This document shows positions 1-64,000 of a stretch of 64,000 nt of DNA, piece by piece. The stretch lies in the NCBI RefSeq assembly GCF_002797435.1, contig NZ_PGEN01000001.1, forward strand, positions 1,672,501 to 1,736,500, given 5' to 3'. Numbering within the stretch: the stretch's first letter is position 1; the number at the start of each line of letters is the position of its first letter. Origin of the DNA: Sphingomonas koreensis. GTDB taxonomy: Bacteria; Pseudomonadota; Alphaproteobacteria; Sphingomonadales; Sphingomonadaceae. The notes under the pieces are model-generated. The model was not told where the DNA came from, ran no database searches, and saw nothing but the letters and a program-made list of their open reading frames with translations. Made by a program: the position numbers and the translations under genes.

Positions 1-557
1 TGGTCGCGGCGATGCCCTTCTATCTCGGGCTCGCCGCCACGGCCGAGCCGCTGGTGCATGTCGCGCTGGGCGAGAAATGGATGGAGGCCGCACCGATCGT
101 CCGGATCCTGTCGCTCGCCATGCCCTTCATGACGCTGCAGATCCTGTTCGCCGCCGCGACCGACGCGCGCGGGCGTCCGGGCATCGGCGCGCAGATTTCA
201 GCGATCGGCGCATTCCTGCTTCCCGCCGCCTTCCTGATCGGGGTGCAGTGGGGAGTCATAGGCCTCGCGCTCACCTGGATCGCGATCTGGCCGGTGTTCC
301 TCGTCATCACCGCGGCGCGCAGCCTGCCCGTCATCGGGCTCAGCTGGCGCGACTGGATCGCCGCGGTGCTTCCGCCGATTACCGCGGCGAGCGCGATGGC
401 GCTGGCGGTGGTACTGATCGACCGGATGCTTCCACCGCTAGGCCCGCTGCCCCACCTGCTGATCCTCAGCGGAGCGGGGGCAGCAATCTATGGTGCGTGG
501 CTCTGGCTCTTCGCGCGCGCGACAGTGGAGGACGCGATCGGCATGATCCGGAGATAG
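1..557 (+). CDS. Polysaccharide flippase (Wzx/MOP type), C-terminal part
   Basis: The reading frame is already open at base 1, so this is the 3' end of a gene that begins outside the window. About 185 residues are visible. They contain several hydrophobic segments with short charged loops, and a stretch near the first visible third (RILSLAMPFMTLQ, then DARGRPGI) typical of the C-terminal half of O-antigen/exopolysaccharide flippases of the MOP superfamily. Such proteins move lipid-linked sugar units across the inner membrane. The call rests on the general pattern; a related MurJ- or MATE-like exporter is possible. The gene ends 15 bases before a convergent CBS-domain gene. Confidence 0.65.
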   Translation, partial: VAAMPFYLGLAATAEPLVHVALGEKWMEAAPIVRILSLAMPFMTLQILFAAATDARGRPGIGAQISAIGAFLLPAAFLIGVQWGVIGLALTWIAIWPVFLVITAARSLPVIGLSWRDWIAAVLPPITAASAMALAVVLIDRMLPPLGPLPHLLILSGAGAAIYGAWLWLFARATVEDAIGMIRR

Positions 558-572
558 GTTGCTCGCGGCAGA

Positions 573-1001
573 TCAGGCGGATTGTATATAAGCGCGCATC
601 TGCGCCGCCTCGGCCTCGATCCGCTCGATCCGGTACTTCACCAGATCTCCGATCGAGACAAAGCCGAGCAGCGCGCCCTCCTCCACCACCGGAAGATGCC
701 GGATCCGCCGCTGAGTCATCAGCGACAGCGCGGCAAGCACCGGCTCGTCGCGCGTCACGCTGATCACCGGCGTCGTCATCACGCCGCGGACCTCGCGGTC
801 CAGCGCCGCGGCGCCTTCGTGCTGAAGGCAATGAATCACGTCGCGTTCGGAAAAGATGCCCGCGACCACACCATTCTCGATCACCGGAACCGCGCCGATC
901 CGCCTTGCGGCGAGCAGCGCTACCGCGTCGCGCACGGTATCCCCGCCGCTCACGGTTATGACATCCTGCCCCTTCCCGCTCAGGATTGCTGCGATCGTCA
1001 T
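573..1001 (-). CDS. Tandem CBS-domain protein
   Basis: This is a 142-residue protein made of two CBS domains, roughly residues 8-60 and 73-128, with the usual hallmarks (RRIGAVPVIENG, SERDVI, RRIRHLPVVEEG, GFVSIGDLVK). Stand-alone CBS pairs bind adenosine nucleotides and act as cytosolic energy-state sensors, but their partner cannot be told from sequence. I chose the ATG at 1001 because GGAGTC lies 7 bases upstream, although the frame stays open further 5'. It converges on the flippase gene and diverges from the small membrane protein at 1041. Confidence 0.85.
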   Translation of the reverse strand: MTIAAILSGKGQDVITVSGGDTVRDAVALLAARRIGAVPVIENGVVAGIFSERDVIHCLQHEGAAALDREVRGVMTTPVISVTRDEPVLAALSLMTQRRIRHLPVVEEGALLGFVSIGDLVKYRIERIEAEAAQMRAYIQSA

Positions 1002-1040
1002 CGTCAGACTCCTTTCCTTCCAGAGGCGGTTGAGAATCCC

Positions 1041-1352
1041 ATGTTTCAGGCGCAATTGGAAGGGATGAAACCCGATCTCGACAATCCCGACTATGCGAAG
1101 CTCGCCTGGAGACGCTATCGCCGCATCTTCGGGATCGTGGCAGCGGTCGCCCTGCTGTCCGCGATCGTCGCGGTCGTCGCGCTCTACATCGCGATCGGCG
1201 AGTTCCAGCTCCATGCCTCGATCGCGATGGCGATCGGCATCGGCCTGTCGGTGCTGCTCGGCGGCGCGCTGATGGGCCTTATCTTCCTGAGCTCGGGCAC
1301 CGGCCATGACGAGCGCTCGCGCGACGCGACCGAGCGGGATCGCCACGGCTAG
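1041..1352 (+). CDS. Small two-helix membrane protein, unknown function
   Basis: This 103-residue protein has two strong hydrophobic segments (about residues 33-53 and 61-84) flanked by a basic N-terminal cytoplasmic patch (LAWRRYRRIFG) and a charged, Arg/Asp-rich tail. I do not recognise a named family, although similar short membrane proteins are common in sphingomonads. It starts 40 bases from the divergent CBS gene, so the two may share a promoter region. The Shine-Dalgarno sequence is weak. A role in stress or envelope maintenance would be speculation. Confidence 0.6.
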   Translation: MFQAQLEGMKPDLDNPDYAKLAWRRYRRIFGIVAAVALLSAIVAVVALYIAIGEFQLHASIAMAIGIGLSVLLGGALMGLIFLSSGTGHDERSRDATERDRHG

Positions 1353-1379
1353 CGCCAACGCTGCAACGCGGCCGCGAGA

Positions 1380-3110
1380 CTAGCGCTTGAGCGTGTAGCT
1401 GACGCTGGCCGTGCCGTTGTCCGGCACCTCGACCGGCAGCATCCAGCCCTCCGGTCCCCGCTCCAGCCCCGGCGGCTTCTCGGCGAGGTCGTGGGGAATG
1501 ACGATCTGGGCGGTCACCGGCACGCTCCGCGCGTTGGTGATATCGACGCGCCACTCCTGCCGGTCCTGCGTTTCCTTGACGCGAGTCAGCTTCCATTGGA
1601 CGTCGGGGCTCTGGCCGAGCTTCAGCTCGACCGCTTCGCCGACCGCCAGATCGGCGACATCGTCACGGCCCGCGAGCAGGCGCCGGCCCGCAACCGTTTC
1701 GAACAGCGACAGCCCGCCGGCCGGCAGCGGTACGCCCAGGCCCTTTTCGCCGCTATTGATCGAGCGCAACAGATACCGCATCGGCTGCGGCGTATGGCGT
1801 CCGCCCACCACATTGGCGCGATAGACGCGGTCGAACCGCGCCTCAGGCTGGACGATCATCGCCACCTGTTTCTGGCTTTGGGCGGCGACCGTCACCCGCA
1901 TCGGAACACGGTAGAGCTTGAGATCGCCCAGCGCCTCGGCCTGGGCCTGAGCGCCCTGGGCGACGGCGACAGATTCGCCCGGCGGGGGCGGCGGCGGCGG
2001 CGCAGGCGGGGCAGGCATGAGGTAGTCCGCCGATACGACCGTAACCGGCGAAGGGAGCGCCTGCAGCCGCGCGCGCGCCGAGCGCGGCATGCGCGATCCA
2101 GTCACCACGATGCTTTCTTCGCTTCCTCCACCTCCGCCCCCGAAGGCGCGCTCTTCGCGCTCGCGCTTGCGCCGCTGCTTGGCGGTTTCGAAGCTGCCCG
2201 GCGCGTTTCGCCCGACCGCGTCGAACCGCGACAGGTCGGCGCCGCGCGGCATGGGCAACCGTTCCCATTCGCGCCGCGGATGCGTGCTGGTCGAATCGAT
2301 CGGCCAGCATTGCAGGTTGAGCGCGGACGCGGGCGGCGGCGGCGGCGGATTGTTCGGGCGCTTGTTGGGCTTGCCCGCGATCACCTGCAGCCGTGCGTCC
2401 CTGAAGCTCTGCTGCCCGCCATTCGCGACGGTCAGCCAGGCGAAGAGACCCATCTTCTTCCCGTCCGCCGCCATGTTGCCGACATAGTTGGCCGACCAAT
2501 CGAACCCCTGCGCCATATAGGTCAGCTGGATCGTCGCGGTGAGGGCGCGGTCGCTGCGCGTCAGGATGGAGAGCGTCGGCCGCGCGGAAAGCGTGTCGGG
2601 CACCTCGGAATAGATCATCCGTTCGGGCAGACCCGAACAGCGCAGCGCCTCGATCCCCTCATCGGTCCGGATCAGCACCCCGCCATCGGGGCCTGACTGG
2701 ATGATCGCGCTCTGCTCGCGTACCCGGCCCGTCGCGGGATCGGTCCGGCGAATGAGCACGCGGCGCTTGAGGAAGGCATCGACCAGCCCGGCGGGCGAGA
2801 TCAGCCGGGCGTCGCGATTCTTCTCGCGGACGCCGGAGGGCAAGCCGGTAATGATCGCGGTTTCGGGGAGCAGCCCTTCGGCGACATTCTCGAACCGAAG
2901 CTGGCTTTCGCCCTTGGGCAGGGTGATCGTCCGCGTTTCGGTAATCAGCGCATACCCGCCCGGCCAGCCCGCCCGCATCATACCGGCATCGCGATAGGGG
3001 TCGCGATAGATGGTCACCGCGACGTCCGACACATCGACGGACGTCACGGTCTGCCCGCCCGCATGCGCCAGCGACGGCAAGCACAGCATCAGGAGCAGAA
3101 ACCAGCGCAT
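1380..3110 (-). CDS. Exported DUF4139 protein with a TonB-receptor-like insert
   Basis: This 576-residue protein has an N-terminal signal peptide (cleavage near AHA-GG, residue 17) and the beta-rich DUF4139 fold spread over residues 20-245 and 395-576. Between them lies a low-complexity segment with two proline runs (about 254-260 and 367-377), a glycine run, and residues 331-364, which read like the start of a TonB-dependent receptor (IVVTGSR followed by PSPVTVVSADYL). The function of DUF4139 proteins is not established; an envelope location is likely. The start lies 7 bases downstream of the paralogue at 3118-4515, so both probably form one operon. The insert is absent from that paralogue. 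Confidence 0.75.
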   Translation of the reverse strand: MRWFLLLMLCLPSLAHAGGQTVTSVDVSDVAVTIYRDPYRDAGMMRAGWPGGYALITETRTITLPKGESQLRFENVAEGLLPETAIITGLPSGVREKNRDARLISPAGLVDAFLKRRVLIRRTDPATGRVREQSAIIQSGPDGGVLIRTDEGIEALRCSGLPERMIYSEVPDTLSARPTLSILTRSDRALTATIQLTYMAQGFDWSANYVGNMAADGKKMGLFAWLTVANGGQQSFRDARLQVIAGKPNKRPNNPPPPPPASALNLQCWPIDSTSTHPRREWERLPMPRGADLSRFDAVGRNAPGSFETAKQRRKREREERAFGGGGGGSEESIVVTGSRMPRSARARLQALPSPVTVVSADYLMPAPPAPPPPPPPGESVAVAQGAQAQAEALGDLKLYRVPMRVTVAAQSQKQVAMIVQPEARFDRVYRANVVGGRHTPQPMRYLLRSINSGEKGLGVPLPAGGLSLFETVAGRRLLAGRDDVADLAVGEAVELKLGQSPDVQWKLTRVKETQDRQEWRVDITNARSVPVTAQIVIPHDLAEKPPGLERGPEGWMLPVEVPDNGTASVSYTLKR

Positions 3111-3117
3111 CGGGCGC

Positions 3118-4515
3118 TCAGTACCGCGTGTCGAAGGTCGCCACGAGATCGGCGCTGGCGTTGGCCGCGACCGGCACTTTCCATTCGACGCGGTCCGCCG
3201 AGACGCGTTCGCCGGTGATGCTCTGATCCGTGATCTTCACATCGCCCCACAGGCCGTCCTGCGCCAGATCGACGGTGACCGGCGTGTCGCGCGCGTTGCT
3301 CAGGGTATAGCGCATCCGCGTACGCCAGCGGCGATTGGACAGCTTGGTCCGCTCCTCCACCACCACCTTGACCTTGACGTCGAACGCCTCGCCGGTGCGG
3401 ATCGACATCGACGATCCCATCGGCGTGTGGCCGATCCGGTTCTCACCGATGAACTGGGGATCGCCGCGCGCGTCGCGCATATAGACTCGGACCGTGCCCG
3501 CCGGCAGCTGATCGCCCAGGCCGCCATTGCGCGAGGTCGAGAATTTGATCGCGGTCGCGGCGCTGCGCGGGACATCGTTGCCGCCCATCCAGCCATTGGT
3601 GAACTCATAGGCCTTGCGCGCAGGCGACGCCTTCACGTCGAGGAAGCTCACCTGCTTCTGCTGTGCGTTGGCGATCGTCGTGCGCTCGGCAAGCGGGTAG
3701 AGATAATAGTCGCCCAGCCGCTCGCGCGTGCCGCTCTCGGTCCCCGCCTGCTCGATCGTGGCGTCGCCCATCGAGGCCATCTGGGCGAAGCGGTTCTGCC
3801 CACCGCCGACATTTCCCGCGACCAGCAACGTGTCGGCATTGGTGAAGGTCGTGCCGGTGTTGTTGTTGAGCGTGACCCAGCCCTGCACGTCGATCGTGCC
3901 CGCCTTCTCGTCGAACAGCGCGACATAGTCGCTGGTCCAGCCAAGGCCGGGGGTCAGATAGGACAGGCGCGTCGGCACCGCGCCGTTGCGGTCCGCCTCG
4001 ACCGTCACCGACAGGGTCGGCCGCGCGCGCAGATTCTCAGGCACCTTGTCGAACACCACGCGGACCGGCAGCCCGTCGTCGCGCAGCACCTCGATCCGGC
4101 TGCCGATCTGAAGGACGATGCCGCCATTCGCCGCCAGCACCTTGGCCTGCTCGCGCGTTTCGGCGCCGGTCGCGGGATTGGTGCGGACGATGGTGATCAC
4201 CTGTCCCACGGCCTTTTCCATCAGCTTGTCGGGGCTCAGCAGGTCATAGTCGAAATTCTGCTCGACGATGGCGATGCCGGGACCGGACAGCGTCACCGTT
4301 TCCGGCCTGATCTGCGCCGAAACGTCGGGGAATTCCTGACGGCTGCGCCCTTGCGGAACGTTCAGCGTTCGCGCGTCCTGAACCAGCGCGAGATTGTTGT
4401 TGTAGATGGTGACCGAAACGTTGCCCTGCGCCGATGGTGCGGGCGCGGTCTGCGCCATCGCGATGCCTGGAAGCGCGGCGCCTGCCGCCGCAAGAGCCAA
4501 GGTTAGACGCCGCAT
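3118..4515 (-). CDS. Exported DUF4139 protein, shorter paralogue
   Basis: This 465-residue protein has a clear signal peptide (MRRLTLALAAAGAALPGIAMAQ) and shares the DUF4139 pattern with its downstream neighbour: an early VTIYNNNLALV strand, RARPTLSVTVEADRNG, a GLGWTSDYVA motif and a C-terminal DRVEWKVPVAA. It lacks the proline-rich, receptor-like insert of its partner. I placed the start at the ATG at 4515, which has GGAAGG about 7 bases upstream and directly opens the signal peptide; the frame extends 15 codons further without support. It probably sits in the periplasm or outer envelope. Function unknown. Confidence 0.78.
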   Translation of the reverse strand: MRRLTLALAAAGAALPGIAMAQTAPAPSAQGNVSVTIYNNNLALVQDARTLNVPQGRSRQEFPDVSAQIRPETVTLSGPGIAIVEQNFDYDLLSPDKLMEKAVGQVITIVRTNPATGAETREQAKVLAANGGIVLQIGSRIEVLRDDGLPVRVVFDKVPENLRARPTLSVTVEADRNGAVPTRLSYLTPGLGWTSDYVALFDEKAGTIDVQGWVTLNNNTGTTFTNADTLLVAGNVGGGQNRFAQMASMGDATIEQAGTESGTRERLGDYYLYPLAERTTIANAQQKQVSFLDVKASPARKAYEFTNGWMGGNDVPRSAATAIKFSTSRNGGLGDQLPAGTVRVYMRDARGDPQFIGENRIGHTPMGSSMSIRTGEAFDVKVKVVVEERTKLSNRRWRTRMRYTLSNARDTPVTVDLAQDGLWGDVKITDQSITGERVSADRVEWKVPVAANASADLVATFDTRY

Positions 4516-4591
4516 CGCACTTCCTTCCGCTATGTGCGGGCCACCATCGTCACGGGGCATGCCAAGTCAATCGACAAAGCGCCGCCGCAAC

Positions 4592-4633
4592 GAAAAAGGC
4601 CGGCCCGCACGATGCGGACCGGCCCCTTTTTCT
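4592..4633 (-). terminator. Intrinsic terminator of the DUF4167 gene
   Basis: A GC-rich inverted repeat (GGCCGGCCCGCA with TGCGGACCGGCC, short loop) is flanked by A-runs on one side and T-runs on the other. Read on the minus strand it follows the DUF4167 stop by about 20 bases and ends in TTTTT. It separates that gene from the DUF4139 pair. The symmetry would let it work in both directions. Confidence 0.8.
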
Positions 4634-4651
4634 TTCCCGGGATCGGGACGG

Positions 4652-5407
4652 TCACTCCGCCGCGGCGGGCTCCTCGTCCTTCTTCACGCGACGGCGGCGC
4701 GGCTTGGCCTCAGCCACCACCTCGCCCTCGACGCCCAGCGCCGGAGGAAGGATCGCCGCGATATCGGCGGCATCGCCGGCATCGGCAACCTCTTCGCGGC
4801 GGGGGCGCCCGCGGCGGCGCGGCGGTTCGGCGCGCGGTGCCTCGTCATCCTCGTTCGCAGCCACAGGCGCAGCGGCTTCGCCGGCCTCGCTCTCGGGCTG
4901 CCGCTCTCGGCGCTGGTCGCGGTCGCCGCGCTCGCGGCGGCCTTCACGCTGCCCGTCCCGGTCGTTGCGGTCCCGGCGCCCTTCGTTGCGGTCGCGGCGT
5001 TCGAAGCGGTCGCCGCGCTCGCGGTTCCCACGCTCTTCGCCCTCGTCGCCCTGCTCGCCTTCGCTCGCACGGGTGCCCTCGGCGCCGTCGTCATAATCCT
5101 CGTCGTCGCCGTCGAAATCGTCGCGATTGCGGCGCTGGCGATCCTGCTCCTCGAAGCGCGAGCGGCTCTCTGCAAGGACGCGGAAATAGTGATCGGCGAA
5201 CTGCAGATAATATTCGGTGTTGACCCGATCGCCGGCCATCTGGGCGTCGCGCGCCAGATTCTTGTATTTCTCAAGAAGCTGCGCGGCGTTGCCCCGGGCA
5301 CGGTTGTCGATGCGGTTGCCATTGCCCTGGTTGGGGTTGCCACCACCCTGCTGGCGCTGGCCACCACGGCCGCGACGGCGGCCGTTGTTCGCCTGACGAT
5401 TGTTCAT
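4652..5407 (-). CDS. DUF4167-domain protein with charged low-complexity tail
   Basis: This is a 251-residue protein. The N-terminus is Gly/Gln/Arg/Asn-rich (RRRGRGGQRQQGGGN) and is followed by the conserved DUF4167 core (about residues 33-75: RGNAAQLLEKYKNLARDAQMAG, DRVNTEYYLQFADHYFRV). The remainder is a long Arg/Asp/Glu-rich disordered tail that ends in a Lys/Arg-rich segment (KPRRRRVKKDEE). In alphaproteobacteria this family lies next to prfA-prmC, as here, and its basic low-complexity make-up suggests RNA or ribosome contact, which is inference. I chose the ATG at 5407 over a TTG one codon upstream; AGGACAGGA precedes it. Confidence 0.82.
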   Translation of the reverse strand: MNNRQANNGRRRGRGGQRQQGGGNPNQGNGNRIDNRARGNAAQLLEKYKNLARDAQMAGDRVNTEYYLQFADHYFRVLAESRSRFEEQDRQRRNRDDFDGDDEDYDDGAEGTRASEGEQGDEGEERGNRERGDRFERRDRNEGRRDRNDRDGQREGRRERGDRDQRRERQPESEAGEAAAPVAANEDDEAPRAEPPRRRGRPRREEVADAGDAADIAAILPPALGVEGEVVAEAKPRRRRVKKDEEPAAAE

Positions 5408-5666
5408 CAACGTCTGTGTGTCCTGTCCTTAACTCAATCCGTCATCGATCATCAGTGATCCCGGATGCGTGTTACCCCGCACGTCGCGCCGGAAACGCTC
5501 CGGAGCGGCGCCCCGCATGGCTGCCGGACATTCAGCAGCGCACATGCCTTGGATTGGGTCGGCGTTCCATTTCAACGATTTAAGTTGAAGGTGCCATCCC
5601 CGCGGCCATCCTTAGCCGGTGGGGCATCAATCTCCAAGCACTATATTGGTGTCGCGCACCGATAGT

Positions 5667-6479
5667 TCAACTTGCCGTAACCGCACGATCGCGCCCGCCC
5701 AGGTCCTTGCGGATGGCGGGGGTCAGCCCCGCCGCCTCGACCAGCGCCGATACCGCAACGCCCTGCGTCCAGCCGATCTCCAGCACCGCGATCCCGCCCG
5801 GCCCGATCAGCCGCGGCAGATCGGGCACGATGCGGCGATAATCGTCGAGGCCGTCCGCGCCTGCGAACAGCGCCCGTGCCGGCTCATGGTCGCGCACTTC
5901 CGGCCCCAGATCCTCGCCGGTGCCGATATAGGGCGGATTGCACAGGATCAGGTCGAACGCGCCGTAGACGCCGGCGGCCCAATCCCCGGCATGCAACTCA
6001 ACCCGTTCAGACAGGCCCAGCCGCTCCGCATTTTCCCGCGCATAGCCAAGCGCCGTCTCGGACGCGTCGACCCCCAGCCCTCTTGCCTGTGGCCACTCGG
6101 CCAGCGCGGCCAGCAGCAGCGTGCCCGGTCCGGTACCAAGGTCGAGCACCCGCTTCGGCCCCTCGGTTCCGGCAAAATGCACTACCGCCGCCTCGATCAG
6201 CGTCTCGCTGTCCGCGCGCGGTACCAGCACACCGGGGCCGACCTGAAGTTCGATCGTCCAGAAGCCGCGGCTGCCGGTGATATACGCCACGGGCTCATGG
6301 CGGAGCCGCCGCTCGACCAGCGCCGCGAACCCCTCAGGGACCGGATCGCCCAATCGCGACAGCAGCATCGCCTGGCGCGACACGCCCAGCGCATGCGCCA
6401 TCAGCAGCTCGGCGTCGAGCCGGGGCGTCTCCGAAGCGATCCGCGAAGCCGCCTCGGCGATCGCGGCGCGGACGGTCAC
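5667..6479 (-). CDS. prmC: Release factor glutamine N5-methyltransferase PrmC
   Basis: This 270-residue class I methyltransferase methylates the GGQ glutamine of peptide-chain release factors. It has the alpha-helical N-terminal factor-binding domain (about 1-75), SAM motif I ([14 protein letters not shown], from residue 111) and the catalytic NPPY at 181-184. The start is a GTG at 6479 that overlaps the prfA stop in a GTGA, so translation is probably coupled. It is the last gene of hisS-prfA-prmC. The 258 bases downstream, up to the DUF4167 gene, hold no gene I can support; I noted only a short inverted repeat (TTCAAC/GTTGAA, 5571-5589). Confidence 0.93.
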
Positions 6480-7549
6480 GACTCCAGCGCCGCCAGCCGC
6501 TCGGCCTCGTCCTCGGCGACCAGCGCGCCGATCATCTCGTCCATCTCGCCCTCGAGGATCTCGGGCAGGCGGTGGAGCGTCAGGTTGATGCGGTGGTCGG
6601 TCACCCGCCCCTGCGGGAAATTGTACGTCCGAATCCGCTCCGACCGGTCGCCCGATCCGACCATCGACTTGCGCGCGCCCGAACGCTCGCTCGCCAGCCG
6701 CTCGCGCTCCAGCTCGTACAGGCGCGTGCGCAGCACCTGCATCGCCTTGTCGCGATTCTTGTGCTGCGACCGCTGGTCCTGCTGGATCACGACCAGCCCG
6801 GTGGGCAAGTGCGTCAGCCGGATCGCCGAATCGGTGGTGTTGACATGTTGCCCCCCCGCGCCCGACGAACGGTAGATGTCGACGCGCAGATCCTCGTTGC
6901 GGATCTCGATATCGACCTCTTCCGCCTCGGGCAGCACCGCCACCGTCGCCGCAGACGTGTGAATACGCCCGCCACTCTCGGTCACCGGGACACGCTGGAC
7001 GCGGTGGACGCCGCTCTCGAACTTCAATTTCGCGAACACGCCCTTGCCCGCCACGCTGGCGACGACTTCCTTGTACCCCCCGGCTTCCGACGTGCTGGCG
7101 GAGATCATCTCGACCTTCCACCCCTGCCGCTCGGCATAGCGCGTGTACATGCGCAGCAGGTCGCCCGCGAACAGCGCGGCCTCATCCCCGCCGGTTCCGG
7201 CGCGGATCTCGAGCATCGCCGCACGCTCGTCCGCCACGTCGCGCGGCAGCAGCGCCAGCGCCAGCGCGTGCTCGGCCTTGGCCAACGCCTGCTCATTCTC
7301 GTGCAGCTCCTCGGCTGCCATCGCGCGCAGTTCGGGATCGCCGTCGCGGCTCATCTCAGCGAGGCTCGCCGCCTCCTCGCGCAGCCGCCGCACCGCCCCC
7401 GCCGCCGCCGCGACCGGCTCGAGCTCGGCATATTCCTTGGAGACCGCGACGAACTTGTCCGACGGCAGGTCGCCCGTCGCCATCATCGCCTGCAGCTCGT
7501 CGCGCCGCGCCTCGATCGCGGCGATCTTGTCGGGCGAGATTCGGGTCAT
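6476..7549 (-). CDS. prfA: Peptide chain release factor 1
   Basis: RF1 has 357 residues and reads UAA/UAG stop codons to release the finished chain in the ribosome. The N-terminal coiled-coil domain is followed by the stop-recognition PVT tripeptide (188-190, the PxT signature of RF1 rather than the SPF of RF2) and the catalytic GGQ loop at 232-234 ([12 protein letters not shown]). Length and domain order are normal for the family. The start overlaps the hisS stop in ATGA, and its own stop overlaps the start of prmC, which methylates this GGQ. The three genes form a tight translation operon. Confidence 0.96.
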
Positions 7550-8793
7550 ACCGCCGCGAGCACCGCGATCAGCGTCGCCATCATCTCATCGTCGACCGCT
7601 TCGCTCTTGAGCGTCCGGCGGTTCACCACCGGGGCGTCGTCGCGCACGTCGATCGAGACGATCTCGGCCGGGCTCGACTTGACCGCCTTGTCATAGCGTT
7701 TCTTGGGACTTCCGGTCGCGAACAGCTCGGCCACCACGCCCGCACGGCGAAGCGATGCGACAAGCTCGATGCCCTTGGCCTCGAGACCCGCGCGCTCGAC
7801 CACCACCGCGACCTGCACCTGTTCGACGGCCGGCGCCTCCAGCAACATCCCCAGCCGCTCGATCCCCGCGGCCCAGCCCACACCGGGCGTCTCCGGCCCG
7901 CCAAGATTGCCGATCAGCCCGTCATAGCGCCCGCCGGCCAGCACCGTGCCCTGCGCGCCCAGCCGGTCGGTGACGAATTCGAACGCGGTGTGGCGATAGT
8001 AATCGAGCCCGCGCACCAGCCGCGCGTTGCGCGTCCACGCCACGCCCGCCGCGTCCAGCCCGCCGGTCACCGCGTCGAAGAAATCCTTCGCCTCGGCGGT
8101 CAGGAACGCGTCGATGTCCGGCGCCGAATCCGCCGCCGGGCGATCGCGCGGATCCTTGGAATCGAGAATGCGCAGCGGGTTCTTCTCCAGCCGCGTCAGG
8201 CTGTCCTCGGACAGGTCAGCGCGATGGCTCTGGAAATGCTCGATCAGCGCCGCGCGCCACGCGTCGCGCGTCTCCGCATCGCCCAGCGTATTGAGCTGAA
8301 GCGTGACGCCCTCGCCGATCCCCAGCTCGCGCAGCAGCTGGTCGGCAAATGTCAGCAGCTCGACATCGGCGGCCGGTTCCGCCGCACCGATGATCTCCGC
8401 GTCGATCTGGTGGAACTGGCGATACCGCCCCTTTTGCGGCCGCTCGTACCGGAACACCGGGCCATGCGTGGTCAGCTTGAGCGGCGCGAACTGCTGCCAC
8501 CCCTCGGTGATGTACGCGCGGCAAATCCCCGCGGTGAACTCGGGCCGCAGCGTCAGCAGGTCGTCACCGCGGTCGGGAAAGGTGTACATCTCCTTCGACA
8601 CCACATCCGACGTCTCGCCCATGCTCCGCGCGAACACGCCCGTGGATTCGAATACCGGCACCTGAACCTGCTGGAAGCAATAGAGCCGCCGCACATGCTC
8701 GAACGCCTCGACCACGCGTGCGAAGCGGCGCTGTTCCTCGCCGAAGATGTCCTGCGTGCCGCGCACGCGCTTGGGGGTCTCGATCCGTGCCAT
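7546..8793 (-). CDS. hisS: Histidine-tRNA ligase
   Basis: This 415-residue class II aminoacyl-tRNA synthetase charges tRNA-His. Visible class II signatures include motif 1 around [18 protein letters not shown] sequence near residue 33, motif 2 ([16 protein letters not shown], near 113-128), the histidine-specific [14 protein letters not shown], and motif 3-type [13 protein letters not shown]. The C-terminal anticodon-binding domain ends the protein. It is the first gene of a three-gene operon with prfA and prmC. The start ATG at 8793 has only a weak Shine-Dalgarno sequence, and a strong inverted repeat lies 59 bases upstream. Confidence 0.95.
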
Positions 8794-8851
8794 TTGGGGC
8801 GGCTATCTATTGGCAGCGGGGGCGGAACGCCAGAGGTGCTTTTGTTGTTTG

Positions 8852-8934
8852 GCGGCACCGGCCCGCTCCCCCGCCCGGCCACCCATCCAGAAATACGCTG
8901 TGGGTGGCCGGGCGGGGGAGCGGGCCGGTGCCGC
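8852..8934. repeat. Perfect 34-bp inverted repeat with 15-base loop
   Basis: The arms at 8852-8885 and 8901-8934 are exact reverse complements, very GC-rich, with the loop at 8886-8900. It lies between the divergent starts of hisS (8793) and miaB (8971), so it cannot be a normal terminator of either gene. It would form a very stable hairpin in the 5' leader of whichever transcript crosses it, or it may be a dispersed REP-like palindrome. Confidence 0.9.
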
Positions 8935-8970
8935 TTTCGCCGCAGGCGACAAATGCTTATACGCGCCGGG

Positions 8971-10293
8971 ATGAGTGCCACCCCCAGAACCCAACCGAAG
9001 ACCTTTCACGTCAAGTCGTTCGGCTGCCAGATGAACGTCTATGACGGCGACCGCATGGCCGAGCTGATGGCGGCGCAGGGCATGGTCGCGACCGACGACG
9101 CCAATGCCGCCGACCTCGTCGTGCTCAACACCTGCCACATCCGCGAAAAAGCCACCGAGAAGGTGTTCTCGGACATCGGCCGGCTGCGCAAGCATGGGCA
9201 GAACCCCATGATCGCCGTCGCCGGCTGCGTCGCCCAGGCCGAGGGGGAGGAGATCGTGCGCCGTGCCAAGGTCGATGTGGTGGTCGGCCCGCAAGCCTAT
9301 CACAACCTGCCCGACCTGGTGGCGAAGGCCGCATCCGGCGCCAGCGCGGTCGATACCGACATGCCGGTCGCCAGCAAGTTCGGCGCGCTCCCCGCCCGCC
9401 GCCGCGTGCCGCCCTCGGCCTTCCTGACGGTGCAGGAGGGGTGCGACAAATTCTGCACCTATTGCGTCGTCCCCTATACCCGCGGCGCCGAGGTCAGCCG
9501 GCCGTTCGATGCGATCATCGACGAAGCCAAGTCGCTGGTCGATGCCGGCGCGCGCGAGATCACCCTGCTCGGCCAGAACGTCAATGCGTGGGACGATGAC
9601 GCAGGCACCGGCCTGCACGGCCTGATCCGCGCGCTCGACCGGATCGATGGCCTTGCCCGCATCCGCTACACCACCAGCCACCCCAACGACATGAAGGACG
9701 GCCTGATCCGCGCCCATGCCGAGGTGGAGAAGCTGATGCCCTTCCTTCACCTCCCGGTGCAGGCAGGCAATGACCGTATCCTCAAGGCGATGAACCGCTC
9801 GCACAGCCGCGATTCGTACCTCCGCATTCTCGACCGCGTCCGCGAGGCGCGGCCCGACATCGCGCTTTCGGGCGACTTCATCGTCGGCTTCCCCGGCGAG
9901 ACCGAAGCGGAGTTCGCCGACACGCTCAGCCTGGTCGACGCGGTCGGCTATGCCCAGTGCTTCAGCTTCAAATACTCGCCGCGTCCCGGCACCCCCGCCG
10001 CCGAGATGGACGGTGCGGTTGCGCCCGAGGCGATGGACGACCGCCTCCAGCGCCTCCAGGCCGCGCTCAACCGCGATCAGGCCGCGTTCAACGCAGCGAC
10101 CGTCGGCAAAAGCTGCACCCTGCTGATCGAGCGCAAGGGAAAGCTGCCCGGCCAGATGCTCGGCAAGTCGCCGTGGCTGCAATCGGTCCATCTGATGACC
10201 GACGCGCAGATCGGCGATCTGGTCGAGGTCGAGATCGTCCAGGCCGGCCCCAACTCGCTTGCGGGCGTCGCGAAGGTGAAAGCAGCGGCCTAG
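8971..10293 (+). CDS. miaB: tRNA-2-methylthio-N6-isopentenyladenosine synthase MiaB
   Basis: This 440-residue radical-SAM enzyme adds the methylthio group to i6A37 of tRNAs that read UNN codons. The N-terminal UPF0004 domain carries three cluster-binding cysteines (C19, C55, C86). The radical-SAM CxxxCxxC is at C158, C162 and C165 ([17 protein letters not shown]), and a C-terminal TRAM domain follows (about 375-435). Two starts are possible: 8971 (chosen, typical family length) and an in-frame ATG at 8953; neither has a strong ribosome-binding site. The TAG stop shares a CTAG with the stop of the convergent TetR gene. Confidence 0.94.
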
Positions 10294-10922
10294 CCTGCGA
10301 TCACCAGGTGATCGAGCACTCGCGGCAGCAGCCGCTCGGTCGCCGCTTCCAGTTCCTCCGGGCCGGTTCCGAATGCGCCGCTCAGGGCAAGCTCGACAAA
10401 GCCGTGAACGATCGACCAGGCCGCGATCGAGGGCGCCATTACCGTCAGGTCGGGCCCCTCGCCCGCGCCGTTGCCACGCGCCGCGCGATCCAGGATGTCG
10501 AAGGCGCGATCGCCCGCTTCGCAGTACGCCGCGTCTTCGCGATTGAGCAGCGCCTTGCGCCACATCAGCTCGAAGCGCGCGCGATTGGCAAGTGCGAAGC
10601 GGACATAGGCCAGACCCTGCCCGCGCAGCCGCTCCATCCGGGTCGTCCCCGCATCCCCCGCCTCCAGCGCATCGCCGAAATCGCGAAACGCACGCGTCGC
10701 CACCGCGGTCAGCAATCCGCGCGCATCGCCGAAATGATGCCCTGGCGCCGCAGGTGAAACCCCAGCCCTCCGCGCCGCCTCGCGCAGCGAGAATCCTTCC
10801 ACCCCGCGCTCCTCCAGAATCGATTCGGCGGCATCGATCAGCGCTTCGCGCAATGCCCCGTGGTGATAGGTGCGCGCGCCTTCTCCGCCGGCAATCTTGA
10901 CACTGTTTAAATCGTCTTTCAT
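10290..10922 (-). CDS. TetR-family transcriptional regulator
   Basis: This 210-residue protein has an N-terminal TetR helix-turn-helix (about residues 20-66: [37 protein letters not shown]) and an all-helical ligand domain of the TetR_C type with the common [10 protein letters not shown] motif near the end. It diverges from the two membrane-protein genes at 10959 and 11399, with a 9-bp inverted repeat between them. It is therefore likely an autoregulated repressor of that pair. The ligand is unknown. Its stop codon overlaps the miaB stop on the other strand. Confidence 0.85.
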
Positions 10923-10923
10923 A

Positions 10924-10950
10924 TCCAATCTGTACGGTGTCCAGATTGGA
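10924..10950. promoter_or_regulatory. Candidate TetR operator
   Basis: This is an inverted repeat TCCAATCTG / CAGATTGGA with a 9-base centre, in the 36-base gap between the divergent TetR gene (start 10922) and the membrane-protein gene at 10959. Position and symmetry fit a TetR dimer site overlapping both promoters. Inferred only from sequence. Confidence 0.6.
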
Positions 10951-10958
10951 GTCGCAAC

Positions 10959-11402
10959 ATGCTCGATCCGTCCTTGACCTTTTCCCTCGCCGGCAAGCTC
11001 GCGATGCTCGGCTGGCTCTCGCTCCTCGTCGCCCTGTTCTTCAAACCGGCGCGCCGATACGCCTTCGCCAGCGCACAGTTCGTCATCCCCGCGATCCTCG
11101 CGGTCGGCTACATCCTGATGATCTGGCAGGGCCGCGCCGGGTTCGAGACCGGCGGCTTCGGCTCGATCGAGGCGGTCCGCGCGCTGTTCGCCAACGATGC
11201 CGCGCTCACTGCGGGCTGGCTGCACTATCTGGCGTTCGACCTGTTCGTCGGCGCCTGGATCTCCCGCGATGCAGCGGGCCGCGGCATTTCGCCCCTGATC
11301 GTCCTGCCCAGCCTGCCGCTCACCTTCCTGTTCGGCCCGGCCGGACTGCTCCTCTACCTCGTCGCGCGCACCGCGCTGCCAGCGAAGGAAACCGTGCAAT
11401 GA
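10959..11402 (+). CDS. ABA4-like (DUF4281) membrane protein
   Basis: This 147-residue protein has about four hydrophobic helices and the pattern of the ABA4-like family: an FKPARRYAF-type loop after helix 1, WLHYLAFDLFVGAWI in the third segment, and a C-terminal FGPAGLLLYL helix. In plants ABA4 is needed for neoxanthin formation. The bacterial members are uncharacterised, so no reaction is proposed. It overlaps the next gene in ATGA and is probably co-transcribed with it under the divergent TetR regulator. Confidence 0.72.
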   Translation: MLDPSLTFSLAGKLAMLGWLSLLVALFFKPARRYAFASAQFVIPAILAVGYILMIWQGRAGFETGGFGSIEAVRALFANDAALTAGWLHYLAFDLFVGAWISRDAAGRGISPLIVLPSLPLTFLFGPAGLLLYLVARTALPAKETVQ

Positions 11403-12223
11403 CCGTCATCACGCTCTCCCCGTCCGGCCCCGCCGCCCTGTTCGCGGAGTTCGACCGCCGCCACCCGCAACTTACCCGTTACGGTCTCGTCCTGCTCGTG
11501 CTCGGCGCCATAGCAATGGCGTTCCAGGTCCTCGATCCGCGCACGCTGGCGAGCGGGGTGAATATCTGGGTCAAGCCCGCCAAGTTCCTCGTCTCCGTCG
11601 GCGTGTTCGCGCTCACCACGGCCTGGTTCATGGGCTATGTCCGGCCCGAGCGGCGCGGCGGCAGGCTGATGCGCTTCACCGCCTGGACGCTGATCGCCAG
11701 CGGCAGCTTCGAGCTGCTCTACATCAGCTTCCAGGCCGCGCAGGGCCAGGAATCCCACTTCAATCTCAGCACGCCTTTCCACATCGCCATGTATGCGCTG
11801 ATGGGCATCGGCGCGGTGATCCTGACCGCGACGACCCTACCGTTGGCGTGGGAAATCGTCCGCAGGCCTGCGCCCGGCCTTCAGCGCAGCTTCGTCGCAG
11901 CGGTCGCGATCGGGCTCGTCCTCACCTTCGTCCTCGGCGGATGGATGGGCAGCTATATGAGTTCGCAGCCGGGCCATGCAGTCGGGCAGGTCGGCGGCGG
12001 CGTCCCCGTCTTCGGCTGGAATCGGCTGGGGGGAGACCTGCGCATCGCCCATTTCTTCGGCATTCACGCCGAACAGGCGATCCCGCTGCTCGGCGCGGCG
12101 GCAGCCGGCCTTCCCACAAGGCTACGCTGGTCGGCGATACTTGGCGGCAGCGCGATCTATGCCGCGCTGACGATCGGGGTCTTCCTGCAGGCAGTAGCCG
12201 GCCGCGCCCTCGTCCCGGCGTGA
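11399..12223 (+). CDS. Multi-pass membrane protein, unknown function
   Basis: This 274-residue protein has about seven hydrophobic segments and a hydrophilic N-terminus. Notable loop motifs are NIWVKPAKFLVSVGVFA, FELLYISFQAAQGQESHFN and a histidine-containing LRIAHFFGIHAEQ. I do not recognise a named family. The conserved-looking histidines and Gln/Glu in the membrane-proximal loops could bind a cofactor or metal, but that is a guess. Translation is coupled by ATGA overlap to the ABA4-like gene, and an intrinsic terminator follows 24 bases after the stop. Confidence 0.7.
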   Translation: MTVITLSPSGPAALFAEFDRRHPQLTRYGLVLLVLGAIAMAFQVLDPRTLASGVNIWVKPAKFLVSVGVFALTTAWFMGYVRPERRGGRLMRFTAWTLIASGSFELLYISFQAAQGQESHFNLSTPFHIAMYALMGIGAVILTATTLPLAWEIVRRPAPGLQRSFVAAVAIGLVLTFVLGGWMGSYMSSQPGHAVGQVGGGVPVFGWNRLGGDLRIAHFFGIHAEQAIPLLGAAAAGLPTRLRWSAILGGSAIYAALTIGVFLQAVAGRALVPA

Positions 12224-12246
12224 CCGCCGACTGTTGCGTCCATGCG

Positions 12247-12281
12247 TCACCCGCGGGCCAAAGCGTCCGCGGGTGATTTTG
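12247..12281 (+). terminator. Intrinsic terminator after the TetR-controlled pair
   Basis: A perfect 10-bp stem (TCACCCGCGG / CCGCGGGTGA, arms at 12247-12256 and 12267-12276) with a 10-base loop is followed by TTTT. It closes the two-gene unit ending at 12223. The remaining bases up to 12492 should hold the phoH promoter, but I cannot mark -35/-10 boxes with confidence and see no gene there. Confidence 0.8.
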
Positions 12282-12492
12282 CCCTGTCCTACAGCGCCGC
12301 GCTCTGCCATCCTGCGGCACACGACATGTATAACGGAACCTCCGCGCTGTATCCCGGTTTGGCTCCCGATAGCCGCATGTCAGCTTCGCGCGAGAACCCC
12401 GCGAAGAATATGTCAACTTCGTCAACCGGCCGTCATGCTCCCGCGCGATGGGAGTATGAACTTTGTGACTTTTCTATGCTCGAAAGGACCGC

Positions 12493-13498
<1,006 letters not shown>

Positions 13499-13506
<8 letters not shown>

Positions 13507-14008
13507 CGTAGCCGTCCAGCGCGAGAACGGCTGGCCTGACCTCAACTGGGATGCCATCGGCGCGCAGGCCGCCGCGGCCGCTGTCGCGCAGACGCCGTTC
13601 GGCGGCCTCGCCGATGCGGAGGCCGTGATCGAGATCGCGGTGCGCCTGACCGACGATGCCGAGGTGCATCAGCTCAACGCCCAGTATCGCGGGAAGGACA
13701 AGCCGACCAACGTCCTCTCCTTCCCGATGATCGAGCCGGACCTGATCGCGGTGCTCACCCAGAACAGCGACGATGGCGAGGTCATCCTGGGCGACATCGT
13801 CCTCGCCCATGGCGTCTGCGCGGCGGAAGCCCAGGAAAAAGGCTTCACCGTCGAACAGCATGCCACGCACCTGATTGTCCACGGGGTGCTGCATTTGCTA
13901 GGCTATGACCATCAGGGGGATTCCGAAGCCGAGGCGATGGAATCGATGGAGCGCGCCGCGCTCGAGACTTTGGGGATCCCCGACCCTTATCTGGTACGCG
14001 AGGATTGA
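13499..14008 (+). CDS. ybeY: rRNA maturation RNase YbeY
   Basis: This 169-residue single-strand endoribonuclease is needed for 16S rRNA 3' processing and ribosome quality control. The zinc site HxxxHxxxxxH is intact at H128, H132 and H138 (HGVLHLLGYDH), preceded by the family motif KPTNVLSFP (68-76) and LGDIVLA. I chose the ATG at 13499, which overlaps the phoH stop by 8 bases; an in-frame ATG seven codons upstream lies deeper in phoH and is less likely. It is co-transcribed with phoH and corC. Confidence 0.94.
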
Positions 14009-14016
14009 CCCGGGAA

Positions 14017-14934
14017 ATGGCGGACGGTTCCAGTAGCAACGGGAACGGAGAAAGTAGCAGCGAGGGCGGAATATGGCGCGGCCTGCGCACCCTGCTGTTC
14101 GGCGAAGAGAATAACGAGACGCTGCGCGAGCGCATCGAGGATGCGATCGACGAGGTCGAGGAAGACGGCGAGGGCAAGCCCGCGAAGAAGGGCGACCTCT
14201 CCCCGCTCGAGCGCAAGATGCTGCGCAACCTCCTTCATTTCGGCGAGCGCGATGCGGGCGATGTCGGCGTGCCGCGCGCGGACATCATCGCGGTCGAGGA
14301 AAAGACCAGCTTCGCCGAACTGGTCCAGCTTTTCGCCGAAGCGGGCCATAGCCGCCTGCCCGTCTATCGCGAGAAGCTCGACCGGGTGATCGGGATGATC
14401 CACATCAAGGACGTGTTCTCGACGCTCGCAGCCGGGGCCGGCCCGCCCGCCAAGATCACCGGCCTGATGCGCCAGCCGCTCTACGTGCCGCAGTCGATGG
14501 GCACGCTCGACCTGCTCGCCCAGATGCAGGCCAGCCGCACCCACCTTGCCATCGTGCTCGACGAATATTCGGGGACCGAGGGCCTGATCACGATCGAGGA
14601 TCTGGTCGAGGAAATCGTCGGCGAGATCGACGACGAGCATGACGACGCACCCGAGGCGCTGTTCGTCCCGCTCGACGATGGCGGCTGGGATGCCGACGCC
14701 CGCGCGGAGCTGGAGGATGTCGCCGCGGCGATCGATCCGCGGCTGGGCGAAGTCGAGGAAGATATCGAGACGCTGGGCGGGCTCGCCTTCATCCTTGCGG
14801 GCCATGTGCCCGAAGCCGGCGAGTGCCTCAATCATCCCAGCGGCTGGACGCTGGAAGTGCTGGAGGCCGATGCGACGCGCGTCCGCCGCGTCCGTCTCCA
14901 TCCGCCCGCGAAACGCGAGGAATCCGAAGAATGA
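14017..14934 (+). CDS. corC: CorC/HlyC-family CBS-pair protein
   Basis: This 305-residue protein has a Ser/Asn/Gly-rich N-terminus, a CBS pair (about residues 85-205; note FAEAGHSRLPVYREKLD and HLAIVLDEYSGTEGLITIEDLVEEIVGEI) and a C-terminal CorC_HlyC domain with the DIETLGGLAFILAG-like motif. CorC proteins lack a membrane domain and are linked to magnesium/cobalt efflux. Here the gene follows ybeY as expected. The ATG at 14017 was preferred to a TTG four codons upstream. It overlaps the next gene in ATGA. Confidence 0.9.
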   Translation: MADGSSSNGNGESSSEGGIWRGLRTLLFGEENNETLRERIEDAIDEVEEDGEGKPAKKGDLSPLERKMLRNLLHFGERDAGDVGVPRADIIAVEEKTSFAELVQLFAEAGHSRLPVYREKLDRVIGMIHIKDVFSTLAAGAGPPAKITGLMRQPLYVPQSMGTLDLLAQMQASRTHLAIVLDEYSGTEGLITIEDLVEEIVGEIDDEHDDAPEALFVPLDDGGWDADARAELEDVAAAIDPRLGEVEEDIETLGGLAFILAGHVPEAGECLNHPSGWTLEVLEADATRVRRVRLHPPAKREESEE

Positions 14935-16322
14935 CCCGCCTGCGCAAATTCCTGCTGTTCATCGGCATCGTGGCCGTCGGCTGCGGCGGCCTCTACTGGT
15001 GGTTCAGCCGTCCCGACGTGGCGCGGTTCGACGCCAATGCCGTGACCGGACAACGGCCGCAGCTGAGCGACCCGCGCAACCAGACCATTCCCACGGTCAA
15101 GATCGCCGATGCGGTCGGCTGGCCGCAAGGCGCCAAGCCCAGCGCAGCCGCCGGTCTTTCCGTCAACGCCTTCGCTACTGGTCTCGATCATCCGCGCTGG
15201 CTCTACCGACTGCCCAATGGCGACGTGCTGGTCGCCGAAAGCAATTCGCCGCCGCGGCCCAATAATGGCGTCACCAACAAGGTGATGCGCTGGCTGATGG
15301 GCCGTGCGGGTGCTGGCGTGCCCTCGGCCAACCGCATCACGCTGTTGCGCGACGCGGATGGCGACGGCGTCGCCGAAGTGCGCTCGACCCTGCTCAGCGC
15401 GGGCAACGGCCTCGAGTCCCCCTTCGGCATGGCGCTGGTTGGGGAGACGCTCTACGTCGGCAACCACAACGCGCTGATCCGCTTCCCCTTCAAGGTGGGC
15501 GAGACCAAGATCACGTCGAAGGGCGAGAAGGTCGTCGATCTGCCCGGCGGCGGCCACTGGACCCGCAGCGTCGTCGCCAGCGAAGACGGCAGCACCATCT
15601 ATGTCGGCGTCGGATCGAAGACCAACATCGCCGACGAGGGGATCGAGATCGAGAAGAACCGCGCAGCGATCCTCGCGGTGGATCCGCGGACGAAGCGGGC
15701 GACCGTCTTCGCCTCGGGTCTGCGCAATCCGGTAGGCATGGCGTTCAACCCCGATACCAAGCGGCTTTGGACCGTGGTCAACGAACGCGACATGATGGGC
15801 TCGGACATGCCGCCGGACTATCTGACCCAGGTCGATTTCGGCAGCTTCTATGGCTGGCCCTGGAACTACTGGGGCGGGTATGAGGACAAGCGCGTCCGCC
15901 CCGGTCGCCCTGACCTGCGCGAATATACCGCGCGACCGGATTTCGCGCTCGGCGCGCATACCGCGCCGCTGGGCTTGACCTTCGCGCAGGACCTGCAGCT
16001 CGGTCCGAACTATGTGAGCGGCGCGTTCATCGGCCTGCACGGGTCGTGGAACCGGGTGCCCGCGAGCGGCTACAAGGTCGTCTACGTGCCCTTCGGCGCA
16101 CGCGGCATGCCCGCACCGGGGGCGAAGCCGGTCGATATCCTCACCGGCTTCCTCGATGCCGATGGCAAGGCGATGGGCCGCCCGGTCGGCGTGACCGCGG
16201 ACAGAACCGGCGCGCTGCTGGTCGCGGACGATGTCGGCAACGTGATCTGGCGGGTCAGCGCCCCGGGCGCGGCGCCAAAGCCCGCGCCCTCGCCTAGCGC
16301 TCGACCTGCGGGAGCGCGATAA
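14931..16322 (+). CDS. PQQ-dependent sugar dehydrogenase (sorbosone dehydrogenase type)
   Basis: This 463-residue beta-propeller protein has an N-terminal signal anchor (about residues 5-25) and the soluble glucose/sorbosone dehydrogenase pattern: GLDHPRWLYRLPNGDVLVAE near 85, YVGNHNALIRFP, GGGHWTRSVV with the likely catalytic histidine, GLRNPVGMAFNP, and HGSWNR near 370. It probably acts in the periplasm, oxidising an unidentified sugar or alcohol with PQQ. No PQQ synthesis genes are in view. It overlaps corC in ATGA but is not part of the usual corC operon. Its last 29 bases overlap the convergent lipoprotein gene. Confidence 0.8.
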   Translation: MTRLRKFLLFIGIVAVGCGGLYWWFSRPDVARFDANAVTGQRPQLSDPRNQTIPTVKIADAVGWPQGAKPSAAAGLSVNAFATGLDHPRWLYRLPNGDVLVAESNSPPRPNNGVTNKVMRWLMGRAGAGVPSANRITLLRDADGDGVAEVRSTLLSAGNGLESPFGMALVGETLYVGNHNALIRFPFKVGETKITSKGEKVVDLPGGGHWTRSVVASEDGSTIYVGVGSKTNIADEGIEIEKNRAAILAVDPRTKRATVFASGLRNPVGMAFNPDTKRLWTVVNERDMMGSDMPPDYLTQVDFGSFYGWPWNYWGGYEDKRVRPGRPDLREYTARPDFALGAHTAPLGLTFAQDLQLGPNYVSGAFIGLHGSWNRVPASGYKVVYVPFGARGMPAPGAKPVDILTGFLDADGKAMGRPVGVTADRTGALLVADDVGNVIWRVSAPGAAPKPAPSPSARPAGAR

Positions 16323-16722
16323 GCTCGGCGCGGCTGGTCGCGGCGCGCAGGTTCCAGTCGTCGCCATCGGCGATGGCGGTTAGACGGGTGAGCGGCAGCC
16401 GGACAAAACGATCGGGATCGGTGTCGGCGATCTCGACGATCACCGCGTCGATATTGCCCGACGCATCGGTCTCGACGCGGTGGATATCGCCCAGATCGTT
16501 GCCCGCCGCATCGACCAGATCGGCGTCCTCGATCTGCTTCGTCGTCAGCCCGAACGCGGTGCCCGGCCCGCTGGCCGAGGGCAGGTTCGTCGCCGTCACC
16601 GTCGGGGCAGGCGCAGCGATGGAGCCGTTCGCGGTCACCTCGGTTCCCGCCGGCGCCTTGGGCGGATCGTCGGAACAGGCCGCCACGAGCACAAGCGGCA
16701 ATGCGGTCAGCAATCGGATCAT
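16294..16722 (-). CDS. PRC-barrel-like lipoprotein
   Basis: This 142-residue protein has a lipoprotein signal (LVLVAAC, lipid-modified Cys16), a Pro/Ala-rich linker and a C-terminal region (about 75-142) resembling a PRC-barrel repeat: DADLVDAAGNDLGDIHRVETDASGN, then RFVRLPLTRL. Such barrels bind protein or RNA partners; the partner here is unknown. A strong Shine-Dalgarno (GAGGAGG) fixes the ATG at 16722. The 3' end overlaps the tail of the convergent PQQ dehydrogenase by 29 bases. Confidence 0.75.
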   Translation of the reverse strand: MIRLLTALPLVLVAACSDDPPKAPAGTEVTANGSIAAPAPTVTATNLPSASGPGTAFGLTTKQIEDADLVDAAGNDLGDIHRVETDASGNIDAVIVEIADTDPDRFVRLPLTRLTAIADGDDWNLRAATSRAELIALPQVER

Positions 16723-16742
16723 CGGACGCCTCCTCGCCGCGT

Positions 16743-17045
16743 TCACTCGAGCAACTTTGGCGCTTCCTTCTGCAGCTTCTCGCGGATCTTCCCGGCGAAC
16801 AACGCCAGCATCGGCGGCAGATCGACCTCGGCATGGACGCGGTCCTCGAACACGTCGAGCCGGCTCGCCACCGTCTGCCCCATCGCACTCACGGTGAAGT
16901 GGAGCGTGTCGCCCTCCCACCGTTCCTGCACCGTGCCGCCGCCGGGAAACATGCTCCCGATCTTGCCCACCCCGCCTGCAAGCCGGGCGCGGGCGCCCTC
17001 CAGGCCCAGCTTGTGCGGGATATCGACGGTGACGGGCTCGGCCAT
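16743..17045 (-). CDS. Polyhydroxyalkanoic-acid system family protein
   Basis: This 100-residue protein matches the small PHA_gran_rgn family: an N-terminal VTVDIPHKLGLEGARARL, a central beta strand pair (GDTLHFTVSAMGQTVASRLDVFEDRVHAEVDLP) and a C-terminal helix (LALFAGKIREKLQ). Members are named for links to polyhydroxyalkanoate granules, but their role is poorly known; a PHA synthase is not in this window. The ATG at 17045 has AGGAG 7 bases upstream, which rules out the longer frame. It diverges from lnt. Confidence 0.78.
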   Translation of the reverse strand: MAEPVTVDIPHKLGLEGARARLAGGVGKIGSMFPGGGTVQERWEGDTLHFTVSAMGQTVASRLDVFEDRVHAEVDLPPMLALFAGKIREKLQKEAPKLLE

Positions 17046-17124
17046 GATCGCTCCTGAACTGTAATGGCACACTAATACGCCGCATGCTTGTATCTGTCAC
17101 GGTCTGGCCCGATAGCATCGCCCC

Positions 17125-18681
17125 ATGCTGCCTCGTCCCAGACTGATCGCCCTCACCGCCGGTGCCGCCTCCGCTACCGCTTTCGCTCCGCTCGACTGGT
17201 GGGTCGCGGGCCTGATCTGTTTCGCCCTCCTGCTGCGGCTGACGCATGAGGCTCCGACGTTGCGGCAGGCGCTGCTGCGCGGCTGGATGTTCGGCCTTGG
17301 CCATTTCACCGTGGGCAACAACTGGATCCAGCACGCCTTCACCTATCAGGACCGGATGCCGCCGGTGCTCGGCTATTTCGCGGTCGTGCTGCTCGCGCTC
17401 TACCTCGCCGTCTATCCGGCGATCGCGATGGGCCTGGCTTGGCGGTTCGGCCGGGCCAGTGCATTGCGCAGGCCGGGCCTGCCCTTCGTGCTGATCGCGG
17501 GCGCGGCATGGATCGTCACCGAATATCTGCGCGGGGTGATGTTCACCGGCTATCCGTGGAACCCGCTCGGCGTGATCTGGCTGCCGCTTCCGGGGGTGGC
17601 GCAGCTCGCCGGCTGGACCGGCACCTACGCCCTGTCGGGCCTTACCGTCGTGGTTGCGGGCACGCTCTATCTTGCGACGTTGCGGAGCTATCGGCCGCTG
17701 GCCGGCGCGGCAATCGCAGCGGGCGCCGCCGCGTTGCTGCTCAACCCGGCCGTCACGCCGCCGCGCCCCGGAGCGCCACTCGTCCGTGTCCTCCAGCCCA
17801 ATATCGGGCAGGAGACCACGCTCGACGGCACGCGGGCCGAACGCTCGATGCTCGCGCTGACCACATTGTCCAACGATCGCGCGACGATGCTTCCCGGTGG
17901 TGCCGTTCCCCGGCTGATCGTCTGGCCCGAAGGCGCGGTCGATTACTGGATCGAGGATGGCTATCCGCCCGAATGGTACAACCGAGCCGATCCGTTCGTG
18001 GTGCGGCAACGGATCGCGCAGACGCTGGGCCCGAAGGATGTGGCACTGGTCGGCGGCACGGGGCTGCTGTTCGGCGGCGACAAACAGCTCGACGCTGCGA
18101 CCAATTCGGTCTTCTCCATCGATGCCGCAGCCCGGATCCACGGCCGCTACGACAAGGCGCATCTGGTGCCTTATGGCGAGTATCTGCCGATGCGCACGAT
18201 CCTCCAGCCGCTTGGCCTCTCGCGGCTGGTGATGGGGGATGTCGATTATGCGCCAGGCCCCGGGCCGGCGACGATGGAGGTGCCCGGGTTCGGCAAGGTC
18301 GGCATGCAGATCTGTTACGAGATCATCTTTTCCGGCCAGACGGTCGATGCCGCCAACCGCCCGACAATCTTGTTCAACCCCTCCAACGACGCCTGGTTCG
18401 GCGCCTGGGGGCCCCCTCAGCATCTGGCACAGGCGCGGATGCGGGCGATCGAGGAAGGGCTGCCGATCCTGCGTTCCACCCCCACCGGCATCTCAGCGAT
18501 CATCGACGCGCACGGCGGCATCGTCGCAGCCGCGGGAATGAACGAGGCGCGGGCGATCGAGGCGCCGATGCCCGCGGCGCTCCCTCCCACCTTGTTCGCC
18601 CGGCTCGGCAACTGGGCGGCCTGGCTCGTCGCGGGACTGCTCCTGCTCAGCGCGATTGCCATCCGGCGCTTCGCCCGTTAG
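17125..18681 (+). CDS. lnt: Apolipoprotein N-acyltransferase
   Basis: This 518-residue inner-membrane enzyme adds the third acyl chain to the N-terminal cysteine of lipoproteins. About seven transmembrane helices in residues 1-205 precede a periplasmic nitrilase domain with the catalytic triad visible as E269 (VWPEGAVDYW), K344 (GRYDKAHLVPYGEY) and C397 (MQICYEIIF); a last helix lies near 495-512. In other alphaproteobacteria lnt directly follows corC, but here three unrelated genes separate them. metK follows after 81 bases. Confidence 0.95.
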   Translation: MLPRPRLIALTAGAASATAFAPLDWWVAGLICFALLLRLTHEAPTLRQALLRGWMFGLGHFTVGNNWIQHAFTYQDRMPPVLGYFAVVLLALYLAVYPAIAMGLAWRFGRASALRRPGLPFVLIAGAAWIVTEYLRGVMFTGYPWNPLGVIWLPLPGVAQLAGWTGTYALSGLTVVVAGTLYLATLRSYRPLAGAAIAAGAAALLLNPAVTPPRPGAPLVRVLQPNIGQETTLDGTRAERSMLALTTLSNDRATMLPGGAVPRLIVWPEGAVDYWIEDGYPPEWYNRADPFVVRQRIAQTLGPKDVALVGGTGLLFGGDKQLDAATNSVFSIDAAARIHGRYDKAHLVPYGEYLPMRTILQPLGLSRLVMGDVDYAPGPGPATMEVPGFGKVGMQICYEIIFSGQTVDAANRPTILFNPSNDAWFGAWGPPQHLAQARMRAIEEGLPILRSTPTGISAIIDAHGGIVAAAGMNEARAIEAPMPAALPPTLFARLGNWAAWLVAGLLLLSAIAIRRFAR

Positions 18682-18724
18682 TGGGCCGCATATAACAAAA
18701 GCTTTATATCATCTGCTTTCCAAA

Positions 18725-18745
18725 TCGGGCATGGCAACGGCCTGA
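18725..18745 (+). promoter_or_regulatory. Stem-loop in the metK leader
   Basis: TCGGGC (18725-18730) can pair with GCCTGA (18740-18745; one G-U pair) around a 9-base loop, 17 bases before the metK ATG and just upstream of its GAGG ribosome-binding site. It could affect initiation. It does not fit the SAM-II or SAM/SAH riboswitch patterns that I know, so no riboswitch is called. Confidence 0.35.
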
Positions 18746-18762
18746 GCATCTCGAGGAAAATC

Positions 18763-19974
<1,212 letters not shown>

Positions 19975-19995
19975 TCCTCCGGCAACGGACAAGGA

Positions 19996-20028
19996 AGGCG
20001 GCGGTCCCCCGGGATCGCCGCCTTTTTC
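19996..20028 (+). terminator. Intrinsic terminator of metK
   Basis: AGGCGGCG (19996-20003) pairs with CGCCGCCT (20016-20023) around a 12-base loop and runs into TTTTT, 22 bases after the metK stop. The following bases up to 20192 hold nothing I can identify apart from the presumed promoter of the next gene. Confidence 0.85.
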
Positions 20029-20192
20029 GTTTCCGGGCAGCCGAAAGTCCCAAAAGTCAGATTGCATCACGCGCGCGAGTCCGGATGCGGATCGCGACAT
20101 GGCGGTGCCGAGCGCAGCAGGCGAAATCCCACATTTCAAGGCTATTGCGCCCGCCCCGCACGGCACTAGCCTGATGCGCAGGGGAGGACGCC

Positions 20193-20999
20193 ATGCCGAG
20201 ATACCTGACCGCCACGATCGCCCTGTTCGCTGCCGCACCCGCGCTGGCGCAAATCAGCCCGGCGGATCAGGCCGCACTCGACCGCGCCCGGGAGCGCGGC
20301 GAACTGATCTACTGGTACGACCAGGCCGCCTGGCACGGCACCGACGACATGCTTGCAAAGGCTCGGGACATAGCCGGAAAGATCGGCGGCTGGATCGTCG
20401 ACGGCCCTGCCGATGCCGCCGAGCTGATCTTTTACACCCGCGGCGCCGATCCCAAGCCGCTCTACCTGGCGCGGTTCAAGAACGGCAAGCTGGCCGAGAG
20501 CCGCAAGCTGGGTGAGGCCGACACCGCGATGCTCACCCCGCAGCGCCGCCGCATGATCGCCGCGGTCACGACAGCCCGCGCCGCACTGATCGAGGCGAAG
20601 GCGCAAATGTGCGTCGACAAGCCATTCAACACCGTGACGCTGCCGCCCGCGACGCCCGACGGCCCCATCCCGGTCTATTTCCTGACGCCGCAGACCGAAA
20701 TGAAGGTCATACCCCTGGGCGCGCACTATCTGTTCGAGGTCGACGTCGCGGGCAAGGCGGGACCGATTCGTCGCTTTACCAACACCTGCATCGCGCTCCC
20801 GACGGACACCGAATCGCCGGACGGCAAGTCGCTCGAAGCACTGTTCATCACCCACCTGCTCGATCCGGTGCCGACCGAAATCCATTTCTTCTCGGCCATG
20901 GCGGCGCGCAGGCCGATCTATGTCGGGATCCGGAAGCAGGTCTGGGCAGTGACGCCCGCCGCAAGCGGGCCGACAGCGCGGCTGGTCGAGCGCGACTGA
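20193..20999 (+). CDS. Exported protein of unknown function
   Basis: This 268-residue protein has a signal peptide (MPRYLTATIALFAAAPALAQ, cleavage at about 20) and a mature part without membrane helices. Visible segments include LIYWYDQAAWHGTDDMLA, a two-strand region around ELIFYTRGADPKPLYLARF, and two cysteines (in KAQMCVDKP and NTCIALP) that could form a disulfide in the periplasm. I do not recognise the family. A strong Shine-Dalgarno (GGGGAGGA) supports the ATG. It converges on the amidase gene, 10 bases away. Confidence 0.65.
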   Translation: MPRYLTATIALFAAAPALAQISPADQAALDRARERGELIYWYDQAAWHGTDDMLAKARDIAGKIGGWIVDGPADAAELIFYTRGADPKPLYLARFKNGKLAESRKLGEADTAMLTPQRRRMIAAVTTARAALIEAKAQMCVDKPFNTVTLPPATPDGPIPVYFLTPQTEMKVIPLGAHYLFEVDVAGKAGPIRRFTNTCIALPTDTESPDGKSLEALFITHLLDPVPTEIHFFSAMAARRPIYVGIRKQVWAVTPAASGPTARLVERD

Positions 21000-21009
21000 C
21001 GTCCCGGGT

Positions 21010-22611
21010 TCAGCGCGCGCCCTCAACCCCCGGCCCCGCATCGACCGTCGGGCGGTACTGCGGCGCCACCCGCGCACGCGATGCCTGTTCGTAGGCATGG
21101 CCGAGTTCGAGCAGACGGCCTTCGCTCCATTTGGCGCCGATGAAGGAGAGGCCAGCGGGCAGGCCGCTTGTCAGCCCCATCGGCACGGTCAGGTGCGGGT
21201 AGCCGGCCACCGCCGGAAGCTGGCTGGCGCTCGGGCCGCTCCCCTGATCACCATGCACCGGATCGGACAGCCAGGCGGTGCCGGTGGTCGGTGCGACCAG
21301 CACGGCGATCCGGTTCCGCGTCAGAACCGTGTCGAGCGTTCCGGCCGCGAGCCGGCGGGCGTCGTCGCGGGTCTTGGCATAAGCGGGATCGGCGGTACCG
21401 CCGGTCTTCTCCGCCATCTCGAAAATGCTCTGGCCAAAATAGGCAAGCTCCGCCGGCGATCCCCGGTTGAAGGCGATGGCATCGGCGAGCGTGCGCACCT
21501 TCACCGACGATGGCGTGGTGGCGAGATAGGCGGCGAGGTCGCTCTTCAGCTCCATCTGAAGCAACTTGAATTCAAGTCCGCGCAGCGTCGGCGGCGGCGC
21601 CAGCTTGACCTCGACGAGTTCAGCTCCCGCATTGCGCAGCACCGCGAGTTGCGCGTCGTAGAGCGCCGCCAGCCCGGCGCGCATCTCAGGCCGCACCACG
21701 CCGATCCGGACCCCCTTGAGACTCGCCCTGCGCCAATCCGGAGTCAGCGCGGCGCGACGTGCATCCGCATCCACCGTCGCGGCGTCGGCGCTGTCGCTGC
21801 CGATCATCGCCGCAAACAGCGCCGCCGCGTCCTTGACGCTGCGCGCCATCGGCCCGGCGGTGTCCTGGCTGGAGCTGATCGGCACGACGTGGGTGCGACT
21901 GACCGCGCCGAGCGTGGGCTTGAGACCGACCAGCCCGGTCATCGACGAGGGGCAGACGATCGACCCGTCGGTTTCGGTGCCCACCCCCACCGCCGCGAGG
22001 CTGGCGGCAATCGCCGCGCCGGTGCCGCTCGACGAGCCGCAGGCGCTGCGATCGAGCGCATAGGGATTGCGGACGAGTCCGCCGACGGCGCTCCATCCGC
22101 TCATCGAATCGCTGTCGCGAATATTGGCCCATTCGGAGAGATTGGTCTTACCGAGGATGATCGCCCCCGCGGCACGCAGCCGGGCGACGAGCGGCGCATC
22201 ACGTTTGGTGAAATTGTCCTTGAGTGCGAGGCTTCCCGCCGTGGTCGCATTCTCGGCGGTGTCGATATTGTCCTTCACCAGCACCGGGATGCCGAACAGC
22301 GGCCCTTCCGCAATTCCCAGCTGCCGGTTGCGATCGGCCCTGCGCGCCTGCGCCTTCGCCTGCGGATTAAGCGCGATCACGCTGCGCAGCTTTGGCCCGG
22401 CGCGATCGAGCACGCGGATGCGGTCGAGATAGGCCTGGGTCAGCTGCGCGCTGGTGATCCTGCCGCTCGCAAGCATCGCCTGAAGCTGCTCGATCGACTT
22501 CTCGCTGACCTCGATCGCAAGCGGCGAAAGCTCGGTCAGGAAGAAGTTGCGTGTTTCCGCCGCGGCTGGCGCCGCCAATGCCATTGCGATCGCTGCCAGT
22601 CCGTACCGCAT
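21010..22611 (-). CDS. Secreted amidase (amidase signature family)
   Basis: This 533-residue protein has a signal peptide (ends near AAPAAA-ET, residue 18) and a complete amidase-signature domain. The Ser-cisSer-Lys triad is recognisable: the lysine in GIPVLVKDNIDT, the cis-serine in SACGSSSGTGAAIA and the nucleophilic serine region in GVGTETDGSIVCPSS. A periplasmic amide hydrolase of unknown substrate is likely; GatA is excluded by the signal peptide and the absence of gatBC. The ATG at 22611 directly opens the signal peptide, and the long frame extension upstream is antisense to the next gene. Confidence 0.85.
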   Translation of the reverse strand: MRYGLAAIAMALAAPAAAETRNFFLTELSPLAIEVSEKSIEQLQAMLASGRITSAQLTQAYLDRIRVLDRAGPKLRSVIALNPQAKAQARRADRNRQLGIAEGPLFGIPVLVKDNIDTAENATTAGSLALKDNFTKRDAPLVARLRAAGAIILGKTNLSEWANIRDSDSMSGWSAVGGLVRNPYALDRSACGSSSGTGAAIAASLAAVGVGTETDGSIVCPSSMTGLVGLKPTLGAVSRTHVVPISSSQDTAGPMARSVKDAAALFAAMIGSDSADAATVDADARRAALTPDWRRASLKGVRIGVVRPEMRAGLAALYDAQLAVLRNAGAELVEVKLAPPPTLRGLEFKLLQMELKSDLAAYLATTPSSVKVRTLADAIAFNRGSPAELAYFGQSIFEMAEKTGGTADPAYAKTRDDARRLAAGTLDTVLTRNRIAVLVAPTTGTAWLSDPVHGDQGSGPSASQLPAVAGYPHLTVPMGLTSGLPAGLSFIGAKWSEGRLLELGHAYEQASRARVAPQYRPTVDAGPGVEGAR

Positions 22612-22695
22612 CCATTGCCCCCATGATGTCCGGGCGGCACGATATCGCCGCGTTCGCGCTGTGCAACGGCGCAACGCGCGGCTAGCCTTCCTGTC

Positions 22696-24081
22696 ATGAA
22701 GACGATCCGCGATCCATCCCACGCCCTTGCCCGCGAGCTTGCCGCGATCCGCGCCGAGTTTCAGGTGCCGCAGGCATTTCCGCCGGAGGTGCTGGCGGCC
22801 GCCCATGCCGCGGCGGGACGCACGCCATCGGATCATGCGGACTGGACCGATCGCGCTTTCGTGACGCTCGACCCCGCAAGCGCGACCGATCTCGATCAGG
22901 CGTTCGCGATCGAGACTGCAGGACGCGACCTTATCCTCCACTATGCCATCGCCGACCTCGCATGGTTCGTCGATGAGCGCGGACCGATCGACGCCGAAGC
23001 CTGGACGCGCGGCGAGACGCTGTACCTGCCTGACGGCAAGGCGGGCCTCTATCCGCCGGTGCTGGCCGAAGGCGCGGCGAGCCTGTTGCCCGATGGCCCG
23101 CGGCCCGCGGTGGTGTTCAGCGTCCGTATCGCGCCCGACGGTGCTGTGAAGCTCGACGCGGCGACGCGCGCCGTGATCCGCAGCCATGCCAAGCTCGCCT
23201 ATGCGACCGTTCGCCCGGAAGACCTGCCCGCAGGCTTCACCGAACTGTCGGCGCGGATCATCGCAGCCGAAGCCGAGCGCGGCGCGGCCCGCGTCGATCC
23301 GCCCGAGCAGGAGGTGAGCGCGGGGCCGGACGGCAAGCTCACACTTTCCTTCCGCGACCGCCATCCCTCGGAGGACCAGAACGCCGCGCTCTCGCTCGCC
23401 TGCAACATGGCGGTCGCGGACGCGCTGATCGCACATGGCACCGGACTGTTCCGGGTGATGGCGGAACCCAGCGACCATGCAGTCCGGCGGCTGCGGCATA
23501 CAGCGCGCGCCTTTGGCATCGAATGGCCGAGCCATGCGACGCTGACTCAGTTCGAACGTATGCTCGACCCCGCCGACCCGCGTGCCGCCGCCCTGATGCT
23601 GGCGATCCGCCGCGCGGGCAATGGCGCGGGCTATCAGGTGTTCCGTCCGGGCGAGACGCCCTGGCATGCCGCCGTCGCCGCACCCTATGCCCATGCCACC
23701 GCGCCGCTGCGGCGGCTGGCCGATCGCTACGTCGTGCAGGCCACCCTCGCGGTGGCGAACGGCCGGCCGGTGCCCGACCATGTGACACAGGCCTTCGCGA
23801 AGCTGCCCAAGGTGATGGCACGCGCGGATGCCCGCGCCGGGCAGATCGACCGGGCGGTGATCGACATGGCCGAGGCAGTGATGCTCGCCGGCAATGAGGG
23901 CACGACGCTCGGCGCGGTGGTCACCGACATCGGCGAGCGGGGCGCCGCAATCCAGCTGTGCAGCCTGCCGGTGACCGCACGGGTCGATGCGTCGGGCCTG
24001 ACCCCCGGCGACACGCTCGACGTGCGGCTGACCCAGGCCGACCCGCGCGCACGCCGCATCGCCTTCGAGCGGCTGAACTGA
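22696..24081 (+). CDS. RNB-domain exoribonuclease (short RNase II-like)
   Basis: This 461-residue protein has an RNB catalytic domain starting near residue 50 and a short C-terminal beta region (about 400-460) in place of a full S1 domain; the N-terminal cold-shock domains of RNase II/R are absent. The metal motif reads DPASATDLDQAF (D59, D65, D67), so the fourth aspartate of RNase II (E. coli D210) is Gln68. The second RNB signature is YAHATAPLRRLADRYV. Short RNB proteins of this kind occur in alphaproteobacteria and actinobacteria. Processive RNA decay is likely, but activity needs testing because of the substitution. Confidence 0.82.
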   Translation: MKTIRDPSHALARELAAIRAEFQVPQAFPPEVLAAAHAAAGRTPSDHADWTDRAFVTLDPASATDLDQAFAIETAGRDLILHYAIADLAWFVDERGPIDAEAWTRGETLYLPDGKAGLYPPVLAEGAASLLPDGPRPAVVFSVRIAPDGAVKLDAATRAVIRSHAKLAYATVRPEDLPAGFTELSARIIAAEAERGAARVDPPEQEVSAGPDGKLTLSFRDRHPSEDQNAALSLACNMAVADALIAHGTGLFRVMAEPSDHAVRRLRHTARAFGIEWPSHATLTQFERMLDPADPRAAALMLAIRRAGNGAGYQVFRPGETPWHAAVAAPYAHATAPLRRLADRYVVQATLAVANGRPVPDHVTQAFAKLPKVMARADARAGQIDRAVIDMAEAVMLAGNEGTTLGAVVTDIGERGAAIQLCSLPVTARVDASGLTPGDTLDVRLTQADPRARRIAFERLN

Positions 24082-24153
24082 GGCGCGAAAGCCGCTTGCG
24101 GATCTGTGCGCCAGCGATCACGCTCGGCATCGACGCTTTGGGGGAGAGATGGA

Positions 24154-25221
24154 ATGGCCGTTCGTCTGATCGCCGCAATCCTGATCGCGGGCGCCGCGCC
24201 CGCCTTCGCGCAGACCAAACCGGCCCCCCTCACGACCGAAGCGGACAAGCCGTTCAAACACGAGAATAGCGGGATCACGCTGCCAGTTACCCTGCTGGGT
24301 TTCCCGCGCAAAGAGGGCCAGGAATATGTGAAGCCGCAGCTCGACGTCGCATTCCGCTATTTTCCGGCGGATAGCAGCGAAGAAGTATCGGTCTATATCT
24401 ACCGCGTGAACACGGGCGTGCCGTCGCTGTGGTTCGACGTGTCGAGCAGTTCGGTCGAGCAGCGCGCATCGTTCGGACGCAAGACCCGATTCGAGATGCC
24501 GCTCACCTTCACCCCGCCCGGCCAAGCGACGGCTTCAGGCTTGAAGGCTGCTTGGACGTTGTCGGACGCCCCCTACCGCAGCACAGCGCTCGCCATGGTG
24601 CCGGTGGGAGAATGGCTGGTGAAGATCCGCTATTCCGCAACGACGCTGGAGACGGCGTCGCTGGCCCGCCGCCTCGAGGACGTGATCGCCGCAATCGGCT
24701 GGCCCGGCAAGATCAAGCCGTCGCCCGCCGCCGCCGCGATCGCCGATTGCACCAGCCCGCTCAAGCTCAACGGCACCTCGAAACCGGTCAAGCCCGACGG
24801 TGCATCCGCATTGATGGATGCATTGATGGTCGCGGCCGTGCGCGACAAGAAGGGCAAGGAAGAGGCCAAGGAAGCAGCCCCGGTCGCCTGGTGCCGCGAT
24901 CGTGCGGTCAAGGCACCGGCACCGGTCTATCGCCCAGCGGAAAGCGACAACAGCTATCTGCTCGCCTTCACCGATTCAGGACAAGCGGTGTGGACGCAGC
25001 CGAGCCCCAGTACCCTGTTTGGCATCGGCAAGGATGGCAAGGATGGCAAGGAAAGCTGGTCAGTAAGCGTCGTGCTGCCGGGCGAGACGATCAACTATCT
25101 CGGCCGCGACCGGCTGCCTGAACCGGCGGAGATCGGCAAGATCATCGGCGGGCAAGTCACCTCGCGGGTCTCGACCTGGGGCAAGAGCACGCTCACGCTG
25201 GATTCGGCGACGTTCAAGTAA
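24154..25221 (+). CDS. Exported protein of unknown function
   Basis: This 355-residue protein has a signal peptide (MAVRLIAAILIAGAAPAFAQ). The mature part is beta-rich and soluble, with segments such as PLTTEADKPFKHENSGITLP, a central RYFPADSSEEVSVYIYRV and a late IGKDGKDGKESWSVSV. Two cysteines (ADCTSP and AWCRDR) might pair. I do not recognise a family; it looks like a periplasmic or surface protein without catalytic motifs. The ATG at 24154, with GGGGGAGAG upstream, gives a proper signal peptide; the 16-codon extension does not. Confidence 0.65.
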   Translation: MAVRLIAAILIAGAAPAFAQTKPAPLTTEADKPFKHENSGITLPVTLLGFPRKEGQEYVKPQLDVAFRYFPADSSEEVSVYIYRVNTGVPSLWFDVSSSSVEQRASFGRKTRFEMPLTFTPPGQATASGLKAAWTLSDAPYRSTALAMVPVGEWLVKIRYSATTLETASLARRLEDVIAAIGWPGKIKPSPAAAAIADCTSPLKLNGTSKPVKPDGASALMDALMVAAVRDKKGKEEAKEAAPVAWCRDRAVKAPAPVYRPAESDNSYLLAFTDSGQAVWTQPSPSTLFGIGKDGKDGKESWSVSVVLPGETINYLGRDRLPEPAEIGKIIGGQVTSRVSTWGKSTLTLDSATFK

Positions 25222-25264
25222 CCGCAGTTCCCTTTCCGCGCGCCCGACGCTAGGGCCGCTCGCC

Positions 25265-25945
25265 ATGAACGATCCCGCGAAGATCCGCCGCCTCTATGGC
25301 CGGGCGAAGGGCCACAAGCTGCGCGCCGGACAGGCGTCGCTGGTCGAGGAGATGCTGCCGCAGGTTGCGGTACCCGAAACCGGTTCGCTCGATTCGGCCC
25401 TGTTGTTCGGCGACGCACGCCCGCTGGAACTGGAGATCGGGTTCGGCGCGGGCGAGCATCTGGCCGGGCAGGCCTCGATGCGGCCCGATCACGGCTTTAT
25501 CGGCTGCGAACCGTTCCTCAACGGGGTGGTCGGCGCGCTCGGGCATATCCGCGATGGCGATCTCGCGAACGTACGGTTGCATATGGGGGATGCGCTCGAA
25601 GTGATCGAGCGGCTCCCCGACGCCAGCCTGGATCGAGTCTATCTGCTTCATCCCGATCCGTGGCGAAAGGCCCGCCACGCCAAGCGGCGGATGGTCAATC
25701 ACGGCCCGCTCGACCTGATCGCCGCCAAGCTCAAGCCCGGCTGCGAATTCCGGCTGGGCACTGACGATCCCACCTATTGCCGCTGGGCGATGATGGTGAT
25801 GAACCAGCGCCGCGACTTCGAATGGCAGGCAAAGGAAGCCAAGGACTTCCTCACCCGTCCGGCCGACTGGCCCGAGACCCGCTACGAGCGCAAGGCGCGG
25901 CGGCAGGGGCACGAGGTCTGGTACTTTCGTTACCTGCGCGTCTGA
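25265..25945 (+). CDS. trmB: tRNA (guanine-N7)-methyltransferase
   Basis: This 226-residue class I methyltransferase makes m7G46 in tRNA. SAM motif I reads LEIGFGAGEHLAGQA (about 57-71), the post-I EPF follows (GCEPFLNGV), and the substrate-binding core has the conserved YLLHPDPWRKARHAKRRMV (about 126-144) plus GTDDPTYCRW. The C-terminal TRYERKARRQGHEVWYF is typical. Length is normal. The Shine-Dalgarno is weak. It is separated from metK by four unrelated genes, and its 3' end converges on the galactose dehydrogenase gene. Confidence 0.93.
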   Translation: MNDPAKIRRLYGRAKGHKLRAGQASLVEEMLPQVAVPETGSLDSALLFGDARPLELEIGFGAGEHLAGQASMRPDHGFIGCEPFLNGVVGALGHIRDGDLANVRLHMGDALEVIERLPDASLDRVYLLHPDPWRKARHAKRRMVNHGPLDLIAAKLKPGCEFRLGTDDPTYCRWAMMVMNQRRDFEWQAKEAKDFLTRPADWPETRYERKARRQGHEVWYFRYLRV

Positions 25946-25961
25946 ACGCGCCGTACCGCCG

Positions 25962-26885
25962 CTAGAACTGGAAGGGATCGACGATCCGCCGCTCGGCAAC
26001 CAGAAAGGCATCGGCGACGAGCTGGATCGGCTGGAGATCGACATCCGATTGGCCGCTGCGGATCAACTCCGCGAACGCGCGATAGAGCCGAGGATATTCC
26101 CGGTCCGGTCCGCTCAGCGATGGCTGGCCGGGCCGCTCGAGCCTGCCTCCGCCCTCGGTAAGGCGTAGCAGACCGGCATCGGTTTCGACCTCGATCTGCC
26201 AGGTCTGTTCGCCGGTCTGGAGAAAGTCGAACTTCGCATCCACCTCCGCGCTGCCAGTGCGGAAGCGCACCGACGCGGCAATGGGGCAGGCACGATTGGC
26301 GGGGATATCCATCGTCGCGGCGAGCACCGTCAGCGGCTGGGGCAAGATCCGCGTCGCGATCGACAGCGCGTTGATCCCCGGATCGAACACGCCGAAGCCG
26401 CCGGCAGCAAGGATCCAGTCCTGGCCGGGATGCCATTGGCGGATGTCCTCCATCCAGCGGATGCGCACCGCATCGATCCGGCGCGCCGCGAGCCAGTCGC
26501 GTGCGGCATCGACCTCACCCGCCTCGCGCGAATGCCAGGTCGCGTACAGCGAGACGCCCGCTGCGTATGCCGCCTGTTCCAGCGTCCTGGCCTCCGATAC
26601 GGTGGCCGCCGGGGGCTTTTCGAGCATGACGTGCTTGCCCGCCGCGATTGCGGCCATCGCCTGCTCGAACCGCCCCTCGGGCGGCGTGCAGAGCGAGAGC
26701 GCATCGATCTCCGGTCGCGCCGCGATCAGCTCGACAATAGAGCCATGGCCTTCGACGCCGTCGACACGGCCGTGCCGGCTGGCGGTCGCCGCCAGCTCGA
26801 AATCGACCGATGCAGCAATTGCGGGAAGATGCTGGTCTCGCGCGATCTTGCCGATCCCGACCAGCCCCAGCTTGATCCTGTCCAC
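25962..26885 (-). CDS. gal: D-galactose 1-dehydrogenase (Gfo/Idh/MocA family)
   Basis: This 307-residue oxidoreductase has an N-terminal Rossmann fold (LGLVGIGKIARDQHLPAI, residues 6-23; LCTPPEGRF; GKHVMLEKPPAAT with the conserved EKP) and a C-terminal domain carrying WHPGQDWI and FGVFDPGINALSI. These strings agree closely with pseudomonad NAD(P)-dependent D-galactose 1-dehydrogenase as I remember it. It would oxidise galactose to galactonolactone, the first step of the De Ley-Doudoroff route, in line with the kinase and aldolase at 29132-30633. Lactonase and galactonate dehydratase are not in view. It lies just downstream of the broken regulator. Confidence 0.82.
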   Translation of the reverse strand: MDRIKLGLVGIGKIARDQHLPAIAASVDFELAATASRHGRVDGVEGHGSIVELIAARPEIDALSLCTPPEGRFEQAMAAIAAGKHVMLEKPPAATVSEARTLEQAAYAAGVSLYATWHSREAGEVDAARDWLAARRIDAVRIRWMEDIRQWHPGQDWILAAGGFGVFDPGINALSIATRILPQPLTVLAATMDIPANRACPIAASVRFRTGSAEVDAKFDFLQTGEQTWQIEVETDAGLLRLTEGGGRLERPGQPSLSGPDREYPRLYRAFAELIRSGQSDVDLQPIQLVADAFLVAERRIVDPFQF

Positions 26886-26903
26886 GCCCGTTCCTTCTGT
26901 CCG

Positions 26904-27379
26904 CTATTCCGGTTTCTCGCCGGTTTCCGCTTCGTCGATCAGTTCGAGCACGTCGCCGATCAGCGCGCGCATCGCTGCGCGCACAGCTTCGGGATCGCGG
27001 GCGCGGATCGCGTCGCGGACCGCAGCTGGTAGAACTGCTTCAGCAGCGCGACCGAGAATTGCCGTTCGAGCAACCAGCGCAGCACATCGGTGTCGAACAG
27101 GTTCCAGGTCGAGGTCGGCCGCACCGCCGTGCCCTGGCGCGGCCGGGCAGTGAGCAATCCCTTGGCGGCAAGCATCTTCACTGCCTCGCGCGTTACCGAA
27201 CGGCTGACGCCATGGTGACTGGCGAGCTCAGCCTCGGTGGGAAAGGGGTCGCGCTCGTACTTGCCGGTCACGATCGCGCGACCCAGCGTGTCGAGCAGGC
27301 CATAGGTCAGGTTGCGGCCCAGTTCGGGCCCCCGGTCATCGTGCGCCTGCACTGACAATTCGAACGCCAATGAAACCAC
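26904..27379 (-). pseudogene. FadR-type GntR regulator with most of its FCD domain deleted
   Basis: The first frame (GTG at 27379) encodes an intact winged helix (about residues 30-95: GRAIVTGKYERDPFPTEAELASHHGVSRSVTREAVKML) and the start of an FCD domain (LLKQFYQLR). It then continues into unrelated sequence and stops at 26960. In another frame, from about 27021, the same DNA encodes a typical FCD C-terminus (VRDAIRARDPEAVRAAMRAL...DVLELIDE) ending at a TAG at 26904. A deletion of roughly 100 codons plus a frame change explains both. DNA binding may survive, but effector sensing is almost certainly lost. It sits between the galactose dehydrogenase and symporter genes it presumably controlled. 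Confidence 0.8.
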
Positions 27380-27436
27380 CCCATCCGAAAACCAACAGCG
27401 CCACGTTAGGGGGTGCGCTGGACAGGGTCAATTTAT

Positions 27437-27447
27437 CATATAATATG
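27437..27447. promoter_or_regulatory. CATATAATATG palindrome with -10-like TATAAT
   Basis: A perfect 11-bp palindrome containing TATAAT (27439-27444) lies between the degraded regulator (start 27379) and the symporter gene. It may be the -10 element of the galactose operon overlapped by the operator of the FadR-type regulator. No convincing -35 at 17 bases. Confidence 0.4.
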
Positions 27448-27491
27448 TATTTGCGCAGGAACCGGTGCGCGCGTCATGGAGAGGAAGCGCG

Positions 27492-29141
27492 GTGACAAGC
27501 CTGTCGCACATCGATCTGATCGTCGTCATCGTCTACGCGATCGGCATCTTTGCGCTGGCCCAATGGGTGAGCCGCGAGAAGGCCGGACACGCCAAGGACA
27601 CGTCCGACTATTTCCTCGCCTCCAAGTCACTGCCTTGGTGGGCGATCGGCGCGTCGTTGATCGCGGCGAACATCTCGGCCGAGCAGATCGTCGGCATGTC
27701 GGGATCGGGCTATGCGATCGGTCTCGCCATAGCATCCTATGAATGGATGGCGGCGCTGACCCTGCTGATCGTCGGCAAATGGTTCCTGCCGATCTTCCTC
27801 AAGAACGAAATCTACACGATGCCGCAGTTCCTGGAACAGCGGTTCGGGCCGACGATCCGCACCGTGATGGCGGTGTTCTGGCTGGCGCTCTACATCTTCG
27901 TGAACCTGACTTCGATCCTGTGGCTGGGCTCGATCGCCGTGACACAGGTCGCCGGGGTCGATCAGGATATCGCGCTGTTCGGCCTCGGCGCCTTCGCGCT
28001 GGTCTATCAGCTGCGCGGCGGCCTCAAGGCGGTTGCGCTGACCGATATCGTCCAGGTCACGCTGCTGGTGCTCGGCGGCCTCGTCATCTCCTACCTCACG
28101 CTTAGCAAGATCGGCGGCGATGCGGGTGTGATGGGCGGCTTCACCCGCCTCACCACCGAACTGCCCGGGAAGTTCGACATGATCCTCGCACCCGACAATC
28201 CCTTCTACAAGGATCTGCCGGGCCTCAGCGTGCTGATCGGCGGCATGTGGATCGCCAACCTCAGCTATTGGGGATTCAACCAATATATCATCCAGCGCGC
28301 GCTTGCCGCGAAGAGCCTGTCCGAAGCGCAGAAAGGCGTGGTGTTCGCCGCCTTCCTCAAGCTGCTGATGCCGGTGATCATCGTGCTGCCGGGCATCGCC
28401 GCGGTGATCCTGGCCCCCGATCTCGCCAAGCCCGACCAGGCCTATCCGACGATGATGAGGTTGCTCCCGGTGGGCCTGCTCGGCCTGGTGTTCGCGGCGC
28501 TCGTGGCGGCGATCATCGCGTCGACCGCTTCCAAGATCAATTCGATCGCCACCATCTTCACGCTCGACCTCTATGCCAAGGCAAAGGGCGTGCAGAGCCG
28601 CGCGCAGGATGCCGCGACAGCCAGTGCGAGCGGCGACAGCGGCCTGACCGCCGCGCATGAGAAGCAGCTGGTACGGGTCGGCCGCACTACCGCGGTGGTC
28701 GCGACGCTGCTCGCCATCTTCACCGCGCGGCCGTTGCTCGGCAGCCTCGACCAGGCGTTCCAGTACATCCAGGAATTCTCCGGCTTCGTGACGCCGGGCA
28801 TCACCGTCATCTTCCTGCTCGGCCTGTTCTGGCCGCGCGCGACCGAGGCGGGGGCGCTGACCGGCGCGGTGGCGTCGGTGCTGCTCAGCTTTCTGTTCTG
28901 GTTCCCGGCCGACTGGGGCGGGATCGCCACGCTCAACGCGGTCCCGTTCATGAACCGGATGATGATCGTGTTCTTCGTCAGCCTGGCGCTCGCGGTCGTC
29001 GTCTCGCTGGTCCGCCCAGCCCCCGCCGACAGCAACCGCATCACGATGCAGGGCGTCTCGTTCGGCACGACGACCAGCTTCAACGTTGCGGGCGTCATCA
29101 TCATCATGATCCTGATCGCCCTGTACGCGACATGGTGGTGA
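27492..29141 (+). CDS. SGLT-type sodium:sugar symporter
   Basis: This 549-residue inner-membrane protein is of the solute:sodium symporter family, with about 14 hydrophobic helices. Family patterns include YFLASKSLPWWAIGASLIAANISAEQIVGMSGSGY near residues 45-75, NLTSILWLGSI, and WGFNQYIIQRALAAKS, which resemble vSGLT-like galactose/glucose carriers. It likely imports galactose or a related hexose for the adjacent dehydrogenase-kinase-aldolase set. I chose the GTG at 27492 because GAGAGGAAG lies 5 bases upstream; the frame opens 9 codons earlier. Its stop overlaps the kinase start. Confidence 0.85.
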   Translation: MTSLSHIDLIVVIVYAIGIFALAQWVSREKAGHAKDTSDYFLASKSLPWWAIGASLIAANISAEQIVGMSGSGYAIGLAIASYEWMAALTLLIVGKWFLPIFLKNEIYTMPQFLEQRFGPTIRTVMAVFWLALYIFVNLTSILWLGSIAVTQVAGVDQDIALFGLGAFALVYQLRGGLKAVALTDIVQVTLLVLGGLVISYLTLSKIGGDAGVMGGFTRLTTELPGKFDMILAPDNPFYKDLPGLSVLIGGMWIANLSYWGFNQYIIQRALAAKSLSEAQKGVVFAAFLKLLMPVIIVLPGIAAVILAPDLAKPDQAYPTMMRLLPVGLLGLVFAALVAAIIASTASKINSIATIFTLDLYAKAKGVQSRAQDAATASASGDSGLTAAHEKQLVRVGRTTAVVATLLAIFTARPLLGSLDQAFQYIQEFSGFVTPGITVIFLLGLFWPRATEAGALTGAVASVLLSFLFWFPADWGGIATLNAVPFMNRMMIVFFVSLALAVVVSLVRPAPADSNRITMQGVSFGTTTSFNVAGVIIIMILIALYATWW

Positions 29142-30010
29142 GGCCCCGGGAACCGCTCCTCGCGGTCGACTGGGGAACCACCAACCGCCGGGTCTACCTG
29201 CTGGAAGACGGCGCGGTCGCGCGCACCGAACGCGACGATCGCGGGGTGACGGCGGTACGGGATTTTGCGAGCGAGGCGGCTGACATTCGCGCGCGGTTCG
29301 GCGATCTGCCGATGCTGATTGCCGGGATGGTCGGATCGAACATTGGTTGGCGGACGGCGCCCTATGTGCCGGCCCCCGCAGGCGTCGGCGAGCTCGCGGC
29401 GAACCTGCTGAAGATCGACGAGCGCACCGCGATCGTGCCCGGCGTGTCGACGCTGGCCCATCAGCGGCCCGACGTGATGCGCGGCGAGGAAGTGCAATTG
29501 CTCGGCGCGGTGGCAGCCGGCCTGGCGCCGGGCGACGCGCTGCTCGTTCAGCCCGGCACCCACTGCAAATGGGCGCAGATGCGGGGCGGGCGCATTACCG
29601 GCTTCACCACTGCGATGACCGGTGAGCTGTTTGCGCTGCTACGCAGCCACGGCCTGCTCGCCGCGCAGCTTACGGGCGAGGTGAGCGCCAACACCGCTTT
29701 TCGCCAAGGTGTGGAGGAGGCCAAGCGCCGTGACCTTGCCGCATCGCTGTTCGGCATCCGCGCGGCGAAGATTCTGGGGACGCGCGACGATGCCGATGCC
29801 GCGGCCTATGCCAGCGGCCTGCTGATCGGCAGCGACGTCGCCGCACGGATCGACCAGGCGCCGGATGCGGAAATGTTCATCCTGTCCGGCCCCGAGCTCG
29901 GCAATCTCTATATCGCCGCGATCGAGATGCATGACCGCGCGGCCAGCCTGATAGACAGTCAAACGGCCTTCGTCGCCGGCATCCTAGCAATCGGAAACGT
30001 CTTCCAATGA
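29132..30010 (+). CDS. dgoK: 2-dehydro-3-deoxygalactonokinase
   Basis: This 292-residue ASKHA-fold sugar kinase phosphorylates 2-keto-3-deoxygalactonate (possibly also the gluconate epimer) at C6. The N-terminal phosphate-1 loop is LLAVDWGTTNRRVYLL, and the family motif GMVGSNIGWRTAPYVPAP lies near residues 66-83, followed by QPGTHCKWAQM. Length matches DgoK. It overlaps the symporter by 10 bases and the aldolase start in ATGA, so the three are one operon. It could also process keto-deoxy acids from the neighbouring polysaccharide locus. Confidence 0.9.
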   Translation: MVVRPREPLLAVDWGTTNRRVYLLEDGAVARTERDDRGVTAVRDFASEAADIRARFGDLPMLIAGMVGSNIGWRTAPYVPAPAGVGELAANLLKIDERTAIVPGVSTLAHQRPDVMRGEEVQLLGAVAAGLAPGDALLVQPGTHCKWAQMRGGRITGFTTAMTGELFALLRSHGLLAAQLTGEVSANTAFRQGVEEAKRRDLAASLFGIRAAKILGTRDDADAAAYASGLLIGSDVAARIDQAPDAEMFILSGPELGNLYIAAIEMHDRAASLIDSQTAFVAGILAIGNVFQ

Positions 30011-30633
30011 ACCATCTCGCCGCCTTCGACGTCGCCTTCGCGCAATGCCCGCTGATCGCAATCCTGCGCGGCGTGAAGCCGGGCGAAGTCGAGGCGATCG
30101 GCGACGCGCTTGCCGATGCCGGTTTTACGCTGATCGAAGTGCCGCTAAACTCGCCCGATCCGTTCGAAAGCATCACGCGGCTGGCAAGACGGCTGGGCGA
30201 TCGCGCGATGGTCGGCGGCGGGACGGTACTGCGCGAGGCGGAGGTGACCGCGGTTGCAGAGTCGGCCGGCCGGCTGATCGTCTCGCCCAACGCCAGCCCC
30301 GCCGTGATCGCGGCCACCGCGGCGCACGGTCTGATCTCGCTGCCCGGCATCGCCACGCCGACCGAGGCCTTCGCCGCGCTTGACGCGGGCGCGACCGCGC
30401 TCAAGCTGTTTCCGGCCGAGGCCGCATCACCCGTGGCGCTCAAGGCGATGCGCGCGGTGCTGCCGGTAGCCACCCGCGTGCTGCCCGTGGGCGGCATCAC
30501 CCCCGACACGATCCAGCCCTGGCGCGATGCGGGCGCCTCCGGATTCGGTCTAGGCTCTGCGCTCTACAGGCCAGGCTTCAGCGCCGCAGAGGTCGGCGCG
30601 CGCGCTGCGGCATTCGTCCGGGCGCTTGCCTGA
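30007..30633 (+). CDS. dgoA: 2-dehydro-3-deoxy-6-phosphogalactonate aldolase
   Basis: This 208-residue KDPG/KDPGal-type class I aldolase splits the 6-phosphate into pyruvate and glyceraldehyde 3-phosphate. The Schiff-base lysine is K133 (ALKLFPAEA) and the acid/base glutamate E44 (LIEVPLNSP); the phosphate loop is LPVGGITPD. The sequence around the first strand (CPLIAILRGVKP) is DgoA-like. It is the last gene of the symporter-kinase-aldolase operon and ends 3 bases from the convergent alginate-lyase-family gene. Confidence 0.9.
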   Translation: MNHLAAFDVAFAQCPLIAILRGVKPGEVEAIGDALADAGFTLIEVPLNSPDPFESITRLARRLGDRAMVGGGTVLREAEVTAVAESAGRLIVSPNASPAVIAATAAHGLISLPGIATPTEAFAALDAGATALKLFPAEAASPVALKAMRAVLPVATRVLPVGGITPDTIQPWRDAGASGFGLGSALYRPGFSAAEVGARAAAFVRALA

Positions 30634-30636
30634 AGT

Positions 30637-31803
30637 TCAGCGCATCCAGAGCAGAGGCTGGCGAATCGGGAAGTTGCGGATCACCTCGCCGATCGCAGGA
30701 TCGGGGTTGAGGCCGGTCCAGACGCGAAGCCAGCCAGAGCGATCGAGCGCGCGCGCGCCGAACAGCAACGCCGGGTGCCGCACAGGAAAGCCCTCGAAAT
30801 ATTCGACGTCCTTCGCGTACGGCCATTTCGACTTGTCGGCGATGTAGGGCGTCATGAAGGCGATCGCCTGTCCGATCGAACGCCCGTCGGCGGTGCGCCA
30901 GCCGATCAGTTCGCCTTCCGCCTTCGACAACAACCAGGCCGACGCCGCGAGTACGTCGAGATTGAACAGGCAATAGGCATAGGGTTTGGTGCGCGCCAGT
31001 TCGAGCGGCTGGCGGCCGTCCGGCGCGACCTGGCCCGGGATGATCACGGTCTTCAGCCGATCGCGCGCGAAATCCAGTACGTCCTTGCGTTCTGCGACCG
31101 CAGCGAAGGCCGCGGCCTGCAGCAGCCAGCAGGTGCCGTGATTGTTCTTCTCGTCGCGCTCTTCGGTGCCGAAGGGCGAGGTGGTGAGCCAGTCGAGATA
31201 GCGCGCGAACCAGCGCTCCACCTCCGTACGGATCGCGGCATAGCCCGGCGCGTTGCGGCGGGCGAACAGGCTGGCGGCGCGCGCGACCTCGACGATCTGG
31301 AGCGTGTCGATCACCCCGATCGCGCGGCCGGTATTGACGCCGATGATCGCCTGCGCGTGCTGGAGATTGGGGTTCATCGCGCTCGCCGGATCGACGAACC
31401 ACGCGCGCAGATGCCGGATCGCCGCCGCGGCGTAGCGGGGCTCGCCGGTCAGTTCCCACGCCGCGGCAAGCATCGGGACGATCCGGCCGAACCGGATCAG
31501 CGCGTCGCGATGCCCGTCGAACTTGTCGGGGTTGGAGCGGCCGTCGCGGCGGATGTACGCCCCGCCGGGGTTCGCCGGATCGGGCCACCAGTAATCGCCC
31601 TCGGAATAATAGTCCTGCCGCCCGGCCGGGCTGCGCGGCGCCGGAATTGCGGCAATAGTCCGTGGCGGCTCTGCAAGCATCGCGCGCGCCCGCGGGATGA
31701 CGCGGGGCCGCTCGACCGCGCGAAGATCGAAGCCGGATACCCGCCCCCCTGCCGGAAAGGCAAGCAACGGTGCCGCCGCCAGCAGCGTGCGGCGCGCGAT
31801 CAA
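30637..31803 (-). CDS. Alginate-lyase-family protein (PF05426), exported
   Basis: This 388-residue (alpha/alpha)-toroid protein is of the alginate lyase superfamily. It shares with its upstream paralogue the motifs YWWPDPANPGGAYIRRDG, MNPNLQHAQAI, GRAIGVIDT and NNHGTCW, and a Tyr-containing KPYAYCLFNLDVLA. By analogy to A1-III lyases the Asn-His pair and a later tyrosine are catalytic. The N-terminus ARRTLLAAAPLLAFPAGG is a signal peptide, possibly Tat-like. I set the start at TTG 31803, which overlaps the upstream stop as TTGA and opens directly into the signal; the frame's only upstream ATG is 39 codons earlier. Substrate not known; a uronic-acid polymer is likely. Confidence 0.8.
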   Translation of the reverse strand: MIARRTLLAAAPLLAFPAGGRVSGFDLRAVERPRVIPRARAMLAEPPRTIAAIPAPRSPAGRQDYYSEGDYWWPDPANPGGAYIRRDGRSNPDKFDGHRDALIRFGRIVPMLAAAWELTGEPRYAAAAIRHLRAWFVDPASAMNPNLQHAQAIIGVNTGRAIGVIDTLQIVEVARAASLFARRNAPGYAAIRTEVERWFARYLDWLTTSPFGTEERDEKNNHGTCWLLQAAAFAAVAERKDVLDFARDRLKTVIIPGQVAPDGRQPLELARTKPYAYCLFNLDVLAASAWLLSKAEGELIGWRTADGRSIGQAIAFMTPYIADKSKWPYAKDVEYFEGFPVRHPALLFGARALDRSGWLRVWTGLNPDPAIGEVIRNFPIRQPLLWMR

Positions 31804-33050
31804 GGCGCGACTATCCGGTATCGCAATATCATGTCGCCCCCCGCCATTCGCGGATAGGCGCCCGGTCCCCAGGCCGCATCCGCGCGGGTCAGCAGATACT
31901 CCAATCCCTCCGCCGGCCACTTCATCTCCTTGTAGGGCCAGTCCGCCTGCCGCCCGCGATAGGCCGCGACATAGGCGGTCGCCTTGCGCAGCGAGCGGCC
32001 CTCAACCTCTGCACCATAGAGATCGGTACCGAGGCAAACCGCGCTGTCGGCGACATGATAGGCTGCGTCGAGGGTGTAGATCGAATAGTGGAAGCTGCGC
32101 GTGCGCGTCAGTTCATGGGGCAGCGCGCCGGAAGGATCGATCTGCTTCGCGATCCGCGCCTTGGCAAAGTCGCCCACGGTCCGCCGCGCGATATCCTCGC
32201 GGCGAGCAAACAGCGCGAAGCGGGCGATCTGGGCGTCGTACCAGATGCCGTGATTGTTGCGCGCCGCCGCCTCGGCCTTGCCGTTGGGGCTGCTCCGCAT
32301 CCAGTCGACATAGCGCGAGAACCAGGTTTCGAGCGCCTTGATCTCGTCCGGCGACAGCGCCCCGGATGGCCCGATCAGCCCCACCGCGTCGATCACCGCG
32401 ATGAACCCGCTGGTGTCGAGCACGCCTTCGGCCCGGCCATTCTCGCGCCCGGGCACCGCCTGAGCATAGTTCATGTTGGGGTTCATACCCGTCGCGGGAT
32501 CGAGGAACCAGGCACGGACCAGCGCTGCCGCCTTGTCGGCATATTTGCGCTCACCGCTATAGTAATAAGCGAGGCCAAGCGCGTCGGTATCGCTCACCAG
32601 CCGCCCGAGCGCGCTGCGATCGAAGCGGTTGGTCTCGCGTTCCGGATTCACCTGCCCGTCGCGGCGCACATAGGCCCCCCCGGGATTGGCGGGGTCCGGC
32701 CACCAATAGGGCGCGAGGCTCACATAGTCGCGGCGGTCGCCCGACAGCGGGACCGTGCGCTTGTCGAGTACCGAGCCGGGCTTGCGGGCAAGGGCCTGAT
32801 CGGCCCTGGCGCGGAGTGCGCGATAGGCCTGGCCGACGGCGGCATCGCTCGCCAGCGATGCCTTGATCGCCTCGAGCTCGACCGGACGCAACGTAAAGGT
32901 ACGCCGCCCACCGAAGTCGGCGGCATATCCGTCGCTCGCGCGGCAGACCGCAGCCGGGCCGGCGGGCGAAAAAGCCGCCGCCGCGGGCAAGGCGCCCGCG
33001 GCGACGGTGACGGCAAGGACCGAGAGAGGGATGGTCCGGCCTAGTTTCAT
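31800..33050 (-). CDS. Alginate-lyase-family protein (PF05426), second copy
   Basis: This 416-residue protein has a signal peptide (ends near AAA-FSP, residue 26). The lyase domain spans about 60-395 with YWWPDPANPGGAYVRRDG, MNPNMNYAQAVPG, GRAEGVLDT, NNHGIWYDAQ and RTRSFHYSIYTLDAAYH, close to the catalytic Asn-His and Tyr regions of A1-III alginate lyase. It overlaps its paralogue by TTGA and starts 14 bases after the TonB receptor stop, so receptor and both enzymes form one operon. It probably cleaves imported oligosaccharides in the periplasm by beta-elimination. Polymer specificity cannot be read from sequence. Confidence 0.82.
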   Translation of the reverse strand: MKLGRTIPLSVLAVTVAAGALPAAAAFSPAGPAAVCRASDGYAADFGGRRTFTLRPVELEAIKASLASDAAVGQAYRALRARADQALARKPGSVLDKRTVPLSGDRRDYVSLAPYWWPDPANPGGAYVRRDGQVNPERETNRFDRSALGRLVSDTDALGLAYYYSGERKYADKAAALVRAWFLDPATGMNPNMNYAQAVPGRENGRAEGVLDTSGFIAVIDAVGLIGPSGALSPDEIKALETWFSRYVDWMRSSPNGKAEAAARNNHGIWYDAQIARFALFARREDIARRTVGDFAKARIAKQIDPSGALPHELTRTRSFHYSIYTLDAAYHVADSAVCLGTDLYGAEVEGRSLRKATAYVAAYRGRQADWPYKEMKWPAEGLEYLLTRADAAWGPGAYPRMAGGDMILRYRIVAP

Positions 33051-33064
33051 CGCGTCAGCCCGGT

Positions 33065-35995
33065 TCACAGGCGCACCCGGAACCCGAAGAAATACTGGGT
33101 ACCGCTGTTGGAGACTTCGGCGATGCTGTCGAAGCCACCCTTGTACATGATGTCGGGGGTGCCGGTGACATTGAGCGCCTGCAGCTTCAACTGGACGTGC
33201 TTCGAAATGTCGTACTGCGCCGAGAGGTTCAGATAGGTGCCGTCGCGGATTTCGCGGTTGGTGCCGCCGTTCGGCTTGTAATAGTCGGAACGGTAGCGAA
33301 GGTTCGCACGAAGCGAGAGCCCCCATTTCTCGAACCATACCGATCCGCTCGCCGTCCATTTCGACAGGCCGATCAGGTTCGCCGGGCTGACATACGCGGC
33401 GATCGGCGAGGTGTCGGGAAACTCGAAATTGGCGAAGGCGCGGTTGACCGAGCCCTGAAAGCCGAAGCCGTCGAGCGGATCGGGCAGCCAGGTCAGCACA
33501 TGGCTGAGCGTCGCCTCCACACCGTAGAGATGGCGCGTATCCTGGTCGTTGGCGGGGCCGACCGGATTGATGGTGAAGGTCTGTGTCGTCGGCGTGCCGC
33601 CGTCGCGGATCGTGGTGACGGTGATGTCGGTCGGCCGCGGCTCGGAACGGCCGATCACCGCGCCGGTGACCCATTTATAATAGCCCGCCACCGACAGCAT
33701 CGTGTCCTTCGAGGCATAGAGCTCGATGCTGGCGTCCGCGTTCCATGAGCGCAACGGTTTGAGGTCCGGGTTCCCGGTGGTGGCATTGAACACGATGTTG
33801 CCGATCCCGCTCGCCGACGTCGTCGGCGTGAGGCTGATACCGGCACCGAAGCTCTCGATGCCCGAACGCGCGATGGCGCGATAGGCGGCGAGACGCAGCT
33901 TCAGCTGCTGCGACAGGTCGAATGCGATGTTCGCGCTGGGCAGGAGATAATTGTAGCTGCCCTTGGCCGTGTTCACCGACAGCGGCTGGGCGGGGTCGAC
34001 CGCGATGTCGTAAGTGTCGTTGCCCGAGTTGATCGTCAGGCGATACCCCTGACGGTAGCCGATCGAGGTGATGTCGGTCTTGACCCAGCGCAGGCCGACA
34101 TTGCCGCTGAACGGCACCGAGCCTTCATCCGCACGGAAATTGGCCATCGCATAGGCCGCCCAGATCTTCTCGCGCACATCGATGTCACTGGGGTCGCGCC
34201 CGTCGCTGGGATAGGGCAGCGCTTCGTCGCTGCCGGTGAAGGTCCGGAACAGACAATCATTGTCGAAGGTCGCCCAGCGCGTGACGTTGGTCCCCATGCC
34301 CTGCATGTACGAGCTGGTGGTGAACGGCACGCGGCATTGCTGATTGGCCTGGGTTATCAGCGCAGCGACCTGCGCCGCGCTACCCGGGATCGTATTGAGA
34401 TCGGCATTGCGCGCATTGTCGTTGGTGCGGTGATGATCCGAGTAGCGGGCGCCGAACTTCACCGAGTTGACGAACCCGTCGAACTCGCGGGTGACGTCGA
34501 GCTTGCCGGCCCAGATCACGTCCTCGCGATCGGTGACGAAACGGTTGCGCGCATAGACCGAGGTGCTGCCGACGGCGAGGAAGTTGGCGTGGTTGGTGAT
34601 GTCGAAGCTGCCGAAATCGACCGTCGGCACGACATCGTCGCCATTATAGGTCAGCGTGTAGGGCACGCGCGTGGTCGAGCGCATGCGCGTCTGCTTCTGC
34701 GTCTCCGTGCGATGGCTGCGCGAATAGGAACCATCGAACGCGATGTTCCAGCGTTCGGGCGACCAGATCAGGTTGATGCCGCCACCCAGATACTCCTCGT
34801 TGCGCTGGCGCTTCTCGAGCTGGTTCTCAAGGTTCGAATTGCCGCGGTAGCTCATCAGTGCGCCGCGCGAATAGCCGTTGCTGCCGGTACCGATGACCAG
34901 CGGCTGGATACCGCGAAGTCCCTCGGTGATCTGCAGGACATTGCGGTCCTCCAGGCTGGCGCGGTTCGAATATTGGCCGTCGAGCGCGATCTCGAAGTCG
35001 GGATGTGGCCGCCACTGGATTGCGCCGATGATGCCGTCGCGGACTTCGGAGGTCTTCTGGGTACGGAAGCTACGCGAGCTGTTGGCGAAATAGACGTCGC
35101 CACGGGTTTCACCGACGAGCACCGGGGTCGCGCCCGTGCTGGGCGGGATCGACCGCGGCCCGCTGGCGGCCGTACAATTGGCACCCGCGCCGGAGGCGAC
35201 CAGCACAGCGGCGGAACCGGTCACCAGCGAGGGGTTGTTGGCGATCGTGTTGCATGCCTGGAAGGTCGAATTGGTGTTGTAGTAATCCTCCGGCGTCGTC
35301 GTGTCCTGACGCTGATAACCGATCGAGATGCCGATATCGCCGATGCCGGTCCGGAACGTGTCGGTGTAGGAGAGGTTGGCGCGGTAGCCGAGGCCGCTAT
35401 GCTGATAGACGTCGTCGTCCTTCGGCTGGAAGTCGCCGCGAACCTCGAACTGAATGCGGCGCTTGCCATAGTCTAGCGGCTTCATCGACCGCAGCTCGAT
35501 CACGCCGCCGACCCCGCCCTCGAGGAAGTCGGCGCGCTGCGACTTGTACACCAGCACGCCATTGACCAATTCCGACGGGAATTGCTGGAAGGCGACCGAG
35601 CGGTCCGGGCCGGCGGTCGAGACCTCGCGCCCGTTGAAGGTCGAGAAACTGAGCGTCGGACCGAGGCCGCGCACCGACAGTTCATTGGCATTGCCCTTGA
35701 AGCGATCGGCCGAGACGCCGACGATCCGCTCGAGCGTGTCGCCGACGCTGTTGTCCGGGGTCGCACCGATCTCGTCGCTGACCAGACCGTCGACAACGAC
35801 ATCGGCATTGCGCTTGAACTCGATCGAGGTGCGCTGCGTCGCACGCGCGCCGGTGACCAGAATTTCCTCTTCTGCAGCACTATCGGTGGCAGACGGGGCG
35901 GACGGTGGCGCGTCCTGCGCAGATGCAGGCGCCATTGCCACAAGCGCCGCCGAAGCGAGCAGAGTGCCACGTCTCACCGTCGATCCAGACTTCAT
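33065..35995 (-). CDS. TonB-dependent receptor (polysaccharide locus)
   Basis: This 976-residue outer-membrane receptor has a signal peptide (ends near APASAQ), a TonB-box-like EEEILVTGAR at about 47-56, a plug domain with DVVVDGLVSDEIGATPDNSVGDTLERIVGV of the Xanthomonas/Caulobacter receptor type, and a 22-strand barrel ending in an aromatic-rich YFFGFRVRL. It probably imports uronic-acid oligosaccharides for the two lyase-family enzymes encoded just downstream and the GH105 hydrolase upstream. Two FadR-type palindromes lie within 105 bases upstream. The ATG at 35995 has GGGAGGAT nearby. Confidence 0.9.
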   Translation of the reverse strand: MKSGSTVRRGTLLASAALVAMAPASAQDAPPSAPSATDSAAEEEILVTGARATQRTSIEFKRNADVVVDGLVSDEIGATPDNSVGDTLERIVGVSADRFKGNANELSVRGLGPTLSFSTFNGREVSTAGPDRSVAFQQFPSELVNGVLVYKSQRADFLEGGVGGVIELRSMKPLDYGKRRIQFEVRGDFQPKDDDVYQHSGLGYRANLSYTDTFRTGIGDIGISIGYQRQDTTTPEDYYNTNSTFQACNTIANNPSLVTGSAAVLVASGAGANCTAASGPRSIPPSTGATPVLVGETRGDVYFANSSRSFRTQKTSEVRDGIIGAIQWRPHPDFEIALDGQYSNRASLEDRNVLQITEGLRGIQPLVIGTGSNGYSRGALMSYRGNSNLENQLEKRQRNEEYLGGGINLIWSPERWNIAFDGSYSRSHRTETQKQTRMRSTTRVPYTLTYNGDDVVPTVDFGSFDITNHANFLAVGSTSVYARNRFVTDREDVIWAGKLDVTREFDGFVNSVKFGARYSDHHRTNDNARNADLNTIPGSAAQVAALITQANQQCRVPFTTSSYMQGMGTNVTRWATFDNDCLFRTFTGSDEALPYPSDGRDPSDIDVREKIWAAYAMANFRADEGSVPFSGNVGLRWVKTDITSIGYRQGYRLTINSGNDTYDIAVDPAQPLSVNTAKGSYNYLLPSANIAFDLSQQLKLRLAAYRAIARSGIESFGAGISLTPTTSASGIGNIVFNATTGNPDLKPLRSWNADASIELYASKDTMLSVAGYYKWVTGAVIGRSEPRPTDITVTTIRDGGTPTTQTFTINPVGPANDQDTRHLYGVEATLSHVLTWLPDPLDGFGFQGSVNRAFANFEFPDTSPIAAYVSPANLIGLSKWTASGSVWFEKWGLSLRANLRYRSDYYKPNGGTNREIRDGTYLNLSAQYDISKHVQLKLQALNVTGTPDIMYKGGFDSIAEVSNSGTQYFFGFRVRL

Positions 35996-36039
35996 TCCAT
36001 CCTCCCCGATTCCCGGTTTGATACCGGTGTCATAGGTAT

Positions 36040-36097
36040 GTGTCCTACAACTTTGTCGGCGAGAGTCAACCGATCAGATCACCTGTTGTACGACAAC
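36040..36097. promoter_or_regulatory. Candidate GntR operators before the TonB receptor
   Basis: GTTGTACGACAAC at 36085-36097 is a perfect 13-bp palindrome of the form GTTGT-N3-ACAAC. A weaker copy, TGTGTCCTACAAC, sits at 36040-36052. The perfect copy lies within the last codons of the upstream gene. The same perfect form recurs before ManD. TTGT-N3-ACAA is the usual FadR-subfamily site, so the GntR protein at 41390 is the natural candidate. Confidence 0.65.
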
Positions 36098-37941
36098 TCC
36101 CATGTTAGCGCTATGATGCCGGCGCGACCGGATGGCGCGGTTTTCGCACAACGCACCACGGTCGCGAAGCCACCCACCGGCGCTCGATATTCAGGCGAAT
36201 CAGCCTTTCCAGCCGTACACCCATCATATCCCGTCGCGGCAAATCCACGCACCTCGCCGTTGCCGAAGGTCACCTGTCCTGCCCGGATCGACGGCGCGCC
36301 CGAGAAGCTCGCAAATTCGAGATCGATCCGTGCGGCGCGCACCCCGGGCGCAAGGCGCAGCCGGTCGCTTCGGGTAATGCGCCCGGGCGCGAGGATATAG
36401 TGCGTCTCGATGCTCGCGCGACGGTCGGGCCGGGCGTCGTTTCCGCCCATCCGGTCGAGCGCCTCCTGCCGCCAGCGCACCTCGGTCACTGCACCGCGCC
36501 GCGTGACGCGCACATCCTTGAAGAAGGCGAGCGGCATCAGCACGGCGCCATCCGCCAGCGTGATGCGCGGGACGAGATGCGGATAGGCCGCGTCGGCAGA
36601 ACCGGAGAGCATGCCGGGCGAGTAAGGCACGGGGAAATAGGGGTTGTGCATGTGCTGCCCCTCCGCCCCGTTGATGATCGGAAGCCCGATCAGCCTCTGG
36701 CGATCGCGCACGCTCACCAACGCGCGGTCATACTCGCCGCGCGCGAACCAGGTGACGGTCGAGCGCGGCAGCGTCTCCAGCCATTTCGCATAGCTGCGAT
36801 CGGACGCGTGACCGGCATAGCCAAGCCGGTTCCAGATCGCATTGGTGTAGATATGCTGTCGGGCGAGGCTCAGATTCTCGCCAAAGATGCGATGGATGCC
36901 GCGATAGGCGTCGGTGCGCCGTCCCTGTCCCCACAGATCGACCGATCCGCTCGCGGGATTGACCCAGAAGTCCATGTAGCGCGCGCTGATCCGGCTGGAG
37001 AAGGCATAGGCCATGCGCTCCTCCTCCGGCGTCAGCACCTTGAGCAGCGCGGCGGCGGTCAGCACCTCGACAAAGGCAGTTTCGCCATAGGCACCGATGC
37101 TGCGGCCATATTCGAACCCTTCGCCGGTCAGGTTGAAGCGCGGGAGCAGCAGATCGACCGACTTGCGCAGCCAGCCTTTCACCTCGGCACTCGGTGTCAT
37201 TCCGGTTTCGATCAGCCGGTGCGCGATCTCGCCGATCAGCAACACCGAATAGCGGTCGAACCGCCCCTTCCCCTCGGTCTCGTCGGCGAAGCCGAACTCG
37301 CCCGAATATCTGCGATAGTGATCGAGCGTGCGCGCGAGCAGCTGGTCCGCGCCGGACGCATCCTCCCAGCCCATCAGGTGCCGCAACCGCGCGATCGAGA
37401 AGGCCACGCCATAATAGTTGTTGGGCAGATCGATCAGCGTGAGATCGGACCGCACGAAGCGGCGCCAGTCGAGCTGCTGTTTGAGCTTGGCCAGCGTTGC
37501 CGGACGCACGGCGCGATCGAGCAGCCCGCGTTGGTTGAGGTCGTGCAGCGCCGAGACGTAGTAATAGATGCCCCAGCTGTCGTTCGGATCGTCGAGCGTC
37601 AGCTCCGCGATATCGGCAAAGTCGCGCAGCCGCTGGTCGAGCCGGGGATCGCCCTTCTCCATCGCGGTGATGCGATACGCCATCGCCGCTGCGATCTTGC
37701 CGGGCAGGAACTTGTCCCCGCTCTCGAACACCGCGACCCCGCCAAGCTTCATGCCGCGCTTCTCGCGCAGCAACTGCTCGAGCAGCGTCTCGACCTGCGG
37801 CATCAGCCGCGTGCGGACCGTGCGGTCCATCGGCGCGACATCGGCGGCGTAGACAGGGCCGTGCGGCTTTCCGGCCCAGCCATCGGCAGGCGCCGCATTG
37901 GCGATGAGCAATGCGGCGAGCACAGGTAGGTAAACCCGCAT
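36079..37941 (-). CDS. Secreted toroid-like protein, candidate novel polysaccharide enzyme
   Basis: This 620-residue protein has a signal peptide (ends near NAAPADG, residue 21). Residues 40-400 are helix-rich with repeated Tyr/Trp-containing segments (SWGIYYYVSALHDL, LPNNYYGVAFSIARLRHLMGWED, GRSIGAYGETAFVEVLTAAAL), suggesting an (alpha/alpha) toroid. Residues 420-620 look like a beta-sandwich (GAEGQHMHNPYFPVPYSPGM, then many strands). This build is shared by several polysaccharide lyase families and by heparinase-type proteins, but I recognise no family. It overlaps the GH105 stop by one base (TGATG) and precedes the TonB receptor, so a role in the same polysaccharide breakdown is likely. 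Confidence 0.6.
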   Translation of the reverse strand: MRVYLPVLAALLIANAAPADGWAGKPHGPVYAADVAPMDRTVRTRLMPQVETLLEQLLREKRGMKLGGVAVFESGDKFLPGKIAAAMAYRITAMEKGDPRLDQRLRDFADIAELTLDDPNDSWGIYYYVSALHDLNQRGLLDRAVRPATLAKLKQQLDWRRFVRSDLTLIDLPNNYYGVAFSIARLRHLMGWEDASGADQLLARTLDHYRRYSGEFGFADETEGKGRFDRYSVLLIGEIAHRLIETGMTPSAEVKGWLRKSVDLLLPRFNLTGEGFEYGRSIGAYGETAFVEVLTAAALLKVLTPEEERMAYAFSSRISARYMDFWVNPASGSVDLWGQGRRTDAYRGIHRIFGENLSLARQHIYTNAIWNRLGYAGHASDRSYAKWLETLPRSTVTWFARGEYDRALVSVRDRQRLIGLPIINGAEGQHMHNPYFPVPYSPGMLSGSADAAYPHLVPRITLADGAVLMPLAFFKDVRVTRRGAVTEVRWRQEALDRMGGNDARPDRRASIETHYILAPGRITRSDRLRLAPGVRAARIDLEFASFSGAPSIRAGQVTFGNGEVRGFAATGYDGCTAGKADSPEYRAPVGGFATVVRCAKTAPSGRAGIIALTWELSYNR

Positions 37942-39083
37942 CAGCGCTTCACCTTGCGCGCAAGATCGTACATCGCGGTTCCAGCGAGGATGAAGGCGCC
38001 CGAGCCGTAGAATTGCGTCTCCCTGGCCGAAACGCTGTCGGGCCGGTCGCCAACCTGCTGCACCCAGCCGAGCATCCCGTCGGGCTGCACCGCACGCGTG
38101 ATCGCGCTCCAGCCCTTGATCGCCGCTGGCTGATAGGCACCGCGATCGAGCAGCCCCGCATCGACACCCCAGGCGAAGGCGTAAGTGAAGAAGGCGGTGC
38201 CGCTCGTCTCCGGCGGAGTACCGGGATCATCGTCGAGCAGCGAAGCGGGCCAGTAGCCGTCGGCCTTTTGCAGCGTCAGCAGCCGCGCCGACATGTCGCG
38301 GAACAGCTTCTCATAATAGGACCGCTCGGGATCCTTGCGATCCATGGCCTGGAGCATGCGGACGAGGCCACCCATCACCCAACCGTTGCCGCGGCTCCAG
38401 AACTGCTTGCGCCCCTTGGCGTCGCGCACGTCGAAGAAGCGGCTGTCGCGGAAATAGAGCTTCTCCCCGCCATCGTAGAGATAGTCGGTGGTCGCCCTGA
38501 ACTCCTCATGCGCGAAATCGGCGTAGCGTTTGTCGCCGGTGATCTTCGAAAGCTGAAGCAGGGTCGGCGGGGCCATGAACAGCGCATCGCACCAGCACCA
38601 GCGATCGGTGCAGTCGGACGAGTTGCGCCCCGGTGCGACGGGCACGAACTCGAGGCTTCCCGCCGGACGATTGGCCAGGACGTTGTCGAAATAGGCGATT
38701 GCCGGCGCGATCGCGGCCTTGCCAGCGCCGTTTTGCGCCGCCCAGATCCACGCCTGGGCGATGAGCTGGTCATCGGCATGGAGCGGCTTGTCGCCCAGCC
38801 TCCAGCCGAGCTCGCCGCCGAGATCGAGCAGCGGCTTCCCATAGCGACGGTCGCGCTGCGCGAGATCGGTCAGCGTGATCCAGAACGCCGCCTGCTGCCA
38901 ATCGCGCGGGTTGCGCACGCTGGGCCGTGCCGCGGGCATCGTCGCCCAGTTGGTGCGATTGGCGAGTTGCCAGTCGGCGACGCGCCGCGTTTCGGCAAGA
39001 ATAGCGGCGGGCTCCGGCATCGTCGGCTGCGCCGCGACCTGTGCCGCCGGTGCGGCCGCAAGCGCCAACAGGGTCAGCGACAT
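37941..39083 (-). CDS. GH105/GH88-like unsaturated uronyl hydrolase
   Basis: This 380-residue (alpha/alpha)6-barrel enzyme removes the unsaturated uronic acid that lyases leave at the non-reducing end. It has a short signal-like N-terminus (AQVAAQ near residue 19). Diagnostic motifs are DRWCWCDALFMAPP (likely catalytic D166), WSRGNGWVMGGL and ETSGTAFFTYAFAWG, as in YteR-type GH105. Its product, a 4-deoxy-5-keto uronate, would enter keto-deoxy acid metabolism. It is the first gene of the minus-strand unit that continues to the toroid protein, receptor and lyase-family genes. Confidence 0.85.
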   Translation of the reverse strand: MSLTLLALAAAPAAQVAAQPTMPEPAAILAETRRVADWQLANRTNWATMPAARPSVRNPRDWQQAAFWITLTDLAQRDRRYGKPLLDLGGELGWRLGDKPLHADDQLIAQAWIWAAQNGAGKAAIAPAIAYFDNVLANRPAGSLEFVPVAPGRNSSDCTDRWCWCDALFMAPPTLLQLSKITGDKRYADFAHEEFRATTDYLYDGGEKLYFRDSRFFDVRDAKGRKQFWSRGNGWVMGGLVRMLQAMDRKDPERSYYEKLFRDMSARLLTLQKADGYWPASLLDDDPGTPPETSGTAFFTYAFAWGVDAGLLDRGAYQPAAIKGWSAITRAVQPDGMLGWVQQVGDRPDSVSARETQFYGSGAFILAGTAMYDLARKVKR

Positions 39084-39144
39084 GCTGCTGCGACCCCATT
39101 CGAAATCCGGAACTCGGCTCGACCCACATCCACCTCCAGCTGAA

Positions 39145-39224
39145 TTTGTCGTACTATTTTTCTTGACACCGGTAACAATCTCTTTCCTTTTCGAACCGAT
39201 CTGTCAATAAGGTTGTCACACAAC
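39145..39224. promoter_or_regulatory. Divergent promoter region with GntR-type palindromes
   Basis: The 167-base gap between GH105 and manD holds GTTGTCACACAAC (39212-39224, perfect GTTGT-N3-ACAAC) and a weak copy at 39145-39157. TTGACA hexamers occur on both strands (39163-39168 plus; 39202-39207 minus), though matching -10 boxes are poor. A shared, regulator-controlled divergent promoter is likely. Confidence 0.6.
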
Positions 39225-39250
39225 TCTCCGTCGAGATAAAAGGGGATGGA

Positions 39251-40462
39251 ATGCCGAAGATCGTGTCTGCCCGGGTGATCGTGACCTCTCCGGGGCGCAA
39301 TTTCGTGACGTTGAAGGTGGAGTGCGACGACGGCACGACCGGCATCGGCGACGCGACGCTGAACGGGCGCGAACTTGCGGTGGCGGCCTACCTCTCCGAC
39401 CATGTCGCCCCCTGCCTGATCGGCCGCGACGCGCACCGGATCGAGGATATCTGGCAATATCTCTACAAGGGTGCGTACTGGCGCCGCGGACCGGTGACAA
39501 TGACCGCGATCGCCGCGGTCGACATGGCGCTGTGGGACATCAAGGGCAAGCTTGCCGGAATGCCGGTCTACCAGCTGCTCGGCGGCGCCTCGCGCGAAGG
39601 CTGCATGGTATATGGCCATGCCAATGGCACCTCGATCGAGGAGACGATCAAGGCGGCGCTCGACTATCAGCTGCAGGGCTACAAGGCGATCCGCCTGCAA
39701 TGCGGCGTGCCGGGAATGGCATCAACCTATGGCGTGTCGAAGGACAAATATTTCTACGAGCCCGCCGACGCTGCGCTGCCCAGCGAGAATGTCTGGTCGA
39801 CGTCGAAATATCTCCGCATCGTGCCCGAACTGTTCGAGGCGGCGCGCGAGGCGCTGGGCTGGGATGTCCATCTTCTCCACGACGTGCATCACCGGCTGAC
39901 CCCGATCGAGGCGGCTCGGCTGGGCAAGGATCTGGAGCGCTATCGCCCCTTCTGGATCGAAGACGCGACCCCGGCCGAGGATCAGGAATCGTTCCGCCTG
40001 ATCCGCCAGCACACGACTACGCCGATCGCCGTGGGCGAGATTTTCAGCTCGATCTGGGATTGCAAGGCGCTGATCGAGAACCGGCTGATCGACTATATCC
40101 GCGCAACCGTGCTGCATGCGGGCGGGATCACGCATATGCGCCAGATCGCCGCGCTGGCCGACCTTCACCAGATCCGCACCGGCTGTCATGGTGCGACCGA
40201 CCTGTCGCCGGTAACGATGGCGGCGGCGCTGCATCTCGGCCTCGCCATCCCCAATTTCGGCATCCAGGAATATATGCGCCATACGCCGGAGACCGACGCG
40301 GTATTCCCGCATGCCTACAGCTTTGCCGATGGCATGCTGCACCCGGGCGAGGTGCCGGGCCTGGGGGTGGAGATCGACGAGACGCTGGCCGGGACCTTCC
40401 CCTACGATCGCGCCTACCTCCCCGTGAACCGGCTCGAAGACGGAACCATGTGGAGCTGGTGA
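39251..40462 (+). CDS. manD: D-mannonate dehydratase ManD (enolase superfamily)
   Basis: This 403-residue enzyme dehydrates D-mannonate to 2-keto-3-deoxygluconate. It agrees closely with the Novosphingobium ManD I remember ([50 protein letters not shown]). Metal ligands are D211, E237 and E263; catalytic candidates R148, Y160, H213 and H313 are all present at the expected spacing. AAAAGGGGAT precedes the ATG. The stop overlaps the DUF4861 start in TGATG. The product could go to the kinase and aldolase at 29132-30633. Uronate isomerase and fructuronate reductase are not in view. Confidence 0.93.
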
Positions 40463-41355
40463 TGCGCGGCGCGGCCTTTCTCCTCACGCTCGTCGCCGGC
40501 AGCGCGCTGGCGCAGCAACACAAGCCGCTACGGCCCGCTACCGAAGCCGAGCAACAGGCGCGCGCAGCGGTAGCGATCGCCGATTATCGCTATGACGATC
40601 TGCTGTGGGAGAATGACCGGATCGCCTTCCGCATCTACGGCCGCGCGCTGGAGAAGGCCGAGCCGCCCTCCTCTTCCGGCATCGACGCCTGGGGCAAGCG
40701 CGTGCGCTGGCCGTATATGGACCGGCAACTGCGCACCGGCGATCAGCATGCTGACCATGGCGAGGGTCTCGACTTCTACAATGTCGGCACAGGCCGCGGC
40801 GTGGGCGGTCTCGGCATCTGGCACGACAACAAACTTTGGACCTCACGCAACTATGTACGGCCGCGCGTCGCCAGCGCCGGGCCGAAGGTAGCGGACTTCG
40901 CCGTGGACTATGCACCATGGCCGGTCGATGTCGCGCGCAGCGTGTGGGAGACGCGGCGCTTTACGCTGCCAGCGGGCACGAACTTCACGCGCATGACATC
41001 GACGCTGCGATCCGACCGTCCGGGCGAGATGATCGTGGGCATCGGCGTTTCGAAACGTCCGATCGCAGGCGCGCCGCTCGGCAAGATCGTGAAGGATCAA
41101 GCCCGTGCCCGGATGAGCTGGTGGGGGCCGACCGATCCCGTCAAGGGGACGATGGCGGCGGCGATCATGGTGGACCCGCGTGCTTTTGCCGGCTTTGCCG
41201 AGGACGCCGACAACTACCTGATCCTGGTACGCGTCACGCCGGGCAAGCCGTTCGTCTACCATGCCGGCGCCACCTGGGATCGCGGGCTCGATTTTGCGAC
41301 GCGCGAGGCCTGGCAAGCCTATGTCGATGGCCAGCAACCCGATTTCCGGCCCTAG
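40462..41355 (+). CDS. DUF4861-type exported protein
   Basis: This 297-residue protein has a signal peptide ([19 protein letters not shown]). The mature part is beta-rich with the family-like segments YDDLLWENDRIAFRIYG, DFYNVGTGRGVGGLGIWHDNKLWTSRNY, YAPWPVDVARSVWETRRFTLPAG and a C-terminal VYHAGATWDRGLDF. DUF4861 proteins recur beside GH105 and pectin or uronate genes, but no activity is established. The fold may be a beta-sandwich binding oligosaccharide. It is translationally coupled to manD by TGATG and followed by the GntR regulator. Confidence 0.72.
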   Translation: MRGAAFLLTLVAGSALAQQHKPLRPATEAEQQARAAVAIADYRYDDLLWENDRIAFRIYGRALEKAEPPSSSGIDAWGKRVRWPYMDRQLRTGDQHADHGEGLDFYNVGTGRGVGGLGIWHDNKLWTSRNYVRPRVASAGPKVADFAVDYAPWPVDVARSVWETRRFTLPAGTNFTRMTSTLRSDRPGEMIVGIGVSKRPIAGAPLGKIVKDQARARMSWWGPTDPVKGTMAAAIMVDPRAFAGFAEDADNYLILVRVTPGKPFVYHAGATWDRGLDFATREAWQAYVDGQQPDFRP

Positions 41356-41389
41356 CCAACCCGTCTCCGGCGATGGTAACGCTCGCCCC

Positions 41390-42103
41390 ATGGCGACCAA
41401 GGCAGCGTCGCTGGCCGACGATCTGGTCCAGCGATTCGAACAACAGATCGAACGGGGCGACATGCCTCCCGGCTCGCGCTTTCCGACCGAGAAGGCGATC
41501 ACCGAGAGTTTCGGGGTCAGTCGCACCGTGGTACGCGAGGCCTATTCACGGCTCGCCGCCCGCGGCCTGCTGATCTCGCGGCGCGGGTCGGGCGCCTATG
41601 TCGCGGAGGGCGCGCAGTATCGCGCGTTTCAGGTGACCCCCGACGAGGTCAGCGAGATCGACGACGTGCTGCGCTTGCTCGAGATGCGCATGGGGTTCGA
41701 GATGGAAATGGCAGCGCTCGCAGCCGAGCGGCGGACCGATGCCGACCTCGCCGAGATTCGCAAAGCGCTGGCGACGATGGATTCGAGCACCGATGTCGAT
41801 GGATCGGTCGCCGCCGACGCGGCCTTCCACGCCGCGATCGCGCGTGCGACGGGCAACGATTATTTCCTGCGTTTCACCCAGTTTCTCGGCGTGCGGCTGG
41901 TGCCTTCGCGCAAACTTTACCTGCAGGGGAGCGATCCCAAGAAGCACCAGCGCTATGCGCGAACGATCAATCGCGACCATGAGGCGATCTATGCCGCGAT
42001 CGAGACGGGCGATGCCAATGCCGCCCGCCGCGCCGCGCGGCAGCACATGGTGAAATCGGTCAAGCGCTACGAGAAACTCAAGGCGGCCGGTAAGGCGGTC
42101 TAG
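41390..42103 (+). CDS. FadR-subfamily GntR regulator of the polysaccharide locus
   Basis: This 237-residue regulator has an N-terminal winged helix (about 5-72: [37 protein letters not shown]) and an all-helical FCD domain (about 85-225) with the metal/ligand-type [14 protein letters not shown] and [26 protein letters not shown]. Members sense sugar acids such as uronates, galactonate or keto-deoxy acids. It lies downstream of manD and DUF4861 and probably controls the GTTGT-N3-ACAAC sites. In-frame ATGs at 41321 and 41327 would overlap the previous gene; I chose 41390. The stop shares CTAG with dctA. Confidence 0.85.
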
Positions 42104-43437
42104 TCCATGTCGCTTTCGGTGGCCGGTCGTGCGGGGCCTGGGGCAGTAGGTGCATTGAGGGCGTGGTGGAGTGCGGCGGTGTCGAGGGCGTTGTCCCAAC
42201 GGGCGACGACGATGGTGGCGACGGCGTTGCCGATGAAGTTGGTGAGGCTGCGGCATTCGGACATGAACCGGTCGATGCCCAGGATCAGCGCCATGCCCGC
42301 GACCGGCACGTCGGGCACGATCGACAGCGTCGCGGCCAGCGTGATGAACCCTGCCCCCGTCACCCCCGCCGCGCCCTTGGACGAGATCATCGCGATCGCC
42401 AGCAGCGCGATCTGGTCGCCCAGGCTCAGATCGACATTGCACGCCTGCGCGATGAACAGCGCCGCCAGCGTCATGTAGATGTTGGTGCCGTCGAGGTTGA
42501 ACGAATAGCCCGTCGGCACGACCAGGCCGACCACCGGCTTGGCGCAACCCGCCCGCTCCATCTTGTCCATCAGGCTCGGCAGCGCGCTTTCGGACGAGGA
42601 GGTGCCCAGCACCAGCAGCAGCTCGGCACGCAGATAGCGGATCAGCTTGAAGATCGAGAAACCGGCGAGCTTTGCGACCACGCCCAGCACCACCACCACG
42701 AAGATCGCCGAGGTGAGGTAGAAGGTCGCCACCAGCCCCGCCAGGTTGGCGAGCGATTCGATGCCGTACTTGCCGATGGTGAAGGCCATCGCCCCGAACG
42801 CGCCCACCGGCGCCGCGCGCATCAGGATGCCGACCAGCTTGAACACGACAAGGCCCGTCTTCTCGAGCAGGTCGCGCACCGGCGCCGCCGGCTCGCCCAC
42901 CATCGACAGCGCGATCCCGAACAGGATCGATACCAGCAGCACCTGGAGCAGCGACTCCCCGGTCAGCGCCGACACCAGCGTCGTCGGGATGATCGCCATC
43001 AGGAAGCCGACGATCGAGCTGTCATGCGCCTTGGCGACATAATCCTTGACCGCCCCGGTATCGAGGCTGGCCGGATCGACGTTCATCCCAGCGCCCGGCT
43101 GAACCGTGTTGGCGACGATCAGACCGACCACCAGCGCCAGCGTCGAGAAGAACAGGAAGTATGCAAATGCCTTGCCCGCGACCCGGCCCACCGACTTGAG
43201 CTCGGTCATCCCCGCGATCCCGGTCACCAGCGTCAGGAAGATCACCGGCGCGATGATCATCTTCACCAGCTTGATGAACGCGTCGCCCAAAGGCTTCAGC
43301 GACGCACCCGCATCCGGCCAGAAATAGCCCACGCTCACACCCGCAGCGATCGCCACCAGCACCTGCACGTACAGCTGCCCGTACCACGCCCCACGACGCC
43401 GCTGCGGCTCACTCGCATAATCCAGTGCAATCGCCAT
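42100..43437 (-). CDS. dctA: C4-dicarboxylate:cation symporter DctA
   Basis: This 445-residue inner-membrane carrier of the DAACS family takes up succinate, fumarate and malate. Hallmarks are the serine-rich re-entrant loop ([14 protein letters not shown]), the [19 protein letters not shown] helix (TM7) and an N-terminal [19 protein letters not shown] related amino-acid carrier is less likely given the DctA-like N-terminus. The stop codon is shared with the convergent GntR gene through CTAG. It lies 66 bases after the cupin gene; I see no clear terminator between them. Confidence 0.9.
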
Positions 43438-43503
43438 TCAGATCCCCCGCCGGTTGCGGCGGTTATGCGGCGGGTTCGGCTCAAGGGCTAGTGCCCCGTG
43501 GCG

Positions 43504-44502
43504 TCAGCGCCCGCCGCCGCGGATCATCCCCGCGACATAGCTGGTCATCATCGCATCACGCGCAGGGGATGGCGGGCCGAGCACGCCGCGAGCATGCGCA
43601 GGCAGATGCGCCGCCGCATCGGACGCATCTTCGCCGAACACATAATGATCGAACCACGCCCGCCACGCCCGCCGCTCAGGCTCCGGCAGATCGCGGATCG
43701 AGTGGAGCGCGAGCATCAGCGCGGCGAAGGGGAAGCGATCCTGAGGCTGAGCGAACCAATAGTTCACAAGCACGTTGAGCGCAGCTTCGGCCCGCACATG
43801 ATGCCACCATAGAGGCGGGATGTAGATCGCGTCGCCAAGACCGAGCTCAGCGACCTGCGCATGGCGCTGCGCCTCGGCGAAGCGCGGGAAGCGATCCAGA
43901 TCGGGGTTGTCGGGATCGACCATGCTGGTCGGCTGTCCGGCAACGGTCCGCTCGACCGGACCGACATAGAGATTGGCGAGCTGTTCGGGCGGGAACAAGG
44001 TGAAGCGGCGCTTGCCAGCGACCACGACCGCGATGTTCGCCGCCATGTCGTAATGCGGCGCAATCCGGCTGGCGTTACCGACCCAGATGCGCGGATCGAC
44101 GCCCTGGGTATCGATGTCGAGCGGGTTCTCTGCGGCAAAGGTCCCCACGCTCGCCAGCGTCGGGTTCGACCCGGCGTACAATCCCTGCACATCGTCCTGG
44201 CCACGCTCCGCCAGCAGCCGCGCAAGCAATTCCCGCATCGGCATCTTCGCGGTCCCGAAATTGAAGCCGCGCATCGCGTCGTCGTAGAAATAGCGGCCCC
44301 CGACCTCCGGCGGAGCGACCAGAACCGTCAGCGGACGGCCGATGTCGCGCGCCGAGAGGTAGGACGCGATCGCCTCATCGCCTTCCCATGCCGCAGCCAC
44401 CGCCGGCCAGGCTGAGGCAAGGCCGCGGATCGCCACTGGCCGCTCTGCCGCGGCCATGGCGGCGGCGATGCCATCGCGATCGCCGCCATCCAGTTCCTGC
44501 AT
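43504..44502 (-). CDS. Cupin/JmjC-like Fe(II) oxygenase-type protein
   Basis: This 332-residue protein has a JmjC-like cupin core. The metal triad is visible as H150 and D152 (RIAPHYDMAANIAVV) with the distal histidine at H234 or H235 (IYIPPLWWHHVRAEA). FPPEQLANLYVGP and a DP(D/N)NPDLDRFP motif are typical of the cupin_8 group found beside TonB receptors in xanthomonads, Caulobacter and sphingomonads. A 2-oxoglutarate-dependent hydroxylase is plausible, substrate unknown. It starts 10 bases after the GH20 stop, so the two are co-transcribed in the chitin locus. Confidence 0.8.
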   Translation of the reverse strand: MQELDGGDRDGIAAAMAAAERPVAIRGLASAWPAVAAAWEGDEAIASYLSARDIGRPLTVLVAPPEVGGRYFYDDAMRGFNFGTAKMPMRELLARLLAERGQDDVQGLYAGSNPTLASVGTFAAENPLDIDTQGVDPRIWVGNASRIAPHYDMAANIAVVVAGKRRFTLFPPEQLANLYVGPVERTVAGQPTSMVDPDNPDLDRFPRFAEAQRHAQVAELGLGDAIYIPPLWWHHVRAEAALNVLVNYWFAQPQDRFPFAALMLALHSIRDLPEPERRAWRAWFDHYVFGEDASDAAAHLPAHARGVLGPPSPARDAMMTSYVAGMIRGGGR

Positions 44503-44512
44503 GCGCCTGCCC

Positions 44513-47071
44513 TCAGCGCGCCGGTTCGACCCGCACCGTCCGGCTCGCGCGCTTCCCGTCGGCAGAGCGGCTGCGCACCTCGACCGCGCCCGCTACAGCC
44601 ACCGGTCCGCTATAGCGCGTCCAGCCGCCGCCGTTCGCGCGATATTCGATCGCGGTGCCCGGGAAGACGTTGTTCGCCTCCAGCTTGCCTCCGACGATCC
44701 GTGCGCCCGGAGGCGAGACGCGATAGGCGATGCCGGCGCGCTCGAGCAGCGGGAACTGCGCCGCGACGCGGCCGGCGAAGTTCCGCCATTCGGCGCCAAG
44801 CTTCGCCTGATCGACCCGCGGATCCTGCCACTGATAGCTCACCCCTGGCTGATAGGCCGGGGCCCAGGTCGCCGGCGTCCAGGCGCGCTCGGCCAGCGCG
44901 AGCAGGCGCGGGAACAGCATGTATTCGACATTGGCGTCGGTGCGGATCGTCTCGCTCCACAGCTGCGCCTGGATGCCGACGATACCGCGGCCCGGCTCGC
45001 GCACCGGCTTGTCCTCGATCGACTTCTCCTGCGCCTGGATGTTGCGCACCAGCGCCGCATTGGCGGGGAGGTTGTCGGTCATGAAGCCGAACACCTGATA
45101 GGGATCGACCCCGCGCGACGCCCAGTCATAGCCGCCCTCGTCCGGATGCGGCGCATAGGGCATGTCGAAATAGCCGAGATCGGGGATCGACAGCACCACG
45201 TTCCAGCCCCGGTTGAGCTGGTCGTGCGCCTCGCGGATCGCGCCGCTGTGCAGCACGCCCCAGATGTTGGTCTGGACGTTCTTCGGCATCCGGGCCGGAT
45301 CGGTATGGCCCATGCCGTCGCTCCACCCGCCGGTGCGGATACCCTTGGCCGCGACATTGGCGGTCACCTTCTCGATGAAGCGCGAGGTGAGCTTGGTCGC
45401 GTCCCCGCCATTCTCCGCGATCATCGTCGCGCACGCAGGCGACTTGACCCAGGCGCCCGCGGTCTCGTCGGCGCCGAGATGGAAGGTCTTGAGCGGTGCG
45501 CCCGCCTGGCGGTGCATCTCCGCCAGCGCATCCACCACCGTGTCCATGAAGCGATAGGTGGACGGCAGACAGACGTTCAGCGTGTTGTCGGTATAGTGCT
45601 GAACGCTGCTGTACTTGGTCGTGTCCGCCGGATCGATCAGGCGATATTCCGAAGCTTCGGCCTGCTTGCCCGCAGCGGCAAGACGGCGATAGCGTGCTTC
45701 CATCGCGGTCACCGCCGCGCGCGAGTGGCCTGGCGTGTCGATCGACGGAATCACCTCGATCCCGCGCGCCGCCGCTTCCTTGACGATCGTCACATAGTCG
45801 GCGGTGGTCAGATAGCCGTTGACGTCGCTGGTCCCGTCCGGCCCGGCGCCGAGCTGGGGCAGCAGGCAGACATTCTCCTCGGGATCATGGCAGCGCTTGC
45901 CGCCGATCTGCGCCAGTTCGGGCAGCGCCGGAATCTCGATGCGCCAGCCCTCGTCCTCGGCGAGATGGAGGTGCAGCTTGTTGAGCTTGAACGCCGCCAT
46001 GGCATCGACCAGCTTCAGGATCTCGGCGCGGTCGTGGAAGTTGCGGCCGACATCGAGATGCAGTCCGCGGAACCCGTAGCGCGGCGCATCCTCGACCCGT
46101 AGCGGCTTCATCATGCCCTTCTCGAACGCCGCCTGCTGCGCGAGCGAGCGCAGCGCATGGCTGGCGCCGACCGCATCGGCGGCGGTGACGGTGATGCCTG
46201 CCGGCTTGACGTCGAGCACATAGCCCTCCGCAGCCAGCTTCGCCGACGGATCGACGCGGACCGACAGCGGCAGCTTGCCGCCCTCCTTCACCCCGATCCG
46301 GGCGAGCGCCGCCAATGCCGGCGCCACCGAGTCCTGGCCGAGACCCGCAAGCGTCACCGCGACGCCCCCGCGCAGATCGACGGTGCCGGCCCCTTGAACC
46401 GCCAGCACCGGCTTGGGCAGCATCACCACGCCCGTCGCCGCGGGGGCGGTCCGTCCGGCCTGAAGATCGAAGGCGCGCTCGGCGGTGAGCCAGCGGGTGC
46501 GGTCAGCGCCGCCCTTGGTGGCGAGCTTCGCTTCATTGGTCATCGGCGCGACGAAGGGCAGCACTTCGAGCCCCGTTTCGGGATCGATCTTGGCGCGCGA
46601 CGCCGCGATCGTCCGCGCCTTGAGCCCGTCTGCCGTGAGATAGGCGTTAGGCATCGGGAATGCCTTGGAGAAGAACTTGCCCGTGCCCCAGAGCTTCACG
46701 ACATGCGTCGAGCCGGGCTTAAGCACCGCACCTGGCTTGAGCTTCAGCCGCTGAAGGTCGCCATTGATGAACTCCAGCTCGAAGATGTCGCTTTCGATCA
46801 TCGGCAGCTGGGTGGGGAAGCTGAAATAGAGCGACAGGCCCTTCCCCGGCACCCCGGCGGGCAGCGCCTGCGGGACGGTCAGCGTGATGGTCGACAGGAA
46901 GCAGGCCGGCGACTTCTCAGGGCAGGTGGGCTGATTGTCGACCACCTCGAACCGGTAGCCGAGTGACTCCGCAAGCGTATCGAGCGCGGCCTGCGCCGGC
47001 GCCTCCACGCGCGCCACGGCAGGCGCCGCAATCATCATAGCCGACAACAACGCCCAGCCCGCTTTACGCAT
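44513..47071 (-). CDS. Beta-N-acetylhexosaminidase (GH20, chitobiase type)
   Basis: This 852-residue exported enzyme releases GlcNAc from chito-oligosaccharides. Domains in order: signal peptide (about 1-21), CHB_HEX carbohydrate-binding domain (about 25-165), GH20b (about 215-320), the GH20 barrel from about 330 to 760 with the catalytic Asp-Glu pair at 535-536 (HLGADETAGAW), and a C-terminal CHB_HEX_C Ig-like domain (about 775-850). This is the full chitobiase layout. The ATG at 47071, with GGGAGAGAG upstream, is preferred to the preceding GTG. It diverges from the chitinase. Confidence 0.93.
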   Translation of the reverse strand: MRKAGWALLSAMMIAAPAVARVEAPAQAALDTLAESLGYRFEVVDNQPTCPEKSPACFLSTITLTVPQALPAGVPGKGLSLYFSFPTQLPMIESDIFELEFINGDLQRLKLKPGAVLKPGSTHVVKLWGTGKFFSKAFPMPNAYLTADGLKARTIAASRAKIDPETGLEVLPFVAPMTNEAKLATKGGADRTRWLTAERAFDLQAGRTAPAATGVVMLPKPVLAVQGAGTVDLRGGVAVTLAGLGQDSVAPALAALARIGVKEGGKLPLSVRVDPSAKLAAEGYVLDVKPAGITVTAADAVGASHALRSLAQQAAFEKGMMKPLRVEDAPRYGFRGLHLDVGRNFHDRAEILKLVDAMAAFKLNKLHLHLAEDEGWRIEIPALPELAQIGGKRCHDPEENVCLLPQLGAGPDGTSDVNGYLTTADYVTIVKEAAARGIEVIPSIDTPGHSRAAVTAMEARYRRLAAAGKQAEASEYRLIDPADTTKYSSVQHYTDNTLNVCLPSTYRFMDTVVDALAEMHRQAGAPLKTFHLGADETAGAWVKSPACATMIAENGGDATKLTSRFIEKVTANVAAKGIRTGGWSDGMGHTDPARMPKNVQTNIWGVLHSGAIREAHDQLNRGWNVVLSIPDLGYFDMPYAPHPDEGGYDWASRGVDPYQVFGFMTDNLPANAALVRNIQAQEKSIEDKPVREPGRGIVGIQAQLWSETIRTDANVEYMLFPRLLALAERAWTPATWAPAYQPGVSYQWQDPRVDQAKLGAEWRNFAGRVAAQFPLLERAGIAYRVSPPGARIVGGKLEANNVFPGTAIEYRANGGGWTRYSGPVAVAGAVEVRSRSADGKRASRTVRVEPAR

Positions 47072-47086
47072 CACTCTCTCCCGCTC

Positions 47087-47108
47087 GACAATTTGTATTC
47101 AATTTGTC
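47087..47108. promoter_or_regulatory. Imperfect palindrome between chitobiase and chitinase
   Basis: A 22-bp imperfect palindrome with GACAA/TTGTC ends and two AATTTGT direct repeats (47090-47096, 47101-47107) sits 16 bases before the GH20 start in the 100-base divergent gap. It is a candidate operator for both hydrolase genes. It does not resemble the nag motifs elsewhere in the window. Confidence 0.4.
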
Positions 47109-47171
47109 ATGCTCATTACGCAGGGTCAACGCTCTTTCGAAGAGCGGCATTTCAAGGGGGATGTCAGGGGC

Positions 47172-48230
47172 ATGAGACATATCACGCTGGCACAATGGCT
47201 GTGCGGCTTGGCAATTGGTTTCATATTAGTCCTATCGCCGCGCCCGGCCGCCGCATCGGCGAAGCCGGTCACGGTCGGCTACGTGGCCATCTTCAAAGGG
47301 CTGGACCTCTCGATCGACCGGACGCACCTGCCGAGCTTCACCCATTTCAACCTGTCTTTCGCCAATCCCGATGCGGACGGCGTCTTCGTTCGCGACGGCG
47401 CCATGACCTGCATGATCGGCGCATTCGGATCGCGTGTGACGGCCGATTCGTTGAAAGCCGGCGTGGCCCGGCTCAAGACAAGCGGCGCGAAGGTGCTGAT
47501 CTCGGTCGCCGGCGGCATCATCCCGGATTGTTCGGGCGACTGGAAGGCGCTGCTCGCCCCCGACAGGCGCGAGGCGACCGCGGCGGCATTGGTCGCGCTG
47601 GCCGACCAACTCGGCCTGGACGGGGTCGATATCGATCTCGAAGGGGAACTGCTCACCGCCATCGACCGCGCGGGCAACTACGTCCCCTTCATCGAAACGC
47701 TGTCCAAGGCGCTCAAGGCGCGCGGCAAGCTGCTCACCTGCGCCACCGGATCCTATGAGGGCGGGATGATCCCGGTCGGATCGATCCGCTATTTCGATCT
47801 GGTCAACGTCATGTCCTATGACGCGATCGGGCCGTTCTGGGGGCCGGCAGGCGCAGAGCATTCGCCGCTGGCGATGGCAGAGCGCGACCTGGACCTCTGG
47901 CTCGCCCGCGGCGTCGCTCCGGAGCGGCTGGTGCTGGGGGTTCCTTTCTATGGCTATGGCTTTGGCGGGGAAAAGGCCAATTGGTCCTATCGTGACCTCG
48001 TCGCAGCCCAGCCCGATGCCGCTAAGGCCGATGTCGTCGGCAAGGCGTGCGCGGGCTGCCGTTATGTCACCCACAACGGCCCGGCGACGATCGAGGCCAA
48101 GGCAAAACTCGCCCGGGCCAGGGCCGGTGGGGTCATGGTTTGGGAAGTTTCACAGGATTCGCCGGACCATGCGCTGACTCGCGCCATCCATCGCGGGCTT
48201 TCGGCGCCCATTGTGCGCGCTAACGATTGA
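47172..48230 (+). CDS. GH18 chitinase-type glycosidase
   Basis: This 352-residue TIM-barrel protein has a signal peptide (about 1-29, basic N-terminus MRHITLAQW, ending near AAAS). The GH18 signature DGVDIDLE occupies 150-157, so E157 is the acid/base and D155 its partner; the second family motif KVLISVAGG is at 107-115, and MSYDAIGPFWGP and YGYGFGG follow. There is no separate chitin-binding domain, and an endo-N-acetylglucosaminidase cannot be excluded. I chose the ATG at 47172 with AGGGG just upstream. The NagR-type regulator follows 60 bases later. Confidence 0.88.
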   Translation: MRHITLAQWLCGLAIGFILVLSPRPAAASAKPVTVGYVAIFKGLDLSIDRTHLPSFTHFNLSFANPDADGVFVRDGAMTCMIGAFGSRVTADSLKAGVARLKTSGAKVLISVAGGIIPDCSGDWKALLAPDRREATAAALVALADQLGLDGVDIDLEGELLTAIDRAGNYVPFIETLSKALKARGKLLTCATGSYEGGMIPVGSIRYFDLVNVMSYDAIGPFWGPAGAEHSPLAMAERDLDLWLARGVAPERLVLGVPFYGYGFGGEKANWSYRDLVAAQPDAAKADVVGKACAGCRYVTHNGPATIEAKAKLARARAGGVMVWEVSQDSPDHALTRAIHRGLSAPIVRAND

Positions 48231-48267
48231 CGCTGCGATACCAATGCAACACATGGTGGGATCGCAC

Positions 48268-48276
48268 TGGTACTAT
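48268..48276. promoter_or_regulatory. TGGTACTAT element before nagR
   Basis: TGGTACTAT lies 15 bases upstream of the nagR start. Its reverse complement recurs at 58203-58211 before the SIS deaminase gene, and a near copy (TGGTAATA) lies before the halogenase-locus receptor. Likely a NagR operator half. Confidence 0.45.
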
Positions 48277-48290
48277 CGCCAGGCGCAGCC

Positions 48291-49049
48291 GTGAAGGTGG
48301 AGCATCAAGCCTTGTCGCTGATCGAACGTGTTGGTCCCCTCCAGAAGGAAGACCCGACCCCACTCTACCTCCAGCTGCAGAAGATCCTGCGCGACGCGAT
48401 CGAGGGACAGGTGGTCAAGGCCGAAGAGGCAATCCCGACCGAACGCGACCTCGCCGAAGAGTTCGACGTCTCGCGCATCACCGTGCGCAAGGCGATCGAC
48501 GGGCTGGTCGCGGACGGCATCGTCGCGCGGCGGCGCGGCGCGGGCACCTTCGTCACCCGGCCGCGCGTCGAGAAGAGCTTCTCCAAGCTCACCTCCTTCT
48601 CGGAGGACATGGTTTCGCGCGGACGGCGGCCGCACAGCAAATGGGTGAGCAAGACGGCAGGCGCGGTGACGCCTGAGGAGGCGCTGTCGCTGGGGCTCTC
48701 GCCCGGCTCGCTGGTCTATCGCTTCCACCGCATCCGCTATGCCGACGATACGTCGATGGCGCTCGAATATGCGACGATCCCGGCCTATTGCCTCCCCTCG
48801 GTCGAAACGGTCGGAGCGTCGCTCTACGAAGCGCTCGAGGCGGCGGGGCACCTCCCCGTGCGCGCACTCCAGCGGCTGCGCGCCGTGGCCTTTACCGAGG
48901 AACAGGCAGAGGTTCTGGGCGTCGAGCCCGGCGCGCCCGGGCTGTTCATCGAGCGCCGCGGCTTCCTGTCCGACGGACGCACCGCCGAATTCACCCAGAG
49001 CTACTATCGCGGCGATGCCTATGACGTGGTCGCCGAACTGAACGGCTGA
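48291..49049 (+). CDS. nagR: GntR/HutC-type regulator of GlcNAc use (NagR-like)
   Basis: This 252-residue protein has a GntR winged helix (about 20-88: LYLQLQKILRDAIEGQ, IPTERDLAEEFDVSRITVRKAIDGLV) and a C-terminal UTRA effector domain (about 108-245, with VYRFHRIRYADD and FIERRGFLSDGRTAEFTQSYYRGDAYD). HutC-type regulators of this build sense GlcNAc-6-P or GlcN-6-P in nag loci. The start is a GTG at 48291. It lies amid the chitin genes and converges on the halogenase-like operon. Likely targets are the elements at 48268, 56953-56986 and 58183-58211. Confidence 0.85.
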   Translation: MKVEHQALSLIERVGPLQKEDPTPLYLQLQKILRDAIEGQVVKAEEAIPTERDLAEEFDVSRITVRKAIDGLVADGIVARRRGAGTFVTRPRVEKSFSKLTSFSEDMVSRGRRPHSKWVSKTAGAVTPEEALSLGLSPGSLVYRFHRIRYADDTSMALEYATIPAYCLPSVETVGASLYEALEAAGHLPVRALQRLRAVAFTEEQAEVLGVEPGAPGLFIERRGFLSDGRTAEFTQSYYRGDAYDVVAELNG

Positions 49050-49084
49050 CGCGTCCCTGGCCGGTCGCGCCCCGGTGAACGGGG

Positions 49085-50569
49085 TTAGGCCGACAGCCGC
49101 CGCAGGAATTCGACGTGGGGAGGCAGCTCCGCGAGTTGCTCGGCGACCCGCCCCCTGAGCACCGCCAGCCGCGCAGTGAGCTCGGCCGAAGACAGGCCAT
49201 CGGCGATCGGGTGCCAGCTGCGCGGCCATACGCCCTGCCCCGTCATCACCCAGTACCAGTTCGTCGGGCCGAACAGGTCGCCCGGCTCGAACAGGATGTT
49301 GCCGGTGGCGCGGAACGCCTCGATCCGCTCGGCGAGCGTGTCCGGCACTCCGGTGGCGGCGACATCGCGCCAGAAAGGCGTGTCGTCGCGCCCGGCCAAT
49401 GCGTAGTGCGCGATCACGAAATCCCGGATCGTCCGGTATTCATGCAGCGATTCGCGGTTGAAGCGCGCAACGACATTGGGATCGATCCCGTCGCGGGGCA
49501 GCAGCGCGAGCAGACGGATGATCGTCGTCTGAATGAGATGAATCGAGGTCGATTCGAGCGGTTCGAGAAATCCGCCCGCCAGCCCGATGGCGACGCAGTT
49601 GCGGTTCCAGATTTTCCGGCGATGCCCGGCGGTGAAGCGGAGGAAATTGGGATCCGCCTGCGCCGGGCCGGGCAAGCGTTCGCTCAGCAGCCGTGCCGCT
49701 TCGGCATGCGGCAGATGCGCGCTCGAATAGACATAGCCGTTGCCGTCACGATGCTGGAGCGGAATGCGCCACTGCCAGCCCGCCTCGCGCGCGGTCGAGC
49801 GGGTGAAGGGCAGCGGGTCGCCGGCGTTCGCCGCGGGCACGGCCACGGCACTGTCGCAGGGCAGCCAGTGATTCCAGCTTTCATAGCCGGTCTCCAGCGC
49901 GCCTTCGATCAGCAAGCCGCGGAACCCCGAGCAATCGATAAACAGGTCGCCTTCGATGCTGCGGCCGTCATCGAGCGCCAGCGCGTCGATATAGCCGTTT
50001 TCAGGATCGAGGCGGACATGGACGACCTTGCCCTCGACCCGAACCACGCCCGACGCCTCGGCACGGCCGCGCAGGAAACGCGCGTAGAGCGAGGCATCGA
50101 AATGCACCGCATGATGGACAGGCCCCGTGCGGGTCATCCGCGCGAAGCGGCCTTCGCGTAAGGCCATCGCCTCGAGATGATACTCGCTGTGGTCCCGAGG
50201 CCCCACCTCCGCGACATGGCGCAGCCAGAAATGATGGAAGTGAATCCCCGACATCTCGACGCCGAAGAAGCCGAAGGGATGGAAATAGCGGTGACCGGCA
50301 CCGCCCCAACCTTCGAACTCGATGCCAAGCTTGATCGAGCCATTGGTCTCGCGAAGGAACTCGTCCGGGTCGATCCGCAGATAACGATTGAAGTCGAGGA
50401 TCGGCGGCACCGTCGCCTCACCCACCCCCACCGTGCCGATCGCCTCGGATTCGACCAGCGTGATGCTGTGGCTCTGCCCCGCCAGCGCACGGCCGAGCGC
50501 AGCCGCCGTCATCCAGCCTGCGCTGCCACCGCCGACGATGACGATCCGGCGAACCGGCCGCGCGCTCAA
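49085..50569 (-). CDS. Tryptophan-halogenase-like flavoprotein, copy 3
   Basis: This 494-residue FAD-dependent protein is of the tryptophan 7-halogenase superfamily. It has GGGSAG (13-18) for FAD, GEATVP (50-55), the halogenase lysine K80 (SIKLGIEF), the WxWxIP motif at 265-270 and the catalytic glutamate E339 (FLEPLESTSI), so it has all parts needed to make and use a hypohalous acid. I set the start at TTG 50569, overlapping the upstream stop as TTGA, because it begins directly at the FAD-binding strand (ARPVRRIVIVGGG). It is the last gene of the TonB receptor operon. The natural substrate is unknown. Confidence 0.85.
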   Translation of the reverse strand: MSARPVRRIVIVGGGSAGWMTAAALGRALAGQSHSITLVESEAIGTVGVGEATVPPILDFNRYLRIDPDEFLRETNGSIKLGIEFEGWGGAGHRYFHPFGFFGVEMSGIHFHHFWLRHVAEVGPRDHSEYHLEAMALREGRFARMTRTGPVHHAVHFDASLYARFLRGRAEASGVVRVEGKVVHVRLDPENGYIDALALDDGRSIEGDLFIDCSGFRGLLIEGALETGYESWNHWLPCDSAVAVPAANAGDPLPFTRSTAREAGWQWRIPLQHRDGNGYVYSSAHLPHAEAARLLSERLPGPAQADPNFLRFTAGHRRKIWNRNCVAIGLAGGFLEPLESTSIHLIQTTIIRLLALLPRDGIDPNVVARFNRESLHEYRTIRDFVIAHYALAGRDDTPFWRDVAATGVPDTLAERIEAFRATGNILFEPGDLFGPTNWYWVMTGQGVWPRSWHPIADGLSSAELTARLAVLRGRVAEQLAELPPHVEFLRRLSA

Positions 50570-52041
50570 CGCCCGCCGCTCCGGATCCGCGCGAGCGCCT
50601 CCGCATGCGTCTCCATGCTGCGAACCTCGGCGGCGATCGCGCGCAGCTGGCGCTGAAATTCCGCCATCAGCGCCTGATCCTCGACCAGCAGCGCCTGCGG
50701 ATCGAAGCTGTGCGGAACCACGCCATGGCCGGTCATGCACAAGGCCCAGCCATCCTCGACATGCGCCTCGTAGTTGAAATGCGCGAACATGCCGCGCGCG
50801 GCGAACAGGTCAATCTTGGCCGCCAGCTCGGCGGAGACCGGAGCAGCGCGCGCGGCATCCCAGAAAGGCTCGCCATGGCGTCGGTTGAGACGGAAATGCT
50901 GCGCAGCAAAGTCACGCACGCGCGCATATGAGCCTGTCAGCTCCTCATTGTAGATGTCCGCCTCAGGCATCGCATCGCGATCGATCGGCCAGAGCAGCAC
51001 GAGTTGGGCAACGGCGAGCTGGAGCAGCAGCAGTTCCGCCCCGTCGAGCCGCGGCGCATCGCTCGCCGCGCGCCCGATCGCGACGCAATTCGCGAACCAG
51101 GGGCGCGGCCGTAGCGTTGCGGAGAACGCTTCCGACCCGCCCGTTTCGACAGCACGGCCCGCAGCCCGCTCCATGACCATACGCGCCGCGTCGTCAGGCA
51201 TCTGTCGGCTGTCATATGCGATTTCGACCGCCAGCCGGTCGCTCAGCGGGATCAGCGTCACCCACCCCGCTTCATGCGCGGCGACACGACTGTAAAGCGG
51301 CAGCGGATCGAGCCGCGCGGCGCTACCGCAGAGAATCCGGTCGCAAAGGCCATTTCCTTCCTCCGCACCGTGCGGATCGAGCGACCGGGTCAGCGCGCCA
51401 TCAGCGTCGACGAACAGGTCCGCCGTCACCGCTGCGCCGTCCGCGAGCACGATCCGGTCCACTCTGCCATCCGCAGCGTGCGGCTGTGCGCCCCCGCCTT
51501 GCACGATCGTCACAGCCGCGCCCTTGCACGCCGCACGCAGCAGTTCGGTATAGCCCGCGGCATCCAGATGCCAGCCATGCTTGACCGCCTGCCGCGTTGC
51601 CGGATCGCGCGCCTCGCCCGCCCGTCCCTGTTTCGCGGCGGCGGCGGCAAGGCAGAAGTCCTCCAGCGCGACGCGCAACCCGGCCTGACGCGCGCGTGTC
51701 CAGTGCTGGACCAGCGGCAACGACGCAAAAGGGGTTCCCGCATCGCCATAAGCATGGAGAAACGCATCGTCTCCGCCCGACCAGCCGGCGAATTGCTGGC
51801 CCATGTTGAGCGTCGCCGATGCCGTTTCGATCAACGCCGCGTCGGTGATCCCGAGCAGGCGATGGAACGCCGCAAGGTCGGGCACGGCGACCAGTGCGGC
51901 ATGCGGCGGCGGCGCTTCCCCGGTATCGACCCAGGTCACCTGCGTGCCCAGCCGGCCATAGGCCCGGGCGACCGCAAGCGCCGCCATCGGTGCCGCGACG
52001 CCCCCGCCATAGACCGCTACCCGTTCGACCGGACCGCTCAC
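50566..52041 (-). CDS. Halogenase-like flavoprotein, copy 2, lacking catalytic residues
   Basis: This 491-residue paralogue is diverged: the FAD loop reads GGGVAA, the GEATVP stretch is replaced, the halogenase lysine is Asn79 (ATLNMGQQF), WxWxIP is changed to GWVTLIPL, and the glutamate position aligns with Asp in APRLDGAEL. It keeps length, the overall order of segments and the C-terminal part (SYARVRDFAAQHFRLN, MTGHGVVPHSFDPQ). The start is a GTG at 52041 overlapping the upstream stop (GTGA). The frame is intact, so it is not a decayed gene; a non-halogenating or partner role is likely. Confidence 0.8.
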   Translation of the reverse strand: MSGPVERVAVYGGGVAAPMAALAVARAYGRLGTQVTWVDTGEAPPPHAALVAVPDLAAFHRLLGITDAALIETASATLNMGQQFAGWSGGDDAFLHAYGDAGTPFASLPLVQHWTRARQAGLRVALEDFCLAAAAAKQGRAGEARDPATRQAVKHGWHLDAAGYTELLRAACKGAAVTIVQGGGAQPHAADGRVDRIVLADGAAVTADLFVDADGALTRSLDPHGAEEGNGLCDRILCGSAARLDPLPLYSRVAAHEAGWVTLIPLSDRLAVEIAYDSRQMPDDAARMVMERAAGRAVETGGSEAFSATLRPRPWFANCVAIGRAASDAPRLDGAELLLLQLAVAQLVLLWPIDRDAMPEADIYNEELTGSYARVRDFAAQHFRLNRRHGEPFWDAARAAPVSAELAAKIDLFAARGMFAHFNYEAHVEDGWALCMTGHGVVPHSFDPQALLVEDQALMAEFQRQLRAIAAEVRSMETHAEALARIRSGGR

Positions 52042-53549
52042 GGCGCAGGCGCCGGGCAGTAGCGGGCGATGAAGTCGGCATGCGACGGTGCCGACCCGGC
52101 ACCGCGCGCGATCGTCGATGCGAGCATTTCGAGACGTTGTGCGAGAGCCTCGGCCGGCAGCACATCGGCGAGCCGGTCCGCCGCGAGCGGCTCGATCCCT
52201 TGCCCGACGAATACCGCCTGCCAGCTCGGCGGGCCGAACAGCCCGTCCCGATAGGCCTGGACATGACCGCGATGGCGGAAGCGATCGATCTTGTCCTGAA
52301 GCGTGTCGGGCAAGTCGACCGCAGTGACATGCGCCCATAGCGGCGCATCGGCCTCGTTCGCGATATAGTGGAGGATCAGGAAGTCGCGGATCCGGTCATA
52401 TTCGACATCCATCACGCGATTGAATTCGGCGGGCAGCGCCGGATCGATCCCCTCCGTCGACGGCAGCAGCGTCAGCATGTGCATGATCGCCATCTGGACG
52501 AGGTAGATGCTGGTCGACTCAAGCGGCTCGAGGAATCCGCCCGCCAACCCCATACCGATGCAATTGCGCGACCAGGCGAGGCGGCGCTTGCCCGCCTTGA
52601 AGCGCAACACGCGCGGCTCGGCCAATGCCTCGCCGTCGAGATTGGCGAGCAGGGTCGCGGCGGCCTCGTCGTCCGAGACATGCGCGCTCGAATAGACATA
52701 GCCGTTGCCGGTGCGATGCTGCAGCGGGATGCGCCACTGCCAGCCGGCCTTGCGCCGCGTGGAGCGGGTATAGGGGGTGAAATCCTGCGAGCGCGCGCAC
52801 GGCACCGCCTGCGCGCTGTCGCAGGGCAGCCAGTGCGACCAGTCTTCCAGTTCGACACCCAGCATCGATCCGAGCAGCAGCGAACGGAAGCCGGAGCAGT
52901 CGATGAAGAAGTCCCCCGCGACGGGTTCGCCCGAGGCGAGCGTCACGGCGGCGATCGCGCCGCTTCCGCCATCGCGCTCGACATCGACGATCCGCCCCTC
53001 GACGCGTTCGATCCCGCGCGCCTCAGCCCAGCCGCGCAGGTAACGGGCGTAGAGAAAGGCATCGAGGTGATAGGCATAGGCAAAGGCATTGCGAACGTCG
53101 TTCGGATCGCCATTGGGCAGCATGAAGCGGTTCTGCCAGGCGGCAACGATCGGGAAGCAATAGTCGTCGAGCCGCGACGCAATGCCTGAGCGCCGCGCGC
53201 GGATCCAGTAGCTGAAGAAGTCCGCCTCCCCCACCGGCCGGCCATAGGTGCCGAACGGATGGATGTAGCGATGCCCTTCATGCCCCCAGTTCACGAACTC
53301 GATGCCGAGCTTGAAGCTCGCCTGGGTCGCCTTCATGAACTCGACCTCGTCGAGCCCGAGAAAGTCGTTGAAGTCCTTCATCTGCGGCAGCGTCGCCTCG
53401 CCGACGCCGACGGTGCCGATCTCTTCGGATTCGACCAGCCGCACCCGCACCCCCGTCGGCACCAGCTTCGCCGCGCACGCCGCTGCGCACATCCAGCCGG
53501 CGGTCCCCCCGCCGACAATCACCAGTTCGAACGGTCGCCCCATCGTCAT
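52038..53549 (-). CDS. Tryptophan-halogenase-like flavoprotein, copy 1
   Basis: This 503-residue protein has GGGTAG (13-18), GEATLP (50-55), K80 (ASFKLGIEF), WQWRIP (270-275) and E344 (FLEPLESTSI), matching the working halogenases in every key residue. Relatives encoded next to TonB receptors (BrvH, and the Xanthomonas enzymes) are reported to brominate free indole in vitro, while their in vivo role is open. ATGs at 53549 and 53543 are both possible; AAGG lies upstream. It is the first of three flavoprotein genes after the receptor, 59 bases from its stop. Confidence 0.88.
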   Translation of the reverse strand: MTMGRPFELVIVGGGTAGWMCAAACAAKLVPTGVRVRLVESEEIGTVGVGEATLPQMKDFNDFLGLDEVEFMKATQASFKLGIEFVNWGHEGHRYIHPFGTYGRPVGEADFFSYWIRARRSGIASRLDDYCFPIVAAWQNRFMLPNGDPNDVRNAFAYAYHLDAFLYARYLRGWAEARGIERVEGRIVDVERDGGSGAIAAVTLASGEPVAGDFFIDCSGFRSLLLGSMLGVELEDWSHWLPCDSAQAVPCARSQDFTPYTRSTRRKAGWQWRIPLQHRTGNGYVYSSAHVSDDEAAATLLANLDGEALAEPRVLRFKAGKRRLAWSRNCIGMGLAGGFLEPLESTSIYLVQMAIMHMLTLLPSTEGIDPALPAEFNRVMDVEYDRIRDFLILHYIANEADAPLWAHVTAVDLPDTLQDKIDRFRHRGHVQAYRDGLFGPPSWQAVFVGQGIEPLAADRLADVLPAEALAQRLEMLASTIARGAGSAPSHADFIARYCPAPAP

Positions 53550-53608
53550 CAACCTTACCGCACAAGGTTGCCGGCGCCAGTCCCCCCGAACCGGCGCCGG
53601 CGCTTAGA

Positions 53609-56600
53609 TCAGAAGGTCAGCCGCGCACCGATCTGGAAGCGGCGATCATTCTTGAACCAGGCATTGTCCTTGAGCAGTCCGTCGTTGTTCACCTGCTGCT
53701 TGAGCACGGTGTCGGTCCCCAGCAGGTTGGTACCCTCGACGATGAACTCGATATTGCTGGTCGCCCGGAAGCGGATCGACGCGTCCATATAGCCGGCGGC
53801 CTCCTGCCAGACCGGCAAGGCGACGCAGCAGTCGATCGCGGTAACCAGGAACTTCGAGCGCCAGTTGTACGCGAGACGCGCCGACAATTTGCCCTTCTCG
53901 TACATGCCGACGATGTTGAAGGCATGTTCGGAGACACCCTCCAGCGCCTTCGCCTTCACCGCCGTAGTGCTATACTGGAGACCGCCGCCCGCGATGCCGC
54001 CCGCGGTCTCATTGGTCAGCGCAACGGTCTCGATCCCGTCATTCTTCACATAGGTGTAGTTGGCCTGCACCCCGAGCCCGTCGAACGGCGCGGGCAGGAA
54101 ATCGAAGAAGGTCTGGAATGCTGCTTCAGCGCCATAGATGGCCGCGCCTTCTCCGTTGACCGGACCGGTAACCCGGATCGGCTCGGTGACACCATTGTTG
54201 GTCACCGAAAGATCGAACGACCCCTGCTGAATATAATCGTAAAACTTCTTGTAGAAGCCGGTCAGCGTCAGCGATCCGGCCGACGACATATAATATTCGA
54301 ACGTCAGGTCGAACTGGTCCGCCGTGATCGGCTTCAACCTCGGATTGCCCATCTGACCGGTATAATCCCAGTCATAGGCAATGGGCCTTCCATCGGCGTC
54401 GCGCGTCACCCTCGTATTATTGAAATCGTTGACATTGGGCGAAACCCGGCTGACCGTCAGGAAGTTGCGGAGCAAGCCGAAATCGGGTCGTGACATCGCC
54501 CGCGAATAGGCGAAGCGCGAGACCAGCTTATCCGTCAGATCGAACTTAATGTTGAAGCTCGGCAATGCGTGGAAATGGTTGACATCGGTCGTGCCCGCCA
54601 CTGTCGCACCATTGTTGAACGCGATCTCGGACGCTCCGATGACGCAGCCGGCGGTTGCCGTGGGCCGCCCCGTATCTCCGTCGGTTCCCGGGGTACAGAT
54701 CCGGTCAGCCGCAGTGAATGGGTTGGCGAAGGTCGCTGCACCCTGCGTTGCGTTATTGGTCCAGACCAGGCGAACGCCGACATTGCCCGAGACCCGGACA
54801 CCCCCAATCGTCAGACCGTCGCCGCCGAACTTGGCCATCGCATAAGCTGCGACCGTGCGTTCGCTGACCTTATGGATCTCGCTCGGCAGATAGCAGCCGA
54901 ACTTGTCCTTGACCGTTTCGCCCGCGCGATAGCCGGCGTTCGAACAGACCGGAAAATAGTCACCGACACCGATCGCAGGCCGACCCAGCGCCTTGGCCAG
55001 ATCCTCGCGATTCGCCAGCTTGTCCATGTTGAAGAACACGAACGAGTTGTGAGTCAGCTGATTGCCGGCAAAGAAATCGCTGCTGAAACTGTGGGTTGCG
55101 TAGTTGCCCGTCGGATAGACCGGCTTGTCCAGGTTGAAATAGGACGCCTGGGTATTGGTCCAGGTGTTCGAGATATTCGCCCAGTTATACGCGCCCCAGC
55201 GCACGGTCTGATCGCGATCCGCATAACGCGCGCCGACCTTGATCGCATCGAGCCAGCCCGAATCCACATCATATTCCGCGTCCATGCGGAACGCGAATTC
55301 CTGGCCATCACTGTCTTCGGTGTGATCGGTGATCGCGTAGTAATGATAGTTGTTCGGATTGACGAGGCCGCCGGGTGACAGGTTGATATTGGTGGCAACC
55401 GTCGGCTTGAACTCCAGCCGGGGATATTTTCCGGTCAGATCTACGAACGTGTCGGCATAGCTTCGCGTCGTTACCGACGCATTGTAGTTGCCCACACTGG
55501 CATCGACATACTGGCCGTCGACCGTCACGCGCAGCCGATCCGTGACATCCCAACGGAAATTCAGGCCGAAGTCCTGAGTAACTTGCTTGTTACGCAGCGC
55601 GTTGGACTGCGTATCGACCGACGGCGCACGCCGCAACGTCGCGCCGGCACACCCGGTCCAACCATAGCAACGGTTGTAGAACGGCTGCCCAGCGGAGTTC
55701 AAACCAAGCCCAAGATACGCGTTGTCTGGGATAGTTGCAGTTGGATCGCCCAAATAGGCGCGTGGCGGAGACCACCAACCGCTCAGGAAGTCACCATCGT
55801 CATCGAACTTGAACGATGTTCCATCGAGCGGAAAGACCTCGGCAAGATCGTCCGGGGTGGGCGGCGGGCCAATCGTAGAATCGGACGGCCGACCGAAAAG
55901 ATCAAGTACGTTGGAGAATACCGAATATTCACGCCAGCTATTGTTATACTGCGACCTGTTATACTGGCCAGTCAACAGCATCGACTCATCGTTCGACTTC
56001 CACTGGAATGCAGCCGATACGCCGTAGCGCTTTCGGTCATACTCATTCTCGCGAAGATAGATGCCGCTCGGGATATATTTAAGATATTGCGTGCCGGCCG
56101 GGTCCGTCGGCTTCAGTTCGCCAAACGCATTCCGGAAGACGCCCATGCGGCCAAACTGCACGCCCTGACTCGCGGTAATCGCGTGGGCATAAGCGCCGTT
56201 CACCATCAAACCGATCTCACCGATCCCGGTTTCCCAGCGATCGGAGATGATGCCCGAAACCTCCGGCGACGATTTCTTGGCGATGTCGCCATAAGTGTTC
56301 TTGATCGAGAGTGAGATCAGCCGCCCCTTGCTGTCGAACGGCAGACGCGTGCGCAGATTGACCGTGCCGGCGATACCGCCCTCGATCAGGTCGGCGGTCT
56401 GGTTCTTGTAGGTATCGATGCCGCCGAGCAGTTCGGGCGAGATGTCCTGCCAGCTCAATCCGCGCGAGGAATTGGCGCTGAACGTGTCGCGGCCATTGAA
56501 TTCCGAACGAACCTGGTTGAGGCCGCGGATGATGACGCCCGACGGCTCGGCGGAGAAGTGCGAGGTATCGTCGGTGCCGGAAAAGCGGTTGACGGTGATG

Positions 56601-56902
56601 CCGGGCACGCGCTGCAGCGCTTCGGCCACCGACTTGTCCGGGAACGAGCCGATATCCTCAGCCGTGATCGAATCGACCACCGTATCGGCGTTACGCTTGC
56701 GGTTCTGCGCCGATTCAAGGTTCCGGCGGGCGCCGGTGATGACCACGTCCTCGGCCGCGGCCTCTTCGCTCGCCGCGGTCTGGACGGCGGCGTCCTGCGC
56801 CGAGGCGGGCATCGCGATCGCGCTGGCGAGCGCGGTGACGCAGATCCCCTGAAACAGATTATGGCGGCGAGCCCCAATCGCCTTGACCGTCGATCCGATC
56901 AT
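53609..56902 (-). CDS. TonB-dependent receptor (chitin/GlcNAc locus)
   Basis: This 1097-residue outer-membrane receptor has a signal peptide (ends near MPASAQ, about residue 36), a TonB-box-like VVITGARRN, a plug with NRKRNADTVVDSITAEDIGSFPDKSVAEALQRVPGI, typical of Xanthomonas/Caulobacter receptors, and a large barrel ending in FQIGARLTF. Its place beside nag and chitinase genes points to uptake of GlcNAc or chito-oligosaccharides. I chose the ATG at 56902 (AAGGGAA 8 bases upstream) over the frame opening at 56962. Operator-like palindromes lie 51-84 bases upstream of it. Confidence 0.9.
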   Translation of the reverse strand: MIGSTVKAIGARRHNLFQGICVTALASAIAMPASAQDAAVQTAASEEAAAEDVVITGARRNLESAQNRKRNADTVVDSITAEDIGSFPDKSVAEALQRVPGITVNRFSGTDDTSHFSAEPSGVIIRGLNQVRSEFNGRDTFSANSSRGLSWQDISPELLGGIDTYKNQTADLIEGGIAGTVNLRTRLPFDSKGRLISLSIKNTYGDIAKKSSPEVSGIISDRWETGIGEIGLMVNGAYAHAITASQGVQFGRMGVFRNAFGELKPTDPAGTQYLKYIPSGIYLRENEYDRKRYGVSAAFQWKSNDESMLLTGQYNRSQYNNSWREYSVFSNVLDLFGRPSDSTIGPPPTPDDLAEVFPLDGTSFKFDDDGDFLSGWWSPPRAYLGDPTATIPDNAYLGLGLNSAGQPFYNRCYGWTGCAGATLRRAPSVDTQSNALRNKQVTQDFGLNFRWDVTDRLRVTVDGQYVDASVGNYNASVTTRSYADTFVDLTGKYPRLEFKPTVATNINLSPGGLVNPNNYHYYAITDHTEDSDGQEFAFRMDAEYDVDSGWLDAIKVGARYADRDQTVRWGAYNWANISNTWTNTQASYFNLDKPVYPTGNYATHSFSSDFFAGNQLTHNSFVFFNMDKLANREDLAKALGRPAIGVGDYFPVCSNAGYRAGETVKDKFGCYLPSEIHKVSERTVAAYAMAKFGGDGLTIGGVRVSGNVGVRLVWTNNATQGAATFANPFTAADRICTPGTDGDTGRPTATAGCVIGASEIAFNNGATVAGTTDVNHFHALPSFNIKFDLTDKLVSRFAYSRAMSRPDFGLLRNFLTVSRVSPNVNDFNNTRVTRDADGRPIAYDWDYTGQMGNPRLKPITADQFDLTFEYYMSSAGSLTLTGFYKKFYDYIQQGSFDLSVTNNGVTEPIRVTGPVNGEGAAIYGAEAAFQTFFDFLPAPFDGLGVQANYTYVKNDGIETVALTNETAGGIAGGGLQYSTTAVKAKALEGVSEHAFNIVGMYEKGKLSARLAYNWRSKFLVTAIDCCVALPVWQEAAGYMDASIRFRATSNIEFIVEGTNLLGTDTVLKQQVNNDGLLKDNAWFKNDRRFQIGARLTF

Positions 56903-56952
56903 TCCCCGATTCCCTTCCCTAATACCCCCGGATCGTTCGATCGATCCTTTAT

Positions 56953-56986
56953 ATGAGACCAATTGCGCAATTGGACTATTACCAAT
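56953..56986. promoter_or_regulatory. Overlapping nag-type palindromes between receptor and nagX
   Basis: CCAATTGCGCAATTGG (56959-56974) is a perfect 16-bp palindrome. ATTGGACTATTACCAAT (56970-56986) overlaps it and has ATTGG/CCAAT arms like GntR nag sites. ATGAGACCAAT at 56953-56963 recurs exactly at 58183-58193. The cluster lies in the gap shared by the divergent receptor and nagX genes. Confidence 0.6.
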
Positions 56987-57078
56987 AGACTACAAATTAC
57001 GCGGTCTGTCCATTGCAAATTTATGGCAGCGTAATGAAATTGCTCCGCGGCATTGGAAGACAATAGGGGGGAGATGCG

Positions 57079-58161
57079 ATGCGCCTGATTTCGCTCGATG
57101 TATTGCGCGGCCTGACCGTGGCGGGGATGATCCTCGTCAACGCGGCGGCCGGGATGAAATATGGCGCCGAGGCGGATGTCGCGCCGATCCTGCTGCACAA
57201 ATCCTGGGAGGGGCTGACGCTGGCGGATCTGGTGTTCCCGGCGTTCCTGACGATGGTCGGTATCGCGATCCCCTTCTCGCTGCGGCAGCGCGCGGCAACC
57301 GGTGCGCCGACCGGCCCGATCCTGAGCCGCACCGGGCGGCTGATCCTGCTCGGCTTCATCCTCTCCAACCTCTACTGGTTCGCCGATTTCGGCGACCGCG
57401 ACTGGCGGCTGTTCGGCGTGCTCCAGCGAATCGGCCTGGTCTATGGCGCGTGCGCACTGCTCTTCCTGTTCGCCGGGCCGCGGGTGCGCATGGCGCTGAT
57501 CGCGGTGCTGCTGATCGGATACTGGCCGCTGGCCCTGCTTCCCGCCCTTGACGGCCTGCCGAACGACATCTGGCAGCGCGGGCATAACTTCGTCGCATCG
57601 GTCGATCGCGTGCTGCTGGGCGACCACCTCTATGTGAAGGGGCCCGAAGGCTATGACCCCGAGGGCATTCTCGGCACCCTGCCCGCAATCGCACAGGGGC
57701 TGATCGGCATTGCGATCGGCGAGCTGCTGCTCAAGCGCGAGGGCCAGCGTACCCGCCTGCTCCTCGCGGCCGGCGCCGCCATGCTCGCGGCGGGTATCGC
57801 CTGGAGCTTCGCCTTCCCGATCGTCAAGGACATCTGGTCCAGCTCCTTCGTGCTGGTGACGGCCGGCATCACGGTGCTCACGCTCGCGGTGCTGCACCAC
57901 GTCCTCGACCGCGAAGGGCGCGCACCCGGCATCGCCGCGACCGCGATGCTGGCCTTCGGCGCCAATGCCATCGCCGCCTACACACTGCACCAGGTCACCT
58001 CGGGCGTCGTCACCTGGGACCTGCTTCTGCTCCCCTTCCACGCCACACGCGCGGCGATCGGCGACCCCATCGCCTCGCTATTCCCGGTCCTGATCTACAT
58101 CGTGCTGATCTGGGCCGCGATGGAGTGGCTGCGGCGCAAGGGCTGGATCATCAAAATCTGA
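57079..58161 (+). CDS. nagX: NagX-like membrane acyltransferase family protein (DUF5009)
   Basis: This 360-residue inner-membrane protein has about ten helices and the signature RLISLDVLRGLTVAGMILVN (2-21) of the heparan-alpha-glucosaminide acetyltransferase-like family, with HKSWEGLTLADLVFPAF and RTGRLILLGFILSN following. NagX proteins recur in GlcNAc loci, where roles in GlcNAc transport or acetylation have been suggested but not settled. GGGGGGAG precedes the ATG. It diverges from the receptor and is followed by the deaminase gene after 98 bases that contain their own operator-like element. Confidence 0.85.
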   Translation: MRLISLDVLRGLTVAGMILVNAAAGMKYGAEADVAPILLHKSWEGLTLADLVFPAFLTMVGIAIPFSLRQRAATGAPTGPILSRTGRLILLGFILSNLYWFADFGDRDWRLFGVLQRIGLVYGACALLFLFAGPRVRMALIAVLLIGYWPLALLPALDGLPNDIWQRGHNFVASVDRVLLGDHLYVKGPEGYDPEGILGTLPAIAQGLIGIAIGELLLKREGQRTRLLLAAGAAMLAAGIAWSFAFPIVKDIWSSSFVLVTAGITVLTLAVLHHVLDREGRAPGIAATAMLAFGANAIAAYTLHQVTSGVVTWDLLLLPFHATRAAIGDPIASLFPVLIYIVLIWAAMEWLRRKGWIIKI

Positions 58162-58182
58162 TCGGCTCGAACATACATCTTG

Positions 58183-58211
58183 ATGAGACCAATATAACCT
58201 ATATAGTACCA
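58183..58211. promoter_or_regulatory. Operator-like element before the deaminase gene
   Basis: ATGAGACCAAT (58183-58193) is identical to the element before the receptor. ATAGTACCA (58203-58211) is the reverse complement of the TGGTACTAT before nagR. It is a candidate NagR site controlling the deaminase-nagA-PTS operon. Confidence 0.5.
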
Positions 58212-58259
58212 ACTTGAACACCGGCCCGACCGGCCGGGGAATTGTGGAGAGATGCTGGA

Positions 58260-59303
58260 ATGGTGCCGAACGCGGCCGGAGCGAGTTTGGGAACGCTGAT
58301 GGAGCGTGAGGCGGCCGAAGCCGGCGCCGCGGTTTCGCGGATGCTGGCGGCGAACCGCGACGCCATAGAACGGGTTGCGGCAAGGCTGCGCGCGTCGCCT
58401 CCGGCGGTGGTCGTGACCTGTGCGCGCGGTTCCTCTGACCATGCGGCGACCTATGCCAAATATCTCATCGAGACGCTGACCGGCGTGCCGACCGCGTCGG
58501 CGGCGCTGTCGGTCGCGTCGCTCTACGACGCGCCGGTGGCGCCCGGGAACGGACTGTGTCTTGCCATCTCGCAGTCGGGAAAGAGTCCGGACCTGCTCGC
58601 GACGGTGGAGCATCAACGCAAGGCAGGCGCCTTCGTCGTGGCGATGGTCAACGCCGAGGATTCGCCGCTCGCCGCGCTCGCCGACATCGTCATCCCGCTC
58701 AAGGCCGGCCCCGAGCGGTCGGTCGCTGCGACCAAATCCTATATCTGCTCGCTCGCGGCGATCGCCGCGCTTGTCGCCGCATGGGCGCAGGACGAAGCGC
58801 TTGAGACGGCGGTCGCCGATCTGCCTGCACAGCTCGAGCGCGCATTCGCGCTCGACTGGTCCGCGGCGGTGACAGCGCTTACCGGCGCGTCGGGCCTGTT
58901 CGTGCTGGGTCGCGGCTATGGCTATGGCATCGCGCAGGAAGCGGCGCTCAAGTTCAAGGAGACCTGCGCGCTCCACGCCGAGAGTTTCAGCGCCGCCGAA
59001 GTGCGTCACGGGCCGATGGCGATCGTCGGCGAAGCATTTCATGTCCTAGCCTTCGCCAGCAGCGACCGCGCGGGCGAGAGCGTGCGCGAAACCGTCGCCG
59101 AATTCCGCAGCCGCGGCGCCGAGGTGCTGCTTGCCGATCCCGCGGCACGCCAGGCCGGCCTTCCGGCGATCGCGGCGCATCCGGCGATCGAGCCGATCCT
59201 GATCGTCCAGAGCTTCTACAAAATGGCCAATGCGCTGGCGCTGGCCCGCGGCTGCGACCCCGATTCGCCGCCCCATCTCAACAAGGTCACCGAAACGCTA
59301 TGA
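58260..59303 (+). CDS. nagB2: SIS-domain glucosamine-6-phosphate deaminase (NagB-II type)
   Basis: This 347-residue protein has two SIS domains and no glutamine amidotransferase domain: TCARGSSDHAATYAKYLIE and AISQSGKSPDLLAT in the first, VLGRGYGYGIAQEAALKFKETCALHAES and VRHGPMAIV in the second. The GlmS-like isomerase fold without the N-terminal domain is the mark of NagB-II, which turns GlcN-6-P into fructose-6-P and ammonia. I chose the ATG at 58260 with GGAG 10 bases upstream over a TTG at 58242. It overlaps nagA in ATGA. Confidence 0.88.
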   Translation: MVPNAAGASLGTLMEREAAEAGAAVSRMLAANRDAIERVAARLRASPPAVVVTCARGSSDHAATYAKYLIETLTGVPTASAALSVASLYDAPVAPGNGLCLAISQSGKSPDLLATVEHQRKAGAFVVAMVNAEDSPLAALADIVIPLKAGPERSVAATKSYICSLAAIAALVAAWAQDEALETAVADLPAQLERAFALDWSAAVTALTGASGLFVLGRGYGYGIAQEAALKFKETCALHAESFSAAEVRHGPMAIVGEAFHVLAFASSDRAGESVRETVAEFRSRGAEVLLADPAARQAGLPAIAAHPAIEPILIVQSFYKMANALALARGCDPDSPPHLNKVTETL

Positions 59304-60460
59304 GGATTCGACTGGAGAACGGCCGGATCGTCACCCCGCAGGGGGTGCTCGACGGTACGGACGTGACCGTTGCCGACGGGACGATCATTGCGCTCACGCC
59401 GGCGAGCGGCAGCGGCGTCGAGCGTAAGATCGATCTGGGCGGCGGCTGGCTGCTGCCCGGCTTCATCGATACGCAGGTGAATGGCGGCGGCGGTGTGCTG
59501 TTCAACGACCAGGCCGATGTCGATGCAATCGCGGCGATCGGCGCTGCGCATGCGCGCTTCGGCACCACCGCCTTCCTGCCGACGCTGATCAGCGACACGC
59601 CCGACCAGATCGCGGCGGCGCTCGACGCGGTCGACGCAGCGATCGAACAAGGCGTTCCGGGCGTGGTTGGCATCCATGTCGAAGGACCCTTCATCAACGA
59701 GGTGAAGCGCGGCATTCACGAGGCGCGGCGCATCCGCCGGCTCGATGCGGATACGCTGGCGCTGTTTACCGCGCCGCGCCGCGGCCGGGTGATGCTGACG
59801 CTCGCGCCCGAACTGTGCGACACCGACGATGTCCGCACCCTGGTGAAGCATGGCGTGATCGTCAGCGCCGGCCACACCAACGCGACCTATGACGAGATGA
59901 TGGCGGCGATCGGCGCGGGGCTCACCGGCTTCACCCACCTGTTCAACGCCATGTCCCCGCTGCACCATCGCAACCCCGGCGCCGTCGGCGCGGCGTTCGA
60001 TTCCGAGAGCTGGTGCGGGATGATCGTCGATGACGCGCATCTGCATCCGGCGGTGGTTCGCCTGGCGGTGCGTGCCAAGGGGATCGAGCGGCTGATGCTC
60101 GTCACCGATGCGATGCCCAGCGTCGGCACCGGCGACACCGAGTTCATGCTGCAGGGCAAGCGGATCATGGTGCGCAACGGCGTCTGCCTGTTCGAGGACG
60201 GCACGCTGGCCGGCACGCATCTCGACATGGCCTCCGCGCTGCGCAACACCGTCGAGGTGACCGGGCTGAGCGTGCCGGACGTGGCGGTGATGGCGAGTAC
60301 GACGCCCGCGCATTTCCTGTCGCTCGACCGGTATGGCGCGCTGGCGCCGGGCAAGCGCGCCGACTGGGTGTGGCTGGACAAGGATCTCCAGCCGCGCGGA
60401 ACCTGGATCGGCGGGGAACCAGTGGCTGACGCAGAAGAATTCGCCCGCGCGGCGCAATAG
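59300..60460 (+). CDS. nagA: N-acetylglucosamine-6-phosphate deacetylase
   Basis: This 386-residue amidohydrolase removes acetate from GlcNAc-6-P in the cytosol. Motifs: LPGFIDTQVNGGGGVLF (about 52-68), GIHVEGPFINEVKRGIHE with the metal-binding glutamate, SAGHTNATYDEM, FTHLFNAMSPLHHRNPGAVG, and VTDAMPSVG with the catalytic aspartate. Length and order are normal. It lies between the deaminase (ATGA overlap) and the PTS protein, 26 bases ahead of the latter. Confidence 0.95.
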   Translation: MRIRLENGRIVTPQGVLDGTDVTVADGTIIALTPASGSGVERKIDLGGGWLLPGFIDTQVNGGGGVLFNDQADVDAIAAIGAAHARFGTTAFLPTLISDTPDQIAAALDAVDAAIEQGVPGVVGIHVEGPFINEVKRGIHEARRIRRLDADTLALFTAPRRGRVMLTLAPELCDTDDVRTLVKHGVIVSAGHTNATYDEMMAAIGAGLTGFTHLFNAMSPLHHRNPGAVGAAFDSESWCGMIVDDAHLHPAVVRLAVRAKGIERLMLVTDAMPSVGTGDTEFMLQGKRIMVRNGVCLFEDGTLAGTHLDMASALRNTVEVTGLSVPDVAVMASTTPAHFLSLDRYGALAPGKRADWVWLDKDLQPRGTWIGGEPVADAEEFARAAQ

Positions 60461-60486
60461 AACAATAGAACAGAGCCGGGGATAGG

Positions 60487-62979
60487 ATGGCATTGATTAT
60501 CACGTCGCCGCTGCGAGGCTGGGCTGCGCCGCTCGACAGCGTTCCGGATCCGGTCTTCGCGCAGCGGATGATGGGCGACGGCGTCGCGATTCAGCCGCTG
60601 GCCGACACGGTCTGCGCGCCGTTCGACGGCGAGGTGGTGACGCTGCACGAAGCGGGGCATGCCGTTTCGCTGCGCAGCGACGAGGGCGCCGAGGTGCTGA
60701 TCCATATCGGCCTCGACACCGTCGGGTTGAAGGGCCGCGGCTTCACGCCGCTGGTCGCCCCCGGTGCCACGGTCGCGCGCGGCGATCCGCTGATCCGGTT
60801 CGACATGGACGCCGTCGCGCTCGGCGCCACCAGCCTGATCACTCCGGTGATCGTCACCAACGCCGAAGCCTTCACGATCACCCGCCGCACCATGGGCCGC
60901 GCGATCGGAGCGCATGAGGAACTGATGGCGCTCGCGCCGGCACGCACACAGCCGCGGCGCTGGTCCGATGACGGCACGGTGATCGAGGAGCGGGTCACGC
61001 TGATCCTGCCCCATGGCATCCACGCCCGCCCCGCCGCGCGGCTGGGCGAATGCGCGCGCCAGTTCGAGGCGGAAATCCACCTGCTCCACGGCGACAAGCG
61101 CGGCGATGCGCGCAGCACCGTCGGGCTGCTCGCGCTCGGCACGAGACTGGGCGACGAACTGGTGGTGCAGGCACGCGGCAGCGACGCCGAAGCCGCGCTG
61201 GCCGCGATCGTCGCCCTGCTGGGATCGGACATGGGCGAAGGCGCGCCGGCGCATGCGCCGGCGATCGCCGTTCCCGCAGCACCCGTATTGCAACCCGGTC
61301 AGATCGGCGGCGTGATCGCCTCGCCCGGCCTCGCCATGGGGCCGGCAGCGCGACTGCGCCAGACCGCGATCGCGGTCGAGCGGGAGGGCAAGGGCGTCGA
61401 TGCAGAGCGCACCGCGCTCGACGCGGCGCGGACCGAGGTTCGCGTACGGATCGGCGCACGCGCCGATGCCGCGGGCGGCAGTGTCGCCGCGGTGATGCGC
61501 GCACATCTTGCGCTGCTTGACGATCCCGAACTGGCAGCAGGCGCCGAGACGCGCATCGCCGCGGGCAACAGCGCAGGCTATGCCTGGCGCGGCGCGGTCC
61601 ACGACCAGATCGCGGCGCTCAAGGCGACCGGCAATGCCCATCTGATCGAGCGAACCGACGATCTCGTCGATATCGAGCGGCAAGTGCTCGGCGTGCTGAC
61701 CGGCATTCCGGCCGAAGCCGATGCGATTGCGGCAGGCGCGATCCTCGTCGCCGACGACCTTCTCCCCTCGCAACTCGTCAGCATTGCGGCGAGCAAGCCG
61801 GCGGGCATCTGCCTGGTGCGTGGCGGCCCGACATCGCATGTCGCGATCCTGTGCGCCGGCATGGGACTGCCCGCGCTGGTGGCGATGGGCGACGCGATCG
61901 AAGCGATCGAGGACGGCACCGCGCTGCTGCTCGATGCCGAAGCGGGCCATGTCACCCCCGATCCGTCGCAGGCCGATGCCGATGCATTCGCGGCCCGCCT
62001 CGCCAAGCGCGAGGCGCGGCGCGATGCCGCGCGGGCCGCTGCGGGCAACGCCTGCCAGACCGCAGACGGCGTGCGGATCGAGCTCTTCGCCAACCTCGGC
62101 ACCGTCGAGGACGCGAAGGCCGCGGCCGCGCAGGGCGCCGAAGGATCGGGGCTGGTCCGCAGCGAATTCCTGTTCCTGGACCGTGAGGACGCGCCGTCCG
62201 AAGACGAGCAGCACGCCGCCTATCAGGGCATCGCCGATGCCCTTCCGGGCAAACCGGTCATCGTTCGCCTGCTCGACGTGGGCGGCGACAAGCCCGCGGC
62301 GTACATCCCGTTCGACGCCGAGGAGAACCCGGCGCTCGGCCTGCGCGGTATCCGCGTCGGGCTGGCGCATCGCGACCTGCTCGAGACGCAGATCCGCGCC
62401 ATCCTGCGCGTCCAGCCCGTCGGCCAGTGCCGCATCATGCTGCCGATGGTGGCGAGCGTGAGCGAGATCCGCGCGGTGCGCGAGGTGGTCGAGCGACTGC
62501 GCGGCGAGATGGGTATCGAGACGCCGATCGAAGTGGGCGTGATGGTCGAGACCCCGGCCGCCGCAATCACCGCCGATCTGCTCGCCGCCGAGGCCGACTT
62601 CCTGTCGATCGGCACCAACGATCTTACCCAATATGTGCTGGCGATGGACCGCGGCAATCCGGCGGTCGCTTCAGGCGTCGATGCGATGCACCCGGCCGTC
62701 CTGCGGATGATCGCCGAAACCTGCCGCCGCGCTACCGCCAAGGGCCGCTGGGTCGGCGTGTGCGGCGGCCTCGCCTCCGATCCCGCCGCCGTGCCGATCC
62801 TGATCGGCCTCGGCGCGACCGAACTCTCGACCGTTCCCGGCTTCGTGCCCGAGGCCAAGGCAATCGTGCGCAGCGTGACGCTGGCCGATGCCCGCGATCA
62901 TGCCGAGCGCGCGTTGCACTGCAGCTCCGCCGCCGAAGTCCGCGCGCTGGCCCGCGCGTTCGAGGAGAAGAACGCATGA
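60487..62979 (+). CDS. Three-domain PTS protein: IIA(Glc)-HPr-Enzyme I
   Basis: This 830-residue fusion carries three phosphotransfer domains: IIA of the glucose type (about 20-145; phospho-H73 in VLIHIGLDTVGL, partner H58), HPr (about 163-250; H179 in LPHGIHARPAARL) and Enzyme I (about 270-825; H451 in GGPTSHVAILCAG, PEP-binding DVGGDKPAAYIPF and GTNDLTQYVLAMDR). One polypeptide can thus pass phosphate from PEP to the NagE permease, with which it overlaps in ATGA. The order IIA-HPr-EI is known from GlcNAc PTS loci of other alphaproteobacteria and xanthomonads. Confidence 0.93.
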   Translation: MALIITSPLRGWAAPLDSVPDPVFAQRMMGDGVAIQPLADTVCAPFDGEVVTLHEAGHAVSLRSDEGAEVLIHIGLDTVGLKGRGFTPLVAPGATVARGDPLIRFDMDAVALGATSLITPVIVTNAEAFTITRRTMGRAIGAHEELMALAPARTQPRRWSDDGTVIEERVTLILPHGIHARPAARLGECARQFEAEIHLLHGDKRGDARSTVGLLALGTRLGDELVVQARGSDAEAALAAIVALLGSDMGEGAPAHAPAIAVPAAPVLQPGQIGGVIASPGLAMGPAARLRQTAIAVEREGKGVDAERTALDAARTEVRVRIGARADAAGGSVAAVMRAHLALLDDPELAAGAETRIAAGNSAGYAWRGAVHDQIAALKATGNAHLIERTDDLVDIERQVLGVLTGIPAEADAIAAGAILVADDLLPSQLVSIAASKPAGICLVRGGPTSHVAILCAGMGLPALVAMGDAIEAIEDGTALLLDAEAGHVTPDPSQADADAFAARLAKREARRDAARAAAGNACQTADGVRIELFANLGTVEDAKAAAAQGAEGSGLVRSEFLFLDREDAPSEDEQHAAYQGIADALPGKPVIVRLLDVGGDKPAAYIPFDAEENPALGLRGIRVGLAHRDLLETQIRAILRVQPVGQCRIMLPMVASVSEIRAVREVVERLRGEMGIETPIEVGVMVETPAAAITADLLAAEADFLSIGTNDLTQYVLAMDRGNPAVASGVDAMHPAVLRMIAETCRRATAKGRWVGVCGGLASDPAAVPILIGLGATELSTVPGFVPEAKAIVRSVTLADARDHAERALHCSSAAEVRALARAFEEKNA

Positions 62980-64000
62980 GGAAGATCCTCGAAACGCTCC
63001 AGCCGCTCGGCCGCGCGCTGATGCTGCCGATCGCGGTGCTGCCCGTCGCGGGCCTGTTGCTGCGCATCGGTCAGCCCGACCTGCTCGACATCGCCTTCGT
63101 GTCCGCCGCGGGTACGGCGATCTTCGGCAATCTGGGCATCCTGTTCGCGATCGGCGTGGCGGTGGGCTTTGCGCGCGACGGCAACGGCGCCGCCGCACTG
63201 GCGGGTGTTACCTGCTATCTCGTCTCGACCACCGGCGCGCAGACGTTCCTGATCGCCCCGCCGGAAGTCGTTGCCGGCCTGCCCGACGCCGCTGCCAAGG
63301 TTGTAGCGCAGGCATGGGCGACGGGGCAGATCGACCGCCTCGAAGTGCCGATCGGCATCATTTCGGGCCTGATCGGCGGCAAATTCTACAACCGGTTCGC
63401 GACCATCGCGCTCCCGGAGTATCTCGCATTTTTCGGCGGCCGCCGCTTCGTGCCCATCGCCGCCGGCATCGCCGGACTGCTGCTCGCCGGCGTCCTCGGC
63501 TACGGCTATGCGCATATCAGCTCGGCGCTCGACGCGGCGAGCCATGCGGTGGTCGAATCCGGCGGCGCGGGCATGTTCGTCTATGGCGTGCTCAACCGGC
63601 TGCTCCTCGTCACCGGGCTTCACCACCTGCTCAACAACGTCGCCTGGTTCCTGGTCGGCGATTTCGGCGGAGCGACCGGCGACCTTGGCCGTTTCTTCGC
63701 GGGCGATCCCAATGCGGGCGCGTTCATGTCGGGTTTCTTCCCGGTGATGATGTTCGGCCTGCCCGCCGCCTGCCTCGCAATGTACCACGAGGCGCGGCCG
63801 GAACGCCGCAAGGCAGTGGGCGGCATGCTCTTCAGCCTTGCCTTCACCAGCTTCCTGACCGGCGTGACCGAACCGATCGAATTCACCTTCATGTTCCTCG
63901 CGCCCGTGCTCTACGCGATCCATGCGGTGCTGACCGGCGTCGCGATGACGCTGATGGACATGCTGGGGATCAAGCTCGGCTTCGGCTTCTCGGCAGGACT
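62976..64000 (+). CDS. nagE: PTS GlcNAc-specific permease (EIIC part), truncated by window end
   Basis: About 341 residues are visible before the window ends. The N-terminus (MRKILETLQPLGRALMLPIAVLPVAGLLLRIG) and later GGKFYNRF, VTGLHHLLNNVAWF and GFFPVMMFGLPAACLAMYHEA, with TSFLTGVTEPIEFTFMFLAP, are typical of the glucose-superfamily EIIC. Gene context points to N-acetylglucosamine. A IIB domain probably follows beyond the window, because the IIA is on the partner protein. The start overlaps the preceding stop (ATGA), and GGAG lies about 10 bases upstream. Confidence 0.92.
   Translation, partial: MRKILETLQPLGRALMLPIAVLPVAGLLLRIGQPDLLDIAFVSAAGTAIFGNLGILFAIGVAVGFARDGNGAAALAGVTCYLVSTTGAQTFLIAPPEVVAGLPDAAAKVVAQAWATGQIDRLEVPIGIISGLIGGKFYNRFATIALPEYLAFFGGRRFVPIAAGIAGLLLAGVLGYGYAHISSALDAASHAVVESGGAGMFVYGVLNRLLLVTGLHHLLNNVAWFLVGDFGGATGDLGRFFAGDPNAGAFMSGFFPVMMFGLPAACLAMYHEARPERRKAVGGMLFSLAFTSFLTGVTEPIEFTFMFLAPVLYAIHAVLTGVAMTLMDMLGIKLGFGFSAG

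Follow-up and report, generated by a model that had tools for sequence, protein, structure and literature searches.

A recurrent pairing of intact and degenerate halogenase genes in a TonB receptor operon

Comparison of gene order and phylogeny across Alpha- and Gammaproteobacteria shows an exclusive and conserved pairing, at the level of sequence, of a gene for an intact flavin-dependent halogenase (A) with a gene for a degenerate member of the same family (B*), and the recurrence of this A-B* pair suggests an unrecognised two-part enzyme. Here we describe the pair in an operon of a window of 64,000 nucleotides (the whole stretch of DNA that was analysed) and in related loci. A full-text search of the open-licence PMC literature returned no description of a two-part A-B* halogenase, and term searches of PMC8269204, PMC1790865, PMC11337851, PMC5943477, PMC7142613 and PMC4285296 gave no match on this question.

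The operon and its degenerate middle gene

The operon consists of the following genes, listed in the order of transcription.

53609..56902, minus strand: TonB-dependent receptor of the TIGR01782 group (NCBIfam, 607 bits), operon gene 1
52038..53552, minus strand: FDH-A, intact halogenase and member of the A clade (PF04820, 590 bits)
50566..52041, minus strand: FDH-B, the B* protein, degenerate halogenase (PF04820, 266 bits)
49085..50569, minus strand: FDH-C, second intact halogenase (PF04820, 594 bits), TTG start

A sequence-only reading of this DNA had proposed a single minus-strand operon in which the receptor is followed by three PF04820 genes, and inspection of the letters bears this out, with two 4-base overlaps, GTGA between FDH-A and FDH-B (52041-52038) and TTGA between FDH-B and FDH-C (50569-50566). 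The receptor and FDH-A do not overlap but are separated by ∼56-66 nt, the value being set by which start codon of FDH-A is chosen (TTG 53552, ATG 53549 or ATG 53543). Pfam and NCBIfam matches likewise support the linkage of halogenase-like genes to a TonB receptor that had been noted. An Rfam scan of 40000-64000 gave zero families at gathering score and a promoter scan of 48900-57200 did not find a sigma-70-like site. The same gene order is repeated in four more genomes (L109, L110, L239, L240), so that the arrangement is not one of chance. In the genomes searched it is common for PF04820-related genes to lie next to a TonB receptor.

The three flavoproteins had been taken as equivalent, which they are not: two intact proteins, A and C, flank a degenerate one. 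In the alignment FDH-A and FDH-C retain the GxGxxG motif, the catalytic Lys, WxWxIP and the catalytic Glu, and from their PF04820 matches and these motifs both are predicted to be active flavin-dependent halogenases. FDH-B has lost the catalytic Lys and Glu (Asn and Asp, respectively, in the window), WxWxIP (WVTLIP at this site) and the FAD-loop Glu (Leu), and carries GGGVAA at the GxGxxG site. It belongs to PF04820, scoring 266 bits where the cut-off is 21, and its structure model (pLDDT 93), which matches Xcc4156 (6y1w) over the full length with a TM score of 0.92, predicts that the halogenase fold is retained.

A-B* pairing across genomes

In a tree of 326 proteins of the family, drawn from Alpha- and Gammaproteobacteria, the 62 B* proteins form one clade (split 62/0/0). 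Each lies directly behind an intact halogenase gene, and these 62 intact partners also make up one clade, A, that has no other members (split 62/0/0); a B* follows none of the remaining 202 intact halogenases in the tree, and loss of B* is seen for 0 of the 62 A-clade genes in the sample. The B* start falls no more than 20 nt from the A stop in 62/62 arrays, with a 4-base overlap possible in 45. Catalytic Lys and Glu are both kept in all 264 intact members of the tree.

Two samplings were unselected for B*: a scan with A proteins alone and the PF04820 matches of 39 genomes, from which eight weak matches (E above 1e-5) were left out. One locus, G025:C341 (L228), yielded no counted protein. Also outside the counts are the seven halogenase genes from L241 and L316, whose genomes are already represented by L110 and L168, together with L280_130, which a contig end truncates, and L284_247 (of the intact type and probably complete); L165_3608, whose frame is broken, and three L227 fragments had been excluded earlier. 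L147_18669 is of the intact type, its degenerate label having come from the locus cutting it, and L132, L253, L259 and L267 are cut or at contig ends. The large trees are FastTree trees, in which the B* branches are long.

What surrounds the pair is variable: FDH-C is present in 42/62 arrays and a cupin_8 gene in 19/62, and C, cupin_8 and sugar genes come and go around A-B*. Tandem intact halogenase genes without a B* were found in L147, L270 and L287, so that halogenase arrays in general need no such partner. Distances of A and B are strongly correlated over the 62 arrays (Mantel r 0.82, 0/2000 permutations), which we have set aside as a sign of binding since linked genes correlate anyway; tight operon linkage alone could give both the co-inheritance and the distance correlation.

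Over the 62 B* proteins the Lys is kept in 5 and the Glu in 6, with both kept in none, the full WxWxIP is kept in none and the FAD-loop Glu in 5. In the B family of the window itself (121 sequences) the Lys position is Lys in no case and the commonest Glu change is to Asp. Given such a mild change and the remnants of motifs, flavin binding or activity may persist in some B*. One could suppose that B* has an enzymatic activity different from that of A, as either a neofunctionalised flavoprotein or a flavin-independent protein, and that the two act in turn, in either order, on a shared molecule with no complex between them; 63 columns of the window's B family are at least 97% conserved, 23 of them with a residue unlike that in A, and GxGxxG is kept in 15/62 B*, as might be expected in this case. 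We nevertheless regard such an activity as unlikely, given that GxGxxG is gone in the remaining 47, that four uncut B* (L143, L159, L168, L303) are missing a large central part and that a non-systematic look did not recognise a common new catalytic motif.

The nag/chitin neighbourhood and alternative roles

The operon is bordered on both sides by genes related to chitin and GlcNAc.

44513..47074, minus strand: GH20 chitobiase-like protein (PF00728)
47109..48230, plus strand: GH18 chitinase-like protein (PF00704)
48291..49049, plus strand: GntR/UTRA regulator, NagQ-type (PF00392 and PF07702)
56903..57078, no strand: receptor-nagX divergent intergenic region; a conserved block within it, near 56960-57000, is a candidate site for the GntR/UTRA regulator
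57079..62979, plus strand: nagX, nagB-II, nagA and an EIIA-HPr-EI fusion, GlcNAc genes divergent from the operon (Pfam/NCBIfam)

The chitin/GlcNAc neighbours named previously stand as GH20, GH18, NagX-like, NagB-II-like, NagA and PTS proteins (the NagX and NagB matches are under the NCBIfam cut-offs), with the exception of 'NagR', which is a GntR/UTRA regulator, NagQ-type under the naming in the portion of PMC5343134 available. The intergenic block is conserved in an alignment of 5 genomes, and its core has one exact match in the window, against a chance mean of 0.46 matches when up to 2 mismatches are allowed. Co-regulation of operon and nag genes through this block is plausible, and this copy of the operon would then be induced together with them from the intergenic region that they share.

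Conservation of the triad beside nag genes, which the sequence-only reading had set as a test, holds for the closest nag loci and fails for nag loci generally. The triad occurs in 2 of 20 fetched loci with nagX homologues, a single intact halogenase in 3 (L112, L113, L120), and in the other 15 no halogenase was called, several of these being distant homologues without nag genes; as the gene caller overlooks genes (nagX of L114, for example), such absences are lower-grade evidence. Six fetched loci have nagX plus nagA, nagB or PTS genes, and here the triad is found in 2 and no halogenase in the 20-kb stretch in 4. The distribution of the triad instead tracks the clade of the receptor and, most of all, the presence of A-B*. 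A function specific to growth on chitin or GlcNAc, in which the triad would modify a surface molecule or make a defence compound induced by chitin, draws on the shared gene order of 5 genomes, in each of which the complete nag/chitin set is present, and on the conserved intergenic block; with nag genes adjoining only 5/62 A-B* arrays and 4/6 nag loci free of halogenase we consider it quite improbable, and as a general role it is out. The nag setting of A-B* is incidental, and a chitin/GlcNAc role may be one local application of a more general module.

The pair is usually accompanied by a TonB receptor. One is seen at 57/62 arrays (the gene caller had given 48/62), on the same strand in 35 and the opposite strand in 22, with none seen at 5, and the 53 receptors assigned to A-B* arrays all fall within one clade of 66 in a tree of 143. 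Several tryptophans are enriched in the A-B* receptors; however, L133, L135 and L147, of the same clade but without A-B*, share most of them, so that the signal is one of clade membership, and it was set aside as a sign that the receptor is the halogenase substrate.

Bromination of free indole and derivatives is described for the relatives BrvH and Xcc4156 (PMC7336383), and A, B* and C might by extension make a halogenated small molecule, such as an indole-type signal or antibiotic, that the receptor secretes or takes up, with B* serving in substrate binding or regulation and not as a subunit. We think this very improbable: the absence of product-making genes claimed earlier is confirmed by a Pfam scan of 13 proteins of the window, none of which is a biosynthesis protein.

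The dN/dS of B*, 0.21-0.22 (NG86; values rough at dS of about 0.7-1.3), shows from the sequences that it is under purifying selection; on this and on its wide conservation a decayed pseudogene was rejected. A decaying duplicate hitch-hiking in the operon would account for B* varying more between loci than A (mean pairwise difference 0.71 vs 0.47), yet is scarcely credible for one clade that spans two classes, with dN/dS about 0.21 and a place behind 62/62 A in the sample.

A proposed two-subunit halogenase and its known relatives

The reading that we prefer, and to which we give an even chance, is that A and B* form a two-subunit flavin-dependent halogenase with a non-catalytic partner, so that the operon would encode a TonB receptor and a two-component enzyme. 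FDH-A would be the catalytic subunit and FDH-B a partner with a halogenase fold, probably replacing the second protomer of the dimer seen in halogenase crystals and either stabilising A or presenting the substrate; FDH-C would be a second, optional halogenase. Such an enzyme implies that A and B* bind each other and that B* is catalytically inactive, and we infer both. By analogy with what is proposed in print for BrvH and Xcc4156, the substrate would be large, a peptide or protein. More tentatively, an obligate pseudo-halogenase may recruit a macromolecular substrate, in the form of a protein or peptide belonging to the TonB uptake machinery or the cell surface, alongside varied sugar-uptake systems in Alpha- and Gammaproteobacteria.

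If the partner is required, searches for substrates should include both A and B*, and if a clade depends on its degenerate partner for function, enzymes expressed singly could show weak or misleading activity. The pair provides a simple sequence marker of a distinct system in a family whose given names, mostly 'tryptophan 7-halogenase' or 'tryptophan halogenase', are probably wrong.

Among halogenases with solved structures, the closest to A, B* and C are BrvH (Brevundimonas, 6frl), Xcc4156 (Xanthomonas, 6y1w) and 9luq (Pseudoalteromonas), none of which lies inside the A or B* clade. No degenerate partner is described for them in the available portions of the sources, and a second halogenase gene, with 42.7% identity, is reported beside brvH (PMC5945002, in part). 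In the alignment A and C have Ser after the catalytic Glu-Ser-Thr, like these three proteins, where most halogenases have Gly, an exception noted in PMC7336383. The same paper, in the sections accessible, describes a conserved dimer in crystals of Trp halogenases, reports SEC and DLS results by which Xcc4156 is possibly a monomer in solution, and states that the native substrates of BrvH and three Xanthomonas halogenases are unknown. PrnA, RebH and Thal have in common with A and C the fold, the Lys79/Glu346 pair and WxWxIP, the last two being absent from B*; A and C are closer to the BrvH/Xcc4156 group than to these enzymes.

Sets of TonB receptor, SapC, cupin_8 and halogenase are likewise receptor-linked PF04820 genes, where the SapC label is one that we presume from the sequence; unlike these sets, 0/62 A-B* arrays have SapC. 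One such set (L012) is found in the same genome as the operon. QhpG is an enzyme with a halogenase fold that acts on tryptophan in a protein or peptide, and to its model A and C are weakly similar (26 bits, far under the cut-off of 240 bits). MibH, also of halogenase fold, acts on a peptide tryptophan (PMC7336383 and PMC5945002, each in part). In contrast to QhpG and MibH, no peptide precursor was recognised beside the A-B*-C genes; what A-B* would have in common with both is a large substrate.

The receptor operon

The TonB receptor and the three PF04820 halogenase-like genes that follow it, named FDH-A, FDH-B and FDH-C from the first transcribed to the last, lie in the window together with a cupin_8 gene as follows.

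56902 down to 49085, minus strand: TonB receptor (TIGR01782) and FDH-A, FDH-B and FDH-C
43504-44502: cupin_8/JmjC-like protein, encoded immediately behind the GH20 gene

An earlier sequence-only reading had placed 4-base overlaps within this operon, and these are present between FDH-A and FDH-B (GTGA) and between FDH-B and FDH-C (TTGA), while a gap of about 56-66 nt separates the receptor from FDH-A. The genes nagX-nagB-nagA-PTS are divergent from the receptor, and on the side of the operon far from them are GH20, GH18, a GntR/UTRA regulator and the cupin_8/JmjC-like gene. As the reading stated, there is no NRPS or PKS, on a Pfam scan of 13 window proteins. The genome carries 8 PF04820 genes, 5 of them outside the operon (L009-L013) and 4 of these 5 near a TonB receptor, the exception being L011; one such receptor-near locus includes SapC-like and cupin_8 genes and another GH13-like genes. 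Fourteen receptors exceed the TIGR01782 cut-off, and 5 of these are the ones near halogenase genes.

The degenerate middle gene

The three genes had all been read as halogenase-like flavoproteins, and FDH-B is not equivalent to the other two. At the positions equivalent to PrnA Lys79 and Glu346 (residue numbering checked on the alignment) FDH-A and FDH-C have Lys and Glu and FDH-B has Asn and Asp; its WxWxIP position reads WVTLIP, and Leu replaces the glutamate of the GVGEAT stretch, PrnA Glu49, which has been named as the FAD sensor (PMC7336383). Judged by these residues FDH-B is no normal halogenase.

The B family was represented by FDH-B of the window and 120 listed homologues (7998 candidates scored, 126 of them with E no higher than 1e-10). 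None of these sequences has Lys at the Lys position (N 74, S 18, A 8, T 7, G 4, R 4, D 2, H 1, V 1, gap 2); at the Glu position 103 have Asp, 15 have Ala, and Glu, Ser and a gap occur once each. Conservation reaches at least 97% in 63 columns, 23 of which are unlike FDH-A, indicating a constraint on the family other than that on FDH-A. Among three genomes dN/dS is 0.21-0.22 for FDH-B, 0.12-0.15 for FDH-A and FDH-C and 0.19-0.26 for NagB. An AlphaFold2 model of FDH-B (44 sequences) has a mean pLDDT of 93 and matches Xcc4156 over its full length, with a TM score of 0.92 at 29% identity.

The A-B* pair and its surroundings

In the first loci compared, halogenase arrays repeatedly had an intact gene immediately followed by a single degenerate one; we denote the degenerate type B* (FDH-B in the window) and the intact gene upstream A. 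Many of these loci had been reached via the window receptor or FDH-B, making the sample non-neutral. Two samples were free of selection for B*. For the first, 39 family genomes were scanned for PF04820 genes and every match except 8 weak ones was used; there was a match in 28 of the 39, over the cut-off in 26, and an A-B* array in 7 (G000, G010, G014, G016, G023, G029, G032). None of the single intact genes of this sample was placed in the A clade. For the second, 84,980 species genomes were scanned with an alignment of A proteins only, and of 586 relatives the best 80 were retained: A-B* is present in 34 of these best 80 loci, two of them (L241, L316) already in the set, and an A-clade gene is absent from the other 46. 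Halogenase genes broken into fragments in L227 (G007) and L165 (G010) were excluded from the counts.

When four PDB chains were included, giving 330 proteins in the tree, B* formed one split (62 in, no intruders, none missed, support 100), and so did the intact genes directly upstream of B* (62/0/0, support 98). The supports are 100 and 99 for the 326 proteins without the PDB chains, and 28 pairs had grouped in the same way in an earlier, quick IQ-TREE run on 121 proteins. Since the large trees were made with FastTree and the B* branches are long, the position of B* with respect to the intact groups should not be relied on. All 264 intact members among the 326 proteins keep Glu49, Lys79 and Glu346, and the full WxWxIP is found in 60 of 62 A proteins and 185 of 202 other intact ones. 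Of the 62 B* proteins, Lys is present in 5 and Glu346 in 6, both together and WxWxIP in none, GxGxxG in 15 and Glu49 in 5. A candidate B* start lies no more than 20 nt from the A stop in 62/62 pairs, with a 4-base overlap possible in 45. Four reduced B* genes (L143:14775-15812, L159, L168 and L303; 344-374 aa), missing much of the protein middle with no cut by a contig end, still stand directly behind A. Tandem intact genes without B* occur in L147, L270 and L287. By gene order and phylogeny the A-B* pair is the unit.

What lies around the pair varies. That halogenase-like genes stand beside TonB receptors, as the sequence-only reading stated, was borne out: a receptor was seen beside 57 of 62 arrays (35 on the same strand, 22 on the opposite one), and three of the five where none was seen (L253, L259, L267) are on short or cut contigs. 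Of 143 receptors, the 53 assigned to A-B* arrays fall within one clade of 66 (support 99), whose other 13 members are beside other halogenase genes (11) or none (2). Tryptophans 343, 594, 601 and 1034 of the window receptor (window:53609-56902) are conserved in this clade and mostly present also in its members without A-B*. With a simple gene caller, whose counts are lower bounds, B* is followed immediately by an intact gene in at least 42 arrays, and cupin_8, which may share the pathway of the pair, lies near at least 19; SapC was counted in 0/62. On inspection by eye, the remaining genes around the arrays seem sugar-related (sugar kinases, isomerases, MFS porters, glycoside hydrolases). Among the named hosts are Sphingopyxis, Sphingomonas, Caulobacter, Asticcacaulis, Aquisalinus, Oceanicaulis, Cellvibrio, Gilvimarinus, Paraglaciecola, Glaciecola, Aliiglaciecola and a Steroidobacteraceae MAG. 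One record named Arthrobacter sp. TPD3018 (L295) has a TonB receptor and an A-B*-C array, out of place in an actinomycete, and is thus probably mislabelled or contaminated. An intact subfamily scoring lower against PF04820 (∼380-440 bits; L149-L152, L154, L160-L164) keeps Lys and Glu, has EPLEA instead of EPLES, and occurs together with a normal halogenase in a number of receptor loci, such as at both ends of GH13-like sugar loci.

The GH20-to-nag arrangement is common to the window, L109 (G434), L110 (G373; the same locus as L241), L239 (Sphingopyxis sp. JAI108, ending before nagA) and L240 (Sphingopyxis sp. LC363). The triad is kept next to nag genes in these five, but among six fetched loci with nagX plus nagA, nagB or PTS it is present in two (L109, L110), no halogenase was found in the other four (L111, L116, L117, L127), and nag genes were counted beside at least 5 of the 62 arrays. 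Between receptor and nagX all five share a strongly conserved intergenic block, about AGACCAATTGCG...TTGGACTATTACCAATAGACTACAAAT; published NagQ sites take the form of tandem repeats (PMC5343134), and the block may be a NagQ site. A strong G+C hairpin is predicted in the receptor/FDH-A spacer (window:53553-53608), and hairpins are predicted in the spacers of L109, L110, L239 and L240 too, despite differing sequence; possibly this is a transcript-processing element that sets the receptor above the enzyme level.

A possible two-subunit halogenase

A search of a library of open-licence papers turned up no description of a conserved degenerate halogenase partner, and the word 'TonB' is absent from the main texts of PMC7336383, PMC5945002 and PMC8269204. 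We infer a complex of A with B*, its substrate and the inactivity of B*. A and B* would form a hetero-dimer with one dead protomer, B*, an arrangement that would leave pairing exclusive both ways, translational coupling and indifference to surroundings, and A-B* fits this pattern. One and the same dimer is seen in every crystal of tryptophan halogenases, and that of Xcc4156 is very similar, with the protein perhaps a monomer in solution (PMC7336383). BrvH and Xcc4156 have open active sites and act on free indole, not on tryptophan, and peptide substrates have been suggested for both (PMC7336383; PMC5945002); we therefore favour the reading that A-B* would be a halogenase of two subunits acting on a large substrate.
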